Notes under the pieces: model-generated
Told to the model about the DNA's origin: nothing
What the model saw: the letters and a program-made list of their open reading frames with translations, nothing else
Databases searched by the model: none
Part shown: positions 1-40,219 of the stretch, in pieces
Numbering within the stretch: the stretch's first letter is position 1
Layout: each line of letters begins with the position of its first letter
Position numbers and translations under genes: made by a program
IMG/VR virus record: IMGVR_UViG_3300046804_000274
Coordinates: 1 to 40,219 of that record
Origin: a virus
DNA: 40,219 nt
Direction: 5' to 3' (one strand)

Positions 1-142
1 GGCTGAAGCACAGTTGGCAGAGGATACAAACAATCCAGCACTTGCAGCACAACTTCGTGCTGAGGCTGCTGAGATTAGAAAGCCAACACCTAAGGCTAAT
101 GTTGACCCTAAAACTGGGAAGACAATTCTTACTGATGAGCAG
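1..142. repeat. Left copy of terminal direct repeat (contig circularises)
   Basis: Bases 1-142 repeat bases 40078-40219. From base 17 to 142 the two copies are identical. The three mismatches are at 7, 10 and 16 (facing 40084, 40087 and 40093), and each is in a codon third position of the same gene without changing the amino acid (Glu, Ala, Leu). One continuous reading frame runs over the junction. The simplest reading is a circular, or circularly permuted, genome of about 40077 bp assembled from a mixed population. A true short terminal repeat is less likely because it lies inside a gene. Confidence 0.93.
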
Positions 143-946
143 GCTGTAGCAAATCTATTAGCAACTGCAAGAATCAGCGAAGCCCCTGGTGGTCCAGTTA
201 TGCAGTGGTCATCACCTAATACTCTCAACCCAAAGGGTGACCCAGTTGTTAGCCAAGGTTATATCTATGTAGAACCTGGCACAAAAAGAGATGAGAGAAT
301 CCCTTCTGTAATTGCTGCGCCATCACAAGACAAAGGTGTAGCCCTTGAAACTTCAGATGTAGCCCGTGATAAATATGAGGCTCAATTAGTAAAGTTATAC
401 GGAAGCAAACAAGGTTTAATTAATAAACTGTATCAATCTGGATATTTAACCAGCAATAAGATTCCTGCTAGTCAGGCTGATAAGTTAATTACTGGTGCTT
501 TAGATAGAGCAGCATCTGACTTTACAATTAAACAATTAAAGAACTACCAGTTCTATGGAATTAAAGAATTTGAAACCATGGATGAGTTCCTTACTGCTAC
601 CCGTGGTGCTGGAAGTACTACCAAAACATACACAGATTCTGTTGTTATGGGTAGAACTGAAGCAGATAAAAACATTATTGCTATTTATAAGAAGTTAATG
701 GGTCGTGAGCCAAATGAAAAAGAATTGGCTGAACTTCGTCCTTTGCTTCAAAAAGAGCAAGGCAAGAATCCAAATGTTATTAGTACAACTAGAGATATTG
801 AAGGCGACCTCAAGAGCCGTACAACTAAAACTGGTCTAGATACTGAGCAATATCTAATTGAACAAATTGCTGAAAAGGATGAGGCTAAGGCTAACCAAAT
901 CCTCAGTTACTACGATGTATTTAAGAAAGTGATAGGTGTTAATTAA
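2..946 (+). CDS. Helical virion protein, C-terminal part (gene continues from 39797)
   Basis: This is the 3' part of a gene that begins with GTG at 39797 and crosses the contig ends. Joined over the 142-base overlap it encodes about 408 residues. The frame is open from base 2, so the TTG at 14 is not the true start. The part seen here is charged, mostly helical and without membrane segments or a motif I recognise. It lies between the giant 1877-residue protein and another helical protein, and its stop overlaps the next start (TAATG at 944-948), which indicates one translation unit. By position it is probably an internal or ejection protein of the virion. Function is inferred from context only. 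Confidence 0.8.
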   Translation, partial: AEAQLAEDTNNPALAAQLRAEAAEIRKPTPKANVDPKTGKTILTDEQAVANLLATARISEAPGGPVMQWSSPNTLNPKGDPVVSQGYIYVEPGTKRDERIPSVIAAPSQDKGVALETSDVARDKYEAQLVKLYGSKQGLINKLYQSGYLTSNKIPASQADKLITGALDRAASDFTIKQLKNYQFYGIKEFETMDEFLTATRGAGSTTKTYTDSVVMGRTEADKNIIAIYKKLMGREPNEKELAELRPLLQKEQGKNPNVISTTRDIEGDLKSRTTKTGLDTEQYLIEQIAEKDEAKANQILSYYDVFKKVIGVN

Positions 947-1893
947 TGGCTCCAAAATTAACCTTTGAAGAAATTTTAGCCAAAGCCAAAGAACTATATG
1001 GCTATATTGACACCATTTTTATTACTGACCCAGAGTTAAAGCAGTTCTTAACTGATGCGGTAAATAAGAAAAAGACAGCAGACCAGTTTGCTAAAGAACT
1101 TACTAGCACACAATGGTATATCAAGAATGGTCAAACCATTCAGGCTCGTGGTTTCTCTAAGCGTCAATATGAAGCATTAATCAAAGATATCAGTCCTACT
1201 GACCCAGATTATGCAAAGAAAGTTAAAGAGGCTACTCAGAATACTGACTATGCCCGTGGTCTTGATACCGCTAAGGCTAGTCTTGCAACACAACTTACAA
1301 CTAAGGGTATTGCATATACTGAGGCTGAACTAGATGCATGGGCTAAAGAACTATATGACTCAGCCAATGAGAAGAATACAGCCTATATTGCTCGTTTCTT
1401 AAATACAAAGATTAAGTTTAATCCTCTAAAACCAACAGGCAACATTGCTGAAAATATTGAGGACATTAAGACATATGCAATCAAACAGGGTTTTGAGTTA
1501 GAAAAAGATTTTACTCAACAAGACATTACTGGCTGGATGAAACGCTTAGATGCTGGCGATAGTCTTGCTGCTATTAAAAAAGAAATTGAAACAAAGGCAA
1601 TGATTGGTCAGCCTGAATCTGTTAGAAACTTGATGCGTCAAGGATTAACAGTATCTGATGTATACCAACCATATGTCACTCGTATTGGTACAAAACTACA
1701 AAAGGCTAATATGACTATGAAGGACCCTTGGTTCCAAAAAAATATGTTCAATGATAAAGGGGAACTAAAGACACTTTGGGAAATGGATATGGCTGCTATG
1801 CAGCACCCAGATTGGCAATACACAGATGAAGCCCACGAGAAGGTCGGTAATTTTGCGCTATCAATTTTACGTGACTTTGGATTGCAGGGATAA
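946..1893 (+). CDS. Putative internal virion protein, helical
   Basis: A 315-residue protein that I do not recognise by family. It is rich in Lys, Glu, Ala and Tyr, with aromatic-containing amphipathic helices throughout, no Cys cluster, no signal peptide and no membrane span. The start ATG overlaps the stop of the preceding gene by one base, and a LysM protein follows after two bases. Three large helical proteins in a row after a giant one, before scaffold and capsid genes, resembles the internal-core (ejection) protein block of podoviruses. That role is an inference. Confidence 0.75.
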   Translation: MAPKLTFEEILAKAKELYGYIDTIFITDPELKQFLTDAVNKKKTADQFAKELTSTQWYIKNGQTIQARGFSKRQYEALIKDISPTDPDYAKKVKEATQNTDYARGLDTAKASLATQLTTKGIAYTEAELDAWAKELYDSANEKNTAYIARFLNTKIKFNPLKPTGNIAENIEDIKTYAIKQGFELEKDFTQQDITGWMKRLDAGDSLAAIKKEIETKAMIGQPESVRNLMRQGLTVSDVYQPYVTRIGTKLQKANMTMKDPWFQKNMFNDKGELKTLWEMDMAAMQHPDWQYTDEAHEKVGNFALSILRDFGLQG

Positions 1894-1895
1894 CA

Positions 1896-3410
1896 ATGGC
1901 TGAAAAAATAGTTCCCGTTAAAAAAGGCGATACATTATCTGCAATTGCTGCTGCTAATAAAACTAGCGTTGCAGCCATTGCTGCTGCTAACCCAAATATT
2001 ACTAATCTTAACAAGATTAGTATTGGTCAGAAGATTGTTGTTCCTGTAACAACTCCAACTAAAACATCTACTAATACATATGCTGGCGGTGTTACTGGTG
2101 GTGCTAATCCATTTGCTGCTGGTTCTGGCGTAAATACAACTACCCTTGCTGGTATTAATGCAGCCTCTGGATTTACTGGCACCACTATAACTAATACAAA
2201 TACCAATACTAATACCAATACTAATACCAATACTAATACTGCAACTGGCAAAACAGAAAAGTCTCGTGTTAAGAATCCAGATGGAACAGAAACAGTTACT
2301 TGGAGTGATGGTTCAGTTACTATTGAAGGATTTAAAACATATAGTTGGACTGACCCTAATACTGGTCAAACATATAAGTTTAATAGTGCTGAAGAATTAC
2401 AAGCATTTGTTAATACATGGGTATCTACTAATGATGCTAATGCTGCAGCAAAAGCAGCAGCCGATGCCAATGCCGCAAATCTTGCAGCAGCCAATGCTGG
2501 AGCAGCAGCCACTAGATATGCTGCAGATTTAGCAGCAGCCCAAGAAGCAGAGCGTTTAAGATTAGAACGTGGTTCTGCTTATGCAATTCTTGAATCAGAG
2601 TTTACTAAGTATGGACTTGGTGAATTGGCTAAGACAGTTAAGGACCTAATCCTTACTGGTACTCCATCTGCAGAAGCAACAATGAAACTTCGCAATACAA
2701 AGGAATATCAGACACGTTTTGCTGGCAACGAAACCCGCCGTGCTTTAGGTAAAAATGTTTATAGTGAAGATGTTTACCTACAACTAGAAAATCAAATGCA
2801 AGAAGCCTTTGCTGCCTACGGTGTTAGTGCGGTGCTTGGTTCTTCAAGAGAGAATCAACAGGCAAAACTTGCTACATTTATTGGCAACGATATTGCACCT
2901 ACTGAAGTAAAGAAAAGAATTCAGATGGCAGTTGAAGAGGTTAATAACCGCCCAGAAATTCTTAAAACTTTCCAAACATATTACCCATCAGTAACTGATA
3001 AAGATTTAGTTTCATATTTCTTAGACCCTAAGGAAACAGAAACAAGATTGACAACTAAGGTTCAGGCAGCACAGATTGGTTCTGCTGCAACCCGTCAAGG
3101 ACTTGTTACTAACGTACTTAGTGCCGAAGAGTTAGCAGCACTTGGAGTAACTGAAGCGGCAGCAAATACAGGTTATGTAAAGGTTGCCTCTGCTCTGCCA
3201 ACTGCTATGAAACTTGGAGAACTTGAGGGCACTGGTTATACACAAGCAGAAGCAGAAGGAGCCTATCTAAAGGGTCTAGCCTCTGAACAACGTAAGTTGT
3301 CTGAGTTAGCAGCCCGTGAGCAGAACAGATTCCTTGGAGCATCTGGAGCATCTAAGGGTGCTTATGCATCTGGTTATCTAAATAGAACCTCATCAGCAGG
3401 ACAATACTAA
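1896..3410 (+). CDS. LysM-containing virion protein (putative ejection protein)
   Basis: A 504-residue protein. Residues 5-50 form a LysM domain (VKKGDTLSAIA at its start, a GQKIVVP-like end), a fold that binds peptidoglycan or chitin. It is followed by a Gly/Thr linker with a Thr-Asn dipeptide tract of 17 residues (bases 2190-2240), then an Ala-rich helical segment with many Ala-Ala-Asn steps (about residues 180-215) and a long charged helical C-terminal half. It lies two bases after its neighbour in the late operon, upstream of scaffold and capsid. A cell-wall-binding domain on a virion protein in this block fits a part of the DNA-delivery apparatus that touches the host wall. The LysM call is firm; the role is inference. 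Confidence 0.82.
   Translation: MAEKIVPVKKGDTLSAIAAANKTSVAAIAAANPNITNLNKISIGQKIVVPVTTPTKTSTNTYAGGVTGGANPFAAGSGVNTTTLAGINAASGFTGTTITNTNTNTNTNTNTNTNTATGKTEKSRVKNPDGTETVTWSDGSVTIEGFKTYSWTDPNTGQTYKFNSAEELQAFVNTWVSTNDANAAAKAAADANAANLAAANAGAAATRYAADLAAAQEAERLRLERGSAYAILESEFTKYGLGELAKTVKDLILTGTPSAEATMKLRNTKEYQTRFAGNETRRALGKNVYSEDVYLQLENQMQEAFAAYGVSAVLGSSRENQQAKLATFIGNDIAPTEVKKRIQMAVEEVNNRPEILKTFQTYYPSVTDKDLVSYFLDPKETETRLTTKVQAAQIGSAATRQGLVTNVLSAEELAALGVTEAAANTGYVKVASALPTAMKLGELEGTGYTQAEAEGAYLKGLASEQRKLSELAAREQNRFLGASGASKGAYASGYLNRTSSAGQY
2190..2240 (+). repeat. Hexanucleotide repeat coding for a Thr-Asn tract
   Basis: A run of about eight AATACN units (N is A, C or T) encodes alternating Thr and Asn between the LysM domain and the helical part of the protein at 1896-3410. 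The unit length is a multiple of three, so copy-number change would alter linker length without shifting the frame. Third bases of the Thr codons vary between units. Confidence 0.85.
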
Positions 3411-3531
3411 AAATTCCTGACGTGGACCTACCAGCCCCACGCAGCGTATAAGTCTGGGAGCAAGAGCCAGCCAGTTTCCCCGAACTGAACTGTGGCTTGC
3501 GACTAATCAACGAATAGAAAGGGTGGTTGCT
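3411..3531 (+). other. Noncoding leader before scaffold and capsid genes
   Basis: A gap of about 120 bases inside an otherwise tightly packed operon. I see two small hairpins: CGTGG (3421-3425) with CCACG (3437-3441), and CAGTT (3472-3476) with AACTG (3483-3487). The stretch is richer in G and C than its flanks. No consensus promoter is evident. It could be an mRNA processing or stability element, or a weak internal promoter ahead of the highly expressed capsid genes. Confidence 0.4.
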
Positions 3532-4020
3532 ATGAGCAACAACATAAACTGGGACGATGAAGATGACGACATCGAAGATACAGATACTTACTCAAACGAT
3601 GGCGGTGACTTGTTAAAGAAGTTACGCAAAGCCAAGCGTGCTGATGAGAAACGTATCAAAGAACTTACTGAGCAACTTGAGAGTTTATCCAAGGTGCAGC
3701 GTGAGAGAACCGTCAAAGAAGTCCTAGAAAAGAAGGGCGTCAACGCAAAAGCAGTAAGACTAATCCTCAAGGATTTGGATGACATTAACGAGGAGTCAGT
3801 TAATAATTGGCTCGATGATAATGCAGACTTATTTGGCTTGCAAGTATCTGACAATGGTCAGAATAAAGAGCAAACAAACTTAGACCTTGCGGCACTACGT
3901 CAACAAGACGTAATTACTCAGAATGCTATGACCCCTGAACGAGCACAGGATTTAAATTCAAGACTCGATAACGCACAAAGTGCTGAAGAGTTAATTGCCC
4001 TCCTGAACTCAAACCAATAA
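3532..4020 (+). CDS. Putative capsid scaffolding protein
   Basis: A 162-residue acidic protein. The N-terminus is very rich in Asp and Glu (WDDEDDDIED), followed by a predicted coiled coil at about residues 25-60 (KKLRKAKRADEKRIKELTEQ) and a short helical C-terminus. I chose the ATG at 3532 rather than the GTG at 3523 because AAAGG lies about nine bases upstream of it. Acidic, coiled-coil, Cys-free proteins directly upstream of the major capsid gene are the usual signature of phage scaffolds. The family was not recognised by sequence, so the call rests on composition and position. Confidence 0.7.
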   Translation: MSNNINWDDEDDDIEDTDTYSNDGGDLLKKLRKAKRADEKRIKELTEQLESLSKVQRERTVKEVLEKKGVNAKAVRLILKDLDDINEESVNNWLDDNADLFGLQVSDNGQNKEQTNLDLAALRQQDVITQNAMTPERAQDLNSRLDNAQSAEELIALLNSNQ

Positions 4021-4053
4021 TCATAGTTTCCTAATTCACTTGGAGGTGAAAAA

Positions 4054-5010
4054 ATGGCTAACTCCTACGTATCCACAGGCTCTTCCTCTCTTGGAGGTAC
4101 CGCTGGTGGTGCAGGTCTAGTCCAGAAGGCGTATGACCGTCTTCTTGAGTTCGCTCTCCGTGCAGAACCCCTAATTCGTTCTGTCGCAGATAAGCGTCCC
4201 GCAAAACAAGCAATCCCAGGTTCAACAGTTGTTCTACAACGCTATGTTGACCTTTCAGCAGCAACAACTGCACTAACAGAAGATACTGACCCAGATGCAG
4301 TAGCAATGTCTACACCAACATCTGTAACTATTACTCTTGCAGAGTATGGTAACTCAGTACTTGTAACCCGTGCACTTGAGTTGTTCTCACTTGCAGATGT
4401 TGACCCAGCAATTGCTAACATCATTGCGTTCAACCTTGCAGATTCTATTGACCAGGTAGCAATGACTACATTGCGTGGTGGTTCAAACGTAATCTACTCA
4501 GGTTCAACAGCAACATCTACTGCAACAATCACTGCAGCAGCAACACTATCTTCAGCAAACATCCGTAAGGCTGTTGCTAAGTTACGTGCTAACAAGTCTA
4601 TTGCTCGCAAGGGCAGCCTATACTGGTGTGGTATTCACCCAGAAGTTTCACACGACCTTCGTGCTGAGACAGGTTCAGCAGGATGGTTGCTTCCTAACCA
4701 ATACGGTTCTTCACAAGACCGCATTTGGGCAGGAGAAATCGGAAACTACGAAGGTGCATTCTTCGTAGAATCTGCACGTCTTTACAATGCAACTGATGGT
4801 GCTTCTTCAGCACGTAACTACCGAACAATCCTTGCTGGACAGCAAGCATTGGCTGAGGCAGTTGCTGAAGAGCCACATGTAGTTATCGGACCAGTAGTTG
4901 ACAAGTTGATGCGTCATCGCCCAATGGGTTGGTACGGCGTACTTGGCTTTGCACGCTACCGTGAAGAGGCTCTATATCGCATTGAGTCTGGTTCTTCAAT
5001 CGCTTCTTAG
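4054..5010 (+). CDS. Major capsid protein (HK97-fold, N4 gp56-like)
   Basis: A 318-residue protein with a strong ribosome-binding site (TTGGAGGTG) before ATG. The pattern fits capsid proteins of the N4 gp56/P22-like type. An early segment has AEPLIRSVADKRP, then PGSTVVLQRYVDLS, a LxEDTDPDAVAMS loop, an EYGNSVLVTRALELFSLAD stretch, and a C-terminus reading GWYGVLGFARYREEALYRIE. It lies straight after the putative scaffold, and a hairpin follows it at 5023-5060. There is no N-terminal extension that would clearly need cleavage, although a protease-like gene is present at 32932. I am fairly sure of the capsid role and less sure of the subfamily. Confidence 0.85.
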   Translation: MANSYVSTGSSSLGGTAGGAGLVQKAYDRLLEFALRAEPLIRSVADKRPAKQAIPGSTVVLQRYVDLSAATTALTEDTDPDAVAMSTPTSVTITLAEYGNSVLVTRALELFSLADVDPAIANIIAFNLADSIDQVAMTTLRGGSNVIYSGSTATSTATITAAATLSSANIRKAVAKLRANKSIARKGSLYWCGIHPEVSHDLRAETGSAGWLLPNQYGSSQDRIWAGEIGNYEGAFFVESARLYNATDGASSARNYRTILAGQQALAEAVAEEPHVVIGPVVDKLMRHRPMGWYGVLGFARYREEALYRIESGSSIAS

Positions 5011-5022
5011 TTGATTGACGGG

Positions 5023-5060
5023 TTGGCACTGTTTCTACGGCGAATACGTGGCAGTGCCAA
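5023..5060 (+). promoter_or_regulatory. Inverted repeat after the capsid gene
   Basis: TTGGCACTG at 5023-5031 pairs perfectly with CAGTGCCAA at 5052-5060 around a 20-base loop, 13 bases after the capsid stop. No T-run follows, so it is not a standard intrinsic terminator. It may stabilise the 3' end of the capsid message or partly attenuate the operon. Confidence 0.6.
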
Positions 5061-5085
5061 TCAGTAAGTTCATTAAGGGAGAATA

Positions 5086-5355
5086 ATGGCAGATTACATA
5101 TTCAAGACACCAATAGTCCGAGAAGGACCCATTGGTAGACACCGCCTACATTTTTTCTATAAAGACAACAGAGGAATTTCCATTGCTAAAAGTGGTGGAA
5201 CATACACACACGTTCGTTATCCAATTGATAGTTCTCTTGATGATTATGACGAGTTCTATCGTGGCGGATATAACCACACAGTAAATGAGGCAACTAAGGC
5301 TGCATTAATTGCAGGTGGAGTTGGAGTAACGGAAGCAAACTTCACAGCAATCTAG
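5086..5355 (+). CDS. Hypothetical small head-region protein
   Basis: An 89-residue protein preceded by AGGGAGAATAATG. It is rich in Tyr, His and Arg in its first half (GRHRLHFFYKDNRG). I do not recognise a family. It is the first gene after the capsid gene and its hairpin, in the position where capsid decoration or completion proteins often sit, but no domain supports such a call. Confidence 0.7.
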   Translation: MADYIFKTPIVREGPIGRHRLHFFYKDNRGISIAKSGGTYTHVRYPIDSSLDDYDEFYRGGYNHTVNEATKAALIAGGVGVTEANFTAI

Positions 5356-5363
5356 GGGGATTG

Positions 5364-5675
5364 ATGGCAAAACATTGGGAAGACCATCCTGTAGAAGTTG
5401 AGGGATGTTTTGGATGCAAGGTAATGGGACTCCAGGTAAATGCTGGAGATGCCAAAAGAGATATTCCAGATAAGAAATGGAATGCAGAACTACAGGCTTA
5501 TAGAGATGCAAGAGACCAAGGTATGCGTCCAGCAGGAACTACCATGAAAGATATTCAACAGGCACATGAAGCATCAGAAATTTTAGGCACAGCATACAAC
5601 TCGGAAACTATGCCTAAAGCAGAAAAAATAAATACCAAAGTAGCCGAGGTTATGAAAGAGATAGGACAAATATAA
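5364..5675 (+). CDS. Hypothetical protein with a Cys pair
   Basis: A 103-residue protein. The ATG at 5364 is preceded by GGGGGAT. Near the N-terminus it has VEGCFGCKVMGLQV, a single CxxC-type pair that could bind metal only as a dimer or with His. The remainder is charged and helical. Its stop overlaps the next start by one base (TAATG). Its function is unknown; it belongs to the head-gene operon. Confidence 0.72.
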   Translation: MAKHWEDHPVEVEGCFGCKVMGLQVNAGDAKRDIPDKKWNAELQAYRDARDQGMRPAGTTMKDIQQAHEASEILGTAYNSETMPKAEKINTKVAEVMKEIGQI

Positions 5676-5845
5676 TGCCAAAAGTAGGAAATAAGAAGTT
5701 CCCATACACAGCAAAAGGTAAGGCTGCTGCAAAGAAGGCTGCTTACAAGATGGGCGAAAAGATGGAATCCAAGAAAGAAAAAGCAATGGAAACCAAAATG
5801 GGTATGAAGAAAATGGCTATGAAGAAAATGGGTAAGAAGAAGTAA
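5675..5845 (+). CDS. Lys/Met-rich basic microprotein
   Basis: A 56-residue protein starting at the ATG that overlaps the preceding stop. About 40% of residues are Lys, with almost no acidic stretches, and the C-terminus is a repeat of Lys, Met and Gly (KMGMKKMAMKKMGKKK). It has the composition of a nucleic-acid-binding or histone-tail-like peptide. It is the first of a run of at least six basic microproteins (5675-7146). Neutralising packaged DNA is a plausible role but unproven. Confidence 0.72.
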   Translation: MPKVGNKKFPYTAKGKAAAKKAAYKMGEKMESKKEKAMETKMGMKKMAMKKMGKKK

Positions 5846-5846
5846 T

Positions 5847-6137
5847 ATGGCTACCCGTAAAAGTCCACTCCAAAGAGTTGGTGGCTACATAGGTAACGCT
5901 ATGCGTGAAGCCAGAGATGTTCCTACTGCAATTGGTACATCCCTTGGCGCTCAATTTGATTATCAAAACCGTGGTCCAGCCAATGAGGCAGCAACAAAGC
6001 GTGCTGCAATTGCATCTGGTAACAATCAGGACCGCCAAGTTGTTGAAGCAATCAATGCAATTATAAAGGGGAAGAAGGGTACTTCATCCGACCAAATTGA
6101 TAAGAACGGTAAATATGTTAAAGGACGCCAACGTTAA
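5847..6137 (+). CDS. Basic hypothetical protein
   Basis: A 96-residue protein starting one base after the previous stop and overlapping the next start (TAATG). It has an Arg-rich N-terminus (ATRKSPLQRVGGY), a central helical part and a Lys/Gly-rich C-terminus (GKYVKGRQR). I do not recognise a family. It belongs to the basic cassette after the capsid gene. Confidence 0.7.
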   Translation: MATRKSPLQRVGGYIGNAMREARDVPTAIGTSLGAQFDYQNRGPANEAATKRAAIASGNNQDRQVVEAINAIIKGKKGTSSDQIDKNGKYVKGRQR

Positions 6138-6301
6138 TGAAGCAGAAGCATCCAGGGTTCAAAAAAGTTGCTGCGGGAATTGCGAAGAAGCAGGGAATCA
6201 GCAAGGAGAGTGCAAGTGCGATTCTTGCTTCGGCTGCCCGCAAGGCTTCCCCTGCTGCTAAAAAGAAAAACCCTAGACTAAAAAGAGTTAAAGGTAAGTA
6301 A
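6137..6301 (+). CDS. Conserved-looking basic microprotein (FKKVAAGIA type)
   Basis: A 54-residue protein whose start overlaps the preceding stop and whose stop overlaps the next start. It reads like a small helix-turn-helix-like unit, FKKVAAGIAKKQGISKESA, followed by ILASAARKAS and a basic tail ending NPRLKRVKGK. I recall very similar short proteins in the head regions of many environmental phages, without a known function. The net charge is strongly positive. Confidence 0.72.
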   Translation: MKQKHPGFKKVAAGIAKKQGISKESASAILASAARKASPAAKKKNPRLKRVKGK

Positions 6302-6483
6302 TGAAAAAGAAAACAAAGTCTAAAGTAAATGCTGCTGGTAACTATACCAAGCCTGGCATGCGTGCCGCTTTGTTTAAAAAAATTAAGGCTGGTTCTAAGG
6401 GTGGAGACCCAGGAGAATGGTCAGCCCGTAAAGCACAATTACTTGCAGTTCAATATAAAAAAGCAGGCGGAGGTTACAAGTAA
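6301..6483 (+). CDS. Conserved basic microprotein (WSARKAQ motif)
   Basis: A 60-residue protein with the pattern NYTKPGMR, then FKKIKAGSKGGDPGEWSARK and AVQYKKAGGGYK. The GxKGGxPGxWSARKAQ block followed by GGGY is a recurring short motif in environmental phages and some large viruses (recalled, not searched). Its function is unknown. One-base overlaps with both neighbours indicate coupled translation. Confidence 0.74.
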   Translation: MKKKTKSKVNAAGNYTKPGMRAALFKKIKAGSKGGDPGEWSARKAQLLAVQYKKAGGGYK

Positions 6484-6728
6484 TGGCACTTGCTAAATCT
6501 CAAAAGTCTCTTAAAAAATGGACTGAAGAAAAGTGGAAAACTTCTGACGGCAAACCATCTAAAGGTAAGAAAAGATACCTACCATCTGCAGCATGGGATG
6601 CTTTAACTCCTGCAGAAAAAGCAGCAACTAATAAGGCTAAGGCTGCAGGTAATGCAAAAGGTAAACAGTTTGTTAAACAACCCAAAAACATAGCAAAGAA
6701 AACAGCAAAGTATCGGGGTAAAAAATGA
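6483..6728 (+). CDS. Conserved basic protein (RYLPSAAW motif)
   Basis: An 81-residue protein with SLKKWTEEKWKTSDGKPS, then RYLPSAAWDALTPAEKAATN and GKQFVKQPKNIAKK. The pattern of a Trp/Lys-rich N-terminus, RYLP and GKQFV recurs in short proteins of environmental phages and, as far as I remember, in a DUF shared with giant viruses. No catalytic residues are apparent. It overlaps the next gene by four bases (ATGA). Confidence 0.74.
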   Translation: MALAKSQKSLKKWTEEKWKTSDGKPSKGKKRYLPSAAWDALTPAEKAATNKAKAAGNAKGKQFVKQPKNIAKKTAKYRGKK

Positions 6729-7015
6729 GTGCTGCATGGCAACGTAAAGAAGGTAAAAATCCTAAGGGTGGACTTAATGCTAAGGGCAGAGCATCCTATA
6801 AAGGTGGAACATTAAAGCCACCTGTGAAGTCAGGGGATAACCCACGTAGAGCCTCATTCTTGGCTCGTATGGGCAACATGCCAGGACCAGAACGTAAACC
6901 AAATGGAGAGCCTACACGCCTTCTCCTATCTCTTCAAGCGTGGGGTGCTTCATCTAAGGCTGATGCTCGCCGTAAGGCTAAAGCAATATCTGCTAGAAAC
7001 AAGGGTAAGAAATGA
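6725..7015 (+). CDS. Conserved basic protein (DUF6321-like)
   Basis: A 96-residue protein with AWQRKEGKNPKGGLNAKGR near the start, then LKPPVKSGDNPRRASFLARM, GNMPGPE, TRLLLSLQAWGASSKADA and a Lys-rich end. This order of motifs is strongly conserved in a short phage family that I recall as DUF6321. I cannot verify the number here. Function is unknown. It overlaps both neighbours by four bases (ATGA). Confidence 0.75.
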   Translation: MSAAWQRKEGKNPKGGLNAKGRASYKGGTLKPPVKSGDNPRRASFLARMGNMPGPERKPNGEPTRLLLSLQAWGASSKADARRKAKAISARNKGKK

Positions 7016-7146
7016 AACCAAATGTTCCTAAAGGTAAAAGAGTAAAAGTTAACTTAGTTAAAATGGGTATTGTTGCTAAACAACCTAAAGTTAAATATGA
7101 CGCACCAGTGGTGTCACGTCCAGCAAGAGACACAAGAGCAAAGTAA
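7012..7146 (+). CDS. Basic microprotein
   Basis: A 44-residue protein that begins inside the stop of the preceding gene (ATGA at 7012-7015). It is Lys- and Val-rich with no acidic patch, starting MKPNVPKGKRVKVNL. No family is recognised. It closes the basic cassette before the glycosyltransferase. Confidence 0.62.
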   Translation: MKPNVPKGKRVKVNLVKMGIVAKQPKVKYDAPVVSRPARDTRAK

Positions 7147-7161
7147 TACAGGGGGTAGGGG

Positions 7162-7881
7162 ATGCAAGAAACAGTTTCACTCGCTTGGTGCGATAATGGA
7201 AATGTAGACGGAAAGTTTATGCACGGAGTAGCAAACGTACTTCTGGAATCGGGAGTTAAGTTTGAATCTACTATCCGTTCTGGTGGTAATCAAATTGCCA
7301 GACAACGTGAACATGTTATCCGTTACTGGTATGAACAGAATAAAAGCGAATGGCTACTATGGGTAGACTCAGATGTAGTTATTAGCCCAGATAAGTTTTT
7401 AAGACTATGGAACAAAAAGGATAAAGACAAACACCCAATTGTAACTGGTGTTTACTTTACTACTAAGAATCCAGAAGAACCACTAATGGTTCCAGAACCT
7501 ACAGTATTTGAATTTGTAGAATCTGGAGAAACCATTGGCATTAAGCCAATTCATCCTTTGCCTAAAGATAAGTTTATGCAGGTTGCTGCAGCAGGCATGG
7601 GATTTGTTTTAATGCATAGAAGTATTGTAGATAAAATTATTGAAGCGGTTCCAAATGTTGCTTTGTTTGCAGAAGCAGGAACTGAGAAAACATTTATAGG
7701 TGAAGACATCTATTTCTTTGCCCTATGTGGCAAAGCAGGGGTAGATGTTTGGTGTGATACTGGAGCAACAGTTCCGCACATTAAAAGATTTTCATTTGAT
7801 GAGCATTACTATGCAGCCTTCTTTGGCGGAGTAGAAAAGCAGTCAAATCTTATTTTGCCAAAACATCACAGAAAGAAGTAA
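7162..7881 (+). CDS. GT-A fold glycosyltransferase
   Basis: A 239-residue protein with a strong ribosome-binding site (GGGGTAGGGG). It has an RQREHVIRYW helix before EWLLWVDSDVVISPD, where Asp69-Ser-Asp71 is the metal- and nucleotide-sugar-binding DxD of GT-A enzymes. Later come GMGFVLMHRS, the acidic GEDIYFF motif (residues 180-185) that usually supplies the catalytic acidic residue, and a metal-binding-like His206 in VPHIKRF. No signal peptide or membrane span is present. Its place inside the virion operon suggests that it modifies a virion protein or the host surface late in infection. Donor and acceptor are unknown. Confidence 0.82.
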   Translation: MQETVSLAWCDNGNVDGKFMHGVANVLLESGVKFESTIRSGGNQIARQREHVIRYWYEQNKSEWLLWVDSDVVISPDKFLRLWNKKDKDKHPIVTGVYFTTKNPEEPLMVPEPTVFEFVESGETIGIKPIHPLPKDKFMQVAAAGMGFVLMHRSIVDKIIEAVPNVALFAEAGTEKTFIGEDIYFFALCGKAGVDVWCDTGATVPHIKRFSFDEHYYAAFFGGVEKQSNLILPKHHRKK

Positions 7882-7884
7882 TCA

Positions 7885-8154
7885 ATGGCTTACGGTAGAC
7901 CAGGTAGCACACTTGTAGAGGAACTTAATCGCCTTGCCTTTGGTGGAACATTGCCACCTAAAACACAATGGCTTGATGATGAAGGTGCAGCCAATAAGTT
8001 GGCTGGCACAACTGGTCTAGCAGCAACTGGTGCTTGCAATATTTATGCTGGATTGCCAATTAGTAAATGGCAAGACCTTCAAGGTGCTTGCAATGCTATT
8101 GCTGGAACTGTAGGACTTGGACCTGCTGAGGCTCTTAGAAGGGTGAATATGTAA
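7885..8154 (+). CDS. Hypothetical small virion-region protein
   Basis: An 89-residue protein starting three bases after the glycosyltransferase and overlapping the next start (TAATG). It contains two related segments built on LAGTTGLAATGACN and IAGTVGLGPAEAL, a short repeat unit that I recall in phage structural proteins. It has no catalytic residues or membrane span. A minor connector or head-completion role is possible but not shown. Confidence 0.68.
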   Translation: MAYGRPGSTLVEELNRLAFGGTLPPKTQWLDDEGAANKLAGTTGLAATGACNIYAGLPISKWQDLQGACNAIAGTVGLGPAEALRRVNM

Positions 8155-9089
8155 TGACAACATTTGCCAATATGATTGATGAGGTTTTAATTAACCTATC
8201 TGGATATACATTTACTCAAGACCGCTCAACTTATCTTGGTTCATCTGTCACTACAACTACATCTACATCTGCTTCTCCACTAATCCTTACATTGCCTACT
8301 ACTGAAAACCTTGGCAAGGGTGTTATTGAAATTGATGAAGAGTTAATGTATGTAGATACTTATGACCGTGTAGCCAACACAGCAACTATTGCTCCTTATG
8401 GTCGTGGGTTTTACGGCACTACTGCAACTACCCATGCTGCTGATACACGAGTAATTATCAGCCCAACTTTTCCAAAGTATGTTGTTAAGCGTGCTATCAA
8501 TGACACTATCCGTTCATTAGGTGCCAATCTGTATGCGGTTAAGTCAACTAGTTTTACATTTAATGCAGCAGTATCTACATATGCTTTTGCTAATCTAAAC
8601 ATTAAGAATATCCTTTATGTATCATGGCAAAGCATTGGTCCTACAAAAGAATGGATTCCTATTCGTAAATGGGATTTAGATGCTAATGCAAATCCAGAAG
8701 CATTTGGTTATGTAACTGGAACAGATACAGTTCAAACAATTACTTTAGGCGAAGCCCCTATTGCTGGTCGTACAGTAAAAGTTATCTATGCTACTAATCC
8801 AACAGCCTTTACAACTAACTCAGATGTTTATACAACAACAACTGGTTTGCCAGAATCTACTCGTGACGTAGTAGTTCTTGGTGCTTCGTATCGTTTGCTT
8901 ACATATCTTGACCCAGCCCGTGCTTCTCAGGTAAGTCCTCAGGCTGACGAGACAGATAGCAAACGTCCATATGGTGCTTCTGGTACAGCAACTAAGCAAC
9001 TATATGCTCTGTATACACAACGCCTTCAAGAAGAAATTCGGGCACAGCAACAGAATTACCCTACAAGAGTTCACTTCTCCCGCCGATAG
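8154..9089 (+). CDS. Putative head-tail adaptor / connector-region protein
   Basis: A 311-residue protein, Thr- and Ser-rich and mostly beta, with an early segment IEIDEELMYVDTYD. This is followed by APYGRGFYGTTATTHAADTRV, then FPKYVVKRAINDTIRSLGANL, a central beta part, and a C-terminal helical region ending with Gln- and Arg-rich helices. The YGRGFYGT-THAA block is a turn-rich motif seen in other phage virion proteins, and it partly resembles the N-terminus of the tail fibre next door (RGIDGSTGQAHSAG). Location after capsid genes and before fibres suggests an adaptor. I am sure it is structural and unsure of the exact part. Confidence 0.65.
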   Translation: MTTFANMIDEVLINLSGYTFTQDRSTYLGSSVTTTTSTSASPLILTLPTTENLGKGVIEIDEELMYVDTYDRVANTATIAPYGRGFYGTTATTHAADTRVIISPTFPKYVVKRAINDTIRSLGANLYAVKSTSFTFNAAVSTYAFANLNIKNILYVSWQSIGPTKEWIPIRKWDLDANANPEAFGYVTGTDTVQTITLGEAPIAGRTVKVIYATNPTAFTTNSDVYTTTTGLPESTRDVVVLGASYRLLTYLDPARASQVSPQADETDSKRPYGASGTATKQLYALYTQRLQEEIRAQQQNYPTRVHFSRR

Positions 9090-9097
9090 GAACCTAA

Positions 9098-11227
9098 ATG
9101 ACAACACGCAAATACTCATCCCGCTCACAGCAAACAACACTGTCAGCGGCTCTTACATCATCAGCCACAAGCGCTACTGTTGTTTCTGGCTCAGGCTTGC
9201 TAGGTGGTATTACCATCTCTGCTGGCGAACTATTTACAGTAGTTATTGACCCAGATACAGCGCTTGAAGAAATTGTAGATGTCAGTGCGATAAGCACTAA
9301 TACACTAACAATTGTCCGTGGTATTGATGGTTCTACTGGACAGGCTCACTCTGCTGGTGCGGTTGTTCGCCACATGGCAATTGGTCGTGACTATCGTGAA
9401 GCCAATACTCACATTGAGAATACAACTACAGCACACGGGCTTACTATTGCCGATGTAGTTAAAACTACAGATACTGGCACAGTAACCAGCACAATGATTG
9501 CTAACGGGACAATCGTTAATGCTGATATTAACTCTAGTGCTGCTATAGATAAAACAAAAATTTCAGGCACTGCTATTACCGCTGGTGATACAGGCACAGT
9601 AACTAATACAATGCTTGCTGGTTCTATTGCGCCTGCAAAGATAACAGGCACTGCTATTACGGCAGCCGATACTGGAACTGTAACCAGCACAATGATAGCC
9701 GATGGCACAATTGTAAACGCAGATATTAATGCATCTGCAGCCATTGCTTCTACAAAAATTTCAGGAACAGCGGTAACTCAGGGAGATACTGGAACTGTTA
9801 CCTCAACTATGATTGCAGATGGAACTATTGTCAATGCTGACATTAATGCATCTGCTGCTATTGATAAGACTAAGATTTCTGGAACTGCAATTACTGCAGC
9901 AGATACAGGTACAGTTACATCTACAATGATTGCTGACGGCACCATTGTTAATGCTGATATAAATTCATCTGCAGCAATTGACTGGACAAAGATTGCTCCA
10001 TCATCCACAGTATCTGCAACTGAACTTGGATACCTAGATGGCGTAACTTCAGCAATCCAGACTCAAATTGATTCTAAACTTAATACATCTACAGCATCAA
10101 GCACATATGCTCCAATTGCTAGTCCTACATTTACGGGTGTACCCGCTGCTCCTACTGCATCTGCTGGTACAAATACCACTCAAGTTGCTACTACAGCATT
10201 TGTTAAAACTGCAGTAGATAACGTAATCAATGCAGCCCCTGGCGCACTTGATACTCTTGATGAATTGGCTGCAGCCCTTGGCGATGATGCCAACTTTGCA
10301 ACAACAGTAACAAACTCTATTGCTACTAAGTTAGCACTTGCTGGCGGAACTATGACTGGCAATATTGCAATGGGTACAAATAAGGTTACTGGTCTTGGAA
10401 CACCTACATCTAATACAGATGCAGCAACTAAGGCATACGCAGATACAATGCTTCCACTAGCAGGTGGCACTATGACTGGTGCTATTGCTATGGGAACTAA
10501 CAAGATTACAGGATTAGGCACACCAACTGCTAATACAGATGCTGCTACAAAAGCATATGCTGATGCAATTGGAACTGCAGTTGCTGCTGATGCAGCCTCT
10601 GCTGCCGCTAGTGCTGCCGCTGCTGCAGCCTCATATGATTCATTTGATGACCGTTATTTAGGTGCTAAGTCATCTGCTCCAACACTTGATAATGATAGCA
10701 ACGCTTTACTTACTGGTGCTATTTACTTTAATACATCAGCAACTAAGTTCTATGCATGGAATGGTTCTTCATGGCAAGAATTAACATCTACCATTACAGT
10801 TACTCGTTGGAAGAAAACAATGTCTGGCGGAGAAACTACATTATCTGGAACAGATGATAACTCAGTATCATTATCCTACACAGTGGGATGGGAAGAATTA
10901 TTTCTTAATGGTGTAAAACTTTCTCGTGGTGACGACTACACAGCATCTACTGGAACTACAGTTACTGGATTATCTCCAGCCCTTGCTGCTAGCGATATTG
11001 TAGAAGTAATTTCATATACACCTTTTAATGTATCTAATGCTCTTACAGTAACAACCATTGACGCAAAAGGTGATTTACTTGTAGGAACTGCAAGCGATAC
11101 AATTGGAAGATTAGCAGTTGGAACTGATGGATATGTTCTTACTGCAGATTCAACACAATCCTCAGGAGTGAAGTGGTCTGCTACTGCAGAGGCTGGCTTC
11201 AATCCATTAATGTTGATGGGAGCATAA
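9098..11227 (+). CDS. Repetitive tail fibre protein
   Basis: A 709-residue protein. Residues 1-120 form a virion-attachment-like head (RGIDGSTGQAHSAGAVVRHM). Residues about 125-300 hold five tandem units of a 39-residue repeat starting DTGTVTSTMIADGTIVNADI, with the second unit shortened to 27 residues. Then come ELGYLDGVTSAIQTQIDSK, PTFTGVPAAPTA and two 36-residue repeats with GTMTGNIAMGTNKVTGLGTP, all classic phage fibre elements. A C-terminal segment follows with WNGSSWQEL and a final beta region. There is no peptidase. It should form a trimeric shaft for host recognition. Confidence 0.88.
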   Translation: MTTRKYSSRSQQTTLSAALTSSATSATVVSGSGLLGGITISAGELFTVVIDPDTALEEIVDVSAISTNTLTIVRGIDGSTGQAHSAGAVVRHMAIGRDYREANTHIENTTTAHGLTIADVVKTTDTGTVTSTMIANGTIVNADINSSAAIDKTKISGTAITAGDTGTVTNTMLAGSIAPAKITGTAITAADTGTVTSTMIADGTIVNADINASAAIASTKISGTAVTQGDTGTVTSTMIADGTIVNADINASAAIDKTKISGTAITAADTGTVTSTMIADGTIVNADINSSAAIDWTKIAPSSTVSATELGYLDGVTSAIQTQIDSKLNTSTASSTYAPIASPTFTGVPAAPTASAGTNTTQVATTAFVKTAVDNVINAAPGALDTLDELAAALGDDANFATTVTNSIATKLALAGGTMTGNIAMGTNKVTGLGTPTSNTDAATKAYADTMLPLAGGTMTGAIAMGTNKITGLGTPTANTDAATKAYADAIGTAVAADAASAAASAAAAAASYDSFDDRYLGAKSSAPTLDNDSNALLTGAIYFNTSATKFYAWNGSSWQELTSTITVTRWKKTMSGGETTLSGTDDNSVSLSYTVGWEELFLNGVKLSRGDDYTASTGTTVTGLSPALAASDIVEVISYTPFNVSNALTVTTIDAKGDLLVGTASDTIGRLAVGTDGYVLTADSTQSSGVKWSATAEAGFNPLMLMGA
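9470..10000 (+). repeat. Tandem 117-bp coding repeats in the tail fibre
   Basis: The DNA encoding the DTGTVTSTMI units repeats with a period of 117 bases, with one unit of 81 bases. Copies differ mainly at synonymous sites, so the repeats are old or under selection for the protein, not a fresh duplication. Confidence 0.8.
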
Positions 11228-11697
11228 TGTCAAAAGCAAGAACTAATGCCGATAACCAAGCAGGCGATATATCAGGTGTAACAGCCTCAACAGGATTAAC
11301 AGGTGGTGGAACAAGTGGTACTGTTTCAGTAGCCCTTGATACCACATCTGTATATGTAATCCCATCACAGACCAGTAACTCTGGTAAATATTTAACAACT
11401 AATGGAAGTGCAGCATCGTGGGCAAGCACGGTGGTACCATCAGATTATTCCGCTAAAGGTGTAATTTTAGTTGGTACTGGTTCAGGAACATATACTGCTC
11501 AAACTATTGGAACTAATGGACAATATTTACAAGCAGATAGCACACAAGCAGATGGAGTTAAATGGGCAACTGTAGACGCTCTTCCATCACAAACAGGAAA
11601 TTCAGGAAAGTATTTGACCACTAATGGTACATCTGCTTCCTGGGCAACAATAACCACCGACCCAACACCAACAGCATTTCTGCTGGGTGGAATGTAA
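11227..11697 (+). CDS. Tail fibre-associated protein with duplicated domain
   Basis: A 156-residue protein. Its ATG overlaps the fibre stop (TAATG at 11225-11229), so an upstream extension into the fibre gene is not needed. It contains two copies of a segment reading SGKYLTTNGSAASWA and SGKYLTTNGTSASWA, plus a middle copy with GQYLQADSTQADGVKWA, a motif that also ends the preceding fibre (TADSTQSSGVKWSA). It therefore shares a building block with the fibre and looks like a distal fibre subunit or a piece split from it. Confidence 0.78.
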   Translation: MSKARTNADNQAGDISGVTASTGLTGGGTSGTVSVALDTTSVYVIPSQTSNSGKYLTTNGSAASWASTVVPSDYSAKGVILVGTGSGTYTAQTIGTNGQYLQADSTQADGVKWATVDALPSQTGNSGKYLTTNGTSASWATITTDPTPTAFLLGGM

Positions 11698-11709
11698 TAA
11701 GGAGAAAAC

Positions 11710-12039
11710 ATGGCAACAACTTATAAGGTATTGGCTCAGGTTAACCCTTCTGCCACTACAGCAACAACTGCTTACACAGTACCGTCTGCTACTTCAACAG
11801 TAGTATCGACAATTACTGTAGCAAATCTTTCAGCATCTGCAGTTACATATCGTATTGCAGTTCGTCCAGATGCAGAAACATTGGCTAACAAACACTACAT
11901 TGCTTACGATGTAGCACTTGCTGCTAATGATACAACTGCTCTTACACTTGGACTTACACTTGATGCAGCAGATGTAATTACAGTTTATGCTTCATCAGCA
12001 AACTTAGCATTTAATATCTACGGCTCAGAAATCGCTTAA
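11710..12039 (+). CDS. Small beta-sandwich-like virion protein
   Basis: A 109-residue protein, with AAGGAGAAAACATG giving a good ribosome-binding site. It is Thr-, Ala- and Val-rich with alternating beta pattern, and contains STITVANLSASAVTYRIAVRP and HYIAYDVALAANDTTALTLGL. Short proteins of this pattern are common near phage fibres. It could be a fibre-tip or decoration subunit. No enzymatic motif is present. Confidence 0.72.
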   Translation: MATTYKVLAQVNPSATTATTAYTVPSATSTVVSTITVANLSASAVTYRIAVRPDAETLANKHYIAYDVALAANDTTALTLGLTLDAADVITVYASSANLAFNIYGSEIA

Positions 12040-12063
12040 TAACTCTTAGATAAGGAATCACCA

Positions 12064-12951
12064 ATGGCAGTCACAAGATTTAGTAATTCACGCATCACAC
12101 AAGCGTTGCCGAAATATACAAGATTTTGGGACCAAACAACACAACTTACACTAGCAGTAGATTTTCTTGTTCAAGCAGGTGGTGCTGGTGGTGGTATGGG
12201 TCGTGGCGGTGGTGGTGGCGCAGGAGGTTTGCGTTCTAGTGTTACTGCAACTGGTGGTGGTGGCACATTAGAAACATCTTTACAATTAAAATTAGGTACT
12301 TCATATACAATTACAGTTGGTAGCGGTGGTAGTAGTGCTTCTACAACTAGCAATAAGGGAACAAATGGTAATAACTCATCTATTGCTGGTACTGGATTAA
12401 CTACTAAATCCGCAACAGGCGGTGGTGGTGGAGGTAGCGCTGGTAATACAAGTGGAGCAGATGGCGGTTGTGGCGGTGGAGGTAGACAAAATGGTACAAA
12501 TCCAGGTGGCTCAGGAACAACTAATGAAGGTTATGCAGGTGGCTCTGGACCATCACTATTTGGTGCAGGTGGTGGTGGAGGTACTGGTGCTGCTGGTGCA
12601 AATGGTCCATCAAGTGGTCAGGGCGGTGCTGGCGGAAATGGTGTAGCAACTTCTATTACTGGTTCTTCAGTTACTACTGGCGGTGGCGGTGGCGGAGGTG
12701 GTGAAAACGCATACTCTGCATCAGGTGGTTCAGGTGGTGGCGGTAGTACCAACAATAATGGAAGTACCAATACAGGAGGAGGCGGTGGAGGCACAAACTC
12801 TGACGGTGGTACTCCAGGCAGTGGTGGTAGTGGTGTAGTTATTCTTCGTGCAACTCAAGCAGCATCATCTACTACTGGTACACCTACATATACTACTTCT
12901 GGTAGTTATCATATTTACAAATTTACAGGTGATGGGAGTATTACTTACTAA
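12064..12951 (+). CDS. Glycine-rich adhesin-like tail protein, copy 1
   Basis: A 295-residue protein. The N-terminus (about 45 residues) reads RFSNSRITQ and FWDQTTQLTLAVDFLV, and is shared with the next gene. A central region of about 200 residues is very Gly-rich, with many runs of four to seven Gly, broken by short Asn/Ser/Thr segments. The C-terminus GVVILRATQAAS then YHIYKFTGDGSITY is also shared. Gly-rich runs of this kind form polyglycine-II helical bundles in phage adhesins such as S16 gp38 (established for that protein). Receptor binding at the fibre tip is the likely role. Its stop overlaps the start of its paralogue. Confidence 0.82.
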   Translation: MAVTRFSNSRITQALPKYTRFWDQTTQLTLAVDFLVQAGGAGGGMGRGGGGGAGGLRSSVTATGGGGTLETSLQLKLGTSYTITVGSGGSSASTTSNKGTNGNNSSIAGTGLTTKSATGGGGGGSAGNTSGADGGCGGGGRQNGTNPGGSGTTNEGYAGGSGPSLFGAGGGGGTGAAGANGPSSGQGGAGGNGVATSITGSSVTTGGGGGGGGENAYSASGGSGGGGSTNNNGSTNTGGGGGGTNSDGGTPGSGGSGVVILRATQAASSTTGTPTYTTSGSYHIYKFTGDGSITY

Positions 12952-13871
12952 TGGCTATTCGTAAATTTTCTACATCAAGTATTAAGACAGGCTCTAAGTC
13001 ATCCAAGTTCTGGGACCAAACCACTGTGCTTACTGTAACTGCAGACTATCTTGTAGTAGCAGGCGGTGGCGGAGGTGGCTGTGAAAATGGTGGTGGTGCT
13101 GGAGCGGGTGGACTTCGCTCAACAGTTACAGCAACGGGTAGAGGCGGTTCTTTAGAAACAGCATTACAACTAACTCCTGGTGCTACATACACAGTTACAG
13201 TTGGTTCTGGCGGGTCTGGTGGTCCTAATACATCAACACGAGGTAGTAATGGTAATAACTCAAGTATTAGTGGAAGCGGTATAACTACAGTAACTTCAAC
13301 TGGCGGTGGTGGTGGAGGTACAGGAGGTAGTGACGGTAGTTGGAACGCAGGCGGTAATGGTGGTTCTGGTGGTGGCGCAAGAGGTAATCGCACTCAAGGA
13401 GTTTCTGGTACAGGAACCACTGGTCAGGGTTATGATGCTGGAACTACAGGTTTAGGACTATCATCTCCAGGAGGTGGTGGAGCAGGTGCTGCTTCTCCAA
13501 ATGCTACTGGTGGCTCAACTCCAACAGCAGGTGGTAATGGTGTAGCAGTAGAAATTACAGGTTCATCAGTTACCTATGCAGGTGGTGGAGGCGGTAGTTG
13601 GAATGGTAATAGTGCAGCAGGTGGCAGCGGAGGCGGCGGCGCAGGCGGTACTAGTGGTAATGCAGGAACTGCTGGAACTTCTAATACAGGAGGAGGCGGT
13701 GGCGGAGGTGGTGATAATTCTACTACTGGTACTGGCGGTACAGGCGGTTCTGGTGTAGTTATTCTTCGCACAACTAGAGCAGCAACTTCTACTACAGGTT
13801 CACCAACTTATACTACCTCTGGTAGTTATCATATCTATAAATTTAATGGCGATGGTTCAATCACATACTAA
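12951..13871 (+). CDS. Glycine-rich adhesin-like tail protein, copy 2
   Basis: A 306-residue paralogue of the preceding gene in direct tandem (TAATG overlap). The N-terminal FWDQTTVLTVTADYLVVAGG and the C-terminal GVVILRTTRAATSTTGSPTY and YHIYKFNGDGSITY align with copy 1. The Gly-rich middle differs in the order of its loops, as expected if the loops define receptor specificity. Two expressed copies could give a mixed or alternative receptor-binding tip. The duplication is visible in the sequence; function is inferred from composition. Confidence 0.82.
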   Translation: MAIRKFSTSSIKTGSKSSKFWDQTTVLTVTADYLVVAGGGGGGCENGGGAGAGGLRSTVTATGRGGSLETALQLTPGATYTVTVGSGGSGGPNTSTRGSNGNNSSISGSGITTVTSTGGGGGGTGGSDGSWNAGGNGGSGGGARGNRTQGVSGTGTTGQGYDAGTTGLGLSSPGGGGAGAASPNATGGSTPTAGGNGVAVEITGSSVTYAGGGGGSWNGNSAAGGSGGGGAGGTSGNAGTAGTSNTGGGGGGGGDNSTTGTGGTGGSGVVILRTTRAATSTTGSPTYTTSGSYHIYKFNGDGSITY

Positions 13872-13880
13872 GGAGAAATA

Positions 13881-14255
13881 ATGGCACACTTCGCAAAACT
13901 AGACGAAAACAATATTGTACTTGCAGTACATGTTGTAAACAATGATGTCATCACCGTAGATGGTGTTGAATCAGAGCAAGCAGGTATTGATTTTTTAACT
14001 GACCTTCATGGTCATAGCAAATGGAAACAAACTTCCTACAACGGAACAATCCGCAAAAATTATGCAGGGGTTGGTTTTATATATGATGAAACTCGTGATG
14101 CGTTTTATGCACCGCAACCTTATCCATCTTGGACACTAAATGAAACAACCTGTCAATGGGAATCACCTGTTGCTTATCCAACTGATGGTAAAGTTTATGG
14201 ATGGTTTGAACCTAATCAAGAATGGATTGAAATTACAGGACCTTCTGCTGCATAG
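13881..14255 (+). CDS. Conserved fibre-region protein
   Basis: A 124-residue protein preceded by AAGGAGAAATAATG. It starts MAHFAKLDENNIVLAVHVV and has GTIRKNYAGVGFIYDETRDAFY, YPSWTLNETTCQWESP and a C-terminal YGWFEPNQEWIEI. Proteins with this exact order (HFAKLDENN, RKNYAGxGxxYD, AFxxPxPYPSW, CQWxxP) are common in cyanophages, pelagiphages and other aquatic phages near fibre genes. Their function is not established; an assembly or tip role is assumed. The final TAG overlaps the GTG of the next microgene. Confidence 0.78.
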   Translation: MAHFAKLDENNIVLAVHVVNNDVITVDGVESEQAGIDFLTDLHGHSKWKQTSYNGTIRKNYAGVGFIYDETRDAFYAPQPYPSWTLNETTCQWESPVAYPTDGKVYGWFEPNQEWIEITGPSAA

Positions 14256-14368
14256 TGCTTGAGTGTGATTTCTGCAATAAAAAATTTGAACCAATAAGTA
14301 CCCGATGGTTATGTCCTCATTGTCATATGAAGGCTAACTGTTGTGATGGTGAACCGTTAGGAGAATAA
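14255..14368 (+). CDS. Zn-ribbon microprotein
   Basis: A 37-residue protein with a GTG start that overlaps the preceding stop (TAGTG). It has Cys4-x2-Cys7 and Cys20-x2-Cys23 (CDFC and CPHC), the four ligands of a zinc ribbon, plus an extra Cys pair at 29-30. Its stop is directly followed by the GTG of the large tail protein, whose ribosome-binding site (TTAGGAG) lies in its last codons. It is the only Zn-ribbon protein in the late arm. It could regulate, or fold with, its neighbour; its function is unknown. Confidence 0.6.
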   Translation: MLECDFCNKKFEPISTRWLCPHCHMKANCCDGEPLGE

Positions 14369-16567
14369 GTGGCTGGTCGTGATATTACCGAAGGTCGTTC
14401 CAGTAGAGCGATTGCGGTTGACATTGGTGTTGTTGCATCAAATGCTATCTGGCAAAATACTGATATTGCCTATGATGTAGCATTAAATGGAGTGCCATTC
14501 ATTTATGCTATTAACGACAACCGTCCATACATTCGTCAGACTGCACCATTTAAGAAGGAACAGTTTGATAGCCAGCAAGAACCAGGTGAGCAATCACTTA
14601 CTGGTTGGTGGATTCGTAGCCAGTCTTCCTTTCATAAGGGGACTGGCATTAAATTTTATGACCCAACATCTGGTGAAATTGTGCTTAATCGTTTTGCTGA
14701 CAGCAAAGGCGTAGATGTATTTACAAAGGGACAAGTAACTTTACTTAATGAAGTAACACCTAGCCATATAACTACATCTCCCATTGCATCTAATGGTCGT
14801 TCATTTCAACAGATTCGTCCTATTCGTTGGAGTGATACTGATGGTGTATTACTACATGATGGTTATGATGTAGATAAAATTAATACTGCTGGCAATGAAA
14901 CACATTTTATTGATTACAATTCTGGAACAGATGATAAAGTATTTGCTATTTGTGATGATGGAACTACAGCCTACTGGGTAACTAACATTACATCTGGTGG
15001 TGCTACTAAATTAACTGTATACAAAAAAGCATTAACGGCTGATTCATCAACTGCTGGCACAAAAATGTTTGATGTAACTGGAACTACTGTTAGTAATGCA
15101 GTAATGGAATTTGCAAAAGAAAGAATTATTGCCTGCTTTAATAATGCAGTATATGAATTTACAAGTTCAGCAACATCTTTACCTACAGCCTTATACACAC
15201 ATCCAACATCTGGCTATATATTTACAAGCATAACATCCTCTGGACCAGCAGTATATATCTCTGGATACAATGGCATCCAATCATCTATATTTAAATTTAC
15301 TCTATCAACTGCGGGTGCTTTGCCTACTTTGACTTCTGCTGTAGTTGCTGCAGAAATGCCAGTAGGAGAAATTATTCATACCATTAAATACTATGGTGGC
15401 TATATGGCTATTGGTACTAGCAAAGGTGTACGTGTTGCAGATGTATCTGATACTGATGGTTCAATTAAGTATGGTCCTTTAGTTATTGAAACTACTCAAC
15501 CAGTTTATGGTTTTGCATGCAGAGATAGATTCATTTGGTGTGCTACATCTGTTGGTGGAGAACCAGGAATCTCTCGTATAGACCTTGGGGCTGAGATTGA
15601 AAACTTACGTTTTGCCTATGCTAATGACCTTTATTACACGGGAGTAACTGGTCACTCAACCACAGGCGTAGCCTTCCTTGGCAACACAGATACAATTGCT
15701 TTTTGCACCGCTGCAAAGACTGAATATGCAGTATCTAATAAAGCATTAACCTCAAACGTAGCAACACTTACTACATCTACTGCACATAATTTAACTGCTG
15801 GAGATGTTGTTTGGGTGGCTGGTGTTGATGCTACATTTAATGGTCAATACACAGTGGTTAGTGTGCCAACATCAACTACATTTACTTATGCAAAGACTGC
15901 ATCAAACGTATCATCTACTGCCGTATCTCCTACTGGAACAGTGGCTATTGCTGGATACACATATATTGAAGGTGCCAATCTTGTATCAACTGGCTATATA
16001 ACTACAGGTAATATTCGTTATGGAACCCTTGAGCCTAAAAACTTTAAGCGTTTAGTAGGTCGTGGCAATTTTGATTACGGTTCTATGACACTAGAAACAG
16101 TTACTGCTGCTGGTACTGAGTATGAAATTCTTGCTTATAGTGCAGACGTAGACCCAATTGAGGTAACAACATCTAGCCCAGAAACAGCACAAGAGTATCT
16201 TGCTTATAAGTTTGTATTAACTAGAGATGCAACTGACAATACTAAGGGTCCAATATTTAAGGGCTATCAAGCAAAGGCTACTATTGCTACGCCACGTCAG
16301 CGCATGATGCGTTTTCCAGTTTACTGTTTTGATATTGAAACAGATAGATATAATTCTATGTTTGGTTATGAAGGCAGAGCCTTCTCTAAGATTCAAACAT
16401 TAGAAGACTTGGAACAAAGTGGTGACGTAGTCACTTGGCAAGACTTAACTACTGGCGAATCTCGGCAGGCAGTTATTGAACAAATCACATTCACCCGTAT
16501 GACTCCGCCTGACAAAAGGTTTGATGGCTTTGGAGGAGTACTCGAGATAACTATTAGGACAGTATAA
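14369..16567 (+). CDS. Large tail protein (tail tube/nozzle-like)
   Basis: A 732-residue protein with a GTG start after GGAG. The N-terminus reads GRSSRAIAVDIGVVASNAIWQ. The body is beta-rich with recurring blade-like strands (residues about 130-420), consistent with a propeller. An inserted Ig-like unit (about 465-520) has STAHNLTAGDVVWVAGVDATFNG and STTFTYAKTASN, a module widespread in phage tails. The C-terminus has RFDGFGGVLEITIRT. In podoviruses a large beta-rich protein at this position forms the tail nozzle; in siphoviruses it would be a minor tail protein. Structural role is fairly sure, exact part unsure. Confidence 0.7.
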   Translation: MAGRDITEGRSSRAIAVDIGVVASNAIWQNTDIAYDVALNGVPFIYAINDNRPYIRQTAPFKKEQFDSQQEPGEQSLTGWWIRSQSSFHKGTGIKFYDPTSGEIVLNRFADSKGVDVFTKGQVTLLNEVTPSHITTSPIASNGRSFQQIRPIRWSDTDGVLLHDGYDVDKINTAGNETHFIDYNSGTDDKVFAICDDGTTAYWVTNITSGGATKLTVYKKALTADSSTAGTKMFDVTGTTVSNAVMEFAKERIIACFNNAVYEFTSSATSLPTALYTHPTSGYIFTSITSSGPAVYISGYNGIQSSIFKFTLSTAGALPTLTSAVVAAEMPVGEIIHTIKYYGGYMAIGTSKGVRVADVSDTDGSIKYGPLVIETTQPVYGFACRDRFIWCATSVGGEPGISRIDLGAEIENLRFAYANDLYYTGVTGHSTTGVAFLGNTDTIAFCTAAKTEYAVSNKALTSNVATLTTSTAHNLTAGDVVWVAGVDATFNGQYTVVSVPTSTTFTYAKTASNVSSTAVSPTGTVAIAGYTYIEGANLVSTGYITTGNIRYGTLEPKNFKRLVGRGNFDYGSMTLETVTAAGTEYEILAYSADVDPIEVTTSSPETAQEYLAYKFVLTRDATDNTKGPIFKGYQAKATIATPRQRMMRFPVYCFDIETDRYNSMFGYEGRAFSKIQTLEDLEQSGDVVTWQDLTTGESRQAVIEQITFTRMTPPDKRFDGFGGVLEITIRTV

Positions 16568-16568
16568 A

Positions 16569-16772
16569 ATGACACCTACTGATTGGGCTGGATTAGCCGT
16601 AGCCGTAACCACCCTTATTGGAGCACTAGCAACCGCAACTAGATGGATGGTTAAACATTATCTTACCGAACTTAAACCCAATGGAGGGTCAAGTTTAAAA
16701 GACAAGGTCAATCAGTTGGACGACAAGGTTGAATTTTTAACAGAGTTGGTATTACAAGTATTAAAAAAATAG
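16569..16772 (+). CDS. Small membrane protein with coiled coil (holin-like)
   Basis: A 67-residue protein. One membrane helix lies at residues 5-22 (DWAGLAVAVTTLIGALATA), followed by a charged heptad region (VNQLDDKVEFLTELVLQVL). It starts one base after the tail protein and is followed by the endolysin. One-TM proteins with a cytoplasmic coiled coil beside endolysin genes are typical second holin-like components in actinophages. Confidence 0.7.
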   Translation: MTPTDWAGLAVAVTTLIGALATATRWMVKHYLTELKPNGGSSLKDKVNQLDDKVEFLTELVLQVLKK

Positions 16773-16779
16773 GAGCATC

Positions 16780-17280
16780 ATGAGTCAGGTAGATGATTTT
16801 CTGGCAGTAGCAAAGGCTGAGATAGGAACTGTTGAGGGTCCTAAAGACAACGAAACAAAGTATGGTGCTTTTACTAAAGCAAACTTTCAGCCATGGTGTG
16901 GTTCATTTGTTATGTGGTGTGCAGCGCAAGTTAAATTAAAGATTCCTAATGTGGTATCTACTACACTTGGTGCAGAGAAATTTAAGGGCACAGGTTCTTG
17001 GTCTAATGCAGCAACTGCTAAGCCTAAGCCTGGTGACTTAGCCTTCTTTGACTTTGCAGTTGGTGGTAATCCAGTAGACCATGTTGGAATTGTTGTTAAA
17101 GATAATGGTGATGGAACAGTTACTACTATTGAAGGCAACACATCTGGTGACAAAAAGAAATCTGCCAGTGAAAGAAATGGTGGAGAAGTAGCACAGAAGA
17201 TTCGTGCCTATCGTTTAGATAACAAAAGAAAACTAAAGCCGTTTATCGCTGGCTTTGGTACACCGAAATGGAGTAAGTAA
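16780..17280 (+). CDS. Endolysin, CHAP domain
   Basis: A 166-residue single-domain CHAP enzyme, which cleaves peptide or amide bonds of peptidoglycan. It has Cys40 in PWCGSFVMWC, His101 in DHVGIV and an acidic or Asn partner in TIEGNTS (Glu118, Asn120). PGDLAFFDF is the typical strand before the His. There is no signal peptide, so release needs a holin. It has a good ribosome-binding site (AGGAGCATC) and sits between two membrane protein genes. The C-terminus is basic (KLKPFIAGFGTPKWSK) and may aid wall binding. Confidence 0.88.
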   Translation: MSQVDDFLAVAKAEIGTVEGPKDNETKYGAFTKANFQPWCGSFVMWCAAQVKLKIPNVVSTTLGAEKFKGTGSWSNAATAKPKPGDLAFFDFAVGGNPVDHVGIVVKDNGDGTVTTIEGNTSGDKKKSASERNGGEVAQKIRAYRLDNKRKLKPFIAGFGTPKWSK

Positions 17281-17471
17281 TGAAGAAAGAAAAAGTACTA
17301 GCAGTAACAAGCACATACCTACGTGCAGCATTTGCATCTGTATTGACAGTTTACTTGGCTGGTAACACTGATGCCAAGGCTTTGGTCGCTGCATTCGTAG
17401 CCTCTATTGCCGCACCAATCCTTAAATGGCTTGACCCTAAAGCCACAGAGTTTGGCAAGGGTTCTAACTAA
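17280..17471 (+). CDS. Holin
   Basis: A 63-residue protein with a charged N-terminus (KKEKV) and two hydrophobic helices at about 10-27 and 32-50, separated by a short polar turn (AGNTDAKA), and a polar C-terminus. Its start overlaps the endolysin stop (TAATG). Size, topology and position are those of a class II-type holin. It is the last gene of the late arm. Confidence 0.78.
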   Translation: MKKEKVLAVTSTYLRAAFASVLTVYLAGNTDAKALVAAFVASIAAPILKWLDPKATEFGKGSN

Positions 17472-17483
17472 CCCCTTTTAAAC

Positions 17484-17496
17484 GGGCTGTAAGCCC
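17484..17496 (+). other. Small hairpin after the holin gene
   Basis: GGGCT at 17484-17488 pairs with AGCCC at 17492-17496 around a three-base loop. It lies ahead of the main terminator and may protect the 3' end of the late transcript. Confidence 0.5.
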
Positions 17497-17508
17497 CATA
17501 GAACATAG

Positions 17509-17554
17509 AAAACCCCCGTCCTGGTCTTCCCCTAACCAGAGCGGGGGCTTTTCT
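17509..17554. terminator. Bidirectional intrinsic terminator between the two arms
   Basis: CCCCCG (17513-17518) pairs with CGGGGG (17542-17547), extended by CTGGT (17521-17525) with ACCAG (17535-17539). On the plus strand CTTTTCT follows. On the minus strand the stem is followed by TTTTC. It lies exactly where the convergent late and early arms meet, so it can stop both. Confidence 0.88.
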
Positions 17555-17571
17555 GCTTTATAGGAGGCTAC

Positions 17572-17949
17572 CTATAAACCTTTTAACCCTTCAAGTATAT
17601 CATCAATCCGTATCAAGTAGCCCTTACTTGGGTTAGGTTGGATATTACAAGTAATAGCCCTGCCACGTAGAGCAACTACCTTCTTAAGGATTTCTGTAGG
17701 TACTAACAGAGTACCACTTTCTATAACAAACGCCCAGTATTCAGCCTTTGTTGCCGACAATCCAGATGCATACCACTCATCATTATTATGAGACCAGCAT
17801 ACTGTTTCTATATATAGATTGCCTGTATCTTTCCATTTTAAATCTGTTTTTACTTCTACTGTTTTACCACCAGTAAGTAAATCATTTACTAATTGCTCAC
17901 CATCGTGACCAACAGCAAGGTCTAAATCAAAATCAGATAATTTACTCAT
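17572..17949 (-). CDS. PD-(D/E)XK nuclease-like protein
   Basis: A 125-residue protein. The segment LTGGKTVEVKTDLKWKDTGN holds a candidate active site: Asp in an upstream loop, then Glu32-Val-Lys34 as the ExK of the PD-(D/E)XK fold. IETVCWS and SGLSATKAEYWAFVI follow, as in small phage nuclease-like proteins that resemble restriction-type folds. It is the last gene of the early arm, and its ATG overlaps the WhiB stop (TGATG). It could process DNA ends or degrade host DNA. The fold assignment is by eye. Confidence 0.65.
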   Translation of the reverse strand: MSKLSDFDLDLAVGHDGEQLVNDLLTGGKTVEVKTDLKWKDTGNLYIETVCWSHNNDEWYASGLSATKAEYWAFVIESGTLLVPTEILKKVVALRGRAITCNIQPNPSKGYLIRIDDILEGLKGL

Positions 17950-18221
17950 CAGCCCATCTCATAAACTGATAGTGGAACTACTTGTTTAGGTTTTATGTTA
18001 TGCAATTTCCTATAACTTTCTCTTTGGTTTTCAGTAGTTGCTGCCCAGTAACCACTAACTGCATACTTGATTGAGTAATCAAAGCATTGTTGTATCACTG
18101 GACAATTATTACATATTCTCTTTAACATTGGCAAGTTGTCGTAACTGCCTTCTGTAAAAAAGAATTCTGTATCAATGCCCTCACACGCTGGTCTTCCTTG
18201 CCATTTTGGATAGTCGTTCAT
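17949..18221 (-). CDS. whiB-like: WhiB-family iron-sulphur transcription regulator
   Basis: A 90-residue protein with the four WhiB cysteines: Cys13 (ACEGIDTEFFF), then Cys37-x2-Cys40-x5-Cys46 in ICNNCPVIQQC. These are followed by the Trp turn (GYWAATTENQR, residues 57-67) and a short basic C-terminus. WhiB proteins bind a 4Fe-4S cluster and contact region 4 of the primary sigma factor; they occur only in actinobacteria and their phages, which fixes the host phylum. It lies near the end of the early arm with a sigma-like factor about 500 bases upstream, so it probably redirects host RNA polymerase. Confidence 0.93.
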   Translation of the reverse strand: MNDYPKWQGRPACEGIDTEFFFTEGSYDNLPMLKRICNNCPVIQQCFDYSIKYAVSGYWAATTENQRESYRKLHNIKPKQVVPLSVYEMG

Positions 18222-18224
18222 AGA

Positions 18225-18365
18225 TTAGAATTCTAATCCTACCCAAAAGAAAAATAAATCAATATCCATATGATATCTATCAATATTAAAACCTATTCCA
18301 AAACGTTTAAAACTGTATCCAAAAGATAGCCAAAACTTTCCTACTGCTAATTCTTTTGTTGCCAT
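18225..18365 (-). CDS. Aromatic-rich microprotein
   Basis: A 46-residue protein with ribosome-binding site GGAGG overlapping the end of the FmdB-like gene. It is very rich in Phe, Tyr and Trp, with a repeating pattern (FWLSFGYSFKRFGIGFNI), and ends DLFFFWVGLEF. The alternating pattern looks like beta strands rather than a membrane helix. I do not recognise a family. Confidence 0.55.
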   Translation of the reverse strand: MATKELAVGKFWLSFGYSFKRFGIGFNIDRYHMDIDLFFFWVGLEF

Positions 18366-18366
18366 A

Positions 18367-18528
18367 TTATCCTCCTGTTGAATAGAAGCCTGGACCTTTA
18401 AATTTTACTGCTGGAGCAGACCATATACGAACCATAACCTCAGCGCAAGTGGGACAAGGTGGTGCAATGTTTTCGTTTATCTCAACTATGGTTGTACATG
18501 CAGGACATTTAAAATCATATGCTGGCAT
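18367..18528 (-). CDS. FmdB-type Zn-ribbon protein
   Basis: A 53-residue protein that starts MPAYDFKCPAC, has a second knuckle CPTC, and ends VKFKGPGFYSTGG. This is the diagnostic layout of the FmdB zinc-ribbon family (MPxYxYxC, CPxC, FKGxGFYxT). The family is assumed to be regulatory, but no biochemical role is fixed. It lies in the regulatory end of the early arm between a Cys-rich protein and WhiB. Confidence 0.8.
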   Translation of the reverse strand: MPAYDFKCPACTTIVEINENIAPPCPTCAEVMVRIWSAPAVKFKGPGFYSTGG

Positions 18529-18530
18529 AG

Positions 18531-18779
18531 TTAATCACAATCTGGTCCAATGTCATCTGGGTAAGGAAGAGTAACCATTGAACCACAGTTAGCGCACTCT
18601 CCATCTAGAAAGTAAAAAGATATTTCTTTGTATTCATCAAAGGCTATAAGGGCTATGAATACCTCACAACCACAGACACATGTAGTGCCTAGTGTTTGAC
18701 CACGCAGGTCCATTGCTTTGCTATAATCAGTAGGATGTAATAAATCTCTTACATCTTTACTCTCCTGATTCATCATCAT
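18531..18779 (-). CDS. Cys-rich putative Zn-ribbon protein
   Basis: An 82-residue protein if it starts at the first of three consecutive ATG codons (18779-18771). The frame is open to 18806, but that start would lie further inside the sigma-like gene. It has CVCGC in the middle and CANCG near the C-terminus, which can form a ribbon, separated by an aromatic segment (FYFLD). It overlaps the end of the sigma-like gene by about 20 bases. The exact start is uncertain and its function unknown. Confidence 0.65.
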   Translation of the reverse strand: MMMNQESKDVRDLLHPTDYSKAMDLRGQTLGTTCVCGCEVFIALIAFDEYKEISFYFLDGECANCGSMVTLPYPDDIGPDCD

Positions 18780-19413
18780 CTTTCTTTTTGGGTAATACGT
18801 CTTCATCAGATTCTGGACGCCATCCTCCTAGATTTCTAATTAAAGATGCAACTGCACGTTGCACTTTCATTCTGGCACCATCTGCAGTTGTATCTAATTC
18901 TTTTGCTACATCAGCCCACTCGCCTAATTCCGTTGTAAATCTGGCTTGTAAAATTTTTTGCTTTGCCTCTGATAGTTTGTAGTAGGCTGCTGCAATATCT
19001 GACCGTAGAACTAGCCAGTTGTTTCCATCTGATACCTCTGACCTACTGACTGTCTGTGCTAAGTCTTTTATCTTAGTTGGAATTTCATATGATTCTGAAA
19101 TAACTGATGGCAAGAATGCTTCTATGACAGCACTGTTGTAATAATAAATATCTATATATTCGTAGCCACTAGTCTTGGCTTTTTCTTTTTCGCAATATTT
19201 TAATGCAGCATTGCGTAAAGATTTTGCAATTAATTTTTCTTTATCTTTTGGTTCAAGGGTAGACCACTCTTTATATTTAACTGGATGTGTAACAAACCAT
19301 AGCCACAATGTCTGGGCTATGTCTACCCGTTCAACCATTGGATACTTTTTGTTGTACTCACTTGCTAGAGCAGCAACAAGCGACTCGTATTCTTCCGTAT
19401 ATGAGTCGTTCAT
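18757..19413 (-). CDS. Sigma-70-like RNA polymerase sigma factor
   Basis: A 218-residue protein. The N-terminal half (residues 55-85, KLIAKSLRNAALKYCEKEKA) resembles a divergent region 2. The C-terminal part (about 137-195) has the region 4 layout: a first helix LSEAKQKILQARF, then ELGEWADVAKEL, then a recognition helix TTADGARMKVQRAVASL. The tail is acidic. Similar proteins are annotated as sigma factors in actinophages. It would direct host polymerase to phage promoters, perhaps those of the late arm. The region 2 match is weak, so its own -10 recognition is unproven. Confidence 0.75.
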   Translation of the reverse strand: MNDSYTEEYESLVAALASEYNKKYPMVERVDIAQTLWLWFVTHPVKYKEWSTLEPKDKEKLIAKSLRNAALKYCEKEKAKTSGYEYIDIYYYNSAVIEAFLPSVISESYEIPTKIKDLAQTVSRSEVSDGNNWLVLRSDIAAAYYKLSEAKQKILQARFTTELGEWADVAKELDTTADGARMKVQRAVASLIRNLGGWRPESDEDVLPKKKDDDESGE

Positions 19414-19425
19414 TAAAAAAAATAC

Positions 19426-19719
19426 CTAGCCCTTGCCTGAATCAATACCAGCCCATTGCCCTCTTTGTACCATAAGTCCGATTATGGCATAGTTTGCTAG
19501 GTCAATGAGTGTATCTTCTATTGTTTCGTAGTTTGGCGTGTCGCCGTTATCAACTAAGTGATTAAGTCTGGCTAGTTTGTCATGCATTCTAACTCGTAGC
19601 CCATTTAGTGCCCCGCCAGGAGCATGGGCTATGTTTAATGGACCGTAGTCCTGATGCTTTTTATAAAGAATATCTAATAGTTCATCTGTAATATCTGCTG
19701 CGTATTTACTGTCCTTCAT
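19426..19719 (-). CDS. DUF1599 / nucleotide-modification-associated domain protein
   Basis: A 97-residue protein with ELLDILYKKHQDYG, then a loop with GGALNGLRVRMHDKLARLNHLV, and TIEDTLIDLANYAIIGLMV. The KHxDYG, RxxDKxxRLxxL and EDTLxDLANYAII blocks define the DUF1599 family, which is all-alpha and related to MazG/dUTPase-type pyrophosphatases. A nucleotide-pool or modified-base role is proposed for the family (established only as an association). It overlaps the upstream gene by 14 bases. Confidence 0.82.
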   Translation of the reverse strand: MKDSKYAADITDELLDILYKKHQDYGPLNIAHAPGGALNGLRVRMHDKLARLNHLVDNGDTPNYETIEDTLIDLANYAIIGLMVQRGQWAGIDSGKG

Positions 19720-20005
19720 CTAGCACCATCCTTAGGCTGTCGTCTATATCTATCATTGCTTCTTGAACTAAAACATCTTCTACTATTTGATTGCCTTTGC
19801 CTTCGGCAGCAGCCAATATAACTTCAGCCAATAGAGTAAGTCCTGAGTTCTTTGATTCAACTGTTTTTAATACATAGATATCTCGCAATGCATTTAAGAT
19901 ATCCAATCCTTTATTATCTGATAAAGGAATACCAATTAATCTAGGGTGTTCTTTAATATAACTCCAGATATCTTCTTTAAGATATGACTCGTTTGATTCG
20001 TTCAT
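19706..20005 (-). CDS. Hypothetical helical protein
   Basis: A 99-residue protein that overlaps the TOPRIM primase gene by 29 bases and the DUF1599 gene by 14. It is acidic and helical throughout, with LKEDIWSYIKEHPRLIG and LLAEVILAAAEGKG. I do not recognise a family. Its tight placement behind the primase suggests a replication-linked role, but nothing in its sequence proves that. Confidence 0.65.
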   Translation of the reverse strand: MNESNESYLKEDIWSYIKEHPRLIGIPLSDNKGLDILNALRDIYVLKTVESKNSGLTLLAEVILAAAEGKGNQIVEDVLVQEAMIDIDDSLRMVLDEGQ

Positions 20006-20603
20006 CTATAAATCCAATCCCTTCCGCTAGTACTACTGAGTTCACGTCATGCCCATCTGGCATCTGAACTATATTTGCATTACCTAATTCACGGGTAATT
20101 TTTTTGCCGAACTCTAGTCCTGCTGCATCACCATCTGCAAGGATAATGACTGTTTCAAAATCATCTAATATTTTAGAGTAGTATGGTTTCCAATTATTAG
20201 CGCCAGGAATTCCAACCGACGGATGATTTGTTTTAGCAACTACAGTTATACAATCTATCTCACCTTCGGTGACACATATATATCCGTCTGCTGTTAGTAC
20301 TGCTTGTGAGTTAAACATTGTTGTTTTAGCCCCTGGCATACCCATATATTTAGGGTCGCCACCTGACATAGTTCTGAATCTAATATCAACTACGCCTGAT
20401 GGTGTTACATAAGGAATTGCTAATCTACCCATGTAACCTTCGTGACCTGGCAATGGATGTTCCACTACGCCTAGATGAAATCGCTGAACTTCTTCTACCG
20501 ACAACCCTCTGCTCGCTAGATAATCCGTTGCTAGATGAATGCTTGCTTTGTATGTCTCTGTTGCCTGTAAGAGAAATGCTCTCTGCGAATTTGATAGCCT
20601 CAA
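19977..20603 (-). CDS. Primase catalytic (TOPRIM) subunit
   Basis: A 208-residue protein. The N-terminal LQATETYKASIHLATDYLASRGL and GHEGYMGRLAIPYV match the RNA polymerase-like domain of DnaG-type primases. The TOPRIM core has EGEID (residues 113-117) and ADGDAAG (DxD at 157-159), the metal-binding acids. The gene starts with TTG at 20603, in a +1 frame relative to the zinc-finger gene and inside it. GGAGG lies eight bases upstream (AAGGAAGGAGG), so initiation there is well supported. Together the two genes make one primase in two polypeptides. Confidence 0.88.
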   Translation of the reverse strand: MRLSNSQRAFLLQATETYKASIHLATDYLASRGLSVEEVQRFHLGVVEHPLPGHEGYMGRLAIPYVTPSGVVDIRFRTMSGGDPKYMGMPGAKTTMFNSQAVLTADGYICVTEGEIDCITVVAKTNHPSVGIPGANNWKPYYSKILDDFETVIILADGDAAGLEFGKKITRELGNANIVQMPDGHDVNSVVLAEGIGFIDERIKRVIS

Positions 20604-20823
20604 TGTAAGTGCCTCCTTCCTTCTCCATAATTAAATCGTATACATCTCCACCAACACCACATCCATGACATTTAAATCTTTGTTCATCAAAGTTAACGCC
20701 AGCAGATGCATGTGAATCTTGGTGAAAGGGACATTTAATCTTGCGCCAGCCGTGCCCCTGTTGTGGCAAGGCGGCGCCTAAGTATGCTAGATACTCGGCA
20801 ATACTATGCTTTTGATTGTCCAT
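20425..20823 (-). CDS. Primase zinc-binding (CHC2) subunit
   Basis: A 132-residue protein. Cys31-x2-His34 (CPFH) and Cys52-x2-Cys55 (CHGC) form the CHC2 zinc motif of DnaG primases, followed by GGDVYDLIMEKEGGTYIEAIKFA. After residue 85 the reading becomes a Ser/Arg-rich tail of about 45 residues that shares its DNA with the TOPRIM gene in another frame and has no family match. The zinc domain recognises priming sites. The first bases overlap the resolvase gene by 20. The tail may be a by-product of the overlap, or a +1 frameshift may fuse both parts. Confidence 0.85.
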   Translation of the reverse strand: MDNQKHSIAEYLAYLGAALPQQGHGWRKIKCPFHQDSHASAGVNFDEQRFKCHGCGVGGDVYDLIMEKEGGTYIEAIKFAESISLTGNRDIQSKHSSSNGLSSEQRVVGRRSSAISSRRSGTSIARSRRLHG

Positions 20824-21157
20824 TCATAGCCCTATGGATAAGGTCCAACCATACGCTGGCTGGCATACTGCAATACCATTCATTAACATTAGTTTTTCCT
20901 TTCCGTTTGTGCAAGACTGTTCCAGTCCAAGCATTATCATTTTTCATTTCTACTTCTAACTCTTTAATCCACGCACTAAGGTCTATACGGATATGGTTTT
21001 TTACTTCAATAGTTACTCCATTGACACCGCTTACATCACCTTTATCTAATTGTGCGCCTGCGATTCTGCGGTCTGCATATGGAAAACCGTTTACTTTTAG
21101 CCATTTAACTACATCTGCTTCTGCTTTAGAACCTTTTGCTTTACGTGGATTACTCAC
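20804..21157 (-). CDS. Holliday junction resolvase-like nuclease
   Basis: A 117-residue protein. The order RKAKGSKAEADVVKWLKVNG, ADRRIAGAQLDKGDVSGV, TIEVKNHIR with Glu13, Asp41, Glu51 and Lys53 gives the E-D-ExK site of Hjc-type resolvases in the PD-(D/E)XK class. Proteins with GAQxDxGDxxGxxxVxIEVKN are the usual resolvase of actinophages. It would resolve branched DNA before packaging. It overlaps the helicase gene by four bases (ATGA). Confidence 0.85.
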   Translation of the reverse strand: MSNPRKAKGSKAEADVVKWLKVNGFPYADRRIAGAQLDKGDVSGVNGVTIEVKNHIRIDLSAWIKELEVEMKNDNAWTGTVLHKRKGKTNVNEWYCSMPASVWLDLIHRAMNGQSKA

Positions 21158-21966
21158 ATCATACCCTCCTGTTGGTATCTAACGATAACATCTTCTAAAT
21201 ACATAGACTCAGGATTAAATGCAAGACTCACATAATTGTTTCCTGTTTGGTCTGCTCTGCCATATCGATTCTTGACTGGTGCTACACACAGGTAAGTATC
21301 ATCACCTTGTTTCATCTGCCCAATAGTTAGCACCATTGCTGGAATCTGATTGACTAAACCCTGGATTGCTGACCGTGGCTGGCAAGGATAACCCTCGAAG
21401 CCTTCTTTAGTATGGTGCAGTACCAGTAGTGCAGCATTGGTATCACGAGCAAGGTATTTCAGTTCTTTCATTGCTGCTCGCATACCGTGGAACTCTTCAT
21501 GCCCATCCATTGCTATGTCCATTAAGTTATCTACAACAATAAGAGTAGGGCTTCTGCCCCATACAGTTTCAAAGGCTGATACCTCATCATCTAAATCTTT
21601 AAGTGTTGGTGTAGATTCAAAAGACCAGAACAAATGATTGTTTAATAGTAATAGTTCGTGTGCTTTGTCTGGGTCTTTCTTTAATAGTTGTTCTGCATTT
21701 TGCTGTGACATGTTACCTGCCATAGCAACTAAACGCATAGCCATTGTGTGTGCGTTTGTATCTGCGCTGAAATAAAGAGTTGGAAGTTTTGTTCGGGCTG
21801 CTATAGCAAGGGCAATAGATGACTTGCCTGCACCTGGAGTGCCTGCAACTACTGTTACCTCTGCTCTACGCAGAATGATACCTGCCCGTTCAAATGCCGC
21901 AAAAGCGGGTGGCAATGGTTCGCCACCCACTTCTGCTTTATTAATTGACCGTCTAAGTGTTTTCAC
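21154..21966 (-). CDS. RecA-fold ATPase, replicative DnaB-like helicase
   Basis: A 270-residue protein when started at the GTG that overlaps the upstream stop (GTGA at 21963-21966). An ATG at 22032 would add 22 residues that lie inside the neighbour. It has Walker A GTPGAGKS (residues 42-49), a Walker B LIVVDNLMDI, a sensor strand LLVLHHTKE and a later loop with KNRYG. This is the DnaB C-terminal/RecA core without the DnaB N-terminal domain. It sits beside primase and resolvase, so a helicase role at the fork is likely, although a RecA-like recombination role cannot be excluded. Confidence 0.85.
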   Translation of the reverse strand: MKTLRRSINKAEVGGEPLPPAFAAFERAGIILRRAEVTVVAGTPGAGKSSIALAIAARTKLPTLYFSADTNAHTMAMRLVAMAGNMSQQNAEQLLKKDPDKAHELLLLNNHLFWSFESTPTLKDLDDEVSAFETVWGRSPTLIVVDNLMDIAMDGHEEFHGMRAAMKELKYLARDTNAALLVLHHTKEGFEGYPCQPRSAIQGLVNQIPAMVLTIGQMKQGDDTYLCVAPVKNRYGRADQTGNNYVSLAFNPESMYLEDVIVRYQQEGMM

Positions 21967-22400
21967 TTTACCGAATCTGGTACGAAAGTATTCCAGTCTG
22001 GATTGGTGACAAGAATGTATTGGTTCTTGCACTTATCAAATGCACCTTTAGGTGCTGGACAGAAGTAACCTTTGTATGGTTTCCCATCTTTACCCATTCC
22101 TTGAATGGCAGTCATTCGTCCATGTGGACAGTTACGCCCACCAATAGATTGTGGTACTGGATTTTGATTTTCAGTAATGATGTTGCCCCCAAATGCTGCA
22201 GCAATATCTTGTGTTGACATTGCAGGTGCTGGGCTTACGCCCTTGATTGCAGTCTCAACTTCTTTAACTGCATCAGCAATAATATGAATACCATTGGCAA
22301 TCATATCTGCAAATTGTTCTGCAGTTTCTCCACGCAGTGTGATACCTGTACCACCTGCTGATTTTAGATTGATGCTTATAGGTGCTTCCGTGCTAGGCAC
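21963..22400 (-). CDS. Hypothetical protein with C-terminal Cys/His motif
   Basis: A 145-residue protein. The N-terminal half is beta then helix (SINLKSAGGTGITLRGETAEQF). The C-terminal third has CPHGRM, then GKPYKGYFCPAPKGAFDKCKN, a probable metal site with three Cys and one His. Proteins with CPHGxM and GKPYKGYFCPxPKGxxDxC occur in many actinophages beside recombination genes, with unknown function. It probably binds DNA or a replication partner. It is coupled to the helicase by the GTGA overlap. Confidence 0.75.
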   Translation of the reverse strand: MPSTEAPISINLKSAGGTGITLRGETAEQFADMIANGIHIIADAVKEVETAIKGVSPAPAMSTQDIAAAFGGNIITENQNPVPQSIGGRNCPHGRMTAIQGMGKDGKPYKGYFCPAPKGAFDKCKNQYILVTNPDWNTFVPDSVK

Positions 22401-22409
22401 ATATTCTCC

Positions 22410-23174
22410 TTACTCTAGTGGAGTGGCAAGACCCTTTTGGTCACGCCACTTTCTTACTCGCAATGCAAACTGTACACCTTTCCAACCTTCTTTGATATCT
22501 ACAAATACTAATTTGCAAGTACCACTTCCTGCTGGTAGATGAACTATGATTGCCTTCTCTTGGTTTACATCTCCCCAAGTACCACGGGTTGCCGTGGCTG
22601 GGTCGTACGGCAAGCCGTGAGCATAGATTGCTAATTGCATGGCAATGTTATGTGGATGGTCAATGCGTCCTGTTTTTAAATCCGCAATGAACCGTTCGCC
22701 TTTGTACTCTACAATTCTATCTGGAGTACCTGCGATTTTATCTTTATCATAAACACAAAACTGTTCAATAAATATTTTATTAAAGATAGATGTTGCTTGT
22801 TCGTATGCTTTAATATCTGGAAGCCACTGGTCTGGTACTGCACCAAGGTCCTGTCCTAAATCTAACCGTTCTGTTAATGCATGTATTGCTGTACCAATAG
22901 TTGCTGCTTTGCTTGCGCCTGCATGGTCCATTGCTTCTTCAATGTATGCATTAATTAAGTTCTTGTCTTCGCCCGCTGCACTTATTGCTAATAATAAATC
23001 TGGTCTTGTTGTTAAACCAAGTGCAGTCATTCGCATTTTCCATGCGACTAATGCTGAAGCATCATCTAAACTGTTTGCAATTGTAGTAGCCCGTGTATAG
23101 GCAACTGCTTTTTTACCTTTAGGTGGGACAACCATAGGTCGTCCGTATCTATCTCTTTCTATTTCTGTTGTCAT
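22410..23174 (-). CDS. RecB/Cas4-like exonuclease
   Basis: A 254-residue protein with an active site of the RecB family: His98 in GTAIHAL, Asp152 in GTPDRIV, Asp165-Leu-Lys167 in IADLKTG, and Gln180 with Tyr184 in QLAIYA. These are motifs I, II, III and the QhXXY motif. The enzyme should process DNA ends for recombination or replication. No four-Cys iron-sulphur cluster of true Cas4 is seen, and there is no CRISPR in the window. Ribosome-binding site GGAGACTAGG. Confidence 0.88.
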   Translation of the reverse strand: MTTEIERDRYGRPMVVPPKGKKAVAYTRATTIANSLDDASALVAWKMRMTALGLTTRPDLLLAISAAGEDKNLINAYIEEAMDHAGASKAATIGTAIHALTERLDLGQDLGAVPDQWLPDIKAYEQATSIFNKIFIEQFCVYDKDKIAGTPDRIVEYKGERFIADLKTGRIDHPHNIAMQLAIYAHGLPYDPATATRGTWGDVNQEKAIIVHLPAGSGTCKLVFVDIKEGWKGVQFALRVRKWRDQKGLATPLE

Positions 23175-23354
23175 ATTATCCTAGTCTCCTGTTAGGTATG
23201 AAGCGGGTCAAAAAGGAGACAGCAATTCTGACCCGCTTCAATTGGTATAAAGATAGCACACAAAGGACGGAAGGTGCTACTTTATAGTGTCCCGTGTTCG
23301 CTGGTAGCGGGACCACCCACCATCACAAATCACCCATTCCAGGTGGTGCGAAGA
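23175..23354 (-). other. Structured intergenic gap in the early arm
   Basis: 180 bases without a credible gene in the otherwise dense early arm. It holds the 12-bp hairpin at 23199-23240 and a second one, GTCCCG (23289-23294) with CGGGAC (23308-23313). No T-run follows either stem on the minus strand, and I see no consensus promoter. It separates the DUF932 block from the replication block and so is a candidate regulatory point. Confidence 0.6.
23199..23240 (-). promoter_or_regulatory. Hairpin with a loop complementary to early-gene ribosome-binding sites
   Basis: TGAAGCGGGTCA (23199-23210) pairs perfectly with TGACCCGCTTCA (23229-23240). On the minus-strand transcript the 18-base loop contains GCTGTCTCCTTTT. 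This is complementary to the leader AAAAGGAGACAGC, which closely matches the ribosome-binding sites of early genes at 25573, 28020, 27585, 26052 and 23795. It lies in a transcribed gap. Base pairing with those leaders is possible in principle, as is a decoy role; neither is shown. Confidence 0.6.
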
Positions 23355-23795
23355 TTACTCAGGAGTAACTTCCCTGACATCTAAATCATCTACAAATAAA
23401 TCCCCATCTTCTGAGTAAGATACTTCGATATTGTTTTCAACAATCTCTCTAGCCTCATCTTCATTAGATGCTTCAATACCATTAACGGTGACATGTATTT
23501 TAATTGTTGCAGACCACATTCTTTTAAGTTCATCTGCACCAATACTTCTAAGCAACTCATTAATATCTTCTACAGATAATGTTATTTCTTCATCACCTGA
23601 TGAATAATTAGATGAGAATAATTCATGCACATCACCACGAATCTGTTGAACTAATTGATACTTTTCATTATATCGTTCTGTCATCTTGGTAAGTGCTGCT
23701 TTATTTTCGGTTGCTTCTTTAATTAATGCTGCAAGCGACTCACTAGTATGGTAGTAAGTAGCCCCTTCTACTGTTACTGATAATTGTTCGGTCAT
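23355..23795 (-). CDS. Hypothetical acidic protein
   Basis: A 146-residue protein. I start it at the ATG at 23795 because AGGAGACA precedes it; the open frame extends further upstream but into its neighbour. The N-terminus is beta (QLSVTVEGATYYH), then a coiled-coil-like helix (LIKEATENKAALTKMTERYNEKYQLV), and an acidic C-terminus with SEDGDLFVDDLDVREV. No family is recognised. It belongs to the DUF932 block. Confidence 0.72.
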   Translation of the reverse strand: MTEQLSVTVEGATYYHTSESLAALIKEATENKAALTKMTERYNEKYQLVQQIRGDVHELFSSNYSSGDEEITLSVEDINELLRSIGADELKRMWSATIKIHVTVNGIEASNEDEAREIVENNIEVSYSEDGDLFVDDLDVREVTPE

Positions 23796-23805
23796 TTTTT
23801 GTCTC

Positions 23806-24078
23806 CTATTCTTCCGAATCAATCCACGCATCAAGGTGATGCGCTTCAATAATTGCACTAACTGGTGCATTGGTTTGTCCCTTCCAGGTAATGCCTGATG
23901 GAAGTTCTATTAGCCTGTCCCAATCGCCATCTGATGCTGCATAGATAGCCTCAACACATGGCTCGACCATGGTTGATGGTACTGGTGGATAATGATTGCC
24001 TGTTAGATGAATGTATATTGATTGTTTAATATCAATAACATTCTCTGCTAAATCATTGGCTGTAATTCTACCCATCAT
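23806..24078 (-). CDS. Hypothetical protein
   Basis: A 90-residue protein whose start overlaps the DUF932 stop by four bases (ATGA). It has MGRITANDLAENVIDIKQSI and a central EPCVEAIYAASDGDWDRLIEL, and ends DAWIDSEE. It is acidic and probably helical. I do not recognise a family. Confidence 0.7.
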   Translation of the reverse strand: MMGRITANDLAENVIDIKQSIYIHLTGNHYPPVPSTMVEPCVEAIYAASDGDWDRLIELPSGITWKGQTNAPVSAIIEAHHLDAWIDSEE

Positions 24079-25052
24079 GCACCTAACAGTTCTAATGCAC
24101 GCAATTTCAAGCCGTCATTGCGGGCACTGATTGTCGCAATGGCGGCGTCTTTACGACTGTTGCCATGGTCTGCGTATTCAATGACTGACTGCCATAATCC
24201 GAACTCTGTGTTACGGATATTCTCTTGTGTTGGAGAGTCATTGTAAATAGAGAATGCTTTATCTCTAGCAGCGAGTGCTCTACTACGCATACTCTTTTCT
24301 CCTTTGCTAAGGAGTTCAATTGGGGAGTACTCCACTTTACTTGGGAGTGGGAATACTTTCTTGAAGTAGTTGATTGCGTGCTCACGGGTAGCCTCTCGCT
24401 CTAGTAATACAGTAGATAGTTGTGTATACATTTCCATAGATGTATAAGTCAGTTGCATAATCTGTTTGATTTCCTGAGGATTAAGAACTGCATTAGTTGT
24501 ATGGCGTAATGTATATGTCATTTGATTTTTGCCACGATAGATTTTATTAATCTGATTATGACAAAACAAACGCTCAATTACTGGGCGTATAACTACAGAT
24601 GATGAACCATCATGACTGGTCTTAGCCAAGATGAATGCTGCATGTGGGTCGCCTTTGATTTCCATTTCATTAGGCAACTGCAATAGCATCCATACTTTTG
24701 CACCTCCGTCATACTCACCTGCTGCTGCATAGCGAGCCTCACCTGAATCAATGATGGCATCAAGGGAAGAAAAGACTTCACCATTTTGGAATGGTTGGTA
24801 TCGCTTACCAACTACACCTACTGCTGTGGTCTCACCTAATGCCGTTGTTTTTACAACTGCCAATTTATTTTTGATAGGTAACAATGATGGACTGTCATTA
24901 CCTGGAACTAAATAATTGGCTGATAAATCATGCAATGATACTGTCCAATCAAGACCTGCTTGACGGGCTACATCACTGGCTGATGTTGCTTCTACTGCTG
25001 TGCCACTACGCACAAATGCAGATTTGTTTTTAGTAGGAACTGCTGATGTCAT
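24075..25052 (-). CDS. DUF932 protein (phage/plasmid-like)
   Basis: A 325-residue protein. The block AVGVVGKRYQPFQNGEVFSSLDAII, followed by GEYDGGAKVWMLLQLP, SHDGSSSVVIRPVIERLFCHNQI and TYTLRHTTN, is the signature of the DUF932 (TIGR03299-type) family found in phages and plasmids. The family length of about 300-340 fits. Its biochemical role is not known; it is usually next to replication or recombination genes, as here. Start and stop overlap both neighbours, so it is in one translation unit with them. Confidence 0.88.
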   Translation of the reverse strand: MTSAVPTKNKSAFVRSGTAVEATSASDVARQAGLDWTVSLHDLSANYLVPGNDSPSLLPIKNKLAVVKTTALGETTAVGVVGKRYQPFQNGEVFSSLDAIIDSGEARYAAAGEYDGGAKVWMLLQLPNEMEIKGDPHAAFILAKTSHDGSSSVVIRPVIERLFCHNQINKIYRGKNQMTYTLRHTTNAVLNPQEIKQIMQLTYTSMEMYTQLSTVLLEREATREHAINYFKKVFPLPSKVEYSPIELLSKGEKSMRSRALAARDKAFSIYNDSPTQENIRNTEFGLWQSVIEYADHGNSRKDAAIATISARNDGLKLRALELLGA

Positions 25053-25573
25053 TACTTAGCCTCCGCTGTTTCATAAATAGTTTCAACTACTTTTGGATGT
25101 AGTTGTTCAGCCATATGTCTGAAGTTTTCTGGTTCCCAATCTGCAGCAAATACTCGTTTAAGTAGTAGCGCAAGGGAATATTCTGGTGCTAATTCTAATA
25201 CAGTTGAAAGGAATTCTTTTGCATGTTCCTTTTCATTTTCCTGATATAGAAGTCCACAGAATATAGTAGCCAATGGGATTGCTTTATCTTTTTTAATTAC
25301 ATTTCCCAATAGGGATACATAAGTACCTACATAATCAATGTTACTTTCTAGTTGAACTCCCATTAGAAAGTCACGGATTTGTATGTTCTCGTTAGTAGCA
25401 ACGGCTACCTCTGCAATGTGTTGAGGAGATGGGATTTCTCCATCAGCCAACTTATTAATAGCACTGCGAATATCTTCGACAATGCGGATGTTTGTTTCTT
25501 TATCATCTGGATTATATTCCAGAGTACTAAGTGCTGACTCTACATCAGTACGAAGTTGGTCCATATCTATCAT
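25052..25573 (-). CDS. DUF4192-like hypothetical protein
   Basis: A 173-residue protein with the leader AAAGGAGACAGC before ATG. The C-terminal half has LELAPEYSLALLLKRVFAADWEPENF and EQLHPKVVETI. This layout resembles the C-terminus of DUF4192 proteins, an actinobacterial family of unknown function, but the match is from memory. The protein is helical and acidic. It heads the DUF932 unit. Confidence 0.65.
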   Translation of the reverse strand: MIDMDQLRTDVESALSTLEYNPDDKETNIRIVEDIRSAINKLADGEIPSPQHIAEVAVATNENIQIRDFLMGVQLESNIDYVGTYVSLLGNVIKKDKAIPLATIFCGLLYQENEKEHAKEFLSTVLELAPEYSLALLLKRVFAADWEPENFRHMAEQLHPKVVETIYETAEAK

Positions 25574-25591
25574 GCTGTCTCCTTTATTAGA

Positions 25592-25619
25592 GGGCGCACC
25601 GCCCGAGTTGGCGGCGCCC
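25592..25619 (-). other. GC-rich hairpin in an early-gene leader
   Basis: GGGCG and CCGCC (25592-25603) pair with GGCGG and CGCCC (25610-25619), with a two-base bulge (CA) and a six-base loop. It lies just upstream of the leader of the gene starting at 25573. No T-run follows on the minus strand. It may protect the downstream message after processing. Confidence 0.6.
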
Positions 25620-25623
25620 GACT

Positions 25624-26052
25624 TTATAAATATCTGGCTATTGAATTGTATGTTGATGTTGACACCGTCTCTTCGTCAGTCATTTTAAGAATGCGAATAG
25701 CGTTTTCAATCTCTTCTTTCATGTCGTTATATACATGTTGATTCATTATTTCAAACTCACGCTGTGGTTCAACAGGAAAATCTTTTTCGTCAACTCTTAA
25801 ATCAAAGTCAACATTAAGATTGTTGTTCCATGAACGATAGTTTGTGCGTAGATTTTCAGCCTTTGAGATATTAGCAACGGCAAACTTAGTAACTTGTTTT
25901 CTCCAAGTATCCATTTGCTTTTGATACTTTGCTTCATTCTCATCTTGCTTTGCATAGTCAGCCTTTATCTGGGCTAACTTAGTTTCCAATGCTTTGATTA
26001 CCTTTGCCGTAGGTATCTTAACATTGATTGTTCTGTTATTTCCTCTTGCCAT
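25624..26052 (-). CDS. Hypothetical coiled-coil protein
   Basis: A 142-residue protein with AGGAGACAG before ATG. It starts MARGNNRTINVKIPTAKVI, then has a long charged helix (about 20-60, LETKLAQIKADYAKQDENEA) and ends TYNSIARYL. It has no Cys and no catalytic motif that I recognise. Similar Lys/Glu-rich phage proteins are of unknown function. Confidence 0.7.
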   Translation of the reverse strand: MARGNNRTINVKIPTAKVIKALETKLAQIKADYAKQDENEAKYQKQMDTWRKQVTKFAVANISKAENLRTNYRSWNNNLNVDFDLRVDEKDFPVEPQREFEIMNQHVYNDMKEEIENAIRILKMTDEETVSTSTYNSIARYL

Positions 26053-26070
26053 TTCTGTCTCCTATTCTGG

Positions 26071-26493
26071 TTAGTACCAACCGTATGAACGCCAATGCGC
26101 CCATGCAATTGATGGTTTGTTGTAGCGGTGTTTGATATACGCCAGCCCCCGCTCAATTTGCAGCGGGGCTGGGGTAGCAGGGTCTAAGTTCAACAGTTGT
26201 GGAATACCAAATGCTGAACTTTTATTATTCCGTGCTTCGTGATTCCACGCTGATTCTTTACCCCACAATTTAATCAGCGCTTTATATTCAGATGCATTCC
26301 ATTCTGGGTAGAAGGACTCCATATGAATTTTGGCATAGGCTTTTGATAAAGCCTTAGTCCAAAGTACTTTTGCATATGTAGGGTTCTCACATACTTTGTC
26401 GGCTGTGGCTACGACATATGCATCACTTGGAACATGCCAAAGACTAGTAAATGTTAAGTACCACGCAGTTATTACTGCAATGATTCTTTTCAT
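26071..26493 (-). CDS. Secreted lytic transglycosylase
   Basis: A 140-residue protein. Residues 1-25 are a signal peptide or membrane anchor (MKRIIAVITAWYLTFTSLW). The catalytic domain has KLWGKESAWNHEARN with Glu80 as the general acid, SSAFGIPQLL, and ERGLAYIKHRYNKPSIAWAHWRSYGWY. This is the goose-lysozyme/SLT arrangement of small actinobacterial transglycosylases. It is exported and cleaves the glycan strand. Its place in the early arm, away from the CHAP endolysin, is unusual. Its start overlaps a 28-residue membrane peptide gene (ATGA). Confidence 0.86.
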   Translation of the reverse strand: MKRIIAVITAWYLTFTSLWHVPSDAYVVATADKVCENPTYAKVLWTKALSKAYAKIHMESFYPEWNASEYKALIKLWGKESAWNHEARNNKSSAFGIPQLLNLDPATPAPLQIERGLAYIKHRYNKPSIAWAHWRSYGWY

Positions 26494-26576
26494 ATCATCT
26501 TCTTAATTACATACCCAATCAGGGTAAACATGCTTATGATAAATAGCCATGATTCAAGAGGCGTCATTGGAAACAT
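26490..26576 (-). CDS. 28-residue single-helix membrane peptide
   Basis: This tiny gene starts at the ATG at 26576 and ends in the start codon of the lytic transglycosylase (ATGA). The peptide is one hydrophobic helix (SWLFIISMFTLIGYVI) with a short N-terminus containing Met-Thr-Pro and a basic C-terminus (KKMI), so its predicted topology is N-out, C-in. The overlap and the membrane nature suggest a pinholin-like or chaperone partner for the enzyme. It is too short to assign by family, and coding is supported mainly by the overlaps on both sides. Confidence 0.5.
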   Translation of the reverse strand: MFPMTPLESWLFIISMFTLIGYVIKKMI

Positions 26577-26700
26577 GATTAAGATATATCCTTCCTGTTG
26601 CTAACAGTTCATCTAAGATATCATTGCATTCGTTAAGTGCTTGCAATGCTTCATCTAATTTTTGCCTAGTTGTATAGACATCATCAAACTCTCTGCTCAT
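26554..26700 (-). CDS. Helical microprotein
   Basis: A 48-residue acidic protein starting MSREFDDVYTTRQKLDEALQ with a heptad-like pattern up to ILDELLATG. The start overlaps the stop of the upstream Cys-rich microgene (ATGA), and the end overlaps the 28-residue membrane gene by 23 bases. No family is recognised. It probably forms a small coiled coil. Confidence 0.55.
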   Translation of the reverse strand: MSREFDDVYTTRQKLDEALQALNECNDILDELLATGRIYLNHVSNDAS

Positions 26701-26828
26701 TGCTCACCCATTTCATCATGCATTCTATCTGGGTCTTCTGTTTCACATTCGCATGTGTTAATAAAGTTTCCGCATAATTCACACTCATCATAGAATGCTG
26801 CGTCATCTTCTAGTCTTGGTTCACTCAT
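26697..26828 (-). CDS. Cys-rich acidic microprotein
   Basis: A 43-residue protein with YDECELCGNFINTCECE, giving four closely spaced Cys (CxxC, x6, CxC) able to bind one zinc ion or an iron-sulphur centre. Half of its residues are Asp, Glu, Asn or Gln. ATGA overlaps link it to both neighbours. Its function is unknown. Confidence 0.58.
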   Translation of the reverse strand: MSEPRLEDDAAFYDECELCGNFINTCECETEDPDRMHDEMGEQ

Positions 26829-27055
26829 AAGTATCGCTCCATGTTAGGAGTGTAATCAGGGGTGTATGTATAACCAACCTTTGACCATGCACATGGGGTG
26901 CAATAGTAGGATGGTCCTTCATCTAATTCTCTAACCATAATTGTTGCGTCACATTTGCAACATGTTCTTTCTTTATACACTTTAGCCTCCCTTTGTCTAT
27001 CGTATGCTTCGTCTGGGTCGTAATAGTAATCAGTTTCGGATAACATTTTTTTCAC
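26825..27055 (-). CDS. Zn-ribbon hypothetical protein
   Basis: A 76-residue protein if it starts at the GTG at 27055, or 73 residues from the ATG at 27046. Both start codons lie inside the end of the membrane protein gene. CCKCD (about residue 32) and YCTPCAWSK (about 51) form a CxxC pair of ribbons. It is acidic and Tyr-rich (TDYYYDPDEAYD). The family is not recognised. Confidence 0.65.
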   Translation of the reverse strand: MKKMLSETDYYYDPDEAYDRQREAKVYKERTCCKCDATIMVRELDEGPSYYCTPCAWSKVGYTYTPDYTPNMERYL

Positions 27056-27194
27056 GCTCTACTCTTAACAGTCTGCGTAGATTTATATTATCCCGTTGCA
27101 GCGCCATGTTCTGGCGCCAAAATAGAATCATTACTGTGATGCTACTAGCCATGGCAATTGTGATTGCCACTAAATCTAGTGCTGTTATTACCAT
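27030..27194 (-). CDS. Small membrane protein
   Basis: A 54-residue protein with a strong ribosome-binding site (GAGGAGAAATC). One membrane helix lies at residues 4-25 (TALDLVAITIAMASSITVMI), followed by a basic amphipathic tail (RQNMALQRDNINLRRLLRVERE). It overlaps both neighbours. It could anchor an early complex or act as an antiholin-type protein. No family is recognised. Confidence 0.62.
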   Translation of the reverse strand: MVITALDLVAITIAMASSITVMILFWRQNMALQRDNINLRRLLRVEREKNVIRN

Positions 27195-27340
27195 GATTTC
27201 TCCTCTACTGGTAGTGACCAGATATCACTCCAACCATTCTCTTTAATCTTTAAAGTTATTCTATTGTCGGGGAATACTTCAACGCAATAGTATTTTTCCC
27301 CGTCTTGGAATATTGCTATAGTTCCTGTTTCGTATTTCAT
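27188..27340 (-). CDS. Small beta-rich hypothetical protein
   Basis: A 50-residue protein preceded by GAGGAGGAAAT. It alternates beta-type residues and turns (GTIAIFQDGEKYYCVEVFPD, ITLKIKENGWSD), which suggests a small SH3-like barrel. It overlaps the upstream gene by four bases (ATGA). Unknown function. Confidence 0.6.
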   Translation of the reverse strand: MKYETGTIAIFQDGEKYYCVEVFPDNRITLKIKENGWSDIWSLPVEEKSW

Positions 27341-27585
27341 ATTTCCTCCTCATCTGGGTTGAATAGTTTATTCCAACAGTCGCCACATATACCAGTCATA
27401 AATCTTTCACGCACTGGTATTTCTACATCAGGTAGCACATCTTGGATAGATGCGTTATTATTATAGAGCCAAAGTTGAGCGCCTGTTATTTCTAATGTAA
27501 CAGTTGTATAACAATGTGGACATGGTAATGATGTTACTGAGTACAGTTGTTCTTGTATTTTGGATACATTTAACAATGTAAACAT
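27337..27585 (-). CDS. Zn-ribbon protein of a common actinophage type
   Basis: An 82-residue protein starting at the ATG at 27585, with AAAGGAGACA upstream. The longer open frame would run into the terminator at 27646-27689 and is rejected. LPCPHCYTTVTLE and FMTGICGDCWNKLFN give four Cys ligands. The order CPHC, a beta hairpin, then GICxxCW is familiar from other actinophages; its function is unknown. Confidence 0.72.
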   Translation of the reverse strand: MFTLLNVSKIQEQLYSVTSLPCPHCYTTVTLEITGAQLWLYNNNASIQDVLPDVEIPVRERFMTGICGDCWNKLFNPDEEEI

Positions 27586-27645
27586 TTTGTCTCCTTTGAT
27601 TTGTAGATGGACTTGTATGGTTCCGTTGTAGTTACAGCGGCGCCG

Positions 27646-27689
27646 AAAAAAAACAAAGGCGAGTGGAGAGCCGAAGCCCCCCACCCGCC
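27646..27689 (-). terminator. Strong intrinsic terminator after the SSB-like gene
   Basis: On the minus strand GGCGGGTGGGGGGC pairs with GCTCTCCACTCGCC (14 pairs, three of them G-U in RNA) around a UUCG tetraloop, followed by TTTGTTTTTTTT. Stem positions are 27658-27671 and 27676-27689; the T-run is at 27646-27657. It is the best terminator in the window. It splits the early arm, so the genes beyond it need read-through, antitermination or their own promoter. Confidence 0.92.
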
Positions 27690-27696
27690 CGCTTTG

Positions 27697-28020
27697 TTAA
27701 GCGATTGATTGAACCTCAATCTGTGTGTAAGGTGCGTAACGCTCTGCGTTATCTACACCTGGACGGCGGTCAAAACGAGTTACGATTCGTCCTGAAATCT
27801 TAACTGTTTCTGATGCTCCGTTATCATCTTTTGGAAGCGCTTGCGCTTGCTTGGCAACTTCCTCATCTAGGAATACCAATGGCATTGTTGCGATACAACC
27901 TACCTTGCCCCACTCATTGATGATACCTGTTTGCACTAAGTTGCCTGTCAAAACTTTACGCTCTGACTTGCCACGAAGTTGTACATTCTTGATGCTACCT
28001 GTGATTGTTACTGCGTTCAT
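27697..28020 (-). CDS. ssb-like: Single-stranded DNA-binding protein-like (OB fold)
   Basis: A 107-residue protein starting at the ATG at 28020 after AAAGGAGACAG. It has TITGSIKNVQLRGK, LTGNLVQTGIINEWGKVG, MPLVFLDEEVAKQA, then ETVKISGRIVTRFDRRPG and a final beta strand (YTQIEVQSI). The beta pattern and the SGRIVTRF strand are those of a compact OB-fold SSB. No acidic SSB tail is present. It is the second gene of the early arm and is followed by a strong terminator, so it should be made early and in quantity. Confidence 0.7.
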   Translation of the reverse strand: MNAVTITGSIKNVQLRGKSERKVLTGNLVQTGIINEWGKVGCIATMPLVFLDEEVAKQAQALPKDDNGASETVKISGRIVTRFDRRPGVDNAERYAPYTQIEVQSIA

Positions 28021-28045
28021 TTCTGTCTCCTTTAGTTGTTGTGGG

Positions 28046-28085
28046 CGGGTTGCCCCCAAGGCACAGGGTGCTGGGGGCAATCCCG
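28046..28085 (-). promoter_or_regulatory. Long hairpin between the first early gene and the SSB-like gene
   Basis: CGGGTTGCCCCC (28046-28057) pairs with GGGGGCAATCCCG (28073-28085), with a single-base bulge, capped by an inner stem GCAC (28061-28064) with GTGC (28068-28071). No T-run follows on the minus strand. It is probably an attenuator, a processing site or a stabiliser of the SSB message. Confidence 0.68.
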
Positions 28086-28092
28086 TTGTTAC

Positions 28093-28488
28093 TTAGTTAG
28101 ATACTGTCTCACAATTTGGACAAGCCACTTGGACATGGACTTGATAGTGGCACTGTACACAGATTGTGTAGCGAGGGGGAATCTCAACATCTAGGTCGAA
28201 GATGCGGTCTGAGAGGAGGGTAGTTTGTTCTAGAAACTCCTCTCGTATGGTTCCGTCATCTTGGAGGGTGTAGGCACCAATCCAATCGTGGGCAGAAGGC
28301 TCAACGGATTGGATTGACACAGGATTGGAGTACTGAAGGTTACCTTCATCTACAATCTGCCAAGCGTTGTTTGTATCACGGGCGTCCCGTGAATCTTGGC
28401 AGTCGGTGCATACATCATCAATCAGTAGGCAGTTATAGCACTGGTTGGTGATGTTGATACCGTTTGGTACGAACTCATCTTTTTTCAT
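28093..28488 (-). CDS. First early gene: Cys-rich double-knuckle protein
   Basis: A 131-residue protein that starts at the ATG at 28488 after AAAGGAT. The N-terminus has CYNCLLIDDVCTDC and the C-terminus CVQCHYQVHVQVACPNC, two four-Cys clusters about 75 residues apart, each able to bind zinc. The middle is acidic with Trp (SAHDWIGAYTLQDD). As the first gene of the leftward arm it is likely to act at once on host functions, but its target is unknown. Confidence 0.72.
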   Translation of the reverse strand: MKKDEFVPNGINITNQCYNCLLIDDVCTDCQDSRDARDTNNAWQIVDEGNLQYSNPVSIQSVEPSAHDWIGAYTLQDDGTIREEFLEQTTLLSDRIFDLDVEIPPRYTICVQCHYQVHVQVACPNCETVSN

Positions 28489-28589
28489 TTTATATCCTTT
28501 GTTAGTAGTGAGTACCACGGCTGTGGCTCGCTCCAGCCATCGGGTCTTTTACGGGCAGTCAAGCACAAGGCTAATTTAAGTCTTGATGT

Positions 28590-28609
28590 AATTTTTGCCT
28601 GCAAAAATT
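28590..28609. promoter_or_regulatory. 20-base near-perfect palindrome
   Basis: AATTTTTGC (28590-28598) and GCAAAAATT (28601-28609) flank two bases. An AT-rich palindrome of this size, about 100 bases upstream of the leftward arm, is a good candidate for an operator bound by a dimeric regulator. Confidence 0.6.
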
Positions 28610-28681
28610 CAGCAAGAGTTATACAGCCAGTAGCACGGCTGCGTGAAACGCTGACGGGCTGAGCGCTGGGATTAGGCAGGC

Positions 28682-28709
28682 TTGACGGGTTGGAAAAGCC
28701 CGATACAAT
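28682..28709 (+). promoter_or_regulatory. Near-consensus rightward promoter
   Basis: TTGACG (28682-28687) and TACAAT (28704-28709) are spaced by 16 bases; each differs from the sigma-70/HrdB consensus at one position. Transcription would start near 28716, run through the hairpin-rich region and enter the terminase gene at 29268, giving a leader of about 550 bases. A separate noncoding RNA is also possible. Confidence 0.65.
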
Positions 28710-28735
28710 GACAGAGCCATAGCAAGAAAAGGTAA

Positions 28736-28756
28736 ATGCTGATGGCTCAACAGCAT
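28736..28756 (+). other. Hairpin 1 of the leader region
   Basis: ATGCTG (28736-28741) pairs with CAGCAT (28751-28756) around a nine-base loop. It is the first stem after the predicted start near 28716. Confidence 0.5.
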
Positions 28757-28810
28757 GGGCGTGGCTTTAGACACGGCATGCCTGAGACAGCCTGCATGAC
28801 CTACTGCCAA

Positions 28811-28848
28811 GGCTGAAACTATTTTTTATATAGAACAAAATAGTTAGC
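28811..28848 (+). other. Long hairpin with a two-base bulge
   Basis: AACTATTTT (28817-28825) pairs with AAAATAGTT (28837-28845). After a bulge (GA) the stem continues with GGCT (28811-28814) and AGCC (28845-28848). The loop holds TTATATAGAAC. Confidence 0.6.
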
Positions 28849-28927
28849 CTGTACTGGGGCGCTGTCTGGTAGCGCCGATAAGACTGTAGCCCGTAGCGCT
28901 CCAGTCTGTACAGTACAGAGCGACAGC
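28849..28927 (+). other. Nested and competing inverted repeats
   Basis: GGCGCT (28858-28863) pairs with AGCGCC (28871-28876), but CTGGGGCGCT (28854-28863) can instead pair with AGCGCTCCAG (28895-28904) with one mismatch. CTGTACT (28849-28855) matches AGTACAG (28912-28918), and GCTGTC (28861-28866) matches GACAGC (28922-28927). Mutually exclusive stems of this kind are typical of RNA switches and of origin DNA. Confidence 0.6.
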
Positions 28928-28972
28928 ATTAAACAGGATAGCGGTCGATTCATCGACCCTAGACTGTTTAAT
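28928..28972 (+). other. Long hairpin with a tandem G-A internal loop
   Basis: ATTAAACAG (28928-28936) pairs with CTGTTTAAT (28964-28972); TAG (28939-28941) pairs with CTA (28959-28961); GGTCGA (28943-28948) pairs with TCGACC (28953-28958) around TTCA. The symmetric internal loop is GA opposite GA, which in RNA forms stable sheared pairs. This is the strongest structure of the region. Confidence 0.7.
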
Positions 28973-29083
28973 TTGCTTCTAATAGCGTAGTAGTATCTAC
29001 CTAAAATATTTTCTGGTACAACAGTGCACCCGTTACAGTAGTACTATATGTCCTAATTTATACCCATTTTTGGGCTGCTTTGG

Positions 29084-29110
29084 GCAAAGGAAAAAAATAT
29101 ATTCCTTTGC
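29084..29110 (+). other. Hairpin with A-rich loop
   Basis: GCAAAGGAA (29084-29092) pairs perfectly with TTCCTTTGC (29102-29110) around an AT-only loop of nine bases. On DNA this also forms the most AT-rich, easily melted spot of the region. Confidence 0.6.
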
Positions 29111-29111
29111 A

Positions 29112-29136
29112 CCGTTCGGAATGGCTAGTTGAACGG
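29112..29136 (+). other. Hairpin CCGTTC/GAACGG
   Basis: CCGTTC (29112-29117) pairs with GAACGG (29131-29136), loop 13 bases. Confidence 0.5.
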
Positions 29137-29151
29137 ATTAATACTATATAG

Positions 29152-29167
29152 GGGCAGGTTTCTGCCC
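29152..29167 (+). other. Hairpin GGGCAG/CTGCCC
   Basis: GGGCAG (29152-29157) pairs with CTGCCC (29162-29167) around GTTT. It is compact and stable, and no T-run follows. Confidence 0.55.
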
Positions 29168-29176
29168 AGTTAACTA

Positions 29177-29220
29177 GAAAGCCTCAAAGGCTTTCGTTAC
29201 AGACTGTATCTACTGTCTGT
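29177..29220 (+). other. Two hairpins just before the terminase gene
   Basis: GAAAGCC (29177-29183) pairs with GGCTTTC (29189-29195) around TCAAA. ACAGAC (29199-29204) pairs with GTCTGT (29215-29220). The 12-base sequence GTTACAGACTGT (29196-29207) recurs with one change at 29219-29230, so direct repeats overlap the second stem. Confidence 0.55.
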
Positions 29221-29267
29221 TACAAACTGTGTAATTAACAATACAGTATAGAGGATGGGACAGTTCT

Positions 29268-31154
29268 GTGACTTTTCAAAAAGGGGTTAATAACCCAAGA
29301 ACTGAGGCTATGGCTGATGCCAAGGCTAAGGTTTTAGCCCTTGTGGCTGAAGGACATAGTCCTCACAAGGCTATGGAACTCTGTGGCAAAAAACCTGACA
29401 CTGTCAGAATTTGGATGCTTCGGGACAAAAAATTTGCCGCCGACCTAGCAGAGGCAAAAGAAGACGCCAAGAACAAATCTGTGAAAGCGCTGGGAATTGC
29501 TAAGGACGAAATCTCCTTCCCCCAGTTCTCCGAAATTTTTTTAGACCAAAAGGTTTTTCCACATCACCAAGATTGGATTGACTTACTAGAGGGTAGGGAA
29601 CCTTCTTGGCTCCACCCTTCTATGAAGTACGAGCAAGGACAACAATCTCGTCTTCTAATTAACGTGCCTCCTGAGCATGCTAAGAGCACGGTCATTACCG
29701 TCAACTACTCGACTTATCGCATTGCTCTCAATCCCAATGTCCGCATTATCGTGGTCAGTAAGACCTTACTCAAAGCACGAGAATTCGTGTACGCAATCAA
29801 GCAACGTCTCTCCCACCCAAGATGGTTGAAGTTACAAACAACCTATGGACCTGAAGGTGGATGGAAAGCAGACTCTGACACTTGGCGAGTTGATACTGTC
29901 TATCTTGGGAGTGATGCGAGAAACTCTTCCGAAAAGGACCCCACCATCCAAGCACTTGGTATGGGTGGACAGATTTACGGTGCCCGTGCTGACCTCATCA
30001 TTTTGGATGACTGCATTACCACGGCTAACGCCCATGAGTACGAAAAGCAAATTGACTGGCTACAGAAGGAAGTTATTACCCGTCTAGGTAAAAACGGAAA
30101 ACTTCTTATCGTTGGCACTCGAATTGCTGCTACAGATTTTTATAGAGAGTTACGTGAACCCAAGTATTGGTCTGGGGGTAAGTGCCCTTTCACCTACATG
30201 GGTATGCCAGCAGTTTTAGAGTATGACGAAGACCCTGAAAAGTGGGTAACGCTTTGGGCTAAGTCTGATGCACCTTGGGATGGCGATGAAGAAACGCCAG
30301 ATGAGAATGGTTTGTTTCCTAAGTGGGATGGCAAAACTTTACAACGGCGCAGAGGTGAAGTAACTCCATCAACTTGGGCATTGGTATATCAGCAGGAGGA
30401 TGTCGAAGAAGATTCCATCTTCCCGCCCGCCTTGATTCAAGCATGTATCAAGGGTACTAGGAGACGTGGTCCCTTGAAGCAAGGGGCGGTGGGACATCCG
30501 ACTGCGGTTGAAGGTTACACAGTAATTGGCTTTGACCCTGCTATGGCAGGTAATGCTGCTTTTGTAGTTTTAACTTACAACAGAGCAGATGGCAAAATTT
30601 ATGTGCTTGATTGCATAAACATGAGCGAACCGAATCCTCAAAAAATTCGAAACACTATTGAAGAACTTGTTGGCAAATATAAGCCACAAGAATTTCGTGT
30701 GGAAATCAACGCTCACCAGAAGGCTTACTCATTAGATGAGGACTTGCGCCAATGGCTCGCAACCTACGGCGTAAGGCTAGAAGCACACTTTACTGGTAAA
30801 AATAAGTGGGACACAAATTTCGGTGTGGCATCTATGTCAACACTATTTGGCACCATGCGAGATGGAAAGTTTCAAAACAACAACATTATTGAACTTCCAT
30901 CAACCACGGAATCAGAGGGGCTTAAGGCTTTAGTTCAACAACTAATAACCTGGAAAGCAAACACAAGGGGCAAGACCGACTGTGTTATGGCTTTATGGTT
31001 TGCGGTTCTTCGTGCTAGAGAATTTATGCAGCAGACAAGTAACCTAACAAGGTTTGCAAATAACCGTTGGGTAACTAGAGCACAAAGAGAACAAAGATAC
31101 GTTGTTAATTTAGACGAAGCCTTCCAAGAGCAGTGGGCTGAAACTTACGGATAG
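29268..31154 (+). CDS. terL: Terminase large subunit
   Basis: A 628-residue protein with a GTG start. Residues 15-70 form a helix-turn-helix-like DNA-binding part (SPHKAMELCGKKPDTVRIWM), which may replace a separate small subunit; none was found nearby. The ATPase has Walker A PPEHAKST (134-141), Walker B LIILDD (243-248) and coupling motif IVGTRI (281-286). The nuclease has GFDPAMAG with Asp423, VEINAHQKA and KTDCVMALWFA. It packages DNA into proheads. It is the first gene of the late arm. The GAGGA at 29251 is rather far from the GTG, so an ATG at 29310 is a possible alternative start. Confidence 0.95.
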   Translation: MTFQKGVNNPRTEAMADAKAKVLALVAEGHSPHKAMELCGKKPDTVRIWMLRDKKFAADLAEAKEDAKNKSVKALGIAKDEISFPQFSEIFLDQKVFPHHQDWIDLLEGREPSWLHPSMKYEQGQQSRLLINVPPEHAKSTVITVNYSTYRIALNPNVRIIVVSKTLLKAREFVYAIKQRLSHPRWLKLQTTYGPEGGWKADSDTWRVDTVYLGSDARNSSEKDPTIQALGMGGQIYGARADLIILDDCITTANAHEYEKQIDWLQKEVITRLGKNGKLLIVGTRIAATDFYRELREPKYWSGGKCPFTYMGMPAVLEYDEDPEKWVTLWAKSDAPWDGDEETPDENGLFPKWDGKTLQRRRGEVTPSTWALVYQQEDVEEDSIFPPALIQACIKGTRRRGPLKQGAVGHPTAVEGYTVIGFDPAMAGNAAFVVLTYNRADGKIYVLDCINMSEPNPQKIRNTIEELVGKYKPQEFRVEINAHQKAYSLDEDLRQWLATYGVRLEAHFTGKNKWDTNFGVASMSTLFGTMRDGKFQNNNIIELPSTTESEGLKALVQQLITWKANTRGKTDCVMALWFAVLRAREFMQQTSNLTRFANNRWVTRAQREQRYVVNLDEAFQEQWAETYG

Positions 31155-31162
31155 GAAAAGCA

Positions 31163-32917
31163 ATGGCTTTAAGCATTGACCAGATTGCAGCACGGATTGA
31201 TTCCTTACGCATGCGTGCAGCAGACCGTGACCGCAGACATCAAGATGTTCTTGCTGTCCGCAAAGGACAAATCTCTCAAGTTTATCCTGAATTTTTTCCA
31301 GAAGGTGTAGATGCAAATGTCGTTGCGAACTTTATTGACATTGTCGCCAAGGACTTATCAGAAGTTATGGCTCCACTACCAGCAGTTAACTGTTCGGCAG
31401 CAAATCAAGTCAGTGACCGTGCACGCCAGTTTGCTGATAAGAGAACTCGTATTGCTTCTAACTATTTTATACATTCTGATTTTCAGGTCCAAATGTACAC
31501 AGGCGCAGACTGGTACATCACATTCGGTTTCGTCCCGTTCATAATTGAATTAGACGAAGAAGCGGGCTTACCTCGCATACGCATAGAAAGTCCAATCGGG
31601 GCTTACCCAGAGTTTGACCGCTATGGGCGTTGTATTGCCTTTGCTAAACGCTATACCCTTCCGCTTGCAGAACTGGTTGCACAGTTCCCAGAGTTTGAAG
31701 GACAACTTCTTGGCGAAAGAGGATACAAGCAAGACTTGCATGCTCAAGTTGAGATTGTTCGTTATTACGATAAAGACCAATCTTTAATTTATATGCCAGA
31801 ACGTCACAACCTAGTTCTATCATCTGCCCCTAATCCAGTCGGCAAGATGATGGTTGTTGTAGCAAAACGTCCATCTGTTGATGGCGAGATGCGTGGACAA
31901 TTTGATGATGTATTAGGTATCCAACTGCTTCGTAACAGGTTCGCATTACTTGCGATGGAAGCAGCAGAGAAATCTGTACAAGCACCAATCGTTGTTCCAA
32001 GCGATGTGCAGGAACTACAACTTGGTGGAGATGCGATTATCCGCACCAACTCTCCAGCAGGTGTGCGCCGTGTGGACCTCAATATTCCACCTGGAGCATT
32101 TACAGAACAATCAATTCTACAATCAGAACTTCGTACTGGTACACGTTATCCAGAGGGACGTACTGGAAACATTGATGCATCAATTATCACAGGACAAGGC
32201 GTTCAAGCGCTTATGGGTGGTTTTGATACACAGGTTAAATCTGCTCAAGCAATCTTTGCTTCTGCTCTCAAAGAGGTTCTTTCTCTCTGCTTCTGTATTG
32301 ATGAGAAGTTCTTTAACTTTGAAAAGACAATTCGTGGCGTAGATGCTGGCTCACCGTTTAGCCTTGAGTATCTACCATCAAAGGATATTAAGAAAGATTA
32401 TTCAGCCGATGTTCGTTATGGAATGTTGGCAGGACTTAATCCAGCACAAGGACTTATCTTCATGCTACAAGCCCTTGGCGGTAAGTTGATTAGCCGTGAT
32501 ATGGCTATGCGTGAACTTCCATTTGGAATTAACGTAACAATGGAACAAGAAAAAATTGAAGTAGAAGAAATGCGTAACACTTTGGTTGGCGCACTACAGG
32601 CAACTGCTCAAGCAATTCCTCAGATGATTACACAGGGACAAGACCCAACTGGTTTGGTCAAACAAATTGCAGATGTAATCAAAGCACGTCAAAAGGGTGT
32701 AACTATTGAAGACGCTATTAATGATGTCTTCACTCCAGAACAACCTCCTGTTGGTGCACCTCAGGTTGAGCAAATGTCCCCTGCTCCCGCCGCACCAGCA
32801 GGAGGCGCTCTTCCTCCACAAGGTGGCGCAGGTAGACCAGACATTCAAACACTATTAGCGTCATTAACATCTGGCGGTAAGGCAAGCGCAAGCGCAAGAA
32901 CATCCATACGTAGATAA
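31163..32917 (+). CDS. Portal protein
   Basis: A 584-residue protein, the usual size for a portal. It has FIDIVAKDLSEVMAPLPAVN, then ADWYITFGFVPFIIELDEE, RIRIESPIGAYPEFDRYGR, YDKDQSLIYMPERHNLV and a long helical wing and crown (ALGGKLISRDMAMRELPFG). The C-terminus is Pro/Ala/Gly-rich. The gene follows the terminase by nine bases, as is normal. The dodecameric ring would form the DNA entry vertex. Confidence 0.88.
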   Translation: MALSIDQIAARIDSLRMRAADRDRRHQDVLAVRKGQISQVYPEFFPEGVDANVVANFIDIVAKDLSEVMAPLPAVNCSAANQVSDRARQFADKRTRIASNYFIHSDFQVQMYTGADWYITFGFVPFIIELDEEAGLPRIRIESPIGAYPEFDRYGRCIAFAKRYTLPLAELVAQFPEFEGQLLGERGYKQDLHAQVEIVRYYDKDQSLIYMPERHNLVLSSAPNPVGKMMVVVAKRPSVDGEMRGQFDDVLGIQLLRNRFALLAMEAAEKSVQAPIVVPSDVQELQLGGDAIIRTNSPAGVRRVDLNIPPGAFTEQSILQSELRTGTRYPEGRTGNIDASIITGQGVQALMGGFDTQVKSAQAIFASALKEVLSLCFCIDEKFFNFEKTIRGVDAGSPFSLEYLPSKDIKKDYSADVRYGMLAGLNPAQGLIFMLQALGGKLISRDMAMRELPFGINVTMEQEKIEVEEMRNTLVGALQATAQAIPQMITQGQDPTGLVKQIADVIKARQKGVTIEDAINDVFTPEQPPVGAPQVEQMSPAPAAPAGGALPPQGGAGRPDIQTLLASLTSGGKASASARTSIRR

Positions 32918-32931
32918 GCAAGGAGGGGACG

Positions 32932-33501
32932 ATGACAACACTTGCTGCAATACAGGGTGATGGCTGGGCTGTTATCGGATGTGACTCTCGTTCATCTGAC
33001 GATAATGGTCGTCCTATGGACCTTGCTACTCATAAAATTATTGAAAACAATGGAATCTTAATTGCTGGCTCTGGTTCTAGTCGTGGTTCTAATATTTTAC
33101 AGTTTGGTTGGAAACCACCAAAGCCAACAGTAAATGAGAACTTAGATAAGTTCATGACTCAAAAGTTTATTCCAAAAATGCGTCAAGCGTTTATTGATGC
33201 AGGTTATGATATGAAAGAAGATGGGGATGCTGCGGAACACGATTCATCATTCATTGTTGTTGTTCGTGGGGTTATTTACCCTGTGTTTGAGGATTACTCT
33301 TGGGACCGTGATGTTAATGGTCTTTACTTCTCTGGCTCTGGTGGTGACATTGCCCTTGGCGTTATGGAGAGTTATTGCCATGGAGGTCTACCTTTTTCAC
33401 CAGAAGATGCGGAAGTCGCTGTAACTACAGCAATTGAGATTGCTGCTAAATGGGATATCCATACAGCGTTACCAGTTGTCGTTAGGACACAGTACGCATG
33501 A
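32932..33501 (+). CDS. Proteasome-beta/HslV-like Ntn hydrolase (candidate capsid protease)
   Basis: A 189-residue protein with a very good ribosome-binding site (AAGGAGG). After Met removal it starts Thr-Thr-Leu, as proteasome beta subunits do. The catalytic set can be read in order: Thr1, Asp17-Ser-Arg19 (GCDSR), a Lys at 34 (THKII), the AGSGSSRGS turn matching the beta-subunit AGG loop, SGSGGDIALGVMES, and WDIHT supplying the Asp and Ser/Thr of the C-terminal site. No alpha-subunit gene is present. Located between portal and capsid genes, it is in the position of a prohead protease. The fold call is good; the role is inferred. Confidence 0.82.
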   Translation: MTTLAAIQGDGWAVIGCDSRSSDDNGRPMDLATHKIIENNGILIAGSGSSRGSNILQFGWKPPKPTVNENLDKFMTQKFIPKMRQAFIDAGYDMKEDGDAAEHDSSFIVVVRGVIYPVFEDYSWDRDVNGLYFSGSGGDIALGVMESYCHGGLPFSPEDAEVAVTTAIEIAAKWDIHTALPVVVRTQYA

Positions 33502-33749
33502 GTAAAAAATTCCAAGAAAAAATAGAAGATGCATTACGTTTCTTAATTGAACAAGAAACTAATGAACAGTTTATTTGTGCCAACTGGATTTTAATATCTG
33601 AGTGGGCAGATTATGGGGGAACAAGATATTTACATACAGAGGTAAGCGAGGCTATGACGCCTTGGAACGCATATGGAATGATTCAATGCGCTCAAGAATA
33701 TAATAATGAAACATTTTCTACAGAAGAAACAGAAGAGGATGAGGATTAA
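33498..33749 (+). CDS. Hypothetical acidic protein
   Basis: An 83-residue protein coupled to the Ntn hydrolase by an ATGA overlap. It has EKIEDALRFLIEQETNEQFICANWILISEW and a strongly acidic C-terminus (STEETEEDED). It might assist or regulate the hydrolase, given the overlap, but no family is recognised. Confidence 0.7.
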   Translation: MSKKFQEKIEDALRFLIEQETNEQFICANWILISEWADYGGTRYLHTEVSEAMTPWNAYGMIQCAQEYNNETFSTEETEEDED

Positions 33750-34151
33750 ATGGCAGGCAAAGGTGGATACCAACAACCTAATAACCCAGCACCAGTATCT
33801 GGTCCTGGAAGTCTTAGTCAACGCACTGACGGGTCACCCACTCAGGCAGCAACCTACATCCCAGGACTACCCTACGGACAGGGACAAGAAACTTACAACA
33901 ACCAAGTAAAAGAACCTATGCAAGGAAATCCATTTCCTGTAATGGGTGGCATGAATATTGTGCCTCTTGATGCACCAACAATGTTTCCAGAAGAACCAGG
34001 GACCGCTGGTATTGATGCTGGACCAGGAATTGGTTCAGAAGCAATGATGGATTTGCCACGTTATAAGCCAAATCCTAGAGATACCATTGCAAAAGTAGCA
34101 ATGTTTGATGACACAGGCGAAGTAGAACTTATTCTTTCAAAGTTTATTTAG
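33750..34151 (+). CDS. Pro/Gly-rich virion-region protein
   Basis: A 133-residue protein directly after the previous stop. It is low-complexity, rich in Pro, Gly, Gln and Met (GGYQQPNNPAPVSGPGSLSQR), with a short helical end (DTIAKVAMFDDTGEVELIL). The MAGKGGYQxPxNPAPVSGPG start is familiar from other environmental actinophages, with no assigned function. It is likely to be an unstructured virion or assembly protein. Confidence 0.7.
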   Translation: MAGKGGYQQPNNPAPVSGPGSLSQRTDGSPTQAATYIPGLPYGQGQETYNNQVKEPMQGNPFPVMGGMNIVPLDAPTMFPEEPGTAGIDAGPGIGSEAMMDLPRYKPNPRDTIAKVAMFDDTGEVELILSKFI

Positions 34152-34160
34152 GAGCGATTA

Positions 34161-37100
34161 GTGAGAGTTTTAAAACCCATTGTCGCTGAAGCGTCACCTA
34201 CGCTTTATCAGGCAGCAACTAGGGCAAACCTAACAGCCAAAGAACAAAACCAAGTTGAACAAATGTCTTGGGCTGTCAAAAAGAACAGAGAACTCACACA
34301 GATGTCATCTAACGATGCACGTAGAGAGTTTGAAGCCCTTGACCCTAATGCTAAAGAAGGCTTAAAGTCATTTTTTGGTGAGGCTGAATACATGCAACAG
34401 CCACCAGATTTTGGTGACCGTGCTTTGGGTGCATTAAAATTTACTGGCAAACTACTTGCAAGCCCACTTATCGGATTGTTTAAAGTTGCTGGCGCATACA
34501 ACCGTGTTATTAATGAGCCATATAAGGTTGCTCGTCAAGTTGCACAAGGCGAAAGCATTTTTGATTACAGAGTTTGGCGTGATGCTTGGGACGGCAAAGA
34601 CCTATATGACAACAAAGCAATTGCTGAGGCTGAAAATGTATTTGGTAAAGCAAAAGTTTATGTAGCAAAAGGATTACTTGAAGGCAAGAAGCCTGGAGAA
34701 ATTCTTGAGTCATATGGAGATTTAACTCCAGAGATTACTGCTGCGGTTGAAGAAGCATTTAATAATCCAGATGCATTTAAGCAGGTAATGGATGCTGCAA
34801 AGTATGCACAGTTTAGCCCTGGTCGTGATATTGCTAGAATATTTGATACCAAGCCACCTAAGAATGGTGGTCTTGCTGGCGATTATATTGATGGCACTAC
34901 TAAAAATGTATCAGGTGTAATTGATTTTATTTATCAACTTGCTATTGACCCATTAACTTGGATTACTGGTGGTACTAGCAAGGCTGCAACTCGTGGAACA
35001 CAGTTAGCAGAACTTGTAACTAAGGCTGGCGATGATGTCGCTGCTGGTGTAGCACAAGTATTTAAAGATAAGGGTGTTATCAAACTTTGGGACGAGCAGT
35101 TTGGTCCAGAGATTGAGCGTCTTGCCTCTGCAAGGAATGAAGCAGAGAAAGCAATTATCCGTAGAGATATTGGAAGACGTTTTCCTGGATACAATAATGA
35201 TGAAGCACTAAATTTCTTTGCTAAGAAAAAAATGTTTAATGCTGAAAAAGCAGAAGATATTTTTTCTCAGGCAGAAAATGTGCATCTATTACTTTCAGGT
35301 CGTTTAGATGGTATGACTTATCGCCGCAATGGCGTAGTTACTGCTCGTGCAGACCGCCGTCTTACTCGTGGTCTTGAATCTTTCCTAGAGGCTACATTTG
35401 ACAAAGCCTTTGTTAAGGCTGATAACTTCTTTAACGTAAAGCGTGGTGCTGAGGAACTACAAGCAAAAGGTTCTGATGCATGGGATATTCTTGCAACTGC
35501 AGGGCGTAAATCTGATGAGGCTGTAAATCCACAGATTGTAGAATTTACAAAGCAAGAAAAAGATATTAAGGGATTTAGAAACAAAGTAGATGCCTTTGGT
35601 AAGTGGGCAGGCAAAATGGCAGCCCGCAACCCAGCAGGACAAGCAGTACTAACTGGCGATGATGCAATCAAGACAATTGATACAGTTCGTAACTATGCTC
35701 GCTTAGTTCTTGACCGTGATATGGCAGATTTTGTAGCACAAAAGTTTTTAACATCTACAGAAGATGAGCAAATTGTAGTAATGCGAAATCTTTACGCAGC
35801 AATTATGCAGCGTGCTGGTATTACTGATGAAGCAATCATGAAAGAGTATCTAAAGAAGACTCATAATGGACGTGCTGGTTTTACAACTACAGTAAGAACT
35901 GAAGTTGATGACCAGTTTGCTGGACTTCTTTCTAAAGATACAGTTAAGTATGAGAATGACACAGCATTACTTGAGGGTTCTGGAGCAATTCAACCATCAC
36001 AGATTGCAAGAGGTGTAGGTCCGCTTCCTTTGGAGGAGATTGCACTTAAGGCAAATGAAATAAAGTCAAAGCAAAGCCTTATTAAGGCTGCACAAGGTGC
36101 AACTAAATCTAAGTTTGCTAAAGACTTTGTAGATTTCTGGTCTGTGTTTACTCTTTTCCCACGTTTGGGTATTCGTTCAGCCATTGACGAAGGCTTTATG
36201 TATGCACTTACTGCACCTGGTAGAGATTTATTAAACTTTGCTAAGGGACAAGGACGCAAAACTGGTCGTGCTAGTGCTGCTTATACTGGTAGTAGCGCAG
36301 CAGAAGGTCCAGTTGGTAGCGTTCTACGCAAACTCTTTGGCAAAGGTCCATCATCTGAGTACCTTAGCATTGATAAGCGTAATGAAATCATTGAACAACT
36401 TGCAAAAGATGCCAATGTTTCACCTGCTGAAGTGCAACACCTTGTAATTAATCAGGCTATTGCAGACCGTGTAAAGATTTTCTTGCCAGAAAAACTTGGC
36501 GATGAAGCAATGCGGCACTGGAATGAAGCAATGATTTACAATCCAGACATCCTGAACACAATGGCTAGTTCAGTTGCTGCAAGAAGTTCTTTAGGTTCAT
36601 CCTTTGATGAGGTTATTAGAAACAATCAGATTAACCTTAGCGAATTATCTAATGCTCTTAACGCTGTTGGTCGTAAGATGGCACGTAAAAAGTATGAAGG
36701 TAAGAATCTTTCTGAAAAAGAAATTGATGAACTTGTTAAGAATGAAGGATTAAAGTCTGGTACTAAGTACGAAGAGTATGCAGTAGAGAAACTTCGTGAT
36801 GCCAACCCAGAGTATGTAACTCTTGCTCACTATGACAACTGGTATATCCGTTTTGCTACACCACGCCAGCATGGTAGAGGTTTAAAGATTGCAGATGACT
36901 ACAGAGTAGCCCCTGCTATTGCATTCTTTAATCACGGTGCTTTAAAGACACCTGAGAATTTCTCCAAGGCTATGGACGATATGTATACCTATCTTGGCAT
37001 GAAGAAGATTGGTAGCAATGTTGGAACAAAATCCATACCTGGCGGAAATGCTGGTAAGGGAACACCGCTTGGTGATGCAAAAGATATTGCTATGCGAAAT

Positions 37101-39794
37101 GATGCCGATGCTGCAATTGTTGAACTAGAGAATATTGAAAGACAAAAAGAAATTGTCGAAGCAGTTCCAAATGCTGTTGGCAAGTCATCAACAGAAACAT
37201 CGTTATTACAACTTGGACCAATAACAGATGATTTAACTGGCAAAACAATTATGTTGGCAAGAAATGGAAAACTTGCTAACCAACCACTTCGTAAAGAAAC
37301 TATTCAACAGATTAAGTCTGCAAAAGAAGCAGGTGCAAAATTTATTGTTGGAGATATGCCAGGTGTAGATAGTGCATATTACAAGATTCTTGATGAAATC
37401 CAGGCAGATTATATTGTTTATCATACTGGTGCATCATCTAGAGTTAAGATAAATACAAGGTCTTCTGAAGGAACATGGCAAGTAACTGAGAAAAATATAG
37501 ATGCTGTTAAAAAGTTTAATAGTTTCTTTGGTGATTCAGTATTTATGCGCCAAGAAGGTAAGACAGATTTTGATATTGCTCGTGTCCATTTAGAGCGCAT
37601 GCTCATGGATATGCGAGATAACTTCCATGGTGGACCTAAGAGTTATAACCAAGGTCTATATGATGCAATCAAATCTAACTACAACGCCCTAGTTGCTAAA
37701 GAAAAAGCGCAAAAAGCAGAGGGTATGCGTAAGTGGAAGATTGGCAGCAAGTGGCAGAAGGCTGCACAGATGATTGACTTTAAGCAGTTTGATGAACTAA
37801 CAAAGGGATATCAACCATCTGGTTTAATCCAAACTCGTATTGAATTCCCAGACTTAACTACATTTGAGAGTGCATTTAAGCGTCTTGGTAATACCATGAT
37901 GGAGTCAATGGATAAGCAGGTTAACGGATTACTACGTCAACCAGCAGTTATGACTACATATCTAAGACTTCGTAAAGAGTATTCAGGTATTCAAGCAGCC
38001 TATGCTCGTGAGTTAAGAGCCAAAATGATTGCCGAAAACCCAACCAGATGGAAGGGTGATAAGGCACAGGCTCGTCTTAATAACTTAGTTGAAGAGCAAT
38101 CTGCTAAACACTTTACTGAGATTGCACTTAATGATGCTGCAGATACAGTATTAAAGTTTGCGGATAACCCATCTATTCGCTCTAACTTTGCAGTAGAGGT
38201 ACGAACAGTTGGTCGTTTCTATCGTGCAACTGAAGACTTCTGGCGCCGTTTGTATCGTCTTAAGGATGTATCTCCTACAGTTCTATACCGTATGCGCCTT
38301 GCTCACCTTGGATTATCTTCAAGTGGTATGTTCCACGAAGACCAGAATGGTGAGCCATACATCATGATGCCTATGGATAACATCATATTTAAGGCAACTG
38401 ATACAAGCATTAAGGCTCTTACTGGCGAAAGCCAATACAAGCAGCCAATGTTTAATGACTTTACATTTAAGTTAAGTAACGTAAACCCATCATTCTCACC
38501 TGATTCTGGTTTGCCTTTACTTAGCGGTCCTATTGCGGCACTTAGCGTTATTGGTATGAAGAACCTAGTAAGTAAAGTTCCTATCCCTGGCGCAGAGAAG
38601 GCAGCACAAGACTTTGACAACTACGCACTAGGAAACCTAGGTGATAACGTAGATGTTGTCCGTGCTTTAGTTCCTGGTTCTTTATTGAAACTATGGAATA
38701 TTCTTCCTATCAATGAGAAGACCAGACAAGAAGTAACTGCTGCACAACAGGCTGTTGCATACAATGCAGCACACGGATTGAGCCTGCAACCTACTGCTAC
38801 TGACCAAGAGAAATATGAATATCTAAATGCTATTCGTACATCTGCTCACAACGTAGTTGCATTGCGTTCTATCCTTGGTCTTATCTCTCCAGTGACAGCA
38901 TCATTACAAGAAAGCAAAGACGTTCCAGACTATCTACTTGATGTAGGTATTACTGGATTGCGTAATGAGTTCTGGGATATCTACGAGTCTGTTAACAAGA
39001 AGTATGGCAGCGATGTTCAAGACCCATATGAGTTATCTCTAAGTATCTTTACTGGTCAATACCCAGGCAAAATTGTTTATACAGTAGCCCGTGACGAAAA
39101 GCAGACTAAGGTTCTTATCTCAAAGACTACACAGATGCGTAACTGGGCTATTGAGAACAAGAAGTTAATTGGCGCTTATGGCGAAGCAGCATATATCTTT
39201 GGTCCACATACTGGTGACTTTAATGCTGGTATCTATAACTGGCTACAAGCAGCAGACCTTCTAAAGGATAAGGACTTAGAAACATACTTTAGGGATGTTC
39301 AGGTTGCTGAAGATAAGCAAGCATATTATGACATTGCTTCTTGGGAAAAGAATGCACTTGCTAGTCAGACCTACATTTCAGAACGTAAAAAAATTATTGA
39401 GACTGCAACACAGGCTCGTAAAGGTTTGTTAGCATCTAATCCATTGCTACTTGGTGCTATTACTGGTGGCGGTAATGAGATTGCTACAGAAGAATCAATG
39501 CTTAGCAGCCTAAAGCAAATGGTTTCAGACCCAACAACTAACATTGATGATGGTGTCAGACTTAAGATGAAGACAGCGGTTCAGGCTATGGAAGACTTTA
39601 TGAGTTTTGCTAAGAGCGACCAAGTTCGTAGTCTTTATAATGCATCATCACTTAAGCGGGACTATCGTGCTCGTGTTGAGAACATTATCAATCAGTTGGC
39701 GTCAGAAGACCCAGCAGTTAAAGAAGCAGCAAGAGCAATCTTTAATTCAATATTAAAGTATTACTCACGAGATACTTATAGAGCGGCGGTATAA
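34161..39794 (+). CDS. Giant multidomain virion protein (putative ejection protein)
   Basis: An 1877-residue protein with a GTG start after AGGAG. It is helical and soluble over most of its length. One hydrophobic stretch (FTGKLLASPLIGLFKVAG, about residues 94-111) could be amphipathic. Residues about 1025-1095 form an embedded alpha/beta unit (GKTIMLARNGKLANQPL, AKEAGAKFIVGDMPGVDSAYY, ADYIVYHTG) resembling the SLOG/Rossmann-type domain. The C-terminal third has VRTVGRFYRATEDFWRRLYR and MRLAHLGLSSSGMF. Size and position fit a podovirus internal protein injected with the DNA. It could instead be read as a tape measure, but tail-tube and chaperone genes are missing. Confidence 0.78.
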   Translation: MRVLKPIVAEASPTLYQAATRANLTAKEQNQVEQMSWAVKKNRELTQMSSNDARREFEALDPNAKEGLKSFFGEAEYMQQPPDFGDRALGALKFTGKLLASPLIGLFKVAGAYNRVINEPYKVARQVAQGESIFDYRVWRDAWDGKDLYDNKAIAEAENVFGKAKVYVAKGLLEGKKPGEILESYGDLTPEITAAVEEAFNNPDAFKQVMDAAKYAQFSPGRDIARIFDTKPPKNGGLAGDYIDGTTKNVSGVIDFIYQLAIDPLTWITGGTSKAATRGTQLAELVTKAGDDVAAGVAQVFKDKGVIKLWDEQFGPEIERLASARNEAEKAIIRRDIGRRFPGYNNDEALNFFAKKKMFNAEKAEDIFSQAENVHLLLSGRLDGMTYRRNGVVTARADRRLTRGLESFLEATFDKAFVKADNFFNVKRGAEELQAKGSDAWDILATAGRKSDEAVNPQIVEFTKQEKDIKGFRNKVDAFGKWAGKMAARNPAGQAVLTGDDAIKTIDTVRNYARLVLDRDMADFVAQKFLTSTEDEQIVVMRNLYAAIMQRAGITDEAIMKEYLKKTHNGRAGFTTTVRTEVDDQFAGLLSKDTVKYENDTALLEGSGAIQPSQIARGVGPLPLEEIALKANEIKSKQSLIKAAQGATKSKFAKDFVDFWSVFTLFPRLGIRSAIDEGFMYALTAPGRDLLNFAKGQGRKTGRASAAYTGSSAAEGPVGSVLRKLFGKGPSSEYLSIDKRNEIIEQLAKDANVSPAEVQHLVINQAIADRVKIFLPEKLGDEAMRHWNEAMIYNPDILNTMASSVAARSSLGSSFDEVIRNNQINLSELSNALNAVGRKMARKKYEGKNLSEKEIDELVKNEGLKSGTKYEEYAVEKLRDANPEYVTLAHYDNWYIRFATPRQHGRGLKIADDYRVAPAIAFFNHGALKTPENFSKAMDDMYTYLGMKKIGSNVGTKSIPGGNAGKGTPLGDAKDIAMRNDADAAIVELENIERQKEIVEAVPNAVGKSSTETSLLQLGPITDDLTGKTIMLARNGKLANQPLRKETIQQIKSAKEAGAKFIVGDMPGVDSAYYKILDEIQADYIVYHTGASSRVKINTRSSEGTWQVTEKNIDAVKKFNSFFGDSVFMRQEGKTDFDIARVHLERMLMDMRDNFHGGPKSYNQGLYDAIKSNYNALVAKEKAQKAEGMRKWKIGSKWQKAAQMIDFKQFDELTKGYQPSGLIQTRIEFPDLTTFESAFKRLGNTMMESMDKQVNGLLRQPAVMTTYLRLRKEYSGIQAAYARELRAKMIAENPTRWKGDKAQARLNNLVEEQSAKHFTEIALNDAADTVLKFADNPSIRSNFAVEVRTVGRFYRATEDFWRRLYRLKDVSPTVLYRMRLAHLGLSSSGMFHEDQNGEPYIMMPMDNIIFKATDTSIKALTGESQYKQPMFNDFTFKLSNVNPSFSPDSGLPLLSGPIAALSVIGMKNLVSKVPIPGAEKAAQDFDNYALGNLGDNVDVVRALVPGSLLKLWNILPINEKTRQEVTAAQQAVAYNAAHGLSLQPTATDQEKYEYLNAIRTSAHNVVALRSILGLISPVTASLQESKDVPDYLLDVGITGLRNEFWDIYESVNKKYGSDVQDPYELSLSIFTGQYPGKIVYTVARDEKQTKVLISKTTQMRNWAIENKKLIGAYGEAAYIFGPHTGDFNAGIYNWLQAADLLKDKDLETYFRDVQVAEDKQAYYDIASWEKNALASQTYISERKKIIETATQARKGLLASNPLLLGAITGGGNEIATEESMLSSLKQMVSDPTTNIDDGVRLKMKTAVQAMEDFMSFAKSDQVRSLYNASSLKRDYRARVENIINQLASEDPAVKEAARAIFNSILKYYSRDTYRAAV

Positions 39795-39796
39795 AC

Positions 39797-40219
39797 GTGG
39801 CAAGTGCTAAAGAATTACAGAATAAGGTTGATGGGCTTACTGCTCTCCTTGCAAAAACTGGACGTGACCGTGCCGATGTACTTGCTGCAATGCGTGCTTC
39901 TAGCCCAGGACAAGCAGCATATATTGCTGCAAAGAAAAAGTATGACTCCTTTGATAAGGAGTATAAGAAGGTTGAGAGCCAATTAAATTCTGCTAAGTCA
40001 GAATTATCTTCTGTTAAAACTACTAATAAAGCAACTGCTGATGCAAAAGATAGAGAATCTAAAGCAAAGGCTAAAGAGGCTGAGGCTCAGTTAGCAGAGG
40101 ATACAAACAATCCAGCACTTGCAGCACAACTTCGTGCTGAGGCTGCTGAGATTAGAAAGCCAACACCTAAGGCTAATGTTGACCCTAAAACTGGGAAGAC
40201 AATTCTTACTGATGAGCAG
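39797..40219 (+). CDS. Helical virion protein, N-terminal part (continues at 2-946)
   Basis: Starts with GTG two bases after the giant gene and is open to the contig end. The 141 residues seen are a long Ala/Lys/Glu coiled coil (YDSFDKEYKKVESQLNSAKS), leading into the segment repeated at the left end of the contig. The whole gene is about 408 residues. It belongs to the internal protein block. The ribosome-binding site is weak (GCGG), so translation may depend on coupling to the giant gene. Confidence 0.8.
   Translation, partial: MASAKELQNKVDGLTALLAKTGRDRADVLAAMRASSPGQAAYIAAKKKYDSFDKEYKKVESQLNSAKSELSSVKTTNKATADAKDRESKAKAKEAEAQLAEDTNNPALAAQLRAEAAEIRKPTPKANVDPKTGKTILTDEQ
40078..40219. repeat. 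Right copy of terminal direct repeat
   Basis: Matches bases 1-142 with three synonymous differences at 40084, 40087 and 40093, all in its first 16 bases. See the left copy. This is the overlap by which the genome closes. Confidence 0.93.

Follow-up and report, generated by a model that had tools for sequence, protein, structure and literature searches.

A hairpin-rich noncoding region upstream of the terminase gene of a freshwater actinophage is probably a packaging junction with a short direct terminal repeat

In the IMG/VR virus record IMGVR_UViG_3300046804_000274, one block of genes is oriented leftward, beginning at about 28.5 kb, and another rightward, beginning at 29.3 kb; between the two blocks lies a stretch rich in hairpins at positions 28489-29267. 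What is the function of this stretch? The first-pass annotation had suggested that it encodes a structured RNA of about 500 nt, serves as a replication origin, or acts as a terminase leader with regulatory folds. We analysed the whole record of 40,219 bases (here called the window) and compared it with relatives in IMG/VR, which are referred to by L numbers, and with known phages. The explanation we favour, with a probability of about 0.87, is that the region represents the concatemer junction cut by the terminase, with the phage carrying short direct terminal repeats in the general way of T7. We place the packaging junction here because the right end of the repeat of Streptomyces phages of cluster BF falls at the homologous place and contigs of relatives break there.

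Genome setting and folding of the region

The left neighbour gene lies on the minus strand and starts with the ATG at 28488 (AAAGGATATAAAATG start), with a longer version from the GTG at 28518 as a possible alternative. The only open reading frames of at least 30 amino acids wholly inside 28519-29267 encode 63 and 44 amino acids, both on the minus strand. In agreement with the about 780 gene-free bases annotated initially, no convincing gene was found between the ATG at 28488 and the GTG at 29268, where the gene encoding the large terminase subunit starts. In this protein, Terminase_6C scored above the Pfam cut-off and HTH_23 (E 2.5e-4) below it. It is about 60% identical to the terminases of the Planktophila phages E7 and F5 (OX376640, OX376641) and 44-47% identical to those of the Streptomyces cluster BF phages, with 44% (280/632 columns) for TerL of Immanuel3. 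The passages of PMC10202952 that we drew on name Planktophila as the host of E7 and F5 and report WhiB and a sigma factor for these phages. The window likewise encodes a sigma factor, for which no Pfam match was obtained at E 0.01, and WhiB (17949-18221), as well as primase pieces, a DnaB-like helicase, a major head protein and a portal. This gene content and the closeness of the terminase to those of E7 and F5 point to a freshwater actinophage.

Some further genes of the window deserve mention. The primase is apparently split into two overlapping open reading frames within 19977-20823, a zinc-finger part (20425-20823) and a Toprim part (19977-20603). Two adjacent open reading frames of 295 and 306 amino acids (12064-13871) both match nearly the same stretch of phrog_2295, which suggests a tandem duplication. 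A protein of the DUF932 family (PF06067, phrog_1221) with no role assigned is encoded at 24075-25052. The portal and peptidase-like genes are followed by a gene for a protein of 1877 amino acids (34161-39794) without a match in PHROG (E 0.001) or Pfam (E 0.01).

The folding potential of the region clearly exceeds that of shuffled sequence. The series of inverted repeats noted at first was recovered as 16 hairpins (symmetric score), compared with 4-11 in 30 dinucleotide shuffles, and none of 100 shuffles folded as well as positions 28700-29270 (z -6.8). For 28519-29267, we obtained z -11.3 on the plus strand and -6.0 on the minus strand (20 shuffles each), and the single-strand DNA fold of 28885-29267 gave z -6.1 (100 shuffles). 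The near-consensus promoter of the first-pass annotation does exist as TTGACG-16-TACAAT at 28682-28709 (10/12 matches), but two such sites were found in 27900-29700 and 2.3 are expected by chance. Therefore, we do not regard this site as evidence.

Conserved layout upstream of the terminase gene

We kept 80 terminase relatives of at least 595 in IMG/VR, and 73 of these 80 show a DNA match to the noncoding region. The outer left part (28519-28803) is matched from near its start in only six of the 80 (L002, L004, L006 and L011 in full length, L054 and L058 in pieces), as if it had been swapped between phages. Two earlier global alignments, the first of them built from a fixed distance, gave no usable consensus in the 5' part, and the alignment used here was anchored on the conserved boxes. 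The features of the window are as follows.

28885..28995, plus strand: predicted direct terminal repeat of 111 bp, TGTAGCCC...GTAGTAGTA, with the virion left end at 28885 and the right end at 28995, placed by homology
28928..28972, plus strand: hairpin ATTAAACAG..GGTCGATTCATCGACC..CTGTTTAAT, entirely within the predicted repeat (inverted-repeat search, folds)
28955..28972, plus strand: conserved arm GACCCTAGACTGTTTAAT, 23 nt before the predicted cut; resembles GACCCGGGGGTTGTTAAAC of the BF phages, 21 nt before the end of their repeat
28993..28998, plus strand: predicted terminase cut GTA|TCT, between 28995 and 28996 (contig ends of L203, L212 and L336)
29003..29020, plus strand: conserved box AAAATATTTTCTGGTACA, just within the left end; most often AAAAGATTTTCCCGTACA in relatives, recognisable by eye in E7/F5
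29084..29110, plus strand: 9-bp hairpin GCAAAGGAA..TTCCTTTGC, present in the window and its eight closest aligned sequences, absent from the other rows of the alignment
29112..29136, plus strand: hairpin CCGTTC..GAACGG, with four inner pairs standard in 92/92 non-redundant sequences
29131..29151, plus strand: highly conserved GAACGGATTAATACTATATAG, candidate late promoter core (alignment; the phage encodes a sigma factor)
29152..29167, plus strand: hairpin GGGCAGGTTTCTGCCC (alignment, inverted-repeat search)
29177..29195, plus strand: hairpin GAAAGCCTCAAAGGCTTTC, GCAAGTTC..GGAACTTGC in many relatives (alignment columns 254-260 with 268-274)
29196..29225, plus strand: conserved GTTACAGACTGTATCTACTGTCTGTTACAA element (pattern scan)
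29254..29263, plus strand: GATGGGACAG, possible weak ribosome-binding site before the terminase start
29268..31154, plus strand: terminase large subunit with an N-terminal helix-turn-helix-like segment (phrog_38, E 4e-69; GTG start)
18757..19413, minus strand: phage sigma factor that may read the conserved promoter-like element (phrog_354, E 2e-15)

A pattern derived from the 3' part of the region, the GTTACAGACTGTATCTACTGTCTGTTACAA element, was scanned over IMG/VR. In 192 loci (overlapping loci counted separately), it matched 166 times among the matches listed, and 164 of these 166 lie upstream of a terminase start at a distance of 35-153 nt. The spacing is narrow: among the matches listed, 160 of the 164 are located 35-59 nt from the start codon and the remaining four at 153 nt (L018, L019, L123 and L166, with L018 and L166 being one contig). 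In L019, the conserved element is separated from the terminase start by a tRNA-Arg(ACG) gene (599-672). As for the two matches elsewhere, L169 lies at a contig end and L131, which has no terminase, is a chance match. Of 59 further loci, no box was seen in 45, and another, L285, seems to match by chance. The region can thus be regarded, as was initially proposed, as a strongly folding, conserved noncoding element tied to the terminase gene, on the strength of the shuffle tests and its conservation upstream of that gene.

The features follow one another in this order: the arm GACCC..TTTAAT is followed after about 23 nt by GTA|TC, after another 7 nt by the AAAAGATTTTCCCGTACA-like box, and then by the hairpin CGTTC..GAACG, a TATA-like element, a second hairpin, the GTTACAG element and the terminase gene. 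We determined the spacing by searching for the arm first and then for the box 20-60 nt downstream, independently of any cut motif. Among the matches listed, the distance from arm to box was 30-32 nt in 146 of 146 unique sites; measured from TTAA, it was 31 nt in 125 of them, 30 nt in 14 and 32 nt in 7. A separate motif-based search for TA followed by TC, AC or CAC located a cut motif 7-8 nt before the box in 132 of the 146 unique sites among the matches listed, with [AT]GTA|TC as the commonest form (108/146).

The hairpins themselves are conserved to different degrees. In the hairpin at 29112-29136, one of the inner pairs shows a U-A/C-G exchange, which is the only base pair significant against the phylogenetic null, and the next outer pair breaks in 20 of the 92 non-redundant sequences. 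All of the 92 sequences that have letters at the hairpin of 29177-29195 form standard pairs in it, and 5 of its 7 pairs show changes on both sides. Other stems are paired and show double changes, below significance against this null. The test, which was similar to R-scape, has low power owing to the high sequence conservation of the 3' part. Thus, the covariation to be tested according to the first-pass annotation is weak, being present in some stems and reaching significance in a single pair. For the hairpin at 28928-28972, a counterpart with a score of at least 8 was found in 33 of 59 non-redundant relatives, compared with 1 of 59 after one shuffle of the 5' side; a sequence's own arm gave a better match than borrowed arms in 39/59 and a worse one in 18/59. 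The arm sequence is also kept in L073, L116 and E7, which lack this hairpin. Since the arm is kept where the hairpin is not, recognition of the DNA sequence seems to be primary. The highly conserved GAACGGATTAATACTATATAG occurs once in the window with up to three mismatches allowed, with zero occurrences expected, and a short structured leader starting from this candidate promoter is possible.

Contig ends and terminal repeats in relatives

A genome end at this site should cause some metagenome contigs to stop there. At least three do so at the predicted cut. L203 and L212, which come from different samples, stop 22 nt after TTTAAT, exactly at GTA (GTAGAGTA), and L336 stops at GTATC, followed by CTCTC that is absent from its relatives. 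Altogether, eight contigs end within 420 nt after the arm among the matches listed, five of them (L200, L201, L225, L245 and L260) at places other than the cut. On the other side, 26 unique contigs have their start upstream of a recognised box at a distance below 190 nt; among the matches listed, 16 of these starts cluster at 104-126 nt and 10 fall outside this main cluster. The clearest left end, TGTTCTCC, is shared by four contigs with neighbouring sample numbers, perhaps from one study. Four contigs with an arm near their start but an unrecognised box come in addition to the 26: L232, L235 and L249 begin 69-72 nt before the arm, like the cluster, and L236 begins 113 nt before it. A fifth, L267, looks like a chance match.

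Seven of the 16 clustered starts carry heads of 4-8 nt without a counterpart in the closest full-length relative, and 41 of their 42 letters are purines. This count leaves out the heads of L069, L071, L143, L248 and L265, which consist of 1-2 letters or look like divergent homologous sequence; for all 12 unmatched heads, purines make up 67 of 97 letters compared with 59 of 97 in relatives at the same places. At 3' ends, the tail added by Accel-NGS 1S libraries is rich in C/T. The C/T head at the right end and the A/G heads at the left ends would fit such a tail; they look like library tails attached to true DNA ends, presumably from this kit. According to the passages of PMC6612421 and PMC6511391 consulted, these libraries add a low-complexity tail, and 10 bases are trimmed to remove it. 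The word length of the assembler was considered as a cause of the left contig starts and set aside in view of the purine heads and the exact repeat described below. Break points of homology between full-length pairs are dominated by conserved islands and variable spacers and were not used for the left end.

The repeat itself was found in the relatives. L336 has at its right end exactly the 112 nt that L085 and L334 have at their left ends; beyond them, the sequences differ on both sides, and in all three records this stretch is present once, within 8 nt of the record end. The overlap of L336 and L085 is 100% identical over the 1000 nt tested, and therefore they represent the same or a very close virus. 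By their coordinates, the two records together give a linear genome of 39,194 bp with a repeat of 110 bp, or 112 bp if the ambiguous TC is counted. The repeat of L015 comprises 111 nt, from TGTAGCCCG to GTA. In the window, the start motif shared with L015 (contig start GGAAAA|TGTAGCCCG) is found at 28885 and GTA|TC at 28995, again 111 nt apart; the left end was placed by this motif, and the right end by the three contig ends and by homology to the end of the BF repeat. Most likely, 28885-28995 is therefore the 111-bp terminal repeat of the window, with exact coordinates transferred by homology. No second copy was found in the window, and no 14-mer of the predicted repeat recurs elsewhere on its plus strand. 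A single internal copy of the junction is what would be expected for a contig assembled across joined ends. Thus, the same sequence occurs at both ends of the linear genome of a relative and, as judged by homology, probably also of the window's phage. The ends appear to be fixed and non-permuted, with three contigs ending and four beginning at the same aligned points.

The cultured BF phages (Beephvirinae) show a corresponding arrangement. For five of them, including FlowerPower, direct terminal repeats of 253 bp are given in the relevant passages of PMC9753666, and for another member one of 265 bp in those of PMC13097060. By comparing the record ends we measured 275 bp for Immanuel3 and 253 bp for FlowerPower. 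The right boundary of their repeat reads GTTGTTAAAC, 21 nt, GAGTG|AGTCCCC, and is followed by an A-rich box which reads ATAAAAATCC (TAAAAATCC) in Immanuel3. The order of an arm ending in GTTGTTAAAC, the cut and the A-rich box is the same as in the freshwater site, and the spacing from GACCC to the A-rich box is, by eye, 47 nt in Immanuel3 and 48 nt in L063. Likewise, the terminase gene is the first annotated gene, after 678 and 623 feature-free bp in Immanuel3 and FlowerPower, respectively, and is preceded by hairpins; a similar sequence is present in the Streptomyces phage JXY1 (circular record). However, the BF repeats are longer (253-275 bp compared with about 111 bp), the region is GC-rich with many ATGTCC repeats, the box of FlowerPower reads TGAAATTTCC, and the hairpin at the arm is lost in both phages looked at. 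In E7 and F5, the arm, the box and a CGTTC..GAACG-like hairpin were recognised by eye upstream of the terminase gene, whereas the hairpins are otherwise largely different from those of the window. In the relatives, both the terminal repeats and their position are shown, indirectly by contig ends in the freshwater group and by publication in the BF phages.

Two small similarities were seen at the other end of the region. The reverse complement of GATGGGACAG (29254-29263) resembles the left end of the BF repeat (GTCCCAT). Furthermore, with regard to the window (29254-29263) and L190, GATGGGACAGT before the terminase start is the reverse complement of ACTGTCCCATC, which occurs in JXY1 where the repeat of Immanuel3 begins; this may be due to chance or reflect an inverted recognition motif.

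Alternative explanations and implications

In the proposed mechanism, the terminase, which carries a helix-turn-helix-like segment, would recognise the stretch beside its own gene and cut the replicated DNA at GTA|TC (28995|28996). This cut is located between the arm, 23 nt before it, and the AAAATATTTT box, 7 nt after it. The 111 bp upstream of the cut (28885-28995) would end up at both ends of the virion DNA, and the side at 28996-29267 would become the left end of the packaged genome, holding the promoter-like element and the hairpins that lead into the terminase gene. The hairpins would act mainly on the DNA, in cutting or in copying of the repeat, perhaps together with a short RNA leader. 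As a principle, and leaving sequences uncompared, this corresponds to the concatemer junction of T7, where a short exact direct terminal repeat is made when the concatemer is cut. T7 has a separate small terminase, whereas here the helix-turn-helix-like segment is part of the large terminase. For T7, a DNA hairpin intermediate was reportedly proposed by Chung and colleagues in 1990. It is improbable in our view that the conserved hairpins in and beside the repeat are DNA structures which, once the strand is exposed, fold and prime or guide the copying of the repeat as the concatemer is cut, or else the source of a short left-end RNA with a role in packaging like that of the phi29 packaging RNA. 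If true, it would mean a system of hairpin-guided repeat duplication or RNA-assisted packaging in freshwater actinophages.

Could the conserved site mark something other than such a repeat? Sites adjoining the terminase gene are typical of cos (cohesive-end) and pac (headful) packaging as well, and the location would suit a site of this kind without a terminal repeat. But in a relative the identical 112 nt lie at the start of two contigs and at the end of a third, with an overlap elsewhere in one pair of them, which amounts to a terminal duplication. The BF relatives carry terminal repeats, too, and this leaves a cos or pac site with very little probability. The contig breaks might also be assembly artefacts at a strain-variable spot that have nothing to do with virion ends, since homology between pairs is often interrupted in this stretch and assemblies are broken by variable spacers. 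The almost pure purine heads of the seven contigs, the start shared by four contigs at TGTTCTCC, the agreement of the breaks with the end of the BF repeat and the 112 nt in common make this very unlikely. We think the same of a replication origin with iterons, an AT-rich opening site and hairpins. An AT-rich conserved run and TGTCC repeats in many relatives would fit, as would a minimum of the cumulative GC skew near 28 kb. But the skew follows gene direction, and its minimum coincides with the direction switch. The primase, helicase and exonuclease genes lie at 19.9-23.2 kb, away from the region, and instead of an iteron array the region contains just one TGTCC and one GGACA, so that the origin suggested at first could not be confirmed. 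TGTCC iterons were also considered as terminase sites; they are frequent in some relatives and in BF phages, but the window has single copies only.

A structured RNA, be it a single molecule of about 500 nt or a 5' leader of about 110-130 nt that folds and controls translation or decay of the terminase transcript, is rather unlikely as the explanation of the region. In its favour, the plus strand folds better than the minus strand (see above), 29150-29267 folds with z -4.2, the hairpin at 29177-29195 is paired with double-sided changes as described, and GGGACA before the start codon could pair upstream. Against it stand the single significant base pair, the tRNA gene of L019 between the element and the terminase gene, and the predicted genome end at 28995|28996, which splits the proposed long RNA. 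Pairs of the G-U and A-C type in the hairpins are nearly equal in number (91/93 at score 18, 197/216 at score 14), which indicates no preference for one strand. The same test barely separated the two in E. coli rRNA (18/14 and 46/34), and because of this weak control we did not use it as evidence for DNA. The large folded RNAs GOLLD and ROOL are phage-linked too, and GOLLD occurs in lakes. However, none of 4227 Rfam families matched the window at the gathering score, with only far-sub-threshold matches in a permissive scan, and the position of our region is tied to the terminase gene and the predicted genome end. The GOLLD model gave no match on the window, a result of little weight since the controls of the same search were also without a match. 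The RNA of about 500 nt was therefore not substantiated, with a predicted virion end at a conserved point in its middle and no Rfam family; because of this end, a contiguous RNA of that length is unlikely, while it could still be made from joined or concatemeric DNA. The leader with regulatory folds survives for roughly the last 110-130 nt, and in this form it is compatible with the packaging junction.

Junctions with terminal repeats are known as a kind; what appears to be new is their mapping in this group and the conserved, hairpin-rich layout. A literature search within one library gave no description of the genome ends of the freshwater group; in the main text of PMC10202952, terms for ends, packaging and noncoding sequence turned up a single, unrelated match. 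Our results suggest that library-tailed contig ends in public metagenomes can reveal virion termini, and they are a warning against taking every hairpin-rich noncoding region next to a terminase gene for a giant RNA, since it can be a genome end. For the mostly uncultured group of freshwater actinophages, the packaging junction fixes the likely physical genome ends and the packaging site. Moreover, it ties this group to cultured relatives, the Planktophila phages E7/F5 and the Streptomyces BF phages, in which the cutting and the origin of the repeat can be tested.
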